Below are positions 1 through 34,167 of a stretch of DNA of 34,167 nucleotides, piece by piece (the first letter of the stretch is position 1; every line of letters starts with the position of its first letter). A program made the position numbers and the translations under genes. The notes below the pieces were generated by a model. That model had not been told where the DNA came from and ran no database searches. It saw nothing but the letters and a program-made list of their open reading frames with translations. The stretch is from a virus. The DNA is taken from the IMG/VR virus record IMGVR_UViG_3300037673_000020, positions 1 to 34,167 of that record. One strand, written 5' to 3'.

Positions 1-27
1 GACTATGAGTTTCCATGTTTTTATCAT
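1..27 (-). CDS. Possible start of the next leftward gene (partial)
   Basis: The TGA of the Com-like gene shares its last base with an ATG at 27-25 (TGATG). That ATG opens a frame reading MIKTWKLIV to the window edge. An AAGG lies about eight bases upstream. Only nine codons are visible, so no function can be given. In phage Mu the gene after com is mom, but nothing here shows this is a mom homologue. Confidence 0.3.
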
Positions 28-215
28 CAGTTACCTTCTCTTTCGATAAGTTCCTTGAGTTCATTTACATTGAAGTATTCCAAAATCAGCCCTTTTTGGA
101 CTATTTCAACTACGTTCAAAACCTTGCACCGGGGACAGAGAAGCGATACCGTCCCGGCAGCTATCTTATAGAGCAACAAAACACGGCGGCATTTCCTACA
201 TCGAAGTTCCTCCAT
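27..215 (-). CDS. Com-like zinc-finger protein
   Basis: A 62-residue protein with CxxC at residues 6-9 and a second CPRC about 18 residues later, followed by VLN. This layout (LRC.KC, then a hydrophobic stretch, then LLCPRCK.LN) matches the Mu Com family, small zinc-finger RNA-binding proteins; in Mu, Com activates translation of mom. The ATG is preceded by AGGAGG. It is the last complete gene of the glycosyltransferase operon, nine bases after the double glycosyltransferase. Family assignment rests on the cysteine pattern; the role here is inferred. A general zinc-ribbon protein is the alternative. Confidence 0.72.
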   Translation of the reverse strand: MEELRCRKCRRVLLLYKIAAGTVSLLCPRCKVLNVVEIVQKGLILEYFNVNELKELIEREGN

Positions 216-224
216 TTTAGCCTC

Positions 225-2516
225 CTATCTCTGATTAAAGCGATTATGCCGGTAATAAACCTGCTCGATGGCCTCGGCTATCACCCTGGCGCAATCCTCC
301 CAGTTGAAATCTTCGGCCCTCTTGAGGCTGGCCTCGCTCATCTTAGCCAGTATATCACCCTTTTCCCTTAAGCGCAAGAGGAGCTGCGCCAGGTCGGTAT
401 AGCTTATCTGAGCCAGCCTCACCCCGGTATGCCAGTGGGTGATGGCCGAAGGCTTGAGCAGGACGCCCACATCCGGGGTGACGATTTCATTGCGCACCCC
501 ATCGTAGGTAGCCACGATGGGGAGGCCGCAGGCCATCGCCTCCACCAGCGGCAGGCCGAAGCCCTCGACGCTCTCCGGCGCCACATAGAGGTCGGCGCAG
601 TTATACCTCTCCACCAGGCCATAGCCAGCCATCGGATGGATGGCCCCCTCTATCACGCCGGCCTCCTTGACGCCATACTCTTGGGCGAAGAGCACTGGCG
701 GAAATCTCACCATCCCCCGCAGGTTGTAGGACTCGGCCAGGTGGAGCAGGGGTATCGGCTGATAGCCGCTCTTCTCGATGGGATTGGTGTGGATGTAGAA
801 GAGGAAATCGGTATGCCCTCGCGAGGCCAGCCAGCGGGCCGCCTCTATCAGGATGCCCTGGTTGGAGGTGCGCTTGTTACGCTTGACATTCATCACCACG
901 AAGAACTTATCCAGCCCAGCCTGCTCCCGAAGCCTGCGGCGCTCCTCCTCCGGAAGCCTCCTGAAGACCTCCCTGTCCACGCCATGCCATGCCCACCGAA
1001 GGCGGATGGCCCCAAGGCCGAGGGCCTTCCCGGCCATCTCAAACATCTCCACGCCCCACTGCGTGTAGGTGATACACTCTCCTCCCCGCGCCTTGATGCT
1101 GCTCGCCATCTCCAGGAAGATACGAGGAATCGGAATGCCCTCGATTGGAAAATAAACCACCACCGGCCACTCGCTGATTCGCTGCCATATCTTCTGAACG
1201 GTGCCTGGGTCATAGTTGATATAGATTACATCTGGTTTGTAAAAGTCCAAGAATTGCTCCAGCATGTAGAGGCCGCTGGGGTCGTACTCGCATGGGCGCC
1301 AGACCGGGAAGGGGTCTTCCATCGGGCGCGGACATGTATCCAGCATCCCGATGGCCGCCAGCTCGAAGCCCCACTCCTGCCAGTACCGGGAGACGTTCTT
1401 CGTCACCACCCCGAAGCCCGTGGTGAGCGTGGGGGAATCGGACAGGATGGCGACCTTTATCCTCTTCGGCTTGACGGCGGGCCAGATTTTCGCCCTGTCG
1501 CCTCCGATAATCACACGAGGCTCCTCCAAAACCTCGACGAGCTGGCGGCCAATCACCTTCAGGTCATACTCCTTGGCTTTCTGCCGGAGGGCGGCGGCAT
1601 ATTCCACCCTAAACGCATCATCGGTGCATAGCCTCCTTAGCCTCACTAACGCCTCCTCTTTTGTTCCCCAAGTCAAAGCGCCGCCCTCCGGCATCCCACC
1701 CGAATCGTGCACCAACGCGGCCACTCCAGCGGCCATCGCCTCCTCGACGATGATGCCCCTGTGCTCGGCCATGCTTATATCCTGGGCCTCGAAACCAGTG
1801 GCCGAGAAGAGGATGGAGGCCCTCTTCATGAGATTGATATAATCCTGGCGGCTCAAGTCGTGGTGGAAGTAGATGGGCTTCCTGATGGCCTCTGCCTGGC
1901 GCTTGATGCGCTTGAAATAGTCCTCATGCTGCACGCTGCCCACCAGGTGAAGCTCCCAGCCGGGGACATCTAGCTTCTCGAACAACTCCAAGGCCACATC
2001 GTGGCGCTTGTTGTTGCCGGATGGCACCTCGAAGAACCTCCCCACGACCAGGATGATTTTCTCTTTCTCGCCTGGAGGCTGAAATTCCCCCCAGTTGATG
2101 GGCGGATAGATTACGATGGCGTCATCTCTATTCCACCTCTTCGAGACCGCCCAGGCGCAGAACTTGCTGTTAGCGATGATGACCTGATAATCGCTCACAT
2201 CCCAGCGATATTGCGGGAAGAAAGTGACCAGGACGTTCAGCCTGGCTAATCCCCCATACTTGATAAAATGGGAGATATTGATAAAGACATCGAACTCCCT
2301 GGGGTCGTAGACGCCTGAATAGACCCAGCGGGTGTTGCTCAAGTCCAGGCCATAGTCCTCCCTGGCTTTGTCGAACATGGGCAGGACGCCACGCTCGACG
2401 ACGGCCAGGACTTCGTAGTGCTCGTCAAGGGCCTTCAGGAAGGAGAAGGTGTGATATTCGCCTCCGCCATATCCTCCCTGAGCGCCTACATGCCCGCAAT
2501 AGACCATCAGTTTCAT
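225..2516 (-). CDS. Tandem two-domain GT4-type glycosyltransferase
   Basis: A 763-residue protein made of two GT-B glycosyltransferases in one chain. The first (about 1-345) opens with a glycine-rich GAQGGYGGGE segment typical of GT4 acceptor domains, has VVGRFFE near 157 and an EEAMAAG sugar-nucleotide motif near 260. The second (about 355-755) restarts with KVAILSDSPTLTTGFG, has VMNVKRNKRTSN near 560 and VEGFGLPLVEAMACGLP near 670, the usual E(x7)E donor-binding region. Such enzymes transfer sugar from a nucleotide-sugar to a growing glycan in the cytoplasm. Its ATG overlaps the stop of the preceding small gene (ATGA). Two active domains would suit two consecutive additions; substrates cannot be read. 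Confidence 0.9.
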   Translation of the reverse strand: MKLMVYCGHVGAQGGYGGGEYHTFSFLKALDEHYEVLAVVERGVLPMFDKAREDYGLDLSNTRWVYSGVYDPREFDVFINISHFIKYGGLARLNVLVTFFPQYRWDVSDYQVIIANSKFCAWAVSKRWNRDDAIVIYPPINWGEFQPPGEKEKIILVVGRFFEVPSGNNKRHDVALELFEKLDVPGWELHLVGSVQHEDYFKRIKRQAEAIRKPIYFHHDLSRQDYINLMKRASILFSATGFEAQDISMAEHRGIIVEEAMAAGVAALVHDSGGMPEGGALTWGTKEEALVRLRRLCTDDAFRVEYAAALRQKAKEYDLKVIGRQLVEVLEEPRVIIGGDRAKIWPAVKPKRIKVAILSDSPTLTTGFGVVTKNVSRYWQEWGFELAAIGMLDTCPRPMEDPFPVWRPCEYDPSGLYMLEQFLDFYKPDVIYINYDPGTVQKIWQRISEWPVVVYFPIEGIPIPRIFLEMASSIKARGGECITYTQWGVEMFEMAGKALGLGAIRLRWAWHGVDREVFRRLPEEERRRLREQAGLDKFFVVMNVKRNKRTSNQGILIEAARWLASRGHTDFLFYIHTNPIEKSGYQPIPLLHLAESYNLRGMVRFPPVLFAQEYGVKEAGVIEGAIHPMAGYGLVERYNCADLYVAPESVEGFGLPLVEAMACGLPIVATYDGVRNEIVTPDVGVLLKPSAITHWHTGVRLAQISYTDLAQLLLRLREKGDILAKMSEASLKRAEDFNWEDCARVIAEAIEQVYYRHNRFNQR

Positions 2517-2734
2517 GTTACTGTCTCCGGCTTGTATGGAGAGTAGGAGGCCCGCACGTGCACCTTCAGGGGCTCACGGGCCATCACCTCCAGTAGAGGC
2601 ATCCGCCGCCCCTCCTTATCATAGATAACGATGCTGAACAGCTCCTCGGTATCCAGGGGCGTGAGGTCAACGTGATACTCCCACTCGCCGTGGGCCTGGT
2701 CGTATGAGTGCCACTCTCCGAGTTTTACTGCCAT
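2513..2734 (-). CDS. Small hypothetical protein in the glycosyltransferase operon
   Basis: A 73-residue protein (MAVKLGEWHS...) with charged and hydrophobic stretches and no motif I recognise. An in-frame ATG eight codons earlier would overlap the upstream gene more, but GAGGAATT sits about eight bases before the chosen ATG and leaves a 10-base overlap with the GT2 gene. The end overlaps the double glycosyltransferase as ATGA, so the three are probably translationally coupled. The predicted short beta strands (EYHVDL, FSIVIYD, LKVHVRA) would suit a small beta-rich accessory domain. Function unknown. Confidence 0.62.
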   Translation of the reverse strand: MAVKLGEWHSYDQAHGEWEYHVDLTPLDTEELFSIVIYDKEGRRMPLLEVMAREPLKVHVRASYSPYKPETVT

Positions 2735-3435
2735 AACAATTCCTCTTCGACATAACATGATGGAAGCCTGCGGACGGCATACTTCCGTCCGGTCAGGTCG
2801 CCCGGCTTCTCGAAGCCGGAGCCATACATGGATAGATATTGCGATTCCTTCTCGGCCAGCCGCTTCTCATCGAGCCAGCCGAGATGGAGGATTCCCACAT
2901 TGAAATCGGCGATTTCATCGTCGAGAAACTCGATTAGCTGCCCGCCGGATAGCTTCATCACGTGCTCGTGCACCTGTCCCACCCATCGCAGCCTCTCATC
3001 AGCCCTCCACACCCTCGGCCAGGTCTCCCATCCCCCGTGAGAGGCGGCGTAGTGAGACTTGTCGCTGACAATATTGTATTGCTTGACCCTCACCGCCACA
3101 ATCTCAGGCGGGAGATTTCGCAAAGCCTGCCTGAACCACGATTTGTACCGTGCGGGAAAAATCTCGTCGCTGTCAATCCTCATCCACCACCACTCCTCGC
3201 CACGCGGGGCGTGGTCAAATGAAACCTGTCTTTGCAACGCAAAGTGGCCTGGCCACTTGTGCTCAACGAGTTTGATGTTTAGGATGCCCTTTTGCCTATG
3301 GATGATATTCAGCGTCTCGTCCTGAGAACCGCCGTCCACAATGGTCACGTGATTTGCCAGGCCATGAAGCGACTTCAGACACGCCAGCAGGGTATCTTCG
3401 TTGTTCAGGACTATCATCGTGACAGCTAATTTCAT
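2725..3435 (-). CDS. GT2-family glycosyltransferase
   Basis: A 236-residue GT-A glycosyltransferase. It opens with KLAVTMIVLNNEDTLLACLKSL, the first beta strand and helix of the family, then VTIVDGGSQDET, the nucleotide-binding region, and MRIDSDEIF near residue 87, which supplies the DxD-type metal ligands. The tail from about 200 holds ADFNVGILHLGW. The length suits a minimal GT2 domain with no membrane helix, so it should be cytoplasmic. The ATG overlaps the stop of the upstream GT2 gene (ATGA). It resembles enzymes that build surface or lipopolysaccharide-type glycans; the sugar is unknown. Confidence 0.88.
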   Translation of the reverse strand: MKLAVTMIVLNNEDTLLACLKSLHGLANHVTIVDGGSQDETLNIIHRQKGILNIKLVEHKWPGHFALQRQVSFDHAPRGEEWWWMRIDSDEIFPARYKSWFRQALRNLPPEIVAVRVKQYNIVSDKSHYAASHGGWETWPRVWRADERLRWVGQVHEHVMKLSGGQLIEFLDDEIADFNVGILHLGWLDEKRLAEKESQYLSMYGSGFEKPGDLTGRKYAVRRLPSCYVEEELLWQ

Positions 3436-4184
3436 TTGGCTAACTCCGGGTACTTCTTGATGAGCTTAAGCCAGTTGGGATGGGTCTGGCCCGGATGCTC
3501 CCTATCGAACCGCCTGAGCACCCTATCACGCCAGGAGCCCTGGCTCTCGCTATCGTCCACCATCATCGGGATGCCGTTCGCCAGAACGACCTCCCCTCCT
3601 GCCTCGACAAGGCGGATGCCGAAATCCCTGTCGGCGAAGCCCATGCTTAAATCAAACTCCTCGTCAAAGCCGCCCACCTTCTCCACAAGCGAGCGAGGAC
3701 ACGACATCCCGGCGCTTGTGACCCAGGAGGCCGGCCCCTCCCGACGAATCTCAAACGGGATGAGGTAGTAATGCTTGGCGACCCTATTGGCGAGATGAGG
3801 AACCAATACACAATTCGGAATAAAGGCATGGTATAGCTGAATAAGGAAGAGCGCGTGGGGGTGGAATATCAAATCATCGTCGAGGAAGAGGATAACGTCG
3901 TTATGGGTATGGCGGATGGCTATATTGCGGGAGCTATAGACCCTGGGAAGGTCATCGGGGTGACGCTCGCGATAGATGTACTCGGCCTTGAAGGGGAGGG
4001 AGCCCCAGTCTATGGAGAAACCCACCTGGGGCTGCGAGCCATCGTCCACCACGCAGCAGTCCAAATGCTCGAATCTAAAGAAGAGCTGCTCCGAGAGCTG
4101 GCGGACGACCCTGGCGAGGGATTGAGGGCGATTATAGGTGGCTATCACGACGCTAATGCTCGGAAGCTCTAACGTATACGGCAT
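3432..4184 (-). CDS. GT2-family glycosyltransferase
   Basis: A 250-residue GT-A enzyme starting MPYTLELPSISVVIATYNRPQSLARVV. CCVVDDGSQ is the nucleotide-binding turn and VILFLDDDLIF gives the DxD metal site. GGFDEEFDLSMGFADRDFGIRLVEAG matches the acceptor-side ED/DRD region of the family. The frame stays open far upstream, but that stretch is arginine-, glycine- and proline-rich, overlaps another gene on the same strand and looks like a shadow. The chosen ATG has GGAGG eight bases before it and overlaps the upstream stop as ATGA. Substrate unknown. Confidence 0.9.
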   Translation of the reverse strand: MPYTLELPSISVVIATYNRPQSLARVVRQLSEQLFFRFEHLDCCVVDDGSQPQVGFSIDWGSLPFKAEYIYRERHPDDLPRVYSSRNIAIRHTHNDVILFLDDDLIFHPHALFLIQLYHAFIPNCVLVPHLANRVAKHYYLIPFEIRREGPASWVTSAGMSCPRSLVEKVGGFDEEFDLSMGFADRDFGIRLVEAGGEVVLANGIPMMVDDSESQGSWRDRVLRRFDREHPGQTHPNWLKLIKKYPELAK

Positions 4185-5218
4185 CACTTCTCCTCCAGTA
4201 ACGCTAAATACTGACTGGCTAATCGCCTCCCGGCCATCTCCGAGGACAGAAGATTTACGGCCCGATGTCTGTTGAACACCCCCATCCTCTGCTGAAGGAC
4301 GGGGTCTGAGAGGATGAGCTGGAGGCGCTCGTGTAGAATATCCCACCGCCTGCATGGGATGATGAAGCCCCCCTCCGGCCTCACTATCTCGTGGAAGGCG
4401 CCGACGCCGGTGGTGATGACCGGCAGTCCCGAAGCCATAGCCTCGGTCACTGCCACCCCCCACTGCTCGACCCAGGCCCTCAGAGGGTCGTGGGAGAGGA
4501 GCGGGAGGCTCACCAGCACGAATACAGTGGCCTCCTGATAGATGCCCGGCAAATCCTCGTGGGGCACAGCCCCCAGGAAGCGGGCGCTCACCTCGTATTC
4601 CTCGGCCATCTGAGCGAAGACATCTATCCGCCCATCGCCGACGACCCAAAGCTCGGCATCCAGCCCGGCCATCGCCCAAATCAGGTCTTGGATGCCCTTC
4701 TCCAGGGTCACGCGGGCCACGGTGAGCACTACCCTGGTATCGGGCACAAAGGGCAGTGGCGCAAACATGTCGGTATCCACCCCTGGGGAGATGACCCGGA
4801 TTTTATCCTTCGGCACGCCCTCCAGCAGGAGGACGTTGGCGGCCATGCTGCTGCGGGCGATATAGAGGTCGAAGGCGCCCTGCCAGGCCAGCCCTCCCGT
4901 CTGCCTGTTCTTTCCGGGGAGGTTATCGAAGCAGGAGCACACCAGGCGCGTCCCCGGCTCGGCCCTGGACGCGCAGTACCGCGTCAGGGCATAGTGGAGG
5001 TCGGGCAGGTCTAGGATGGTCGGCTCAAGGGATAAGACCTCATCCGGGTGCTTCCAATAGACCATCTCGGCACCCTCCATCCTCTCGCCGCCCCTCAGCT
5101 CCACGGCGATGATGACCTCGGCCTCGACGCCCTCCCGCTCCAAGGCGTCGGGTAGCGATTGATAAGTCATAAGGTCATGCGGGCTAAACTTGTCAGGGCG
5201 AGCGATTACGATACGCAT
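4184..5218 (-). CDS. GT4-family glycosyltransferase
   Basis: A 344-residue GT-B protein. KIRVISPGVDTDMFAPL near residue 140 is the classic inter-domain GV(D/N)xxxF motif of GT4 enzymes. VVLTVARVTLEKGIQDLIWAM opens the donor-binding domain, and TEAMASGLPVITTGVGAFHEIV near 265 is the E(x7)E-type sugar-nucleotide site. No membrane helix or signal is visible. The start overlaps the stop of the upstream GT2 gene, whose last codon is next to this ATG. It would add a sugar from a nucleotide-activated donor in the cytoplasm; donor and acceptor cannot be told. Confidence 0.92.
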   Translation of the reverse strand: MRIVIARPDKFSPHDLMTYQSLPDALEREGVEAEVIIAVELRGGERMEGAEMVYWKHPDEVLSLEPTILDLPDLHYALTRYCASRAEPGTRLVCSCFDNLPGKNRQTGGLAWQGAFDLYIARSSMAANVLLLEGVPKDKIRVISPGVDTDMFAPLPFVPDTRVVLTVARVTLEKGIQDLIWAMAGLDAELWVVGDGRIDVFAQMAEEYEVSARFLGAVPHEDLPGIYQEATVFVLVSLPLLSHDPLRAWVEQWGVAVTEAMASGLPVITTGVGAFHEIVRPEGGFIIPCRRWDILHERLQLILSDPVLQQRMGVFNRHRAVNLLSSEMAGRRLASQYLALLEEK

Positions 5219-5919
5219 CAGGCTCCTTTCGTCCCGTTATGGCCCTCTTTGTCGGGCCGTAAGGTGAAATGATAGACGACGGCGGTGGAGTATCCCACCT
5301 TGAAGCCGGCCCGCTGGGCAGCTCGGCAATACTCACGGTCGCTGCCGATATGGGGATAATTCTCCTCGTCCAGAAGGCCCACCTTCTCTAGCACGTCCTT
5401 GTGTATCCCCATCACGGCCCCGGTGACCCACTCATACCAGTTACGGCAGCGCCTCGGCTCGAAGTAGCTGATATTGGGCTGCCTCATCCCGTAGTGGAAG
5501 CCCTCCCCATAAGCTCCGGCGTGGTCAATCCTCCCATCGGCGGTGAGGGTCTTGCAGCCGACGATTCCCCACCTCAAGACCTCGGCCTGCCCCACCATAA
5601 TCTCGGCCCATCCAGGCGTGACCTCGGTATCGGAATTGAGGAGGATAAACCAATCATATCCCCCATCCTGCCGGGCCAATCTCAGGCCCTCGTTGCACGC
5701 CTGGGTGAACCAGAGACGCCTCTCCACGAGCCTTCCGGTGAGGCGATTGAAATTATCCCCTAACCAGCGGATGAGGCCCTCGGTCTCTGTATCCGTCTCC
5801 CCTGAGACGATGTAGGCGTGCCAGGGGAGACAGGTGTGGAGATAGAGGGATTCCACACAGGCGGCCAGGTGCATGGCATCCTTATAACTGGGAATGATGA
5901 TAGCGACATTTCTCACCAT
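5218..5919 (-). CDS. GT2-family glycosyltransferase
   Basis: A 233-residue GT-A enzyme. MVRNVAIIIPSYKDAMHLAACVESL begins the fold, DWFILLNSDTEVTPGW carries the DxD-type site (NSDTE), and VTGAVMGIHKDVLEKVGLLDEENYPHIGSDREYCRAA matches the acceptor region of rhamnosyl-type GT2 enzymes. Upstream in-frame residues are low-complexity and lie inside the preceding GT4 gene, so the start is set at this ATG, which overlaps that gene by seven bases; a GTG directly after it is an alternative. It may build rhamnose-like glycans, but that rests on family resemblance only. Confidence 0.9.
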   Translation of the reverse strand: MVRNVAIIIPSYKDAMHLAACVESLYLHTCLPWHAYIVSGETDTETEGLIRWLGDNFNRLTGRLVERRLWFTQACNEGLRLARQDGGYDWFILLNSDTEVTPGWAEIMVGQAEVLRWGIVGCKTLTADGRIDHAGAYGEGFHYGMRQPNISYFEPRRCRNWYEWVTGAVMGIHKDVLEKVGLLDEENYPHIGSDREYCRAAQRAGFKVGYSTAVVYHFTLRPDKEGHNGTKGA

Positions 5920-6884
5920 ACGAGACCCGCCTTCACCTTCTCGGCCAGCTTGATGTACTCCCCCGCCATGCGCCAGTGATTGAACCACGAGACGGAGCGG
6001 CGACACTCATAGGGATTTATCTCGTCAATGTGGCTCAGCGCATAGGCATAATCATCGAGGCTATAGCAGATGTAGCCATTGCGCCCGCTCTGGATGTACT
6101 CCGGGAGGCACCCATTATCGCTCGCGAGCACCGGCGTCCCGCAATGGAGTGCCTCCAGGACGATTATGGCCCCCGCCTCGACCCATCCGGTACCGCCCAC
6201 CGGGTGGATTAAAGCCTTCGCCCTCATGATAAGCTCCAGCTTCTGCTGGCCGCCCACATCCCCCATGTAGATTATCTTGTCGCTGTCGAGATGGGGCTTG
6301 ATGGCGTTTCTGAAATACTCCGGCACCCAGGCAGGCCCGCAGATGATGAGCTTATGCCTGCACCTCTTCGCCACATCAATGGCGATATGGGCCTGCTTCT
6401 CCGGGATGACGCTCCCCATGTAGAGGAGATAGTCCTCCCTCTCGCCGAGGTAGAGAGGATACTCCCCGGCGCGGATGCCATAGTAAATCACCTTCGCCTC
6501 CTCCATCTTGAGGTGGCGGCGCTGAGCATAGGAGATGCAGACGACGTTATGGGGCCAGGAGAGGCTCATGACCTGATAGACGTTTATCGAGGGGAAGTTG
6601 GGCCAGAGCCTCGGAATCACCTTGTCGTGGCTCATGTCAATCAGGGCATCGAGCCTCTTGTGCCACTCGCCCGCCGCAAAAGCGTGGGCGAACTGACGCT
6701 CCGATAGCGTGACGGCCTCCAGCTTCCCGCCAGGCGGGGCCTTGGAGCCCTCCTTGGCGAAGAGTGTAACATTATGTTGCATTTGGGAGAGGGCGCAGCA
6801 AAGCCACCAGGCTATCCGCTCAATCCCCCCATAACGCTCAGGCGGCGTGGGTATCGCCGCCGTGGAAATCACTCCTATTTTCAT
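5913..6884 (-). CDS. GT4-family glycosyltransferase
   Basis: A 323-residue GT-B enzyme. MKIGVISTAAIPTPPERYGGIERIAWWL has the glycine-rich acceptor-side loop (YGGIE) of GT4 enzymes. DYLLYMGSVIPEKQAHIAIDVAKRC begins the donor domain, and GAIIVLEALHCGTPVLASDNGCLPEYI holds the sugar-nucleotide site. It resembles the family that includes UDP-glucose:tetrahydrobiopterin-type and many exopolysaccharide transferases. The chosen ATG overlaps the stop of the small gene before it (ATGA) and has GGGAGGGCGGAGG upstream; earlier in-frame residues are arginine- and glycine-rich and look spurious. Confidence 0.9.
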   Translation of the reverse strand: MKIGVISTAAIPTPPERYGGIERIAWWLCCALSQMQHNVTLFAKEGSKAPPGGKLEAVTLSERQFAHAFAAGEWHKRLDALIDMSHDKVIPRLWPNFPSINVYQVMSLSWPHNVVCISYAQRRHLKMEEAKVIYYGIRAGEYPLYLGEREDYLLYMGSVIPEKQAHIAIDVAKRCRHKLIICGPAWVPEYFRNAIKPHLDSDKIIYMGDVGGQQKLELIMRAKALIHPVGGTGWVEAGAIIVLEALHCGTPVLASDNGCLPEYIQSGRNGYICYSLDDYAYALSHIDEINPYECRRSVSWFNHWRMAGEYIKLAEKVKAGLVW

Positions 6885-7132
6885 CCTCCGCCCTCCCCTT
6901 TCGAGAAGGGCAGCAGTTGGTCTGCCCCCTCGTCCTCCTCGATGGCCTCGTCGCAATGGCCGGGGTCAATCAAGTCCAGCAGCCAGCAGAGCCACTGGTA
7001 AGGTGGAACTTTGTCCCTGAACTTCCCCAGCCGGGAGGAAATCGTCTCATCAGGGTCGCCGAGGAGGATTGCATTGAGAAGCTGGTCGAAAGCTGTGCAT
7101 ACATTTATGATATACTTCTTTATCTTACTCAT
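6881..7132 (-). CDS. Small phage protein with DETISSR motif
   Basis: An 83-residue protein. FDQLLNAILLGDPDETISSRLGKF followed by W..WLLDLIDPGHCDEAIEEDE resembles a group of small phage proteins of unknown function that I recall sitting near lysis genes. The N-terminal third is hydrophobic enough to be a weak membrane-associated helix. GAGGTGAG lies just before the ATG, two bases after the stop of the lipoprotein gene. Its neighbours, a lipoprotein and a 37-residue membrane peptide, fit a lysis or envelope group. Function is unproven. Confidence 0.68.
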   Translation of the reverse strand: MSKIKKYIINVCTAFDQLLNAILLGDPDETISSRLGKFRDKVPPYQWLCWLLDLIDPGHCDEAIEEDEGADQLLPFSKGEGGG

Positions 7133-7133
7133 C

Positions 7134-7436
7134 TCACCTCAGTATCTTTATACACCCTAAGAACTCTGTGCGGAAACCGAATTGACACACCAAATCTATC
7201 CTCCTGTGCCTGGTGAAGGTAATCAAAGGGCCGCGATGCCTGCCCACCACGAAGGTGAAAAACCAGGCATCGCATGGCACGTTCGGCCTATCCAGCTCTA
7301 TCCGCAGCCAATACTCGCCGCTTCCCCGATAGACCCTCTCGGATAGCTTCCAGTAAAACCTATACGTCGAGAGGAGCTTGCAGCCAGAGGCCACAAGCAG
7401 GGAAGCGATGAGCGCAATTAAGATTAGCCTTCTCAC
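7134..7436 (-). CDS. Small putative lipoprotein (GTG start)
   Basis: A 100-residue protein, missed if only ATG starts are used. The GTG at 7436 overlaps the stop of the membrane peptide as GTGA, so translation is probably coupled; no Shine-Dalgarno site is seen. The N-terminus VRRLILIALIASLLVASGC is a lipoprotein signal ending in a lipobox with Cys19 as the lipidation site. The rest is basic and beta-rich (YWLRIELDRP, WFFTFVVGRHRGPLITFTRH). Position and overlap recall the outer-membrane partner of phage spanin pairs, but the upstream gene is too short for a normal inner partner, so spanin is only a possibility. Confidence 0.6.
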   Translation of the reverse strand: MRRLILIALIASLLVASGCKLLSTYRFYWKLSERVYRGSGEYWLRIELDRPNVPCDAWFFTFVVGRHRGPLITFTRHRRIDLVCQFGFRTEFLGCIKILR

Positions 7437-7546
7437 GGCGATTTGAGGCTCAAAAACAGGAGCACTATAAAGACTGCGAGCGAGCCTAAGCCCACTCCCA
7501 AGCCGAACGCCCCGATGACCACAAACCAACACGGAGCACCAAGCAT
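7433..7546 (-). CDS. 37-residue single-span membrane peptide
   Basis: An ATG with GGGAGGTGAGAT directly upstream opens a 37-codon frame (MLGAPCWFVV...LSLKSP). Nearly all of it is hydrophobic, with several glycines (GAFGLGVGLGSLAVF), so one membrane helix is predicted. The stop overlaps the GTG of the lipoprotein gene. It lies between a glycosyltransferase and that lipoprotein. A tiny holin-like or anchor function is possible but cannot be shown. Confidence 0.6.
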   Translation of the reverse strand: MLGAPCWFVVIGAFGLGVGLGSLAVFIVLLFLSLKSP

Positions 7547-7549
7547 ATC

Positions 7550-8332
7550 TCACCTCCCGTATTTTACTACTGGGTTGACCCAGCCCTCGTTGGGATTCTT
7601 TCCCACAATCTCGGCCAGCTCCATGTTCACCGAGGAGGTGAATCTCTTTAGCTCCTCGGTGGTCATGGCCGCAAGCTCGTAGACGGTGGGTATCCTCCTC
7701 TCCGGGGGAGCTTTCTTATTGTAAATCCCCAGGCCATACCACTTCTTCCGCCCGATTTCATGCCATTTCATATCTAAAAGGAGCTTATTTCGGGCGGAGT
7801 AGGCATGGTAAAAAGGAGGCTTCTTGCTGTAATCCCTCGGAGGATGGAATACGCTGACACGCGGGTCAACCAACACCCGATAACCACGCCACTCTATCTC
7901 ATATCCCAAGTCCAAGTCAAACCACTGCGTAAAGATAAAATCCTCATCGCACAGCACCTCTGTCTCCAGGCGGATGACGCCGGCGATGCCATCAAACCAC
8001 TTCGGAAAGGGGGAGGCCAACGGCTTCCGAGGCTCTCCCTCCCTGTTCGGCCTGATGAGGCCGACCTCCGGATGGCGGGAGATGTAGTTTAACATCGTCT
8101 CAAGATACTCCTGATGAACTATCTCCACATCGCAGTGGAGAAAGTGGACGAATGTGGCCTTCGTCATCTTGAGGACGGTGTTCCACACCCTCGGCTCGTG
8201 GTTCAGCTCCGGCCACCAATAAACCGGGAAGCCGGGGTAGAGAGACCGCAGGCGGTTCTCCAATCTCTGGGCCCTCTTCTTGTCCCATCCTAAGATGCAT
8301 ATAGAGCACAAAGGGCTAGGTCTCTCCGCCAT
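7550..8332 (-). CDS. GT2-fold glycosyltransferase-like protein
   Basis: A 260-residue protein with a GT-A layout: PLCSICILGWDKKRAQRLENRLRSL at the start, ATFVHFLHCDVEIVHQEYL near residue 80 with a C-D-V-E site where DxD is expected, and WFDLDLGYEIEWRGYRVLVDPRVSVFHPP near 140-170, the region after the catalytic site in GT2 enzymes. The metal site is unusual (HCDVE instead of DxD), so activity is uncertain. GAGGAGG is almost touching the ATG. The start overlaps the upstream Cys-rich gene by 17 bases. Probable member of the same glycan pathway. Confidence 0.78.
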   Translation of the reverse strand: MAERPSPLCSICILGWDKKRAQRLENRLRSLYPGFPVYWWPELNHEPRVWNTVLKMTKATFVHFLHCDVEIVHQEYLETMLNYISRHPEVGLIRPNREGEPRKPLASPFPKWFDGIAGVIRLETEVLCDEDFIFTQWFDLDLGYEIEWRGYRVLVDPRVSVFHPPRDYSKKPPFYHAYSARNKLLLDMKWHEIGRKKWYGLGIYNKKAPPERRIPTVYELAAMTTEELKRFTSSVNMELAEIVGKNPNEGWVNPVVKYGR

Positions 8333-8711
8333 ACCTCCTCTTTAACTCCTCCAGGGCCAGGCGGCGATGCTGCTCCCTGGTGAGGTCGCGTATCTTCACG
8401 CCATGAGACTCGCCGAGGTTGTAGACGCAGCACCACACCGCGCCATCGCAGCGCTCAAGGTTGCACTTATCGAAAATCGGACAGATGACGCGACACTCCA
8501 GCCGGTGCAAGCTATCGAGTAGCTCCTCGTCAGCAGCGGCGGCCCTCTCCAGCGGCTCCTGGACATAGCGGGCCAACTGGGCCAGCGACAGCCCGTCGTA
8601 GGCGCAGAGGGACAACCCATTCCGAAAAGGGGCGCCCTCCTCGAAATGGGCCTTGAGGCCCTCGTAGATGAACTTCCACACCCTCTCCAGGTCGGCCTTC
8701 TTTACCTCCAT
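8316..8711 (-). CDS. Cysteine-rich hypothetical protein
   Basis: A 131-residue protein, MEVKKADLERVWKFIYEG..., helical at the N-terminus. CRVICPIFDKCNLERCDGAVWCC lies near residues 78-100, a six-cysteine cluster that could bind zinc or an iron-sulfur cluster. The C-terminus is charged and helical. GGAGGGTGGG precedes the ATG. The gene overlaps the upstream gene by 10 bases and the downstream one by 17. An earlier in-frame start would only add sequence lying over the upstream gene. No family recognised. Confidence 0.65.
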   Translation of the reverse strand: MEVKKADLERVWKFIYEGLKAHFEEGAPFRNGLSLCAYDGLSLAQLARYVQEPLERAAAADEELLDSLHRLECRVICPIFDKCNLERCDGAVWCCVYNLGESHGVKIRDLTREQHRRLALEELKRRYGGET

Positions 8712-9190
8712 GACGCCCACCCTCCATCGAGCACAATCTGTATCGAATATCCATACATGCCAGGGGTATTGACCAATATCCACCCCGGCGGGGCGGAAAG
8801 TGCCACCAGGCACTTTTTCCCATCCGGGCTGAGATACTCGTTCCAGGGAAGGTCGGTGCGGATATTCGATACCACGAGGTGATTGTTGTACCAAAGCTCA
8901 TAGATGCGGGGAACTCCGTCGTGCAGGAAGAAAAGCTCCCCACGCTCATCGGTATTGCCCGCCCAAATATCCACAGGGGCCAGGACACCCGGCCTGTGGC
9001 TCGTCTGAAGGACGAAGCGAATATTGATGGCGGGCTTCCCATCGGGCCAGGTGGCATAGATGCGAATGTATCTATTATGCCCCTGCCTGGATGTCTGAGC
9101 ATTGTATCGTGTGATTTTGACTTCCTTCACGCCAGCGATGCCGTAGATATAGGGATTGAATTCGGGTTTATCGGTCTCGATTTTGTCCAT
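8702..9190 (-). CDS. Beta-rich hypothetical protein
   Basis: A 162-residue protein with alternating strands such as RYIRIYATWPDGKPAINIRFVLQTS and GELFFLHDGVPRIYELWYNNHLVVSNI. This pattern, with G..T...G E..F near the centre, resembles carboxypeptidase-regulatory or Ig-like beta-sandwich domains used as adhesion modules in phage and surface proteins. No signal peptide. Only a weak GAGG precedes the ATG. A perfect inverted repeat lies just upstream in its leader. A virion accessory or glycan-binding role is a guess. Confidence 0.6.
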   Translation of the reverse strand: MDKIETDKPEFNPYIYGIAGVKEVKITRYNAQTSRQGHNRYIRIYATWPDGKPAINIRFVLQTSHRPGVLAPVDIWAGNTDERGELFFLHDGVPRIYELWYNNHLVVSNIRTDLPWNEYLSPDGKKCLVALSAPPGWILVNTPGMYGYSIQIVLDGGWASWR

Positions 9191-9211
9191 CGCAAACCTC
9201 GGCTATGAAGT

Positions 9212-9259
9212 GCTATGGGCATGGCATGGCAACAATCGCCTCTATGCCATGCCCATAGC
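9212..9259. repeat. Perfect 16-bp inverted repeat
   Basis: GCTATGGGCATGGCAT at 9212-9227 is exactly mirrored at 9244-9259, with a 16-base loop. No T-run follows on the leftward strand, so it is not a standard terminator. It sits in the leader of the beta-rich gene. It could be a processing or attenuation hairpin, or an operator. Just beyond it, at 9274-9296, ACTTCTCGATT occurs twice in tandem. Confidence 0.7.
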
Positions 9260-9284
9260 CTTTGCCTTTAAGCTACTTCTCGAT

Positions 9285-9682
9285 TTACTTCTCGATTAAC
9301 TTCTGACTGGCCGCAGCCATCGTGTGGATTTCCTCGATGATGGTCGCCAGCACTTTCTCGGCGACTGCCGCAGCAATTGCCTCCGTAGCGGCCTTTGTGC
9401 CACTCTCCCACAGGTTGTCAGTCTCCACTCCCGTGCGGACGTGAAGTTGGCTGAGGAGTTGCATTGTGAGCTGATGAAGCTCCTCTGATTATTATTCGCC
9501 TGATGAAATCTCAGGCTATTAAAAGATATTGACATAGCCGCAACCGCCCGCTCCGCCTTAATCTGCTCCGCCAGAGCGATTATGCGGTTGGCAGCTTCGT
9601 GCACATCATCGTCGGTGTGTAAGTTTGAGTAGCTATCGCCACAGAGCAGGCGATAGGCGATGAGTTCAGACCAGGTGAACAT
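9285..9682 (-). CDS. Small helical protein with an apparent -1 frame change
   Basis: The first ~60 residues (MFTWSELIAYRLLCGDSYSNLHTDDDVHEAANRI...) look like a normal coding start. After about position 9497 the same frame becomes rich in R and S and ends at 9296. The -1 frame then reads a convincing alanine-rich helix, from SEELHQLTMQLL to ATIIEEIHTMAAASQKLIEK, ending at 9285; this part has its own ATG at 9464. Either one gene is broken by a missing base near the AATAATAAT run, or two small genes overlap. No family recognised; it follows the large secreted protein. Confidence 0.5.
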
Positions 9683-9722
9683 AAACCTCCTAGTAGGTGA
9701 TTTCTATTGTATCCGTATCGCT

Positions 9723-12700
9723 CTAATTTGGCTTTTTAATTATAACTGGCTTATAGTTACCTGGCAAAAACATGAAATCGCTCCCCGACTCAAGCGAATA
9801 ATCATCATAAGTTTCCCAATTGCCGGATGTTAAATCCGTATTGGGGTCATCCGGGTCTACACAATACCCATCCTTACCCACGCCATTCCTATAACACATT
9901 GCAAAGTCGGGCGGAGTAGCTCCCGCCGCTTTCGGGTTATGATAATTGGCAAGACTTTTAGCTTCGTCAGCAGGTATTAACTCCACATAATCATTGGGCA
10001 ACTTATCAGCTTCCCAGTAAATCTGCCCAGTATCTGTTGTCCAGATGACAAACAAATCTTGTCCATTCACCGTTGCACTGTAAACCTTCCACGTGCCATA
10101 TACTGCCGAAGCCCCCAACGCCTCGGCCTGATTGGAAGCTCCTGTAATCTCATTGATTTCAGGAGTACCATTCAAGTAGGAAAGTGCCCAAAATGCATAA
10201 TAAGATATATGATTGGCTGTTTCACTAGGGCCTCCACACCTCAACGAATATTTACACGCCCAATGGTCAATACTTGGGGCAGAAAAACTAAACCACCAAA
10301 TAAATGGTACTTTATCCGCTCCTCTAGTAAGTGGAGGAATCAATTGGCGGTATAACCAACGAGCCTGTTCTCGCTCCGTTATTGCATCAAGATTGTGATA
10401 CCCCGCCTCACTTACTGCCACATATTTTATCCTATCATCTTTATATCCAATATAACCATTACTATACACTAAAGTCGATTCAGTATGATAATTAGCCAAC
10501 AAAGCATCATATCCCCAAGCCTCAACAGAAGATTCCACAGGAGGAATTGCTTGACATTTCGACTCCAGTTGGTCTGGCCCCTCATTATAAAGATATGCTG
10601 TCATTTCCTCAAGGCAACCTTCCGCCCAACAAGAAATATTAGCATAGTTGTGAATCTCCAAACCATCCATAAATGAACCCAATCCAAAATCCATAACCCG
10701 CTTTATAAATAATGGGTCAAAATAACTACCGGCGTGCGCCCAATGCCCTCCCGTTGCAGGCAATGCCCCCTCAGAGGCAGCATACAATCCAATATAACCC
10801 CGCGCCACAAAATCCACATATTCTAGATGGTCAGGAATATTATCTGTACCACTGCCCACAACCTCACCGGGGTCATCGCAATTCCAATCTGTATTGGACT
10901 CCCCTGCCCATATATGTCCCTCATCCCGACTGCAATCCGGGTCGCCCACATAACCATCCTCCTCATTAGAAGGACTAATTCTAACCCAATCTATTTGGTC
11001 ATAATTATCATACCACTCAAAAGCACCCGCATAACAATCATTAAGCCCTTCACCCAATGGCAATCCAGCCAAGTAGTCTTGAACTTTAGTATCATTACAT
11101 ATATTAGTCATATCAATACGCGCCCCGCTAACAGCAACTATATCTGGATGATTAGCCAGCCAAATATTCACATCATCAGGGCTTGTTGGTTCCCATAACC
11201 CAGTATCCAATGTGCCCGCACCAATAGCATAAATTTCATCATAGCCATCAGGGTCTCCCCAAAATCCTGAAAGCGCTCCGTAAGGCAACCTCTCTCCATA
11301 GCTCGTAGGCATTGACCACTTCTTCTTCACCCAACTTATCTCCAACTTCGCCGCATCCTCTGGATACGCGTCATACGGCTCTACCACAGCATAATTCGAT
11401 GCACTCCCAGGCTTCGGGCGGATTAGTATAACCAACGAGTCATACTTATCCCAATCAGCCCGCCCAACGGCTTCCTGGATTATCACCGCTAAGTTAGGCG
11501 AAGTCACAACGCCAGTGCTATCTATCGTCCACTCCACCCATAGCCCGCAATAATCCTGAGAAGCCTCGGATAGGGCATCGCAATAGCCCGCTATATCGTC
11601 GGGATATTTGTCTATCAGCCTTTGAGCGATTGTATTTCCCGTGTTGAAGTCCTTAGTGCTTAGGGCATTGACCGAATCTTCCGTGAAGACTTCGACGGTT
11701 ATTCCCTCAGTGGCATTGATATAGCTAACATCCAAAATCAGGCGGGCGTCTGTAATAACCGAGCCATACTCTAAGGGAACATAACGGAATAGGAAGCCTG
11801 CAAAGTACTCCCTTCCTTGATAATCAAAACCGAGGCGCACAGTGCTCGAATTATAGACATTTGCTCCATCCTCGTTTACGTGATAAGCATCATCCCAGCC
11901 CTGAATGCCATCCTTGTCGTAATAGTCGCCAACTTGCAGCCGCAAGGGGCGGTTGGGATTAACCTCACCCCAGCGAGCCGAGACCGTCATTATATCAATG
12001 ACTGTAATGTCACAATCCCCATCGTAATCCGCATCCACATCATACCCTGGGTCGCATTTCGTGCAATTTGGATATTCGCCTTCCTCACAGTCAAGATTCC
12101 ATCTAGCGGCCACGCGCATAACGTCAAATACGTCAACCTCGCCATCACATTCAGAGTATGGGTCAACCTCGCCAGAACTATTGTCCCAGGGGAAGTCGGG
12201 GTCACAGCGCACAAAGTCGCTGGTATGCCCCGCATCCATCTCCACATCCAATAAGATGGGGGTAAAGTTTCCAGTTGTCTTGGCTGTTACCGTAAAGGTC
12301 GCGAGAGTGCCCCATCCAGTAACATCGGCTTGCGTCGAATAAGCGCCGAAGCTGCCATATCCCGCCGCATTATCTATATCCGTCCCTGCCTCAACGGCAC
12401 TATTGATAAACCCTCCATCTGCAATATCATCAATCGTCACCTGGCTTGTATCTGCCCCAATCAATACCTCGTAGGCATCAATAGCATCCACCTGATTCTT
12501 TACTATTATATCGAAGGTATATGTATTGCCTGCCACCACATCCCGATTGGGGGGATATATCAAGACGAGCGATTCCTTCTCAGGGCCCACAGAGTAGAAC
12601 CCCGAAGGATTAGCCATATTGTTGTATAGCATCTTGACTTTATCGCCGAAAATCACTCGATTCCAAATACGTATTTCATCAAGTCGCCCATCAAAGAAGT

Positions 12701-13751
12701 GTATCCATTCAAGGTCATAATACCTCCGATGAGCGGCTACCTCAACTTCACGATTGTTCTGGATTGTTTTGACGACATCTCCCACACCCAAATCAACGAG
12801 GCTGCCATTAACGTAACAATACAATACATTTCCCCCCGCCTTGTCAGCAACAAGGTGAGAATAGGTACCCACAGAGATGCTTGAGCTGGCCTTGCAATAA
12901 ACGTAATCGCTGCCATTTATTGCACTAAAACTTAACAGGCCATCCGGCACGCTGAAACTCCACCTAGCAGTATCCAAGTTCTCAATGCCTTTGCGCAACA
13001 AGGGGTCGCGTACGTCGCTGAAATTATCCGGGGAGGCCCATACCTCAACAGCGAAAGTATATGAGGAGACATTTAGGGAACTATCATGAGGAATAACTAA
13101 GTAATCATCTACCCCATCGAATTCCAGCCCGTAACCTACCTTGCCTGCAACTTGATACAATACTCCCCCGGAAGTCGAGGCGTGATTAGCATTGGCAGTA
13201 CTGTCATACAATGTGCCTCCCGACTCCTCAAAGTGATATACCGCCTTATAGTAATCGGTCGGCCAAACGCCATTGACATTCTCCTGCGAGGAGGTAACTG
13301 TAGAATCCCCATAGCACAGGTAAATGGTTTTGCTCTTGCCATCCTCCAAAAATGGAATGCGAACATACGCCGTTAATGCGCCAGTCGTGGGGTCATACTG
13401 AGTTACCTCAAAATCGTATTTGCTGGTACAGTAGACATCGGGAGAGAAAATCAAGTCCGCCGGGACTGTCAAGTTGCCCGATACACCACCCAAGGCGGTA
13501 TTCTCAACATGACCGCCATTAGCCACCGTGCGAAGCTCCGGCAAGGTGGACTTAAATAGCAATGGGAATTCATAGGTATTCATCAATACCCTACTTCCAG
13601 GTATAGTGATAGTTCTTACATACTTATACCCTATCGAGCTTGCCGCCATTGCCTCTGGAGAGGTCAATAATACAACAGTATAAGCTGCAAACAAGCCTGC
13701 AAGAATTGCTATTACAGGCATCCACCTTGAGTTCCAAACCTTTTTAATCAT
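9723..13751 (-). CDS. Secreted LamG-cohesin-dockerin-glycosidase-like chimera
   Basis: A 1342-residue protein. Residues 1-37 are a signal peptide (KKVWNSRW, then a hydrophobic core, ending EAMA). A DUF2341-type domain (YKYVRTITIPGS, then IYLCYGDS) covers about 42-150, a LamG-like jelly roll with AVYHFEESGGT and LEFDGVDDYL about 165-390, a cohesin-like domain about 395-525, and two dockerin-like calcium loops (D.D.DG.(C)D..V.D) about 529-597. A beta domain fills about 605-808. A TIM-barrel-like region from about 815 holds GLEIHNY (Glu1032) and VSEAGY (Glu1115), placed like the acid/base and nucleophile of clan GH-A glycosidases. AAGGAGGGAG precedes the ATG. It is visibly more AT-rich than its neighbours. 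It may bind or cut surface polysaccharide; catalysis is inferred. Confidence 0.82.
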   Translation of the reverse strand: MIKKVWNSRWMPVIAILAGLFAAYTVVLLTSPEAMAASSIGYKYVRTITIPGSRVLMNTYEFPLLFKSTLPELRTVANGGHVENTALGGVSGNLTVPADLIFSPDVYCTSKYDFEVTQYDPTTGALTAYVRIPFLEDGKSKTIYLCYGDSTVTSSQENVNGVWPTDYYKAVYHFEESGGTLYDSTANANHASTSGGVLYQVAGKVGYGLEFDGVDDYLVIPHDSSLNVSSYTFAVEVWASPDNFSDVRDPLLRKGIENLDTARWSFSVPDGLLSFSAINGSDYVYCKASSSISVGTYSHLVADKAGGNVLYCYVNGSLVDLGVGDVVKTIQNNREVEVAAHRRYYDLEWIHFFDGRLDEIRIWNRVIFGDKVKMLYNNMANPSGFYSVGPEKESLVLIYPPNRDVVAGNTYTFDIIVKNQVDAIDAYEVLIGADTSQVTIDDIADGGFINSAVEAGTDIDNAAGYGSFGAYSTQADVTGWGTLATFTVTAKTTGNFTPILLDVEMDAGHTSDFVRCDPDFPWDNSSGEVDPYSECDGEVDVFDVMRVAARWNLDCEEGEYPNCTKCDPGYDVDADYDGDCDITVIDIMTVSARWGEVNPNRPLRLQVGDYYDKDGIQGWDDAYHVNEDGANVYNSSTVRLGFDYQGREYFAGFLFRYVPLEYGSVITDARLILDVSYINATEGITVEVFTEDSVNALSTKDFNTGNTIAQRLIDKYPDDIAGYCDALSEASQDYCGLWVEWTIDSTGVVTSPNLAVIIQEAVGRADWDKYDSLVILIRPKPGSASNYAVVEPYDAYPEDAAKLEISWVKKKWSMPTSYGERLPYGALSGFWGDPDGYDEIYAIGAGTLDTGLWEPTSPDDVNIWLANHPDIVAVSGARIDMTNICNDTKVQDYLAGLPLGEGLNDCYAGAFEWYDNYDQIDWVRISPSNEEDGYVGDPDCSRDEGHIWAGESNTDWNCDDPGEVVGSGTDNIPDHLEYVDFVARGYIGLYAASEGALPATGGHWAHAGSYFDPLFIKRVMDFGLGSFMDGLEIHNYANISCWAEGCLEEMTAYLYNEGPDQLESKCQAIPPVESSVEAWGYDALLANYHTESTLVYSNGYIGYKDDRIKYVAVSEAGYHNLDAITEREQARWLYRQLIPPLTRGADKVPFIWWFSFSAPSIDHWACKYSLRCGGPSETANHISYYAFWALSYLNGTPEINEITGASNQAEALGASAVYGTWKVYSATVNGQDLFVIWTTDTGQIYWEADKLPNDYVELIPADEAKSLANYHNPKAAGATPPDFAMCYRNGVGKDGYCVDPDDPNTDLTSGNWETYDDYSLESGSDFMFLPGNYKPVIIKKPN

Positions 13752-13789
13752 ATTCTCCCTCCTTTTATTGTTTTTGTTTCTTAGATTCT

Positions 13790-14401
13790 TTAGAAAGGTA
13801 TATACAGCTCCCATTCTCTACCTCCTTCTTTTTGTAATATTCCAAAGCCATAGGCCCAGGGAATCTCCAGCGACATGGAGACATCCTTCCGCGTCCTCCA
13901 CTGCTCGAAGACCTCCCTGGGGCCGCCCGGCCCTGGTAGATAGACTATATCGTGAAGCACGGCCCAGCCTCCATCCGAGAGCAAGTCCCAGGCCATAGTG
14001 AGTTCGAGCCTGACCCTATCGGCGTGATGGTCTCCGTCAATGTAGATGAGGTCAGCCCCGCCCTCCATGCAGGCCAGGAACTCCAGGCTATCCATGTGAA
14101 AAAACTTCCACCTGCTCTTCCAATTGAGCCGTAAAGAAGAAACGGCCTCGCTACAGTCCTCGATGTCGCAACTGTAGAGAAGGCCGTTTGTAGTCCGCAG
14201 TGCGGTCAAAAACATCAGTGTCGAGATACCTTCCCCGACACCAATCTCATAAACAACTTTAGGGCGACAGGCCAGACAGAGTAGATAAATCGTCAGCGCA
14301 TAGTCCAAGCCAGCGCCCCTTGCAACCACCTCGCTCAGCGAGCGAGCAAGAGGATATATTTGTCTTTGGCGCTCTTGTAGCTCAGTTAAGTCTACTACCA
14401 T
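13790..14401 (-). CDS. Class I SAM-dependent methyltransferase
   Basis: A 203-residue Rossmann methyltransferase. VVYEIGVGEGISTLMFL at about 49-65 is the SAM-binding motif I, LLYSCDIED follows with the acidic residue of motif II, FFHMDSLEFL is motif III, and ADLIYIDGDHH near 117-126 with WAVLHDI near 146-152 match the Methyltransf_24/cephalosporin-hydroxylase-like group. Many members modify sugars or small molecules. It is the first gene after the consensus promoter at 14575-14603 and lies next to the secreted chimera. The ATG is chosen because upstream in-frame residues are arginine-rich and fall in the leader; GGGAGC precedes it. Substrate unknown. Confidence 0.85.
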   Translation of the reverse strand: MVVDLTELQERQRQIYPLARSLSEVVARGAGLDYALTIYLLCLACRPKVVYEIGVGEGISTLMFLTALRTTNGLLYSCDIEDCSEAVSSLRLNWKSRWKFFHMDSLEFLACMEGGADLIYIDGDHHADRVRLELTMAWDLLSDGGWAVLHDIVYLPGPGGPREVFEQWRTRKDVSMSLEIPWAYGFGILQKEGGREWELYIPF

Positions 14402-14425
14402 AGGCGCTCCCAAGATGATATTCCA

Positions 14426-14456
14426 AGTGGGGCGGCGCCCGGCTCGCCGCCCCACT
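14426..14456. repeat. GC-rich 11-bp inverted repeat in the methyltransferase leader
   Basis: AGTGGGGCGGC at 14426-14436 pairs perfectly with GCCGCCCCACT at 14446-14456 around a nine-base loop. On the leftward transcript it lies about 25 bases before the methyltransferase ATG and lacks a following T-run. It could block ribosomes, stabilise the message or take part in attenuation. A second, weaker hairpin (GCAGCC/GGCTGC) lies close to the predicted transcript start. Confidence 0.6.
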
Positions 14457-14574
14457 ACCAGAAAGGAGGAGAAAGATGAACGGCGCGGCCCCCTGGAGGC
14501 TGCTCGCAACCTGCCTGCAACCAATATCCCTATCGCAAGGTGAAAATCGCAGCCCCTCCCTGGCGGCTGCTGTT

Positions 14575-14603
14575 ATTATATCACAAATCAGTAAAATTGT
14601 CAA
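14575..14603 (-). promoter_or_regulatory. Consensus sigma70 promoter for the leftward glycan operon
   Basis: On the minus strand TTGACA (14603-14598), a 17-base spacer and TATAAT (14580-14575) match the consensus exactly. Transcription should begin near 14568, leaving a leader of about 165 bases before the methyltransferase gene. The -35 region reads GATTTGACAATTT, similar to the TGACAAAT elements near the other consensus promoters in the window. It lies directly downstream of the terminator that ends the head-gene transcript. Confidence 0.85.
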
Positions 14604-14644
14604 ATCGGGCTTTTGAGGGCGTTTGACTTATAAATCATTTAACT

Positions 14645-14677
14645 TAAAAGCAGGGGGTTGACCTGCGCAACCCCCTG
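14645..14677 (-). terminator. Rho-independent terminator after the head genes
   Basis: CAGGGGGTTG (14651-14660) and CAACCCCCTG (14668-14677) form a perfect 10-bp stem with a seven-base loop. On the minus strand the stem is followed by CTTTTAAGTT. It lies about 50 bases after the stop of the minor head protein and just before the next promoter, so it separates the terminase/portal transcript from the methyltransferase/glycan transcript. Confidence 0.8.
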
Positions 14678-14730
14678 GAGGTAATCGCCCACCGTTGGCT
14701 TGGCAATGGTGGGGGGATAATTCGATATAC

Positions 14731-15726
14731 TTAGCCTATCCAGGCATCCCATTCGCCTCTCTCGAAGGGAAGCTCATACTCCGCCTCATCGTCAATGGGC
14801 GTCTCGTCGTCCCCAAGGGGAACGAGCCAGCAGCGGCAGTTGGAGAGGCAGGCCCTATTCCCAGGGCGAACGTCGAGCAGCTCTATCCCCCGATGGATGC
14901 GCCCTATCTCCTGAGCGCACCCATTCGGCCCCCGGCAGGTATGCCTGTCGAGCCAGCCGACCCAGAGGAAGAGCTTATCGGCGAAGGCCACTGGCGCGTC
15001 GGGATAGTCGGGCACGCCCCATTCCTCTGGCGGACGCCACATCTCGATATGCCAGGGGATGATGGCGGGAAAGGCCCACTTGACCTCCGGGAGCCCCCTG
15101 AACCTTTGAGCCTTCCTGCGCCGCTCCACAGGTGGCCTCCTGAGCACGGCCTGCTGAATGGCGGCCCAGAACGCGCCGCTGTACATGCCCGCCCGTGAGC
15201 GCAGGGCCAGCAGTCCCTCGGAGAGGGAGCGCCTTCCCCTGCGGGCCTCCATGATAATATCCCACAGGGCGTAGGAGAGGCCATCCGGACGCCGGAGATA
15301 GTAGCGATTATGGGCCACCTCCCATTGATGGGCCATGAAGTCCTCCCGGCTCCAGTGGACGCTGCCCTTGCCGAGCGTCCAGGCCAACGCCAGCCAGTAC
15401 CAGGCGGCGCGGTCGAAGTAGCCAGCGAGGGCTTCGAGATAGTCCCTCAGCTCCGTCTCAGGCACAGCGCGGGCCGACTCCCCGGCGCGGGCCACCATCG
15501 CCCTGGAGAAGTCGTCATAGAGGCCCAGGAGAAGCTCCTTATAGCGCCTCTCGGCCATTGCCCAGTCCTCCCGCAGATAGCGGGCTGGCTCTGGCACCTG
15601 CCGCCGCTCCAGGAGGAGGGAAAGAAGTTGCTCAAGCGCCTCTTGGAGGCGTCGGGGAGCCTTTGGATAGAGACGTACCAGTCTCATCCAACGCTCCCTC
15701 TGCATGGAGAAGTCCGATGGCTTCAT
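14731..15726 (-). CDS. Minor head / head-morphogenesis protein (Mu F or SPP1 gp7-like)
   Basis: A 331-residue protein directly after the portal. The first 250 residues are mostly helical and charged. Near 255-310, WLDRHTCRGPNGCAQE ... RPGNRACLSNCRCWL gives the D.HTC..C and CxxCRC signature of the phage Mu F/SPP1 gp7 minor head family. Members bind the portal and help assemble or exit the head. The ATG has GGGGAG eight bases upstream and lies 95 bases inside the portal gene, an unusually long overlap. It is followed by a terminator. Family assignment rests on the cysteine motif and gene order. Confidence 0.8.
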   Translation of the reverse strand: MKPSDFSMQRERWMRLVRLYPKAPRRLQEALEQLLSLLLERRQVPEPARYLREDWAMAERRYKELLLGLYDDFSRAMVARAGESARAVPETELRDYLEALAGYFDRAAWYWLALAWTLGKGSVHWSREDFMAHQWEVAHNRYYLRRPDGLSYALWDIIMEARRGRRSLSEGLLALRSRAGMYSGAFWAAIQQAVLRRPPVERRRKAQRFRGLPEVKWAFPAIIPWHIEMWRPPEEWGVPDYPDAPVAFADKLFLWVGWLDRHTCRGPNGCAQEIGRIHRGIELLDVRPGNRACLSNCRCWLVPLGDDETPIDDEAEYELPFERGEWDAWIG

Positions 15727-17149
15727 TTATCAACTCCCCTAAGACTCCGGTGGCCCTGTCCAGGGCGCCCACCATATGCACCGGAATCTTCAGTATTTTC
15801 GCAAGCTCGGTGAGGGCTATCTCCCCCAGCTCTGGATGCTGGGCGTTAATGGCCGTCTGGAGGACGTTATAGAGGACTCTCCTCTTCAGGCTGAAGAGGG
15901 GGTTGTGTCGGACATAGCACTCCGGCGCCCTTTCCCCGAAGTGGTCTACCACGAGCTGCCTCACGGCGTATTGATTGACGTAGGAGAGAAAGTCCAGGGC
16001 GAGGGTATCGCAGGCCGTGAGGTATGCCTCCAGGCGTCCGAGGCCCTCGTAATACGTGCGAGCGCCGCCGCGCTCAGGAGGGGTCTCGACGCAGACGAGC
16101 CCCCGCAGGATTTCGTCGTTGAGAGCCTCGATGCCGCGAGCGTAGAGGTCGCCCCGCCCGGTCACGTCGAGCTGGGTGATGTCCCAGAGCTTGTTGCCCC
16201 GGTCATCCCTCACCATCGGCATGGCGAGGGTGGTGAATTCATCAGTCTTGTGGAGGCGGTCTCCAAGCCACTGGAGGTTATCCACCTCGTCGCCATCCTC
16301 GTTGGTGGAACGGCCCGGAGGGGCCCAGCCTATCTTCGTCGGGGCGGCGTGCTTGCTGTAGTAGAGCATCCTCATGACCCATAGCTTGCACTTGAAGAAC
16401 CAGGGCGCGTAGACGTGATTGAGGGCCGGCTCGCCCCAGAAGCCAGCCCGCAGGAAGTTGTGGGGATAGAGCCAGGCTTTCCAGGCCGGGACGTGTACCT
16501 TGTCAAAGCCCTTCTTCTGATAATAACCATTGAAACTACCATCCTCTGTGAGGGGAAGGCTGGGCACAATCGTTGTAATCTTATTATACCTGAACTCCTT
16601 ATAGACCAGGGCCGGCCCGTCCCAGACGACCTCTCCATCCCTCTCGACGTGGATGTCCCTCACCTCCCATATCTTCTCGGCGAAGGCGGCGCCATCCACG
16701 AGCGCCTGCATCGCAATCTCCGTCAGCCGCCAGAGGTGCGGCTTGACGAAGACCTGCTTGACGAACTCAGCGATATTCGGGTCGCTGCATTCTACGAACG
16801 CCTCCTCCATCGCCGCCTTCACCGGCGCTGTCTTGATGGTGAGGCCATAATGGACGATGGGGTCTTTCCTCATCCTTTCGAGCGTCTCGTAGTCAATATC
16901 CTTGGCCTGATACTCCTCGGCCAGGATATTAAAGAGGGCCCTGTCGCCCCGGTAGGTGAGGGTAGCCAGGCGAGCGTCCTCCCGCCCCTTGATGGCGTCC
17001 CAGGCTTTCTGAAGGCGTCGCCTCCATGTATCGGGCTCGGCACTCAGCCTGGCGAGGTCGCTCCTCACAGCCCTCGTCAGCACGGGCCCCAGCGCCCTTG
17101 CCACGTCCTCCGGTATCTCCACAGTCACGGTTCTGTTTCTCATGCCCAT
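15632..17149 (-). CDS. Phage portal protein
   Basis: A 505-residue protein between the large terminase and the minor head gene, the standard position for a portal. Features that fit are an early DYETLERMRKDPIVHYGLTIKTAPVKAA stretch, a mid-protein HKTDEFTTLAMPMVRDDRGNKLWDITQLDV segment, and a helical C-terminal stem and crown with LGELINEA. Portals form the ring through which DNA enters the head. A start at 17143 would give an ATGA overlap with the terminase; the ATG at 17149 has AAGGAG five bases upstream. It may belong to the DUF935/Mu gp29-like group, which I cannot confirm. No prohead protease or scaffold gene is visible next to it. Confidence 0.82.
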   Translation of the reverse strand: MGMRNRTVTVEIPEDVARALGPVLTRAVRSDLARLSAEPDTWRRRLQKAWDAIKGREDARLATLTYRGDRALFNILAEEYQAKDIDYETLERMRKDPIVHYGLTIKTAPVKAAMEEAFVECSDPNIAEFVKQVFVKPHLWRLTEIAMQALVDGAAFAEKIWEVRDIHVERDGEVVWDGPALVYKEFRYNKITTIVPSLPLTEDGSFNGYYQKKGFDKVHVPAWKAWLYPHNFLRAGFWGEPALNHVYAPWFFKCKLWVMRMLYYSKHAAPTKIGWAPPGRSTNEDGDEVDNLQWLGDRLHKTDEFTTLAMPMVRDDRGNKLWDITQLDVTGRGDLYARGIEALNDEILRGLVCVETPPERGGARTYYEGLGRLEAYLTACDTLALDFLSYVNQYAVRQLVVDHFGERAPECYVRHNPLFSLKRRVLYNVLQTAINAQHPELGEIALTELAKILKIPVHMVGALDRATGVLGELINEAIGLLHAEGALDETGTSLSKGSPTPPRGA

Positions 17150-18822
17150 TTCAGCTCCTTAGCTCTATTAGTTGACGAGCGAATACTCATCGGCAGCCCC
17201 CAGTTCATCTCGCTCCTCTCCAATCGCCTCTTGTTGAGCATAAAGGCCCCGAAGCCTATATCCCTCGGCCCCCTCACCTCTATCTCCTGGAGGGTGAAAT
17301 TGAAAAAGCGATTTTTGAGAATTTGCCTCAGACGCGTCACGGCCAGCCAGTAGGCCATGAGCACGTCATCCGTCTCGCCACGAGGCCACATGTGCATCTC
17401 GTAGATGAGCAGGTCGGTCAACTTGCGCGAGCGCTCATCTCCTCTGGGGATGACGTTGCGCTGCTGCTCCGTCAGCGTCGAGAGGGCAGGGATGCCGGTC
17501 TCAAAGCTGCGATTCACGTCCTGGCCCGTCCAGTGGGGAACGATTATCATTCCGCTCTCCTTCGGCAGACTCTCGATGAAGTAGCCCTGGAGGGCATTCT
17601 GCTCGATGACGATTTCGCTGTCATAGCGCCTCCAGATGTCCACGATTTTCTCCCACTGCTCCAGAAAGCGGGCCCCCTGCTTGCGGTAGATGTCGAGCCA
17701 GTAAATCTTCCCGTCTCTATCCACACCTAACGTCACGGCGGCGAAGTAGCTCTTGCCCTTCCCCTTGAGAGCGAGAGCCGGGTCTACCCCCGTGACCTTC
17801 ACCAGCTCCGAGGTGTGGTGTTCAATGGGCAGCACCATCGTCTCCCGGAACTGACGCTTGATGAAGTCCATCGGGAAGTGGCTCTCCTCCTCGGACATGG
17901 GTCGGAGGAGATAATTGAGGTTGAACTGGACGAAGCCCTGGTCTCGCCTCATCTTCATCAGTCGCTCCCAGCTCCAGCGCTCCGGCCAGAGGACTATCTT
18001 CTTCTCGAAATTGAGGATGGCGGGGCTCTCGAAGACCTTGAAGTCCTCCCGTTTGACCAGCTCCGAGTATGGGTCGAAGAGGGCCTTGCGGGTGCCGACG
18101 ATTATCTTCTGACCCTGTGGCTCGACCATCGAGAAGCTATCCTCTATCCAGCGGAGGGTTTTGTTGGCCCGGTAGCGAGTGGCGCAGTTATCGGGATTGC
18201 AGACATCATCGTAGATGACATATTCGGCGTGAGGGCCCACATTGCTGGAGCCGACTCCCAGCGTCAAGACGGTCTTGTCCTTCTCGATGAGGATACGGCC
18301 CGTGTGGTCTGTGGGCCTCCTCCTCACGGTGATGTGGTCGGTTCCCCATCCCCTATCTTGAGGGAGCTTGAAACCTTCGTAGCCCTCCCGAAAGGCGTCG
18401 CGATGGCTGAACCCCTCGACGATATAGGGATTGAACTCCAGATGGGCTTTAATGGCCGAGAGGAAGGACTGGGCCTGCTCCGCCACGCTGCTCAGGATGA
18501 TGAAGCGGGAATTGCGGTCGCAGCATATCCTCCACGTCGGGTAGAAGATGGAATGTACCGAGGATTTCCCGTGGCCGCGAGCCGTGAGGTTGATATATGT
18601 CGGCTCGGCCACCAGTAGCCAATACCACCCATCCGGCACCTTCTTGTGGAAATCCGGGATGGGAAGAGGGGGCCTGATGAAGCGCTCCACAAACATAAGC
18701 AAACTCTTATGATGCCAGATGGCCCGGTCGTGGCTCCAGGCCGGATATTCCAGCCCCTTCTTGTAGAGGGCTAAGACCAACTCGGCCCAGAGGGCCACCT
18801 TGTCCTTATCGTAGTTTGTCAT
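17140..18822 (-). CDS. terL: Terminase large subunit
   Basis: A 560-residue packaging motor. Walker A is ARGHGKSS at 81-88, Walker B YVIYDD at 201-206, and the coupling segment follows with VGTRKALFDPYSE. The C-terminal RNase H-like nuclease shows D347 (VTGVDPA), E407 (IVIEQNA) and D485/D486 (GETDDVLMA). It cuts concatemeric DNA and pumps it into the prohead through the portal. All expected catalytic residues are present and the length is normal. Its start overlaps the previous gene by 17 bases and its stop overlaps the portal start. Confidence 0.95.
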   Translation of the reverse strand: MTNYDKDKVALWAELVLALYKKGLEYPAWSHDRAIWHHKSLLMFVERFIRPPLPIPDFHKKVPDGWYWLLVAEPTYINLTARGHGKSSVHSIFYPTWRICCDRNSRFIILSSVAEQAQSFLSAIKAHLEFNPYIVEGFSHRDAFREGYEGFKLPQDRGWGTDHITVRRRPTDHTGRILIEKDKTVLTLGVGSSNVGPHAEYVIYDDVCNPDNCATRYRANKTLRWIEDSFSMVEPQGQKIIVGTRKALFDPYSELVKREDFKVFESPAILNFEKKIVLWPERWSWERLMKMRRDQGFVQFNLNYLLRPMSEEESHFPMDFIKRQFRETMVLPIEHHTSELVKVTGVDPALALKGKGKSYFAAVTLGVDRDGKIYWLDIYRKQGARFLEQWEKIVDIWRRYDSEIVIEQNALQGYFIESLPKESGMIIVPHWTGQDVNRSFETGIPALSTLTEQQRNVIPRGDERSRKLTDLLIYEMHMWPRGETDDVLMAYWLAVTRLRQILKNRFFNFTLQEIEVRGPRDIGFGAFMLNKRRLERSEMNWGLPMSIRSSTNRAKELKWA

Positions 18823-19282
18823 CGGTCGCCTCGACTGTCACCATCTCTCCGCCAATGGCCTCGATATAGGTCTCAAGCTGGTCGATGAACTTATCGGCCT
18901 GCTCTATATCGACCTTGGAAAGTATCTCGCCCAGGTCGGGCCTGCCGGCGGTGGCGCCGGCGGTAGGCTCCTGCCCTAGATAGATACCACAGAGACCTAT
19001 CCAGTCCGACTTCAGCTCCCTCATGGCCCTTATCAGCGAGGCTAAGCTCGCAGGGCTGCATTCGGGAGGCTCCTGCTGCCAGCGGGCCAGAATCCGCCCG
19101 ATGACCGTAGTCAACTGCTGGGATAGCTTGCGCCACTCCAGGATAGTCTCTGCGGCGAGGGCCAACTGCTGGCGGCGAAACTCTAGATATTTCGCCTCCA
19201 ATTCAGCATGATGTGATATAAGCTCGTGCCTTCCCTCTCCGGCCACCTGGATAGTGACCGGTTTTTTATCAAGAATTGCCAT
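18806..19282 (-). CDS. Probable terminase small subunit
   Basis: A 158-residue, mostly helical protein directly before the large terminase. The region LEAKYLEFRRQQLALAAETILEWRKLSQQLTTVIGRIL could form a long helix or coiled coil, and the C-terminus is acidic and helical. I see no clear DNA-binding helix-turn-helix, so the call rests mainly on position and size. The ATG lacks a Shine-Dalgarno site and follows a short AT-rich leader under overlapping divergent promoters. Another packaging-associated protein is the alternative. Confidence 0.55.
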   Translation of the reverse strand: MAILDKKPVTIQVAGEGRHELISHHAELEAKYLEFRRQQLALAAETILEWRKLSQQLTTVIGRILARWQQEPPECSPASLASLIRAMRELKSDWIGLCGIYLGQEPTAGATAGRPDLGEILSKVDIEQADKFIDQLETYIEAIGGEMVTVEATDDKLR

Positions 19283-19311
19283 TTGACAAATTTAGCAAAA
19301 TATAGTATAAT
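19283..19311 (+). promoter_or_regulatory. Consensus sigma70 promoter, rightward
   Basis: TTGACA (19283-19288), a 17-base spacer and TATAAT (19306-19311) form an exact consensus promoter facing right, about 50 bases before the first rightward gene. The -35 box sits inside ATTTGACAAAT, a small palindrome that could be an operator. It directly abuts the ATG of the leftward small-terminase gene. Confidence 0.88.
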
Positions 19312-19330
19312 AGAGGCAGGTGGTAATCTA

Positions 19331-19359
19331 ATTATACCTCAAAAGGGAGGTTTGGGCAA
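19331..19359 (-). promoter_or_regulatory. Likely leftward promoter for the packaging genes
   Basis: On the minus strand TTGCCC (19359-19354), a 17-base spacer and TATAAT (19336-19331) fit sigma70, with a perfect -10 and a four-of-six -35. The transcript would start near 19324 and overlap the rightward promoter, so the two probably compete. Confidence 0.55.
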
Positions 19360-19557
19360 ATGGAGAAAAGTTTGGACTTTGAGGTAGGCCAGATAGTGAG
19401 GCACCGACTCCATCCTGGTCTTCGTGGCCGTATCATCGAAATGGAAGGGAGATGGGCCTTTTTGGAGTTACTTACGTATCCGAGCCATTTCTTCCACATG
19501 TGGTTTGCAAACAGGCCCATGCCCGTCCTCCTGGAGAACCTGGAGAGGGTGGAATGA
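19360..19557 (+). CDS. Small SH3-like hypothetical protein
   Basis: A 65-residue protein. DFEVGQIVRHRLHPGLRGRIIEMEGRWAFLEL has the G..V.h...pg..G.i spacing of small SH3-like barrel proteins found in phages. AAAGGGAGG lies about ten bases before the ATG. It is the first gene after the consensus promoter and its stop overlaps the resolvase start (ATGA). Function unknown. Confidence 0.72.
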   Translation: MEKSLDFEVGQIVRHRLHPGLRGRIIEMEGRWAFLELLTYPSHFFHMWFANRPMPVLLENLERVE

Positions 19558-20024
19558 AGGTGGTTGGGTTCGACACCGGCACCCGCTATTGTGGGTGGGC
19601 CATCCTGGAGGATGGGAGGCTGTGCGATGCCGGTCGCTGGCATCTCACGGGCAGATTCCTCAAGAGGCTGGAGTTCCTGGCCTCAGAAGCCAGGAGGCTT
19701 CTCAGGGAGGAGCTGCCGGATGGAGTGGCTGTGGAGACGCCTTTCGTCCGCTATCCGATGGCCGCGATACAATTGGGAAAGGCCGTCGGGATAATCCTGG
19801 CGGCGGGGTTCGAGCTGGGGATTCAGGTGATAGAGGTCTCCCCCGCCGAGGGAAAGAAGGCCCTCACGGGGAGCGGCCTGGCTACGAAGCACGGGGTGCG
19901 GGAGGAGGTGTTTCACAGGTTCAAGAGAGACCTGCCCACCGACGCCGCCGACGCGGTGGCGGTGGCTATGGCGGGCCTCGAAAGATTGAAAGTGTCATCT
20001 GACACTTTGGAGGAAACAAAATGA
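19554..20024 (+). CDS. RuvC-like Holliday-junction resolvase
   Basis: A 156-residue RNase H-fold nuclease. KVVGFDTGTRYCGWAIL puts the first catalytic aspartate at D7, DGVAVETPFV gives E61, and LPTDAADAVAVAM gives D130/D133. This is the RuvC pattern with the G..DAADA end. It would cut branched DNA, probably resolving replicated phage DNA before packaging. The ATG overlaps the previous stop; a longer in-frame start lies inside the previous gene and is rejected. The 3' end contains a 20-base palindrome. Confidence 0.85.
   Translation: MKVVGFDTGTRYCGWAILEDGRLCDAGRWHLTGRFLKRLEFLASEARRLLREELPDGVAVETPFVRYPMAAIQLGKAVGIILAAGFELGIQVIEVSPAEGKKALTGSGLATKHGVREEVFHRFKRDLPTDAADAVAVAMAGLERLKVSSDTLEETK
19989..20008. 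repeat. 20-bp palindrome in the resolvase 3' end
   Basis: AAAGTGTCA (19989-19997) and TGACACTTT (20000-20008) are perfect 9-bp arms separated by two bases. It lies 12 bases before the next ATG and could be an operator or a small hairpin in front of that gene. It may also be chance within coding sequence. Confidence 0.5.
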
Positions 20025-20119
20025 GTGAGGAGACAGCTATGGAAGTGATAATCTTCGGAGTAGCGGTTTATATACTGATACTGATGATATTGGTCTACTG
20101 GGCCAATCGCTTAAGCTAA
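20021..20119 (+). CDS. 32-residue single-span membrane peptide
   Basis: The ATG overlaps the resolvase stop and has GGAGG eight bases upstream. The product is MSEETAMEVIIFGVAV... with a hydrophobic run (VIIFGVAVYILILMILVYW) and a short basic-polar tail. One membrane helix is expected. Its size and position resemble tiny phage membrane peptides, some of which act in lysis. No specific function can be supported. Confidence 0.6.
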   Translation: MSEETAMEVIIFGVAVYILILMILVYWANRLS

Positions 20120-20151
20120 ATCGCTAAACTAAAAATGAAAGGAGAATAAAA

Positions 20152-20460
20152 ATGGCTTGGGTATCGAAGAGTTTTTCTCTCAATCTGGAGAGGGATAAAG
20201 ATGTCTTGGATTTTCTGGCGTCTCAGCGCAATCAGAGTTTAGTGATTCGGGACGCCCTCCGCCTCATGGCGGCGAAGAACCCTCCCGATAGGAAGGATGA
20301 GGTCTTGGAGACCCTCAAGAGGATTGAGAAGCTGCTCATCCAACAGAGCGAGCTTCTCAAGAAGGCAGCCTTTGCCGTCGAGGAGGGCGAGGAGCTGATT
20401 GAACTCGCCGAGGTGGGAGGCAAGTTTGAGATTGAGCCAGAGGAGTTCTACTTTGAATAA
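20152..20460 (+). CDS. Ribbon-helix-helix-like protein with coiled coil
   Basis: A 102-residue protein. The start KSFSLNLERDKDVLDFLASQRNQSLVIRDALRLMA looks like a ribbon-helix-helix DNA-binding domain of the ParG/CopG type: a short strand, then two helices separated by NQS. Residues about 50-85 (VLETLKRIEKLLIQQSELLKKAA) form a likely coiled coil and the C-terminus is acidic. It would bind DNA as a dimer and could regulate this operon or aid partition. AAAGGAG lies upstream. The fold is inferred from pattern alone. Confidence 0.65.
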   Translation: MAWVSKSFSLNLERDKDVLDFLASQRNQSLVIRDALRLMAAKNPPDRKDEVLETLKRIEKLLIQQSELLKKAAFAVEEGEELIELAEVGGKFEIEPEEFYFE

Positions 20461-20480
20461 ATAGAGAAAGGAGGGGAAAG

Positions 20481-21260
20481 ATGAAAAGAGACTATCTATC
20501 GAAGAGGTTTTCCATCCCGCTGTGGGCGCTCCTTGCGATTCTTGCCGTCTGCATCGTCACCCTGACGATACCGGATGAGGGGTCGTATTACCACAAGCGG
20601 GAGCTGGAGGAGGCCACTCCTCCCCCGGCTTTCCTGGAAGTCGAGGCCCCTGGGGAGGTAGAGTCTCGCCTGATTGGTATTGACGTGAGCCAGTATCAGG
20701 GCGAGATAGATTGGGAGAAGGTGGCGGCCAGCGGAGTGCGCTTCGTCATCATCAGGGCCACGATGGGGCTGGGCGGCACCGACCCCAACTTCATCTCAAA
20801 CTGGGAGGGGGCTAAGAAGGCGGGTCTCCTGGTGAGCGCTTATCACATTTTTTTCCATGATGAATCGCCCGTAAAGCAGGCACTCGCCTTCGTCCAGGCC
20901 CTCGATGGGAGGGAGCCGGATTTCCCCCTGGCGCTGGATGTGGAGATTCCGGCGCGGGGGAACTACGGCGCCCAGCTAGAGGATATGTGCCTTACAATGG
21001 AGATACTCACGGGCCAGAGACCCATGATATACACCGCCCAGTATATTTGGAACACTAACGTGGGCTGGGGCCCGAAGTGGCATCTCTACCCGCTATGGGT
21101 GGCGGACTACGATGCCGCCGCTCCCGCCATGCCCGATGGCTGGGAGAGGTGGAGCATCTGGCAATACTCCAATAAGGGCCGCATCTCCGGGATAGAGGGC
21201 CACGTAGACCTCAACCTCTTCGAGGGAACTGAGGAGGAGCTGAAGAGGCTCGGAGAATGA
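20481..21260 (+). CDS. GH25 lysozyme (endolysin) with N-terminal membrane anchor
   Basis: A 259-residue enzyme. Residues 11-30 (SIPLWALLAILAVCIVTLTI) form a membrane or signal-anchor helix, followed by a proline-rich linker. GIDVSQYQGEIDWEKV begins the GH25 barrel with D68, and LALDVEIP near 151-157 gives the D-x-E pair (D153, E155) that catalyses peptidoglycan cleavage in this family. WSIWQYSNKG and VDLNLF close the barrel. The anchor suggests export by the host pathway, perhaps as a signal-arrest-release endolysin. A strong GGAGGGG precedes the ATG, and the stop overlaps the sulfotransferase start. Confidence 0.92.
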   Translation: MKRDYLSKRFSIPLWALLAILAVCIVTLTIPDEGSYYHKRELEEATPPPAFLEVEAPGEVESRLIGIDVSQYQGEIDWEKVAASGVRFVIIRATMGLGGTDPNFISNWEGAKKAGLLVSAYHIFFHDESPVKQALAFVQALDGREPDFPLALDVEIPARGNYGAQLEDMCLTMEILTGQRPMIYTAQYIWNTNVGWGPKWHLYPLWVADYDAAAPAMPDGWERWSIWQYSNKGRISGIEGHVDLNLFEGTEEELKRLGE

Positions 21261-21796
21261 AACGGGCTTATCTGGTCTTTGGGCCCGAATCCAGCGGCAC
21301 AAGGCTTATGACGCGCATCCTGATTCTGGCAGGATGTCAGGGGTCATGGGGGCACTATCAGCATTATGACCACCATTTCCCAAAGGACAGCCCGATAGTC
21401 TGGCGGCGCAGTGTCCCCCACGCAAGGCAATGGCCGGATATAGTGGACATGGTGACGAGCCTGCGCAATGCGGGCTATTCGGTAAAGGCTGTCGTTACCA
21501 CCAGGCATTGGTGGCCCATGATTTGCTCCCAGGTAAAGGCCGGCTATGTCCCATGCTTAGATACTGCTCGCAAAAATGTCAGAAGGGCATACCGTCACAT
21601 CTTCAGCTCATTGGAGCAGGCCAATGTAGAGTACGTTATCGTCAGCTATGAGGCATTGGTGGAAGAGAGGGGGCCAGCAATAAAGGCTATACTTAATGAA
21701 TTGCAACTGCCCTCTTCTGCCGACATTGAGGTCGTAACAGAAAGGATTTTGAAAGAGATAAATCTGATAAATGCAAATCAAAAGCATTACCGCTAA
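21257..21796 (+). CDS. Sulfotransferase-like protein
   Basis: A 179-residue P-loop protein. AYLVFGPESSGTRLMTRILILAG near residues 4-26 has the GxxxSGT(R/S) phosphate loop that binds PAPS in sulfotransferases. VKAVVTTRHWW near 78-88 could carry the 3'-phosphate-binding Arg, and VEYVIVSYEALV near 124-135 matches the second substrate-binding strand. It would sulfate a glycan or other acceptor. Its start overlaps the lysozyme stop. It is shorter than most family members but the core is complete. A related kinase-like P-loop enzyme cannot be excluded. Confidence 0.75.
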   Translation: MKRAYLVFGPESSGTRLMTRILILAGCQGSWGHYQHYDHHFPKDSPIVWRRSVPHARQWPDIVDMVTSLRNAGYSVKAVVTTRHWWPMICSQVKAGYVPCLDTARKNVRRAYRHIFSSLEQANVEYVIVSYEALVEERGPAIKAILNELQLPSSADIEVVTERILKEINLINANQKHYR

Positions 21797-21822
21797 TTAT
21801 CAATAGAAAGGAGGAGAGAACT

Positions 21823-22155
21823 ATGCAGACTTTGGAGAGAATCACCGATAGTTGGCAGGCAACTCGTCAATCCCCCGTCGTCGAGGTGGAGGTACACCTC
21901 AAGGACGATGAGGTGTTCGCCGTCTTTATTGATGGCGAGCCGATGGTGCTGAGGGAGGCTGGCTTCGCCACCGTCGGCCTCATCGCCGGCACCGAGGTGG
22001 CGCTAAAGGCGAGGGGGTGGCCGGACTGGGCTATCTCCCAGGTGAGGCGGCTCCACCTGAAGGGAGTCTTGCCCTCGCTGAAGGGCAAGCTCCCGAAGTG
22101 GGAGGAGGCCCGTGAGGAGTGGGAAAGGGCATTTGAATACCTATCTCAGGAGTAG
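21823..22155 (+). CDS. Hypothetical protein
   Basis: A 110-residue protein with an N-terminal beta-rich half (VVEVEVHLKDDEVFAVFIDGEPMVL) and a helical, basic C-terminal half (WAISQVRRLHLKGVLPSLKG). AAAGGAGGAG precedes the ATG. It lies in the small-gene run between the sulfotransferase and the DNA methyltransferase. No family recognised and no membrane or metal motif seen. Confidence 0.6.
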   Translation: MQTLERITDSWQATRQSPVVEVEVHLKDDEVFAVFIDGEPMVLREAGFATVGLIAGTEVALKARGWPDWAISQVRRLHLKGVLPSLKGKLPKWEEAREEWERAFEYLSQE

Positions 22156-22161
22156 AGCAGG

Positions 22162-22500
22162 ATGGATAAAAGGTTGCCCATCACATTTCTCATCCCCGGC
22201 GTGGTGAGGACGCCCGGCATGGCAGGTTATATCGCCTATCGCCCAAAGCTACGGGGCTACCTCCATGACCAGATGGAGGCCCTGGCCTGTCTCCACATCG
22301 GAGGCCCCATCTCCATCGAGATGGAGGCCAACGAGCAACCCGGCTCCCTCGTGGGGCTTATAAACGCCTTCGTGGACGCGAGCAAGGGCGTCGTATGGGG
22401 GCAGGTGGTGACTGTGATGGAGATTAAGGCCAGGGTCATCCATCGGGGGAATGCCCCGTATCTCAAGGTGGTGATTAACAAATGGCAAAGGTCTCGATAA
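22162..22500 (+). CDS. Hypothetical protein
   Basis: A 112-residue protein, MDKRLPITFLIPGVVRTPGMAGYIAYRPKLRG..., with beta strands (VVWGQVVTVMEIKARVI) in the C-terminal half. CAGGAG lies about 10 bases before the ATG. It overlaps the following basic protein by 19 bases. No motif recognised. The hydrophobic start is too short for a clear membrane helix. Confidence 0.55.
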   Translation: MDKRLPITFLIPGVVRTPGMAGYIAYRPKLRGYLHDQMEALACLHIGGPISIEMEANEQPGSLVGLINAFVDASKGVVWGQVVTVMEIKARVIHRGNAPYLKVVINKWQRSR

Positions 22501-22709
22501 ATCTGGACGAGATAAGCTCCATCCTCAAGCAAATGAAGGTCGTGCGGGGCGCTCCTTACTACGACCACGGCAAGCGCTCCCGTGAGGAGCAGAAGGAGTA
22601 CCTCCGGAGGAAGGGCGCAGCCATCAAGAATATAGACCAGTGGAGATTGCGCCTCCAGAAGAAGGAGGAACGCCGCAGGGCGCGGAAGCGCAAATTTAAG
22701 ATGAGGTAG
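22482..22709 (+). CDS. Small basic helical protein
   Basis: A 75-residue protein whose second half is strongly basic (WRLRLQKKEERRRARKRKFKMR). The first half holds SINLDEISSILKQMKVVRGAPYYDHGKRSREEQ. A nucleic-acid-binding role would fit the charge but is only inferred. AAGGTGG precedes the ATG inside the previous gene. Confidence 0.55.
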   Translation: MAKVSINLDEISSILKQMKVVRGAPYYDHGKRSREEQKEYLRRKGAAIKNIDQWRLRLQKKEERRRARKRKFKMR

Positions 22710-22725
22710 GATGAGGAGGACGGCT

Positions 22726-22941
22726 ATGGGATACCTTGTGGAGCCCACCTATTGGGAATACTGCCGTAAATGCGGAGCGCTGCTTGTCACAGTGCCGGAG
22801 AGCTTGTGCGGCTATTGCTCCGAGGAGTGTGGCGGCAACGCATACCTCCAGGCCGTCGAACGACATCATACCACCCTTGTCAGGCTTCTCCAAAACAGCT
22901 CCGACGGCTACATCCTTATCCCAATAGAAGAACCTGGATGA
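22726..22941 (+). CDS. Small zinc-ribbon protein
   Basis: A 71-residue protein with CRKCGALL near the start and CGYCSEECGG about 15 residues later, giving CxxC...CxxC(xxx)C, a probable zinc site. An ATG 15 bases earlier is possible, but AGGAGG sits six bases before this one. It precedes the DNA methyltransferase by six bases. Probably a structural or nucleic-acid-binding accessory protein; function unknown. Confidence 0.65.
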   Translation: MGYLVEPTYWEYCRKCGALLVTVPESLCGYCSEECGGNAYLQAVERHHTTLVRLLQNSSDGYILIPIEEPG

Positions 22942-22947
22942 GAGGGG

Positions 22948-24255
22948 ATGAGAGCAAAAGTTAACATCATAATCGGAGATTGCCGGCAGGTGCTCAGGAG
23001 TTTCCCCGATGGGTACTTCCACTGCTGTGTGACCTCCCCTCCCTACTGGGGGCTGAGACATTATAGGCTCCCCCCGCTGATTTGGGGCGGGGAGGGGGAT
23101 TGCGAGCATGAGTGGGGAGACACCCTTAAACGCCGGCAGGTAGGAGGTCAGCTCAAGGGCTATTCCTCTCAATGGCAGCTCCCCAGCAGGGAAGCCCATC
23201 ATGGCGGTACCGCCGGCCAGTTCTGCCAGAAGTGCGGGGCCTGGCGGGGGCAGCTTGGCCTGGAGCCCTCCCCGGAGCTGTATGTGGAGCACCTCGTGGA
23301 GGTCTTCCGGGAGGTACACCGAGTGCTCCATCCGTCAGGCACCCTCTGGCTGAACCTCGGCCATACCTACATGGGTTCCGGCCAGGGGTGGCAGAAGGAG
23401 GACTCGTCGAGCTGGAGGAGGCAGTGGCTCGATGAGTTCGAGGAGGCCAGGAGGCAGGCCCCTACCCTTATACGCCACAGCCACTTCAAGCCGAAAGACC
23501 TGGTGCCCATCCCCTGGATGGTGGGGATGGCGCTTCAGAGGGAGGGGTGGTGGCTGCGGAGCGACATCATCTGGTTAAAGATTAACGCCTTACCAGAGAG
23601 CGTCAAAGACCGCCCGACGCTGGCTCACGAGTATTTGCTCCTCCTCTCGAAGAGCCGAAGGTATTACTATGATAGCGTAGCCATCCGTGAGCCGGCGAAG
23701 GAGGTCAGCATCGAGCGCTTGAAGCGAGGGGTGGGGGTGCACAAGTACACCGAGGGCGCCCCCGGCCAGAAGCCTCACACGATACACAGGCCGAGGAAGA
23801 AAAATCCAGCCAGGCTCGTGCCCACCATGCGCAACAAGCGCACCGTCTGGTCGCTGGCCGTGCAACCTTTCAAGGGGGCCCACTTCGCAGTATTCCCAGC
23901 GTCGCTCGTCCGCCCTCCCATCCTGGCCGGCACCAGCGAGAGGGGTTGCTGCCCGAAGTGCGGCTCCCCCTGGGAGCGTCTCGTGCGCAAGGCTTATAGC
24001 CAATACGAGGAGACCGTCACCATCGGCTGGAGTCCCACCTGCGATTGCGGGGAAGAGCCCGTGCCCTGTCGCGTCCTCGACCCCTTCGCCGGCACGGGCA
24101 CGACCGGCCTGGTGGCCGCCAAGCTCTTTCGGGATAGCGTCCTGATTGAGCTGAGCCCCGAATATGGGCGCATGGCGGAGGAGAGGCTCCGCCGGGAACT
24201 CGGCGGCCTCTTCACGGAAATCGAGATAAAAACTTTTAGAAAGGAGGAGATATGA
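22948..24255 (+). CDS. DNA methyltransferase, N4-cytosine/N6-adenine type
   Basis: A 435-residue beta-class enzyme: the catalytic motif IV (TSPPYWG, about 29-35) comes first and the SAM-binding motif I (LDPFAGTGTTG, about 377-387) last. INIIGD-like sequence before motif IV and VLIELSPEY after motif I fit the family. It carries two zinc-ribbon-like inserts, FCQKCGAWRG and CCPKCGSPWERL with CDCGE. SPPY points to cytosine N4 or adenine N6 methylation of double-stranded DNA. No partner endonuclease is seen, so it is probably an orphan phage enzyme that protects DNA or regulates. It overlaps the next gene as ATGA. Confidence 0.9.
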   Translation: MRAKVNIIIGDCRQVLRSFPDGYFHCCVTSPPYWGLRHYRLPPLIWGGEGDCEHEWGDTLKRRQVGGQLKGYSSQWQLPSREAHHGGTAGQFCQKCGAWRGQLGLEPSPELYVEHLVEVFREVHRVLHPSGTLWLNLGHTYMGSGQGWQKEDSSSWRRQWLDEFEEARRQAPTLIRHSHFKPKDLVPIPWMVGMALQREGWWLRSDIIWLKINALPESVKDRPTLAHEYLLLLSKSRRYYYDSVAIREPAKEVSIERLKRGVGVHKYTEGAPGQKPHTIHRPRKKNPARLVPTMRNKRTVWSLAVQPFKGAHFAVFPASLVRPPILAGTSERGCCPKCGSPWERLVRKAYSQYEETVTIGWSPTCDCGEEPVPCRVLDPFAGTGTTGLVAAKLFRDSVLIELSPEYGRMAEERLRRELGGLFTEIEIKTFRKEEI

Positions 24256-24611
24256 AAGATAGCAGCGAGTTAATCTACATCACAATCCTACTCCTGGTCT
24301 TCGTCATCATAGTGATAATCGTGGTAGGGCCGGCATCCTCGCCCGCGCCCGATACAAGTTCCCTCATCGAGTGTCTCCAGAGCGTGGGCCTCGACATGCG
24401 CGGCTCAGGGCGCCGTGAACTCCCCTCCGGGTGGGAGTGCAACGTCATCCTCGACCGTTACCAGGTCACGCGGGATGAGGCCCTCCAAATGGCGAGGATG
24501 GCGAAGCTCTGCGAACCCCGATGCCGTTATATCATCGTTGAATCGTACTGGTATACGAATGTTCGTTTTACCTTCGATGCGGAGGACGATTTCAAAGAAA
24601 TAACGAAATAA
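24252..24611 (+). CDS. Membrane-anchored hypothetical protein
   Basis: A 119-residue protein with one strong N-terminal membrane helix (about 8-26, LIYITILLLVFVIIVIIVVG), a PASSPAPD linker and a soluble C-terminal domain with four cysteines (ECLQ, WECN, LCEPRC). The ATG overlaps the methyltransferase stop and has AAGGAGG upstream. The soluble part would lie outside the membrane, where cysteines could form disulfides. No family recognised. Confidence 0.65.
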   Translation: MKDSSELIYITILLLVFVIIVIIVVGPASSPAPDTSSLIECLQSVGLDMRGSGRRELPSGWECNVILDRYQVTRDEALQMARMAKLCEPRCRYIIVESYWYTNVRFTFDAEDDFKEITK

Positions 24612-24643
24612 GAATTAGGAATTAAGAAAAGAAAGGAGGCGCT

Positions 24644-24844
24644 ATGAAAAACAGACTTCTAGAAATCGAGGCTATCTGGCGGGAGGACGCCAAGACGGGC
24701 GAGGGGGCCGTCACCGAGGTGGTCTTCCGGAGGGAGCGCTCCATCAGGCGTTACAAGCTCACCCCCTCCTCGCTGGTGCGCCTGATGAACATAGTCCCCA
24801 GGGCCGATGTCTCCCTCTGGCTCACCCATGAGGACGAGCTATGA
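24644..24844 (+). CDS. Small hypothetical protein
   Basis: A 66-residue charged protein, MKNRLLEIEAIWREDAKTGEGAVTEVVFRRER..., of mixed strand and helix. AAAGGAGG precedes the ATG, and the end overlaps the next gene as ATGA. No motif recognised. Confidence 0.55.
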   Translation: MKNRLLEIEAIWREDAKTGEGAVTEVVFRRERSIRRYKLTPSSLVRLMNIVPRADVSLWLTHEDEL

Positions 24845-25131
24845 CGAACGACATCCTCTCCTACGGCGACCTTCGGGGGGAGGAGGCCCTCACCGCCTTT
24901 GTAAGCGAGCGTGGCCTGGATGCTTTTCTCGCCGAGTTTCTATATCCATACGTCAGGAGGCTCTATCTCCATCTAAGCGAGGAGTTAGGGCGGGCCATCC
25001 AGCTCTGCTATCCCGACGGCGCCCCCGATGGCCTGGCCTATCTCGCCGTGCTCGACCTCTCCGAGCGTTGCAGGAGGTATGAGTCCCTCATCCAGGCCCT
25101 CGAAGACTATCTCAAGGAGGAGGCCCCATGA
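24841..25131 (+). CDS. Small helical hypothetical protein
   Basis: A 96-residue protein, largely helical and acidic, with aromatic-rich FLYPYVRRLYLHLSEELG and a coiled-coil-like C-terminus (ERCRRYESLIQALEDYLKEE). ATGA overlaps link it to both neighbours, so the three genes from 24644 to 25331 are probably translated together. Function unknown. Confidence 0.58.
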   Translation: MTNDILSYGDLRGEEALTAFVSERGLDAFLAEFLYPYVRRLYLHLSEELGRAIQLCYPDGAPDGLAYLAVLDLSERCRRYESLIQALEDYLKEEAP

Positions 25132-25331
25132 AGAGACTCACTTTCGCCCACTATCTCGACTTCGAGTATTACATCAAAAGGCATCACCCAGACCTCTATC
25201 TCCGGTGGCAGCTAGATGCCCCTACCTATGTTTCCCTCATCGAGTGGATATGCATAGACTCCCCCTGCATTCTGGAGAGCTGGCTCGCCAGTTGCGAGGG
25301 GCTGGAGGACAATGACCGCTTCATAGAATAA
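25128..25331 (+). CDS. Small hypothetical protein
   Basis: A 67-residue protein, MKRLTFAHYLDFEYYIKRHHPDLYLRW..., rich in aromatic residues with two cysteines near the middle (EWICIDSPCIL) and one later. No metal motif is clear. It is the last member of a three-gene ATGA-coupled set. Confidence 0.55.
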   Translation: MKRLTFAHYLDFEYYIKRHHPDLYLRWQLDAPTYVSLIEWICIDSPCILESWLASCEGLEDNDRFIE

Positions 25332-25349
25332 AATAGAAAGGAGGAAGCT

Positions 25350-25448
25350 ATGGAAACTCTATTCGCCATCGCCCTGGTCATTGCACCACTGGCGATGTTC
25401 TTGCTCGTCGTGACGCTGATAGTGTCCGTCCTAGAGCACACCAAATAG
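25350..25448 (+). CDS. 32-residue membrane peptide
   Basis: GAAAGGAGG lies seven bases before an ATG that opens METLFAIALVIAPLAMFLL... ending VLEHTK. It is one hydrophobic helix with short polar ends. It lies between soluble small genes and another membrane protein. Its role is unknown. Confidence 0.6.
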   Translation: METLFAIALVIAPLAMFLLVVTLIVSVLEHTK

Positions 25449-25469
25449 AATCAAAGAAAGGAGGCTGCT

Positions 25470-25793
25470 ATGCACTCTCTCACTCACCCCATTTCCCTCA
25501 TCTTAGCCGTCTGTTTCGCCACGGGCCTGGCGGTATGTCTCCTGAGCCTCGCCAGCCTCCTCGACGACCTGCGTCGGGAGAGGAAGCCCATCCTGTGGGA
25601 GACGACCCGCGCAGTCAAATGGGCGGGCCATAGCGCCTGGGAGCTGCAATTCACCAGAGGGCGCTTCACCCTCGCCCTCGCCCTCAACTTCCACTACTGG
25701 GTCATCGGCCTCGCATTGCGAGGGGGCGAAGATTCCCGCCTGGCCTTCTACCTCGGCCCACTGGGCCTCACTCTCATGCTGGATAGGAGGTGA
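25470..25793 (+). CDS. Small membrane protein
   Basis: A 107-residue protein with one clear N-terminal helix (about 7-30, PISLILAVCFATGLAVCLLSLASLL), a basic cytoplasmic-looking segment (DDLRRERKP) and more hydrophobic stretches (LALALNFHYWVIGLAL; LAFYLGPLGLTLML) that could form a second hairpin. AAAGGAGG precedes the ATG. No known family. Confidence 0.62.
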   Translation: MHSLTHPISLILAVCFATGLAVCLLSLASLLDDLRRERKPILWETTRAVKWAGHSAWELQFTRGRFTLALALNFHYWVIGLALRGGEDSRLAFYLGPLGLTLMLDRR

Positions 25794-25797
25794 GAGA

Positions 25798-26022
25798 ATG
25801 CCCACAGTGATATTCCACGCCGAGTATGCCGACGGCATACACGTATATAACACATACACCCACTCCTACCCCCTCTGTCCAGATTGCCGCCATCCACTCG
25901 ACCTCCACGACCGCTGGAACATCTGCCACGCCGAAGGGTGCGGCTACGCCCCCTGCTCCAGGGAATTTCCAGCAGACGAGGAGACAGGTGATACAGAGAC
26001 CATAAAAGGAGATACCCCATGA
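25798..26022 (+). CDS. Small zinc-ribbon-like protein
   Basis: A 74-residue protein with CPDCRHPLDLHDRWNICHAEGCGYAPC near residues 27-53, a CxxC followed by CxxxxC, probably binding one zinc ion. The start is beta-rich and the C-terminus acidic. The ATG follows AGGAGGTGAGA. It overlaps the next gene as ATGA. Function unknown. Confidence 0.62.
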   Translation: MPTVIFHAEYADGIHVYNTYTHSYPLCPDCRHPLDLHDRWNICHAEGCGYAPCSREFPADEETGDTETIKGDTP

Positions 26023-26390
26023 AAGCAATGGCATGGCTCTTGAGCGCCACCAGCGCCCTCATGCTCTACCTCATGGGCAATAAAAGCAAATGGGGGCCAC
26101 GCCTGGGCCTCCTCAACCAGGCCCTCTGGATTATATACGCCATCGGCCTGGAACAATACGGCCTCCTGCCAGGCATCGCCCTCTACACCATCGTCCACCT
26201 GCGTAACCTCTACCACTGGGAGGCCAGGAGGCCCCTCTCCTCTTCCCTCCCAACCCTCATCACCCACACCATCGCCAATATATTGCTAAACAAATCCCTG
26301 TGGCACGATGAATATGGCCGCCCCATCACCTGGCGCCAGGCACTCCGCCTGACCCGCCATAAGCCTATAAATAAGGAGGAAGAAGTATGA
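26019..26390 (+). CDS. Multi-span membrane protein
   Basis: A 123-residue protein with an N-terminal helix (WLLSATSALMLYLMG), then LNQALWIIYAIGLEQYGLLPGIALYTIVHLRNLYHW, probably two more helices, and a basic tail. The pattern of an aromatic-rich pair followed by R..Y.W is seen in small nicotinamide-transport-like or holin-like phage membrane proteins, but I cannot place it. It overlaps genes on both sides as ATGA. Confidence 0.6.
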   Translation: MKAMAWLLSATSALMLYLMGNKSKWGPRLGLLNQALWIIYAIGLEQYGLLPGIALYTIVHLRNLYHWEARRPLSSSLPTLITHTIANILLNKSLWHDEYGRPITWRQALRLTRHKPINKEEEV

Positions 26391-26712
26391 ACACAAAAAG
26401 AGAAGTCCTCACCGACTGGACTGCCAGCAGCGTCATCGCCACCGGGCGCCTGGAATGGAAACGGGCGTGGTTCATCGGCAGCAAAGACCGCTACAACGAA
26501 TACGCCCGCTGGCCCCAAAAGGTAGACCTCGGCGATACCGCCATCATCTGCCGCCGAGGCGTCACATGGGGCCAGACGGCCACGCCCATGACCCCAAACC
26601 CGTCTACGAAGTCCCCATCACCGAAGCGCTGCTGCGCTTCCTGGAACAGTACAAAGAAGGCGTCCCCATCCACCTCCTCGCCAGGAAAGGATACGCCGCC
26701 AGGATACGATAA
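26387..26712 (+). CDS. Small protein with an apparent -1 frame change
   Basis: The first ~60 residues (MNTKREVLTDWTASSVIATGRLEWKRAWFIGSKDRY ... DTAIICRRGVTWG) look normal. After about 26570 the same frame becomes S-, T- and P-rich and runs to 26803, while the -1 frame reads DGHAHDPKPVYEVPITEALLRFLEQY ... ARKGYAARIR and stops at 26712. One base appears to be missing near the GGGG run. The corrected product is about 107 residues. No classical slippery heptamer is seen. It is the last gene before the noncoding stretch. Confidence 0.5.
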
Positions 26713-27104
26713 GGCGATAAGGCAGGCAACAAGGGCAGAGAGAGGGGATACACATGGATTGTCCTTTGGGGACACTCAGGTGGTTTTGGAGGCTTTACAG
26801 TGATAGGGTGGAGTAAAGCATGGCGGGGGGCGATTCGACCGGGAAAAAACGGCTCCCCGGTCTTCCAAAACAGCATGGTTAGCCAGGCAAATGGCCTTTC
26901 CAGACCACCCAATCAGCTTTTTCTAGACATAAGAGTAATAGTCTGAAGTTTGGTGGGAGACCAGGGAGAAAGACATACAAACGCTAACAGCAAAAAGCGC
27001 TTAGTCCCGAATTTACAGTTTATTCCCCCCCCTCTCCCGTCCAGTCCCAGATCGCTCATATGCTGCTATTGCTCATACGATTACGATAGCACAGACCTGC
27101 AAAC
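26713..27104. other. Noncoding interval at the end of the rightward operon
   Basis: About 390 bases without a convincing gene. It holds the hairpin GTCC/GGAC (26761-26773), the three-way-junction candidate (26783-26871), a weak TAGAC/GTCTG stem (26924-26944) and GCTTTTT/AAAAAGC arms (26916-26922 and 26992-26998). The last 100 bases are pyrimidine-rich and show nothing clear. The interval ends at a bidirectional terminator, so it would be the 3' part of the rightward transcript. Confidence 0.5.
26783..26871 (+). ncRNA. Candidate structured RNA (three-way junction)
   Basis: Three perfect stems nest as a junction. The outer stem is GTTTTGGA (26783-26790) with TCCAAAAC (26864-26871). Arm A is GCTTTAC (26792-26798) with GTAAAGC (26813-26819). 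Arm B is GACCGGG (26837-26843) with CCCGGTC (26856-26862). A 17-base linker joins the arms. GGGTGG in the arm A loop could also pair with CCACCC near 26905-26910 as a pseudoknot. It is neither a tRNA nor a recognisable known RNA. It may instead be decayed sequence with chance stems. Confidence 0.45.
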
Positions 27105-27138
27105 AAAAAAGCCAGGCTCCACTTGAGCCTGGCTTTTT
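27105..27138. terminator. Bidirectional rho-independent terminator
   Basis: AAAAAAGCCAGGCTC (27105-27119) and GAGCCTGGCTTTTT (27125-27138) form a 9-bp GC-rich stem with a five-base loop, flanked by an A-run and a T-run, so it works in both directions. It separates the rightward operon from the convergent GHKL gene, whose stop is 14 bases further on. Confidence 0.93.
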
Positions 27139-27151
27139 CCTTGACCTGCTG

Positions 27152-28573
27152 CTATCGTTTTTTCTGCATCATATCTATTTGAGCAATAATGCTCAGCGCT
27201 TGTTTTGCAATCCGGGACATAATCTCCATCCGCCGGGACTCATATTCCTGCCCATGCCCCGGATTGGTAACGTGAGACAGTTCATGGACAACCGTCTCAA
27301 GCACCAGGAAAGCATGTTTGTTCAGCACCCGGTTCGGTTTTACTGCTATGATAATATCGGAGATACTTCCGATGTTCAAACAGATAGCATTGGCATCTTC
27401 TGTGTCCAGTAATAGTCCGGCCGTTATGTTGTAGTGCTTTATCTCCGGGTCTAGCATTTTTACCATCTGCAAAGCATAGCTAATTATCCCTAATGGTTTG
27501 CGATACTTCTTTTTTAATCTCCTTTCATGGAATAGCCTAGATTTTATTGACCGGTTGTGGACTATCGCGTAATCTCCGATATTATCGTTTGTCCGCATAT
27601 AGTGCAATATCTTAACAGTATCATCTTCTCCTATGGCTGTTTCAGTCCAATCGCGATTAAAATTGTGTGAACAGACCGTTATGTGTGTTATCTTTGCTTT
27701 TTTGTCCAACCTACCTTTCTTTATCTGTTCTAATTCATACTTATCTATCACGTCACAAACTTCTCTTTTGACGTGATACAGAAGATAATCGCGATTCTCT
27801 GAAAGTATTTTATTGCTTACCTGCTCAAGCTCAAGGTAATAGCAGTATTCGGATTGAACATGGTCTATTGCTGTGAATAGACCTTTTACGCGTATGTACA
27901 ATTCGCCGGGCCATTCGTTTTGTCTGAATTTCTTTCCCCGGTAGACATACAGCCTACCGTCACCTGCAATGCTATTTGATAGCAGTTTGAGATTCGATAG
28001 TGTTCTACCTTGTTTGACTGTCTCCCCATTCAATTTTATCTGCATTGGGATATTACTCAAGGACATTATGTGAGCAAGGTGTTTGCCTACCTGTATACTG
28101 TTGAACAGCCGTGCACTCTCCTGCTTTTCGGATTCGTCATATATAACGGTAAAACCGTTTTTTCTCCCCGGCTGTTCAATACTTACAATATCTGCTGCAC
28201 CTTGCCCGGTGCAGACAAAATCCAAACTCCGAATCTCCCAATGCGCCATTGCGAATGTGAGTTCTTTTGCTGCACCAAAGCAGCCGAGGGAGCCGGGTGG
28301 TTTTTTGGAGCCGCCCAAGGCAAGATAATACTTTCTAAACTCTTCCAAACTCATACCACAGCCGTTGTCGCTGGCAATCAACTTGTGTGTGTCTGGCGTT
28401 GAAAAGTGCAATGTTGTTGCGCCAGCATCCATAGAGTTTTGTATCAATTCCCGGATTAAGGCTCTACAGACATTGTTGTACTGTTGCCTTACACGTTTTG
28501 CGAAGTGGAAAGTTGGCAATACGATACTTTCCTTGTGCACTGTGTTGTGCTCATTCGTCTTTGTGCTGTTCAT
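27152..28573 (-). CDS. GHKL ATPase with C-terminal metallopeptidase-like motif
   Basis: A 473-residue protein. The N-terminal GHKL (Bergerat) ATPase shows the N-box RELIQNSMDAGA at 41-52, G1 DNGCGM at 69-74 and the glycine lid GSLGCFGAAKE at 94-104, as in HSP90/MutL/MORC-type ATPases. A middle region of about 200 residues is unassigned. Near 430-440, VHELSHVTNPGHGQEYE gives HExxH plus a third His ten residues after the first, a zinc-metallopeptidase signature like that of WLM/SprT or metzincin enzymes. AAAGGAG precedes the ATG; an earlier ATG is rejected. AT-rich compared with neighbours. Activity and target are unknown. Confidence 0.82.
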   Translation of the reverse strand: MNSTKTNEHNTVHKESIVLPTFHFAKRVRQQYNNVCRALIRELIQNSMDAGATTLHFSTPDTHKLIASDNGCGMSLEEFRKYYLALGGSKKPPGSLGCFGAAKELTFAMAHWEIRSLDFVCTGQGAADIVSIEQPGRKNGFTVIYDESEKQESARLFNSIQVGKHLAHIMSLSNIPMQIKLNGETVKQGRTLSNLKLLSNSIAGDGRLYVYRGKKFRQNEWPGELYIRVKGLFTAIDHVQSEYCYYLELEQVSNKILSENRDYLLYHVKREVCDVIDKYELEQIKKGRLDKKAKITHITVCSHNFNRDWTETAIGEDDTVKILHYMRTNDNIGDYAIVHNRSIKSRLFHERRLKKKYRKPLGIISYALQMVKMLDPEIKHYNITAGLLLDTEDANAICLNIGSISDIIIAVKPNRVLNKHAFLVLETVVHELSHVTNPGHGQEYESRRMEIMSRIAKQALSIIAQIDMMQKKR

Positions 28574-28627
28574 TTTATCTTTCTCCTTTCTGGCTATATA
28601 ATGAAAAGACAGCATGATAGAAAAGTG

Positions 28628-29167
28628 TCATGTTGCACTTTTTACCATGCTGTTTATGCGCTTTTGCAGTTCGGAGATTTGTTTATTCAAGCCAATCAAT
28701 TGCTGTTCCAATTGCGTCTTTTGAATTATCAAATCGCTGTGCTTCTCCATAAGTGCTTTCAAATCATTACTTTCGCTGCTATTATTCAGCATAGCTTGAG
28801 CAAACTCTTTGAGTTCCACAAGAGTATGTTCCTGTGCAAACTCAAACAAATCATAGAGTTGACTCATACTTAGCGTATGCTGTTTATGTAGTTGCATGAT
28901 GTATGCTGTTTTTGCTATGCCAATACTGTCAATCCAATCCCAGGATATGTCTAGCAAGACAGCAAAGTTGTAGATGTTCGCTAATCTGTAGAGCTGCTGA
29001 CGTGACATTCCACATTGTTGAGCAAAACGCTCTACAGTGCAATATGCCCTCTCGCTCGCTATCCCTATCAGCGACCGGGCGGCTGTGGCCCGTTCGCTGA
29101 TAGGTCTGTTTTTATCAGAAGCTATAGCGATAATCTCTATAGTTGATAATGTCTTATCGCTGTTCAT
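28628..29167 (-). CDS. Helix-turn-helix / coiled-coil protein
   Basis: A 179-residue protein. ERATAARSLIGIASERAYCTVERFAQQCGMSRQQLYRLANIYNF contains a likely helix-turn-helix (FAQQCGMSRQQLYRLANI, about 62-79). The C-terminus, ALMEKHSDLIIQKTQLEQQLIGLNKQISELQKRI, is a strong coiled coil for dimerisation. It is the first gene of a two-gene leftward operon behind a consensus promoter, 54 bases before the GHKL ATPase. It could be a regulator or a partition-like protein acting on the adjacent repeats. AAAGGAGAG precedes the ATG. No known family assigned. Confidence 0.68.
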   Translation of the reverse strand: MNSDKTLSTIEIIAIASDKNRPISERATAARSLIGIASERAYCTVERFAQQCGMSRQQLYRLANIYNFAVLLDISWDWIDSIGIAKTAYIMQLHKQHTLSMSQLYDLFEFAQEHTLVELKEFAQAMLNNSSESNDLKALMEKHSDLIIQKTQLEQQLIGLNKQISELQKRINSMVKSAT

Positions 29168-29211
29168 TCTACTCTCCTTTTCTGGCTTTTGTCTCATAAT
29201 GTTACATATAT

Positions 29212-29241
29212 ATTATACCAAATTTGACCTACAAATGTCAA
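29212..29241 (-). promoter_or_regulatory. Consensus leftward promoter for the HTH-GHKL operon
   Basis: On the minus strand TTGACA (29241-29236), an 18-base spacer and TATAAT (29217-29212). The predicted start is near 29205. ATGTTACA (29199-29206) overlaps that start and matches one arm of the palindrome at 29502-29518. Two ATTTGTCA copies lie just upstream. This arrangement fits control by a repressor, perhaps the HTH protein itself. Confidence 0.82.
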
Positions 29242-29389
29242 CCCTTTGCACAATATTTGTCAAAATTTGTCAGTGTTGCACAGTTCAGCGGCCCGGAGTG
29301 CGCGATGTTGCGCGATTTACGTCGAAAACCATGCGCGTTTCTGCTCATTTTTGTCCAAATAATGCAGTGAGAATTTGACATTGATTTGA

Positions 29390-29480
29390 CGCAAATTTGA
29401 GCACAGTTTGAGCACAGTTTGAGCATAAGCTAAGAGCACAATACAGCATGTTTTGAGCATGATAGCAGCACCAAAAGAGC
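29390..29480. repeat. TTTGAGCA direct repeats
   Basis: TTTGAGCA recurs at 29397-29404, 29408-29415 and 29419-29426 with exact 11-base spacing, then at 29453-29460, with GAGCA variants (29434, 29478) between and after. Near-helical spacing suggests cooperative protein binding on one face of the DNA, as in iterons or regulator sites. Confidence 0.65.
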
Positions 29481-29501
29481 ATGTTGATTGTGCCGGCCGG
29501 G

Positions 29502-29518
29502 TGTAACATGATGTTACA
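29502..29518. promoter_or_regulatory. Perfect palindrome, candidate operator
   Basis: TGTAACAT (29502-29509), one central G, then ATGTTACA (29511-29518). Single half-sites recur at 29199-29206 (at the leftward transcript start), 31545-31552 and 32687-32694, the latter two just before GC-rich palindromes. It is probably a dimeric regulator site. Confidence 0.65.
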
Positions 29519-29587
29519 GTGCAAACCGAACAGCGCCCGCCGGCCCGCCTGGCCTTCCCTCCTCCGCGGCCCCGGCGGCCTGGCCGC

Positions 29588-29719
29588 CGGACTAGACGAC
29601 AAACTAGAGTGCAAACTAGAGTGCAAACTAGAGACCAAACTAGAGCACAACTTGCGCTCTAGACTAGCGCTCAAATGAATGTCAAATCGCAGCGAAACTA
29701 GAGCGAAAACTAGAGACCG
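29588..29719. repeat. 12-bp ACTAG tandem repeat array
   Basis: Units of 12 bases run in phase from 29588: CGGACTAGACGA, CAAACTAGAGTG twice, CAAACTAGAGAC, CAAACTAGAGCA, then degenerate units. ACTAG cores lie at 29591, 29603, 29615, 29627, 29639 and 29663, and after a two-base phase slip at 29697 and 29709. A further ACTAGA occurs at 29785. The same core appears in pairs before genes on the right side of the window. It looks like an iteron or operator array. Confidence 0.78.
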
Positions 29720-29860
29720 AAAACGCGCAAGAGTGCGCAAAAAACCGCGCAATATCACGCACCCCCGAAGCCTAAACGCGCAAAACTAGACAGCGAAAAC
29801 TCGCCAAACGCGCAAAAGTGCGCAGCAATGACAAATTTTGTGCAAAACACAAATTGGGTC

Positions 29861-29889
29861 TTGACATTTGTCAATTTTTTTGATATAAT
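29861..29889 (+). promoter_or_regulatory. Consensus sigma70 promoter for the right cassette
   Basis: TTGACA (29861-29866), 17 bases, TATAAT (29884-29889) match exactly. The -35 box is the left arm of the palindrome TTGACATTTGTCAA (29861-29874), so a bound repressor would cover it. It faces right, about 25 bases before the first GTG-started gene. Confidence 0.9.
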
Positions 29890-29917
29890 GGTATAAAATC
29901 ATATAAGGAGGGGAAAG

Positions 29918-30046
29918 GTGAACAGCAACAAAAAGAAGTCAAATTATTACCCGCTCCGCCGGCTGGAGGCCCGCCTAGCGCGGAGGGAGGCCCGCCGGCG
30001 CAACCGCCGGGGGGATGCCCCCCGGAGGGAAAAGGAATGGAGGTGA
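29918..30046 (+). CDS. Small arginine-rich protein (GTG start)
   Basis: AAGGAGGGGAAAG precedes a GTG that opens a 42-codon frame, MNSNKKKSNYYPLRRLEARLARRE... ending RREKEWR. About a third of the residues are arginine, which suits nucleic-acid binding. It directly follows the consensus promoter. The sequence inside is GC-rich with short inverted repeats (CGCCGG, GGGGGGATGCCCCCC), so a leader with a chance frame is the alternative. Confidence 0.5.
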   Translation: MNSNKKKSNYYPLRRLEARLARREARRRNRRGDAPRREKEWR

Positions 30047-30263
30047 GAATATGTATCGACAATTGCCCGTATTGTGGCGGGCGGCGCTTGCGCATTCCAA
30101 ACGGTTCAACCCTCCACACCTTTCAATCATTATCGGCGCTAACTTCGTCGAATGTCTGGAATGCGGGGCCCACGCCCATGTGGAGGAATGGACAGAAGAC
30201 ACGATGTTAATTACCCACAACGGCGGCAATGAACAAAAGAGAATCAGTCCGGAAGAGTTCTAA
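30037..30263 (+). CDS. Zinc-ribbon protein split between two frames
   Basis: From the ATG at 30037 the frame reads MEVRICIDNCPYCGGRRLRIPNGS, giving the first CxxC of a zinc ribbon, but then degenerates. The -1 frame, open from 30051, reads ANFVECLECGAHAHVEEWTED ... KRISPEEF to 30263, giving the second CxxC. Together they match the Lar-type layout CP(F/Y)CGG...VEC..CGA. One base seems missing around 30105-30130. This may be a sequence error, a mutation, or recoding; each half alone lacks a full metal site. Confidence 0.6.
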
Positions 30264-30273
30264 GGAGGTGAAA

Positions 30274-30483
30274 ATGGCAACGATAAAATCTATCGAAAAG
30301 AGCACAACGTGGGACTTAAACTTGAAGTGTCCCCGGCATATCGGAAACAACGTCGTCTCCGTCGTCGTATTTGACGACGGGGATGAAGATGTTTACTGCT
30401 GGTGTGGAGTGCTCCTGGCGTTTCGGCGCAATGGAGTGCTCTACACCCACCCCACCACAGACCCCCGAAAAACAGTCACATAA
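30274..30483 (+). CDS. Small zinc-ribbon-like protein
   Basis: A 69-residue protein, MATIKSIEKSTTWDLNLKCPRHIGNNVVSVVVFDDGDEDVYCWCGVLLAF..., with three cysteines (LKCPRH, YCWCG). Together with the His this could form a metal site. AAGGAGGTG lies just before the ATG, 10 bases after the previous stop. Function unknown. Confidence 0.62.
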   Translation: MATIKSIEKSTTWDLNLKCPRHIGNNVVSVVVFDDGDEDVYCWCGVLLAFRRNGVLYTHPTTDPRKTVT

Positions 30484-30504
30484 TGCGACAAAGGAGGTGG
30501 CGGC

Positions 30505-30669
30505 ATGATATATAGTCTGACCTGCCCCGCCGGCCTGGATGATGCACAGGCGGCCCTGTGGCCGGCTGTGCTGGACTACCTCTTAGACGGGCAGGACTGG
30601 GAAGAATTATCAGAAGAAGAACAAAACAGAATAATAACCGAGGCCCTGAACATGATTCAGGCAGCCTAA
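30505..30669 (+). CDS. 54-residue acidic helical protein
   Basis: AAAGGAGGTGGCGGC precedes an ATG reading MIYSLTCPAGLDDAQAALWP ... IITEALNMIQAA. The protein is acidic and helical (DWEELSEEEQNRII). It lies between the zinc-ribbon gene and the first GC-rich palindrome. No family recognised; the strong Shine-Dalgarno site and ATGs spaced evenly along the operon support it. Confidence 0.6.
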   Translation: MIYSLTCPAGLDDAQAALWPAVLDYLLDGQDWEELSEEEQNRIITEALNMIQAA

Positions 30670-30670
30670 C

Positions 30671-30788
30671 GGCGGCTTGCCCGCCGCCGTCTGGGGGGAA
30701 GGCGCTTACCCCCAGGCGATGGCGGGCAAGCGCTTTTTCCGCCGTCAACCGCCACGCCCGCCTGATGGCGGCTGACTAGACAAACTAG
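30671..30788. repeat. Cassette palindrome copy A with ACTAG pair
   Basis: GCTTGCCCGCC (30675-30685) pairs with GGCGGGCAAGC (30721-30731), enclosing an inner stem CTGGGGG (30691-30697) with CCCCCAG (30709-30715). Here a T-run follows (GCTTTTT), so this copy could terminate transcription. After a GC-rich tail come two ACTAG cores (30775 and 30784) directly before the next Shine-Dalgarno site. The unit shares arms and order with copies B, C and D. Confidence 0.82.
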
Positions 30789-30798
30789 GAGGTGGAAG

Positions 30799-31527
30799 AT
30801 GGAGAAAAATTTGACGAAAGAGATAATCGCTGAGATGCTGGTGGAGCCGGTACCTCATAGCTTTTTGGACTCCGGCTATGCTTACGGCTACAATCACGAA
30901 AGAAACCTGTTTCGTGAATTTGAGAAAGAGCCAGAGGTCAAGCTAGAGGTCTGGGAAGATGAGTTCATTGCGCGGGTGCCGCTATATCACTTTCTGACCG
31001 CTAACCTGGAGTATGACCGGTTAGCGGACGAGTTGACCGCCGATTTGTGGCGGTTCGCCGAGGAGGATAACTGGAGCCGAGAGCCGTGGCATATCGTGAT
31101 TGAAGAATGGGCCGCCGCGCGGGGCCACGGCCTACTCCGAGGGGGAAACACCTACAACTTTGATTGTGTACTAGACCAGGATTTTACGTGGTACGAGTTA
31201 TTTCCGGATGAGCCGGATGCCCTGGACGCGTTTGAGGCAGAGTACCTAATTATCCGGGTCCACGGCGGATGCGATATTCGCGGTGGGTATACAGCGCCGC
31301 GGATATTCCGGGTCTATGATTTGTATGAGTTCTTTGCGGGAATGGTAGACCTGGGGGCCATTTGCCAATGCAGCCAGTTTTTTAGTGATGATGCGGGATG
31401 GCACTGGTACCCCAACGCCACGACGGAGGACAAAAAGCCGTCCTGGAGGCTTGACCCGGACAATCAGAAAGTTTTTTGCCGCAAGTGCAACGGGGAGGTG
31501 ACGTTTGGAGCATATTTGAGCTATTAG
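30799..31527 (+). CDS. Acidic hypothetical protein with C-terminal zinc ribbon
   Basis: A 242-residue protein, the largest in the right cassette. It is acidic and aromatic-rich (NLEYDRLADELTADLWRFAEEDNWSREPWHIVIEEW). Near the end ICQCSQFFSDDAG and KVFCRKCNGEVTF give two CxC/CxxC pairs, a probable zinc ribbon. GGAGGTGG precedes the ATG, immediately after ACTAG motifs. It stands alone between palindrome copies A and B. I recognise no family; acidic, zinc-ribbon proteins of this type are common among phage early proteins. Confidence 0.7.
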   Translation: MEKNLTKEIIAEMLVEPVPHSFLDSGYAYGYNHERNLFREFEKEPEVKLEVWEDEFIARVPLYHFLTANLEYDRLADELTADLWRFAEEDNWSREPWHIVIEEWAAARGHGLLRGGNTYNFDCVLDQDFTWYELFPDEPDALDAFEAEYLIIRVHGGCDIRGGYTAPRIFRVYDLYEFFAGMVDLGAICQCSQFFSDDAGWHWYPNATTEDKKPSWRLDPDNQKVFCRKCNGEVTFGAYLSY

Positions 31528-31544
31528 TCACATTTAGTCGCATA

Positions 31545-31705
31545 ATGTTACACGCTGGCAACCCAGATGCAGGCGCGGCTTGCCCCGCGCCGCCAGGGGG
31601 GAGCGCGGCGCTCCCCTGGCGGGGCCGGGCAAGCGGCATAGCGCCGAGGGGTAGTATCCGCGTCGGGCCGCCGCCCGGCCCCGGCGGCCCGACTAGATAA
31701 CTAGA
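31545..31705. repeat. Cassette palindrome copy B with flanking motifs
   Basis: Order: ATGTTACA half-site (31545-31552), outer arm GCTTGCCC (31578-31585), inner arms GCCAGGGG (31592-31599) and CCCCTGGC (31613-31620), outer arm GGGCAAGC (31627-31634), a GC-rich tail ending CCCCGGCGGCCC, then two ACTAGA cores (31692 and 31700). A Shine-Dalgarno site and the next gene follow. No T-run follows the stem, so termination is less likely than in copy A. Confidence 0.82.
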
Positions 31706-31725
31706 CCATGAAAGGAGGTGAGGGT

Positions 31726-32016
31726 ATGGACAAGCTGGATAACAAACTAGAGCTGAGTTTTAAGGATGACGCCGAGTATTTGGCGGCAATCCTTAAGGAT
31801 GCGGGGGTGCCCGTTGAGGTCGAAGGCAGCAAGGTGGTCTTCCCATCGGCCCAGGCGTTGGAAGACTACCTAGAGTTTTGTACAACTATGGGCATAGACG
31901 CCTATAGTTATGAGTTCCTCTATGACAATGTGGAAGGCTGCTATACTTGCCCGCTGGAAAATAATTGTCCGGTAGACCTCTACGGGCCAGGTTTCTGCCC
32001 GTTTGAGGTTGGATAA
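31726..32016 (+). CDS. Acidic cysteine-containing hypothetical protein
   Basis: A 96-residue protein, MDKLDNKLELSFKDDAEYLAAILKDAGVPVEVEG..., with a short alpha-beta N-terminus and a C-terminal CYTCPLENNCPVDLYGPGFC. The four cysteines could bind a metal. An ATG six codons earlier lies before the Shine-Dalgarno site and is rejected; AAAGGAGGTGAGGGT fits this start. First gene of a three-gene group after palindrome B. Confidence 0.62.
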   Translation: MDKLDNKLELSFKDDAEYLAAILKDAGVPVEVEGSKVVFPSAQALEDYLEFCTTMGIDAYSYEFLYDNVEGCYTCPLENNCPVDLYGPGFCPFEVG

Positions 32017-32037
32017 AAACCAAAAGGAGGTGGAAAG

Positions 32038-32493
32038 ATGAATAATAGAATTGAGATTCCCGACTCACTGGGTATCAGCCTGGAGGCTGATGGCGCCGAC
32101 CTGGACATTTTATTTGACTTTGGCCCCTGGGTTGGGGTTAGAATAATCTCAAATCCAGACGCCACTGTAGTTCATGACTACGGCTGGCGCGACGGGCCGG
32201 AGGAGATTATTGTATACCCCTCCCTGGAGGAGGCAATCGCCGAAGAGATAGACGTTTTCGCGGAGAGCTGGCCGTTGGAAGACTGGCCGGAGACGCCGCG
32301 AGAATACGTTGACCTCCTGCTGGATTACATCAAGGAGCTAACGCAACGCGGCTGTGTGGACGGCCTCGGCCAGGAACGCGGCGGCGCCTTGTCTGAGGAA
32401 GCAGCGAATGAGCTGCTCAAGGCGCTGGACTACGACGCGCTCATAGAATGCGTTAGCTCCTGGCCCTACTATCAGGGAAAGGAGGCAAAGTGA
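32038..32493 (+). CDS. Acidic hypothetical protein
   Basis: A 151-residue protein. The first half is beta-rich (LDILFDFGPWVGVRIISNPDATVV), the second helical and acidic (EEAIAEEIDVFAESWPLEDWPETPREYVDLLLDYIKEL). AAAGGAGGTGG precedes the ATG. It overlaps the next gene as GTGA. No recognised family or metal site. Confidence 0.62.
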   Translation: MNNRIEIPDSLGISLEADGADLDILFDFGPWVGVRIISNPDATVVHDYGWRDGPEEIIVYPSLEEAIAEEIDVFAESWPLEDWPETPREYVDLLLDYIKELTQRGCVDGLGQERGGALSEEAANELLKALDYDALIECVSSWPYYQGKEAK

Positions 32494-32696
32494 ACAAACT
32501 ATACTTAAGGCTCGCCACCCTCACCTACCGCGCCGGCAGCCGTCTCCTGGAGATTGGCTATCGCCACTTAGACCGACGGTGGAGCGGCCCGGCGCGGCGG
32601 GCGGGAGTGTGGCTCCTCCATAAGCAGCATGTGCCACTGGCGCTAGTGAAAGCGCCGGTGGCGTGGATAGAGGGAAGGTGGGAGGCTGTAACATAA
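32490..32696 (+). CDS. Small basic protein (GTG start)
   Basis: A 68-residue basic protein, MNKLYLRLATLTYRAGSRLLEIGYRHLDRRW..., amphipathic and arginine-rich, with a mildly hydrophobic C-terminal half. The GTG overlaps the previous stop, and AAAGGAGG lies upstream, so translation is probably coupled. Its end overlaps the TGTAACAT half-site of the next palindrome unit. A membrane- or nucleic-acid-associated role would fit but is unproven. Confidence 0.55.
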   Translation: MNKLYLRLATLTYRAGSRLLEIGYRHLDRRWSGPARRAGVWLLHKQHVPLALVKAPVAWIEGRWEAVT

Positions 32697-32847
32697 TGAG
32701 ACAGCCAGGCGGCGGCTTGCCCGCCGCCAGGGGGGAAGGCGCTTCCCTCCTGGCGGGGCCGGGCAAGCTATTAGCCGCCGTTGGCCCGCCACCCGGCCTT
32801 GCCCTGTGAGCATGGGGCAAGCGGGCCAACTAGATAACTAGATAACC
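32687..32847. repeat. Cassette palindrome copy C with flanking motifs
   Basis: TGTAACAT (32687-32694), then GCTTGCCC (32715-32722) with GGGCAAGC (32761-32768) enclosing GCCAGG...CCTGGC (32726-32754). A second hairpin follows: TTGGCCCGC (32781-32789) with GCGGGCCAA (32821-32829), enclosing CTTGCCC...GGGCAAG. ACTAGAT occurs twice (32829 and 32837), then AAAGGAGGTGAGG and the next gene. It has the same order as copies A and B. Confidence 0.84.
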
Positions 32848-32865
32848 AGAAAGGAGGTGAGGCGA

Positions 32866-33294
32866 ATGGGATGGACATTTTGCCCCCCACAGCCTGGAGT
32901 GCAGCACAAAAAGGAAACGGTGTGCTGTGACTTTTGCGGGCGTTGCCCGCGCTGCTCACCCACGCCGATGGAGGCAGTCTCGGACGGATACGGGCCGGTT
33001 TATTATGTCTGCAAAGACCACCACTTTCGGCCCAAAGTCAAAGACCCGTCCCGCGCTTTTGTCGTGGACGTGGGGACATATAGCACAGTTGAAGCGCTCC
33101 ACCGAGCCATCGACCGGAAGCTGGCCCCCAGGCCGGTGGAGGGGGGAGTGTATAGGATTGTCGCTCCCCACGCCCCGGATTGGGACGGGATGCGGGCAAA
33201 GGTCGTGAAAGTCAAGCGCACCCGCGCCATCTGTGAAACCGTGCGCGGGCTGGCGGATGTACCGTTTACGATGCTGGCCGCTTTGACCAACTAG
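32866..33294 (+). CDS. Cysteine-rich zinc-binding hypothetical protein
   Basis: A 142-residue protein. The N-terminus has CPPQPGVQHKKETVCCDFCGRCPRCSPTP, several CxxC pairs that could hold one or two zinc ions, then VYYVCKDHHF. The C-terminal half is basic and beta-rich (GVYRIVAPHAPDWDGMRAKVVKVKRTRAICETV), resembling a small SH3-like barrel. AAAGGAGGTGAGGCG precedes the ATG. First gene after palindrome C. Nucleic-acid binding is plausible. Confidence 0.65.
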   Translation: MGWTFCPPQPGVQHKKETVCCDFCGRCPRCSPTPMEAVSDGYGPVYYVCKDHHFRPKVKDPSRAFVVDVGTYSTVEALHRAIDRKLAPRPVEGGVYRIVAPHAPDWDGMRAKVVKVKRTRAICETVRGLADVPFTMLAALTN

Positions 33295-33342
33295 ATTAGT
33301 CAATTGACCAAAATTGTTGATATGAGAAAGGAGGTGAAAGAG

Positions 33343-33927
33343 ATGCCCGGCAATATCACCAGCGCGGAGTGGGAGGCCCTCCCGGAGCAGGCCAGGCGAA
33401 TGATTGCCGACGGCTTTGTAAAGCCGGAGACAATCATAGAAGCCTGGCGGCGAAAGTGGGAGCGAGAGGGGCCGCCACCCGGCTTCATGCTTAACCTGGA
33501 CGGGCGTCTGGAGAAAGCGCCCGCCTACCGGCCCAACCCGGCGACAATTGGCCTACTAGAGCTGAGCCGGCGGGATGCCCCAGGCGTCAGCCGGCCCCTG
33601 CCTCCCGCTCCCACGCCCAAAGCCTCCCCCAGGCCCTCCCGGCGTGGCCCTGGCGCTGATGGCGACATTTGGCATATCTGCAAGCGCGGCGAGTCTCACC
33701 CCTACGCCGGGGCCAGGGTCAGGGTGAGGTGGCTGAGAAGTTGGGGCAAAAAGGGCCCAGGCTTTGAGGCTGAGGGGGAGTTGGTCATGACGTTCGCAAA
33801 GGCCCGGCCCGGCGGGCGGGCTACGCTAATCGGACAAATCCGATTATCCGATGGGAAGTTGCTCGCTTGCCCCTGGAGCCGGCGGTATCTGAAGGTAGAG
33901 ATTCTGAAAGGAGGTGAAAGAAGATGA
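33343..33927 (+). CDS. Basic hypothetical protein with proline-rich linker
   Basis: A 194-residue protein. An N-terminal helical domain (ITSAEWEALPEQARRMIADGFVKPETIIEAWRRKW), a proline-rich linker near 75-115 (LPPAPTPKASPRPSRR) and a basic C-terminal beta domain (GARVRVRWLRSWGKKGPGFEAEGELVMTF ... LKVEILK). AAGGAGGTGAAAGAG precedes the ATG; an earlier in-frame ATG lies upstream of that site. It overlaps the next gene as ATGA. Two domains and a linker suggest a binding adaptor. Confidence 0.62.
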   Translation: MPGNITSAEWEALPEQARRMIADGFVKPETIIEAWRRKWEREGPPPGFMLNLDGRLEKAPAYRPNPATIGLLELSRRDAPGVSRPLPPAPTPKASPRPSRRGPGADGDIWHICKRGESHPYAGARVRVRWLRSWGKKGPGFEAEGELVMTFAKARPGGRATLIGQIRLSDGKLLACPWSRRYLKVEILKGGERR

Positions 33928-34103
33928 CCAGAAAGGATTACATACTTCTGGCGGGGGCAATCCGCCGGGCGCGGCTGTGCCCGGATTGCATGAAGAGAAT
34001 CGTGGACGAGATAGGCTGTGTTCTGGCGGAGGATAATTGGCGGTTTGATTGGCACCGCTGGCTAGTCGCCTGTTATCCGCCGGAAGACGACGAAGAAGAG
34101 TAA
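33924..34103 (+). CDS. Small phage protein of the MTRKDY type
   Basis: A 59-residue protein, MTRKDYILLAGAIRRA ... CPDCMKRIVDEIGCVLAEDNWRFDWHRWLVACYPP. The layout RKDY...A..L..DN.RFD..R(F/W)L.AC matches a widespread small phage protein of unknown function. Here CPDC is inserted near the middle. AAAGGAGGTGAAAG precedes the ATG, which overlaps the previous stop. This match supports a phage origin for the right cassette. Confidence 0.72.
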   Translation: MTRKDYILLAGAIRRARLCPDCMKRIVDEIGCVLAEDNWRFDWHRWLVACYPPEDDEEE

Positions 34104-34167
34104 TATAATGAGACAGTTGTTGGCTCAAGACCAGGCGCGGGCGGCTTGCCCCGCGCCGCCAGGGGAG
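34104..34167. repeat. Cassette palindrome copy D (cut by the window end)
   Basis: After the last gene, ATAATGAGACAG (also present at copy C, 32694-32705) is followed by GGCGCGGGCGGCTTGCCCCG with the outer arm GCTTGCCC at 34144-34151 and then GCCGCCAGGGGAG, the inner left arm. The right arms lie beyond the window. It shows the array continues to the right. Confidence 0.7.

Follow-up and report, generated by a model that had tools for sequence, protein, structure and literature searches.

Seven glycosyltransferase genes conserved between two divergent phages form a candidate pathway for virion protein glycosylation

The DNA analyzed here (the window) is the 34,167-base linear IMG/VR virus record IMGVR_UViG_3300037673_000020, an unclosed fragment. 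A twin contig (IMGVR_UViG_3300037598_000406, also from IMG/VR) is 100% identical to the window over the stretches compared and reaches 5.7 kb past window position 1. All genes from position 19282 to base 1 are transcribed leftward, and this direction continues through the twin's extension. They include genes for the terminase large subunit (TerL), a Mu-type portal and a protein in the position of gpF; since the latter has no Pfam match of its own, its name is positional only. Other hallmark genes are listed in Table 1. Rfam and tRNA searches produced no matches. Pfam searches revealed no capsid gene in the 5.7 kb that the twin adds beyond the Com-like gene, and the sequence known so far does not reach the phage's own capsid genes.

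Table 1. Features of the window and their counterparts in the distant relative G013 (BLAST values are for full-length counterparts).
Feature	Position	Strand	Evidence in the window	Identity to G013 counterpart
Com-like zinc ribbon, directly downstream of GT4x2	27..215	-	phrog_6417 4.7e-7	34%; same place
GT4x2, two fused GT4 domains, 763 aa	225..2516	-	PF00534 2.7e-32, two stretches	50% over 783 columns (BLAST 50%); both E-x7-E motifs retained
o81, 81-aa protein between GT2a and GT4x2	2513..2758	-	ATGA overlap with GT4x2; no Pfam match	
GT2a, candidate protein-priming GT2 (GmaR/SunS-like)	2725..3435	-	PF00535 6.4e-9	BLAST 48%
GT2b, GT2	3432..4184	-	PF00535 4.3e-14	BLAST 51% (L049, 54-55%)
GT4b, GT4	4184..5218	-	PF00534 7.9e-26	46-48% (BLAST 46%)
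GT2c, GT2	5218..5919	-	PF00535 4.1e-11	BLAST 52%
GT4c, GT4	5913..6884	-	PF00534 8.2e-18	BLAST 56%
GT2d, divergent GT2-type	7550..8332	-	PF13712 below cut-off	48-49% (BLAST 49%); conserved D-x-D/E-like motifs
Methyltransf_24 protein, possible glycan O-methyltransferase	13790..14524	-	PF13578 9.7e-18	37%
Perfect sigma-70 consensus promoter, upstream of methyltransferase/GT block	14575..14603	-	12/12 matches, 17-nt spacer, extended -10	
Terminator-like hairpin, preceding the promoter	14677-14651			
gpF-position (head morphogenesis) protein	14731-15726	-	after portal	32%
Portal, Mu type	15632-17149	-	PF06074 9e-11	54%
TerL	17140-18822	-	phrog_38 1.6e-63	52%
GH25 endolysin	20481-21260		window hallmark gene	
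Sulfotransferase-like P-loop protein	21257..21796	+	Pfam 0.025-0.03, under every cut-off	23% (protein inside G013 island)
N4/N6 DNA methylase	22948-24255		window hallmark gene	

Between positions 225 and 8332, the minus strand carries seven tightly packed glycosyltransferase (GT) genes that encode eight domains, four GT4 and four GT2-type, in the transcriptional order GT2d, GT4c, GT2c, GT4b, GT2b, GT2a, GT4x2. This is the inventory and the GT4/GT2 split proposed in the earlier note on this DNA, and it is borne out by Pfam, by catalytic motifs and by orthologues in G013. Six of the seven GTs pass their Pfam gathering cut-offs. The exception is GT2d, which scores 21.2 bits against the 27 required for PF13712; its relative in G013 shows the same weak family match and is 48% identical over 254 residues. 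AlphaFold models of GT2d (pLDDT 50) and of the sulfotransferase-like protein (pLDDT 41) were too poor for use, and a Foldseek search with the GT2d model returned no match below an E value of 0.001. The GT4c profile matches solved GT4 enzymes over its full length (best match 2iuy, 8.9e-36). The catalytic motifs, E-x7-E in the GT4 domains and acidic motifs in the GT2 domains, are present in the window and conserved in G013.

The genes had been described as packed with ATGA overlaps. Three junctions are true ATGA overlaps (6884, 3435 and 2516), whereas two are TGATG (5218 and 4184) and those of GT4c with GT2c and of GT2a with o81 are short overlaps. The ATGA and TGATG overlaps suggest that the GT genes are likely to be translationally coupled. 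Recent tandem duplication was ruled out as the source of the array because the seven GTs have low mutual similarity. We observed no transmembrane segment in any GT of the window or of G013, and the codon usage of the GT genes is that of the phage core, differing from that of a neighboring gene for a 1363-residue protein whose codon usage and GC content are foreign. To place the number of GTs in context, we searched 27 records of phages and viruses with the Pfam models for GT4 (PF00534) and GT2 (PF00535); this small sample was picked mostly by terminase or methylase similarity and serves as a yardstick rather than a frequency. G013 gives eight matches and the window and its twin seven apiece, while the remaining records have at most three and most have none, in agreement with the expectation that phages usually carry one or two such genes.

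Two further genes had been linked to the block as possible glycan-modifying enzymes. The methyltransferase does not lie within the block, as had been stated, but approximately 5.5 kb upstream, on the far side of the 1363-residue protein; its G013 counterpart also matches PF04989, the rhamnosyl O-methyltransferase/CmcI family. The sulfotransferase, which had been placed elsewhere in the window, corresponds to a sulfotransferase-like gene that falls below every Pfam cut-off; its product resembles a protein inside the G013 island, and its link to the GT block is putative.

Comparison of the block in related phages, as the earlier note had proposed, finds all seven GTs in one relative and GT2b in another. 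The first, G013 (IMGVR_UViG_3300035698_017730, 37,325 bp), came to light through a scan with the DNA methylase and is distant from the window phage, judging by its TerL, portal and F-position proteins (Table 1). Six of the seven GTs are collinear between the two phages, and GT2b has been relocated beside the F-position gene in G013. Between the window and G013, second codon positions of the GT genes are 63-72% identical and third positions 35-39%, and the portal gene shows the same pattern, indicating that the GT proteins are under purifying selection. Thus, the GT set is conserved about as strongly as the packaging core. The second relative, L049, is a 14,067 bp fragment with TerL and portal identities of 51% and 55%; it retains a single GT, the GT2b orthologue, downstream of the F-position gene, and its contig ends shortly thereafter. 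Judged by GT2b, the three phages are roughly equidistant (51-55% identity), whereas TerL puts G013 and L049 nearer to one another (67%), suggesting that in one of the three GT2b may have undergone recombination or faster evolution. Other searches found little else. Single-protein scans of IMG/VR with TerL, the portal and three GTs matched the identical twin contig alone, genome scans with TerL and with the 1363-residue protein gave no matches, and a DNA pattern for a terminase motif had just two matches, the twin and the unrelated contig L012. A TerL alignment of four phages was too divergent to serve as a search query, and INPHARED contains no close relatives of the GTs tested.

The G013 contig places the island among head genes. 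The portal and F-like genes lie on one side of it. On the other side come the genes for the Com-like zinc ribbon, for a Mu I-type protease (PF10123), for a small protein placed where a decoration protein would be encoded, and for a major capsid protein of the E type (PF03864, 1e-20). Two other phages share this capsid type, and in them the portal, the protease or head genes, and the capsid gene lie close together, indicating that the island interrupts the head operon in G013. Further genes of the G013 island encode two TOD1/MUCI70-type GTs, an additional GT4, an epimerase, a radical-SAM/SPASM protein and a cytidylyltransferase-like protein, along with a Methyltransf_24 protein that has some similarity to rhamnosyl O-methyltransferases and the sulfotransferase-like protein. 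The presence of the same seven GTs, a methyltransferase, a sulfotransferase-like protein and an epimerase in G013 supports and strengthens the earlier proposal of a phage glycan pathway whose product is possibly methylated and sulfated. Perfect TTGACA-(17/18)-TATAAT promoters number 12 in the three phages, compared with 0.02 in shuffled sequences. In the window, one stands upstream of the methyltransferase and GT genes, and G013 has one ahead of each of three groups of genes: the F-position/GT region, the GT4x2-Com pair and the protease-capsid genes. From these promoter positions, the GT block appears to be part of the phage's own regulon.

The gene that bears most directly on the acceptor is GT2a. 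When a two-sequence profile of GT2a (window and G013) was compared with solved structures, the best relatives were the flagellin O-GlcNAc transferase GmaR (1.1e-9) and SunS, the peptide S-glycosyltransferase of the SPbeta prophage (9.9e-8), followed by 5tze (8e-5), which we take to be the wall teichoic acid GT TarS. Flagellin is the acceptor of GmaR and a bacteriocin peptide that of SunS; both enzymes act in the cytosol. The similarity of GT2a to GmaR and SunS is remote and confined to the catalytic domain, and SunS is likewise its top NCBIfam match, at a score far below the cut-off.

Among the virion, DNA and host-surface targets considered in the earlier note, this evidence supports a ranking with a virion protein first, though the ranking stops short of a decision. 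The best explanation in our judgment, held with about even confidence as a whole, is that the island is inherited vertically in a phage lineage and encodes a conserved cytosolic pathway that would glycosylate a virion protein, with decorations particular to each phage. Under this model, soluble and coupled GTs would be made from the phage-type sigma-70 consensus promoter and would use host nucleotide sugars in the cytosol. GT2a would attach the initial sugar to a phage protein, and the remaining six enzymes, with their seven domains, would lengthen the glycan stepwise. Capping would be phage-specific, by the methyltransferase in the window and in G013 also by the sulfotransferase-like protein, the epimerase and further GTs. 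The acceptor would probably be a head or tail protein of the virion that is produced at the same time. The order of action, the protein acceptor, its location in the virion and the structure of the glycan are all inferred.

A second explanation is that the GTs build or modify an envelope glycan of the host (an O-chain, teichoic acid, capsule or S-layer glycan), blocking adsorption of other phages or re-binding of progeny to debris. The strong promoter behind a terminator-like hairpin means that the GT block need not be expressed with the head genes, a moron-like arrangement that leaves room for such a role, and the weaker matches of the GT2a and GT2b profiles include TarS and TarP, which are enzymes of wall teichoic acid. 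The adjoining secreted 1363-residue LamG/DUF2341 protein likewise suggests an outward role, as does a lipoprotein-like ORF, but neither has a counterpart on the G013 contig, whereas the GTs do. Marine pelagimyophages with several GTs near tailed-phage structural genes have been interpreted in this way (PMC7029224); their host-recognition clusters, however, are hypervariable, lie in large T4-like genomes and have GT8 as the most represented family, whereas the GT4/GT2 set described here is conserved like packaging genes. The machinery expected for a surface glycan was not detected in the four records searched, whose contigs are incomplete: the GtrA flippase (PF04138) and the initiating polyprenyl-phosphate transferase (PF02397) were each found in none, with controls positive in 7 and 9 genomes, respectively. 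No GT of the window or of G013 has a transmembrane-like segment either. The gtrABC seroconversion operons (PMC3688519) are likewise phage-borne GT operons, but they need GtrA and membrane GTs, and we rejected the Gtr model on both counts. The location of the island within the head operon of G013 also argues against remodeling of the host surface, which we consider possible but rather improbable.

Glycosylation of a modified base, protecting phage DNA against restriction, is less probable again. Phage GTs are capable of it, as in T4-like phages (reviewed in PMC12619734), and in L049 a C5-cytosine methylase lies directly upstream of GT2b. In addition, a Com-like protein follows GT4x2 in both phages, and Com of phage Mu is a translational activator of the DNA-modification gene mom. 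The window protein falls just under the Pfam cut-off for Com (22.0 against 22.9 bits), and mom was not found after it; the next gene in the twin is a weak SprT-like match (0.044) and that in G013 is the protease. Against this explanation, the C5 methylase is absent from the window, the twin and G013, and no base-hydroxylating enzyme was detected among the genes scanned by Pfam in these incomplete genomes; a TET/JBP search was also negative but, its control being itself silent, is not decisive. GT2a resembles protein GTs, and the epimerase, methyltransferase and sulfotransferase-like genes fit a longer glycan.

It is quite improbable that the acceptor is a secreted phage protein outside the virion, for which the 1363-residue LamG/DUF2341/dockerin-like protein just upstream would be the obvious example. 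By position it shares a transcription unit with the GTs, its N-terminus resembles a signal peptide, and Methanoculleus virus Blf4 has a DUF2341/LamG region where its tail genes lie. Its foreign codon usage and GC content, and its absence from the G013 contig that keeps all of the GTs, indicate that it is not the conserved acceptor. Finally, barring an identical assembly error in unrelated contigs, we reject the case that the earlier note had named as its refutation, host chromosome beside a prophage remnant: the window contig is an unclosed fragment, but the overlapping contig is 100% identical, the GT codon usage is that of the phage core, and the block is flanked by portal and F-like genes, with the same genes in the same neighborhood of a divergent phage, where a protease and a major capsid protein complete the flanks.

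Glycosylation of phage virions is already known. Passages in PMC12363180 and PMC12619734 that draw on Freeman et al. (2023) describe it for mycobacteriophages Che8, Corndog and Myrna, in which soluble, phage-encoded GTs are thought to act on the phages' own capsid and tail-tube proteins; as described there, each phage has few GTs, compared with seven in one conserved head-operon island here. Of the five GTs tested, none had a sequence relative in mycobacteriophages. Another parallel is the chlorovirus PBCV-1, whose capsid glycans have a proven structure with a shared core and virus-specific extras (PMC7826918). Like the system proposed here, it has a virus-encoded cytoplasmic pathway, a multidomain GT, a conserved core with virus-specific decoration and a methylated sugar; unlike it, PBCV-1 is a eukaryotic virus with a proven glycan, and the comparison with our genes is drawn only as an analogy. 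Within the evidence searched, what is new is the conserved seven-GT island in a head operon, and given its conservation the original observation is understated.

Phage GTs are usually viewed as lone, swappable accessory genes, whereas this set of seven has been preserved between two divergent phages about as well as the terminase and portal, which suggests that the glycan belongs to the lineage's basic biology. The retention of the same seven GTs near capsid genes in a distant relative suggests that the lineage builds an elaborate sugar coat, most likely on its own particle proteins. There are now a candidate priming enzyme, candidate acceptors (in G013, the major capsid protein and the protein in the decoration position) and candidate phage-specific capping enzymes, and these named candidates make the glycan question testable. 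More tentatively, and with clearly less confidence than in virion glycosylation as such, the product may be a conserved core oligosaccharide on the capsid, about eight sugars long, made by a complete, vertically inherited cytosolic pathway and decorated differently by each phage. If so, the capsid glycans of chloroviruses would have a counterpart in bacteriophages.

Perfect sigma-70 consensus promoters occur 12 times across three related phages, namely the window, its distant relative G013 and the phage fragment L049, as compared with 0.02 in shuffled sequences. Most of them carry an extended -10 element, and they are present on the structural and rightward units alike.

Coordinates of features in the window, the twin contig L004 (IMGVR_UViG_3300037598_000406) and L049
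Feature	Source	Position	Strand	Remark
Perfect sigma-70 consensus promoter	window	14575-14603	-	
Perfect sigma-70 consensus promoter	window	19283-19311	+	
Perfect sigma-70 consensus promoter	window	29212-29241	-	
Perfect sigma-70 consensus promoter	window	29861-29889	+	
1363-aa protein	window	9723-13814	-	DUF2341 and LamG domains
37-aa ORF	window	7433-7546	-	one transmembrane segment; inserted in GT block
100-aa lipoprotein-like ORF	window	7134-7436	-	inserted in GT block
Hairpin	window	9195-9290	-	
GHKL ATPase (HATPase_c_3)	window	27152-28615	-	low-GC pair with HTH protein
HTH protein	window	28628-29197	-	low-GC pair with GHKL ATPase
GC-rich, partly palindromic repeat	window	30646-30731, 31570-31634, 32686-32768, 34141-34165		
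Tandem 12-nt units, AAACTAGAGTGC-like	window	29589-29721		inverted repeats adjoin
Extension past window position 1	L004	12490-18185		
C5-cytosine DNA methylase	L049	10464-12104		GT2b orthologue directly downstream

The 1363-aa protein has a signal-peptide-like N-terminus, and inspection by eye also suggests segments resembling cohesin, dockerin and hydrolase sequences. Its gene has a GC fraction of 0.46 and a codon usage foreign to the phage, and G013 has no counterpart. A comparable DUF2341/LamG region is located among the tail genes of Methanoculleus virus Blf4.

Within the block of glycosyltransferase (GT) genes, the 37-aa and 100-aa ORFs are joined by a GTGA overlap. The two ORFs, which G013 lacks, bear some resemblance to paired spanin genes or to a lipoprotein of the exclusion type. 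Upstream of the block, two small genes flank a highly stable hairpin of -42 kcal/mol that lacks a T run.

The low-GC ATPase/HTH pair likewise has foreign codon usage; the ATPase C-terminus appears by eye to be metalloprotease-like with an HExxH motif, and the sole PADLOC match to the pair is a weak one to TmtA. The L049 methylase has an apparent HNH-endonuclease-like insertion.

The twin-contig extension, which has no similarity to G013 and no capsid gene, encodes a weakly SprT-like protein and several membrane-associated proteins. Inspection by eye alone adds a protein resembling carboxypeptidases and a truncated ORF resembling glycoside hydrolases.

Three to four copies of the GC-rich repeat lie among the small rightward genes of the window. 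The tandem 12-nt array is possibly an origin or a regulator-binding array.

Follow-up and report, generated by a model that had tools for sequence, protein, structure and literature searches.

What does a structured repeat do when it stands before one short group of small genes after another in the early region of a phage? The window analysed here is an IMG/VR phage record of 34,167 nucleotides, and together with two overlapping records of the same phage it covers ~75.7 kb. An earlier note on the window had counted at least four copies of the repeat (units A-D) and proposed that they may drive recombination, regulate each gene group or insulate transcripts. We found five: the overlapping records complete unit D and supply unit E (L008:8856-8986; L008 coordinates are used for D, E and the downstream part of the phage). 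The parts follow the same order in all five units, namely a long hairpin (hp1), a second hairpin (hp2), one or two ACTAG motifs, GGAGGTG and a start codon, with E differing in its first hairpin; the GGAGGTG is the strong Shine-Dalgarno site previously claimed to follow ACTAG. Full copies are confined to the early region, in a single orientation, between gene groups. The units are not products of chance, since folding gave z-scores of -4.0 to -7.5 with none of 200 shuffles equally stable for each of the five, and the hp1 of A-D surpass every other hairpin of the phage in stability (-50.6 to -56.9 kcal/mol, against -41.9 for the one ranked next; 64-nt windows over 75.7 kb, C in its L008 form).

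The shared outer arms of hp1, GCTTGCCC/GGGCAAGC, occur exactly as first described on the plus strand of units A (30675-30731), B (31578-31634) and C (32715-32768), each a 24-bp hairpin; that of C has a 3-nt bulge, which is missing from its 3-nt longer L008 version. The hp1 of D begins on the same strand at 34144-34167, where the window ends, and is complete at L008:7703-7758 (whole unit to the start codon, L008:7703-7830). An inner CCAGGGG/CCCCTGG-type stem, ascribed to all copies, was present in B and D, with CCAGGGG/CCTCCTGG in C and TCTGGGGG/CCCCCAGG in A. Counted from the folds, the stem has 24 paired positions in A-D and 21 in E, so that A-D exceed the stem length of ~22 bp or more associated with RNase III (22 nt; PMC5371410) and E falls just below it.

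Long hairpins in such places could also be terminators or attenuators at every unit, acting as gates that a phage antiterminator (a protein or the RNA itself) would let the polymerase pass in lytic growth. The hairpins do lie behind the last gene of a group, GCTTTTTCC directly follows the hairpin of A, and a pattern scan classed E as a T-tailed terminator, L008:2500-13080 having 17 sites of this kind where 10.7 were expected. A and E thus have the GC-rich stem and U-tract of an intrinsic terminator and may simply be terminators. Units B, C and D, however, lack a U-tract, the bases after their hp1 being GGCATAGC, TATTAGCC and TATGGCGT, respectively. Intrinsic terminator stems are also usually shorter than 24 bp, and a scan of early genes, few of which match any family, recognised no antiterminator. 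We regard gating by termination at every unit as unlikely, though a serious candidate.

The GC-rich tail of the original description proved to be hp2. Its 3' arm and the first ACTAGA share the bases AC, so that the first ACTAG begins at the last two bases of the hairpin. This second hairpin was found in all five units, at 32-51 nt in length, and on the plus strand it occupies 30744-30776 in A (one A-C mismatch), 31662-31693 in B (a perfect 12-bp stem) and 32780-32830 in C, where a CTTGCCC/GGGGCAAG hairpin is nested within the loop; the hp2 of D is identical to that of B. Of the 40 pairs that the first ten positions give in A, B, C and E, 39 are standard, and the check for compensatory changes that had been suggested returned two-sided changes at five of those ten (pairs 3, 4, 6, 8 and 9). 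Two results temper this. The stems, being GC-rich, also pair well with foreign arms, and the true assignment only tied for best in an arm-exchange test (2/24); in the minimum-energy fold of a longer stretch of unit A an overlapping stem replaces hp2, which we count against the explanation we favour below.

Two ACTAG motifs stand 8 or 9 bp apart in A-C, as reported: at 30775/30784 (9) in A, 31692/31700 (8) in B and 32829/32837 (8) in C. On the plus strand the pair of A spans 30775-30788, its second motif continuing into the Shine-Dalgarno site, B reads ACTAGATAACTAGA (31692-31705) and C reads ACTAGATAACTAGATAACCAGA in 8-bp tandem repeats (32829-32850). Unit D has a single ACTAG and a degenerate repeat, and in E hp2 and two ACTAG lie behind the different, T-tailed hairpin. 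A further nine ACTAG form an array at 29591-29790 on the plus strand, upstream of the early rightward promoter P_R, the first five at 12-bp spacing. Because ACTAGATA stops all three frames in A, B and C but two in D and E, we rejected a universal translation stop as the definition of the motif and keep it as a possible side role. Tandem ACTAG presumably resembles the trp operator; a TrpR-type operator was also set aside, the Trp_repressor family PF01371 having no match in the three phage records.

The Shine-Dalgarno site was predicted to be more exposed in the six hairpin leaders (mean unpaired probability 0.62) than in ten other early genes, one with an uncertain start (0.37), with weak exposure in A (0.37) and E (0.44). 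The start codons point the other way: their mean unpaired probability is 0.40 in the six leaders versus 0.55 in the ten other genes, and the values of 0.01 in A and 0.06 in B predict pairing there.

Each unit precedes one to three small genes, as the earlier note had it (A 1, B 3, C 3, D 2, E 1). On the plus strand, group A (30799-31527) encodes a 242-aa protein of phrog_11344, a family of unknown function, with 39% identity to an Erythrobacter phage homologue and 28% to that of Mycobacterium phage Stephig9. Group B (31726-32696) holds genes at 31726-32016, 32038-32493 and 32490-32696, all without a Pfam match at E 0.1, the second having one non-significant PHROG match (E 0.23). Group C (32866-34103) holds genes at 32866-33294, 33343-33927 and 33924-34103; the first two had no family match, and the third matched weakly to phrog_2922 (E 0.009) and Zn_ribbon_NrdR (E 0.067, below cut-off).

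Such an arrangement could reflect an exchangeable cassette array in which the units are shared borders, at which a site-specific recombinase acts or the copies recombine with one another by homology. The hp2 of B and D are identical while the intervening genes are unlike each other, and repeated border copies along the array would permit homologous exchange. Yet when the proposed search for a linked recombinase was extended beyond the window, neither a tyrosine- nor a serine-recombinase domain (Phage_integrase, PF00589; Resolvase, PF00239) was found in the three phage records. Integron attC sites carry RYYYAAC/GTTRRRY cores at the hairpin ends, and the attC reading fared no better: both cores are absent from B and C, one RYYYAAC occurring at 30664, before A. 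The units are moreover placed directly before Shine-Dalgarno sites, and we consider a cassette array quite improbable.

The sequences TGTAACAT/ATGTTACA that had been noticed before B and C are present, each being one perfect half of a 17-bp dyad. Eight dyads were found in total: one at the leftward promoter P_L, one between P_L and P_R, five at gene ends and one within a leftward gene that lies at a distance from the early region. They are AGTCGCATAATGTTACA (31536-31552), eight bases past the stop codon of group A; TGTAACATAATGAGACA (32687-32703) and AGTAATATAATGAGACA (34099-34115), overlapping the stop codons of groups B and C; AGTCACATAATGCGACA (30474-30490), overlapping the stop codon of the gene at 30274-30483 and without a hairpin; the perfect dyad TGTAACATGATGTTACA (29502-29518) between the promoters; and a copy at 29190-29206, at about +1 of P_L, in addition to the remaining gene-end site and the one in the leftward gene. 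All eight score at least 20.3 bits, against 12.1 for the next best site in 75.7 kb and a maximum of 15.5 in ten Markov sequences; the matrix was built from seven of the eight, whose leave-one-out scores were 18.4-24.2. Two of seven gene-group boundaries, A and E, have no adjoining dyad, a point against the explanation favoured below.

P_L (29212-29241, minus strand; TTGACA-18-TATAAT) lies before the leftward gene of P0001, a 179-aa protein (28628-29167, minus strand) and candidate dyad binder. P0001 gave weak helix-turn-helix matches below cut-off, and its model is all-helical with a long C-terminal helix, for which Foldseek found no match in the PDB at E up to 0.001. P_R (29861-29889, plus strand; TTGACA-17-TATAAT) has the units downstream. 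Within L008:2500-13080 only three sigma-70-like promoters match at 12/12 positions, namely P_L, P_R and a site at L008:9343, after unit E. These perfect promoters lie outside the units, and A-E are therefore probably internal to one early transcript of ~5.9 kb.

Promoter positions also bear on whether each unit is an ESAS-like element with a promoter of its own, hp2 serving as operator dyad and ACTAGA as part of the -10. There are precedents: the ESAS of cluster K has both a putative SigA-like promoter and an inverted repeat ahead of its start-associated motif (PMC11373665), and genes of Erythrobacter phage vB_EliS-L02 are preceded by a hairpin, a GTTAACCTTAAC dyad, promoter-like TTGACGAATCAC and a Shine-Dalgarno site. 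Units A-E, by contrast, contain no promoter-like site at 9/12 matches, and what lies upstream of ACTAGA is the 3' arm of hp2, variable in sequence with pairing kept. Since the arm varies and hp2 differs in length between units, there is no fixed -35 spacing, and a promoter in every unit appears improbable.

We also searched for relatives of the unit beyond this phage and found none. Blastn of unit B returned no match among 50,697 records of phages and 72,556 of plasmids, and 90 loci with a phrog_11344-like protein gave no hit at E up to 1 to a covariance model built from the five units. Unit-directed pattern scans of viral contigs gave 1, 11 and 0 stretches besides this phage; by eye these single matches lacked the two hairpins and were read as chance (the 11 judged on 90 upstream bases). 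One of them, L033, does precede a Shine-Dalgarno-like site and ATG. The dyad scan of viral contigs gave 19 stretches, 18 of them in other records; a second site of at least 17 bits occurred in 2 of the 18 (L133 and L141), and a series like that of this phage in none. The most CTAG-poor of these records, L128, had no protein in common with this phage (E 1e-4, 13.9 kb compared). Searches with one protein at a time, namely TerL, the 242-aa protein and one protein of the right part of L008, matched this phage only, and 20 other proteins of the region had no match in loci L040-L127, a comparison that left out two D genes and the gene at L008:8616.

Rfam gave no match above gathering score in the window and one, HEARO, in four further pieces, while the three matches that L008:2500-9500 gave at E up to 1 all stayed below threshold. 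We treated as chance a fluoride-riboswitch-like match in part coincident with unit A (20.7 bits against a cut-off of 34, E 0.031) and a below-threshold MIR8670 match overlapping unit D.

The hairpins might instead be copies of a REP or MITE-like repeat of the host chromosome that entered the phage. Their inverted-repeat form, the occurrence of one hairpin in four copies and a nested GCTTGCCC-like hairpin in unit C would suit such an origin. Against it, the early region alone has full copies, all oriented alike and in fixed order with hp2, ACTAG and the Shine-Dalgarno site, and unit B has no match in the phage or plasmid collections; a host repeat is highly improbable.

We give roughly even chances to the explanation we favour, that the units are cis-acting RNA punctuation of one long early transcript, joining T7-like processing to stoperator-like repressor sites. 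Transcription from P_R would cross the genes and units A-E, and at each unit the RNA would present hp1 as ~24 bp of double strand (21 in E), hp2 behind it and the Shine-Dalgarno site just downstream. Most likely, RNase III of the host would cut hp1 as in T7 early RNA, or hp1 may act as a barrier otherwise; cleavage would need the host enzyme, as the RNase III domain PF14622 was found in none of the phage records. The outcome would be mRNAs of one to three genes, each new 5' end capped by hp2, with the U-tract-bearing hairpins of A and E probably terminating part of the transcripts. The ACTAG repeats would form a start-associated motif, placing stops in two or three frames directly ahead of the Shine-Dalgarno site and perhaps binding a phage factor. 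The dyad ending five groups would serve a dimeric repressor as its DNA site; P0001 is perhaps this repressor, and its own promoter carries a copy. Bound at the group ends, the repressor would block elongation in the manner of stoperators. A lysogen, which this explanation would presumably entail, sits less well with the three phage records, where no integrase domain was found. The original suggestion of regulated or insulated gene groups thus gains support from the hairpins and start-associated motif before the groups and the dyad after five of them, while its comparison with stoperators suits the dyad and fails for the hairpin unit.

The nearest described relatives are the start-associated sequences of cluster K, the stoperators of cluster A and the RNase III sites of T7, and the unit fully fits the definition of none of these families. 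Like cluster K SAS/ESAS, the repeats closely precede the start codons of some of the non-structural genes and nearly always have the same orientation; half of the cluster K repeats also carry an inverted repeat with a variable spacer ahead of the start-associated motif, which recalls hp2. SAS is a 13-bp GGGATAGGAGCCC that contains the Shine-Dalgarno core and lies a few bp at most from the start codon (PMC3203893), whereas our units have ACTAG repeats and GGAGGTG without GGGATAGGAGCCC. An imperfect inverted repeat upstream of the start motif, as in ESAS, is present in all five units, with hp2 variable in sequence against an ESAS consensus, and the units have two hairpins and no promoter-like site where ESAS has a putative SigA-like promoter. 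Erythrobacter phage vB_EliS-L02, which also encodes a phrog_11344-like protein, similarly places repeated leaders of hairpin, dyad and Shine-Dalgarno site before many small genes, but these hold promoter-like TTGACGAATCAC and their own dyad, and unit B has no DNA match in the collection that includes vB_EliS-L02.

Like T7 RNase III sites, the hairpins lie between early genes of what is probably a single early transcript, on a scale of ~6-7 kb, that would be divided into mRNAs of one to three genes; unlike in T7, each long hairpin has another conserved hairpin and a start-associated motif behind it, and cleavage is predicted. The eight dyads, like cluster A stoperators (L5, TipsytheTRex), are repeated at a promoter and in short intergenic spaces at gene-group ends, with one copy in a distant leftward gene and a putative repressor. 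Stoperators, however, are 13-bp asymmetric sites bound by a monomer at more than 20 per genome, compared with eight copies of a 17-bp inverted repeat, and the likeness is limited to the dyad. The SPBRE of SPbeta, bound by MrpR, is likewise a short phage DNA motif in several intergenic regions for a master repressor; the available part of its description gives 15 bp in promoter regions and includes no hairpin or start-associated part.

Tentatively, and with rather little expectation that every part will hold, we propose a new class of composite RNA leader module: a processing stem, a clamp hairpin with shape better conserved than sequence, tandem ACTAGATA and a Shine-Dalgarno site. Paired with it would be a DNA roadblock dyad at group ends, an arrangement through which one repressor and one RNA mechanism would jointly switch and insulate early groups, ACTAG being the site of a phage factor that would also bind the array by the early promoter. 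SAS and ESAS were described in 2011 and their role was still called unclear in papers of 2024 and 2025. The phage analysed here is an unrelated case with a clearer structure, in which a stem kept by two-sided changes and the lack of a promoter-like site inside the unit set an RNA role apart from that of a promoter. Should the RNA be processed as proposed, T7-style segmentation of early mRNA and repressor-type control would act on the same gene groups.

The composite units flagged in the earlier note as recurring on the right side of the window proved to be real and more numerous than it holds. Units A, B and C lie whole within the window, and L008, an overlapping stretch of the same phage that extends it to the right, completes unit D and contains a fifth copy, unit E (L008:8856-8986). 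All five follow one order, in which a long first hairpin (hp1) is succeeded by a second hairpin (hp2), ACTAG motifs, GGAGGTG and a start codon. In A-D, hp1 shares the arms GCTTGCCC...GGGCAAGC and forms 24 pairs in the folds, while hp1 of E has an unrelated stem of 21 pairs with a T-tract. The first ACTAGA overlaps hp2, whose 3' arm has that motif's AC as its last two bases; the ACTAG motifs are spaced 8-9 bp apart, with two each in A, B, C and E and one plus a degenerate copy in D. The gene at L008:8616-8858 is preceded by an extra hairpin without hp2 or ACTAG.

The window is itself an IMG/VR record, 34,167 bases long. Two further IMG/VR records, IMGVR_UViG_3300037598_000353 (43.6 kb) and IMGVR_UViG_3300037598_000406 (32.2 kb), belong to the same phage (99.9-100% identity to the window); their mutual overlap of 127 bases falls within the window, and the phage records together cover 75,736 bases. 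Across the shared stretch compared, 7,329 bases long, the left piece of _000406 is identical to the window at every position. Over the 7.7 kb in common, the window differs from L008 at one base near 27050 and lacks 3 bases in hp1 of unit C (32715-32768). Terminase, portal, capsid, head protease and tape measure genes were recognised, so this is a tailed phage, and perfect TTGACA-TATAAT promoters point to a bacterial host. The phage also encodes a 185-aa protein with a SpoIID domain, a sporulation-type gene (L020:10831-11388, minus strand; Pfam E 1.1e-16), and an IscB-like RRXRR protein (L021:7522-8604, minus strand; Pfam RRXRR E 1.2e-35; NCBIfam guided_IscB E 1.6e-31, under that model's cut-off) adjoining a HEARO (omega) RNA that exceeds the gathering score (L021:8559-8773, minus strand).

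Folding placed the units far beyond chance: A-E fold 4.0-7.5 SD below dinucleotide shuffles, and for each unit none of 200 shuffles was as low. When both strands of the 75.7 kb were scanned for hairpin energy (64-nt windows, step 4), hp1 of A-D gave the four lowest values (-50.6 to -56.9 kcal/mol), the next hairpin outside these four reaching -41.9. A weak match to the unit covariance model occurs at 14404-14479 of the plus strand, antisense to leftward genes (25.2 bits, E 0.00025). The ACTAG motif is likewise concentrated: 27 of the 28 plus-strand copies in the 70,065 bases examined lie in the 10 kb from 29591 on, compared with 3 of 10 on the minus strand (one palindrome, ACTAGT, in that stretch being counted on both strands), and part of the 27 are intragenic. 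Nine plus-strand motifs, the first five 12 bp apart, occupy 29591-29790, the gap between the divergent promoters; this array is perhaps an origin or an operator array with the unit's motif in common.

Compensatory change, for which the earlier note proposed a test, was found in hp2. In hp2 of A, B, C and E (that of D is identical to B), standard pairs occupy 39 of the 40 positions formed by the first ten pairs from the ends, with two-sided changes among copies at pairs 3, 4, 6, 8 and 9 (three from A, one from C, one from both) and a mismatch at pair 5 in A. The copies are few: when the 3' arms were reassigned among them, the true arrangement only tied for first with a B-E swap (2 of 24). Arms from other copies pair well too, owing to the GC-rich stems. 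In a longer fold of unit A, an overlapping stem beats hp2.

A pattern scan of L008:2500-13080 returned 18 promoter-like sites against 5.0 expected, none of them inside any unit upstream of its start codon; three are 12/12 promoters, namely the leftward promoter P_L, the early rightward promoter P_R and one at L008:9343, downstream of unit E. Given this absence, units A-E most likely lie within a single transcript of ~5.9 kb from P_R. The parts of the units best fit a punctuated early mRNA, in which hp1 would be a double-stranded processing stem or barrier and hp2 would cap the new 5' end, with a strong Shine-Dalgarno site downstream; the regulation or insulation of gene groups suggested earlier is likely. 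An RNase III domain (PF14622) was not found in the phage records. The main rival is that every hp1 terminates transcription, with antitermination; a U-tract follows hp1 in A and E only. For the punctuated mRNA, free ribosome access behind the hairpin leaders is only partly supported, since the mean unpaired probability of the Shine-Dalgarno site is higher behind six such leaders (0.62; A and E low) than in a set of ten further early genes (0.37), but that of the start codon is not (0.40 vs 0.55; A 0.01, B 0.06).

Alternatively, the units could be recombination borders, as the earlier note also proposed, yet this is unlikely: no Phage_integrase or Resolvase domain was found in the three phage records (control genomes: detected in 14/14 and 10/14, respectively), and neither B nor C has an attC core, one RYYYAAC lying at 30664, ahead of A.

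A separate 17-bp inverted repeat, the dyad (consensus WGTNRCATAATGNNACA), has eight sites of at least 20.3 bits, compared with at most 12.1 elsewhere and 15.5 in ten Markov sequences. The matrix was made from seven of the eight, each of which scores 18.4-24.2 when omitted in turn. One dyad lies at about +1 of P_L (29190), which precedes the leftward gene for P0001, and one between P_L and P_R (29502). Those at 30474, 32687, 34099 and L008:8544 overlap the stop codon at gene-group ends, and that at 31536, also at a gene-group end, starts 8 bases past it; no dyad adjoins units A or E. The eighth, outside the matrix (6765-6781; 21.3 bits), is near-perfect (TGTAACATTATGTTGCA) and lies far from the early region, inside one of several glycosyltransferase-like genes of the leftward region 225-6884 (minus strand). 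P0001 (179 aa) is a candidate dyad binder. Its helix-turn-helix matches are weak, under curated cut-offs, and its single-sequence model consists of helices alone, the C-terminal one being long (pLDDT 77.5, pTM 0.48). A tblastn search of the phage collection gave no match at E 1, and solved structures gave none either, whether compared by sequence (E 10) or by fold (E up to 0.001). The P0001 gene adjoins that of a 473-aa protein (27152-28573, minus strand) whose N-terminus is of the GHKL/Hsp90 ATPase type; an HExxH motif was spotted by eye close to its C-terminus.

Of 50,697 phage records, 31 encode a homologue of the 242-aa protein behind unit A (phrog_11344): 16 are of Mycobacterium phages, 14 of Gordonia phages and 1 of an Erythrobacter phage. 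The protein is also matched in 97 IMG/VR stretches, its own phage among them (80 loci retained), and at 9 further loci in genome contigs of bacteria and archaea. In the collections searched, the sequence of units A-E was seen in their own phage only. At several of the phrog_11344 loci, other leaders or palindromes recur that are unrelated to A-E, so repeated leaders are not rare in such regions. Erythrobacter phage vB_EliS-L02 (record 137180-145785) carries the leader TTGACGAATCAC 14 times, many copies being preceded by a hairpin and a GTTAACCTTAAC-type dyad and followed by AGGAGACA; three viral contigs (L055, L079, L101) and a Halorubrum MAG contig (L126) have short repeated palindromes near small genes, for example TCTCTTCGAAGAGA and CCCCGAGAGGGG.

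Among the papers listed for comparable elements, none was recognised from title and abstract as describing one of the same build. Part of that build is shared by each of SAS/ESAS (PMC3203893, PMC11373665, PMC12699233), stoperators (PMC9283540) and SPBRE (PMC10516654). Together, the hairpin units and dyads read as a new version of arrangements already known in phages for punctuation and for repressor sites.
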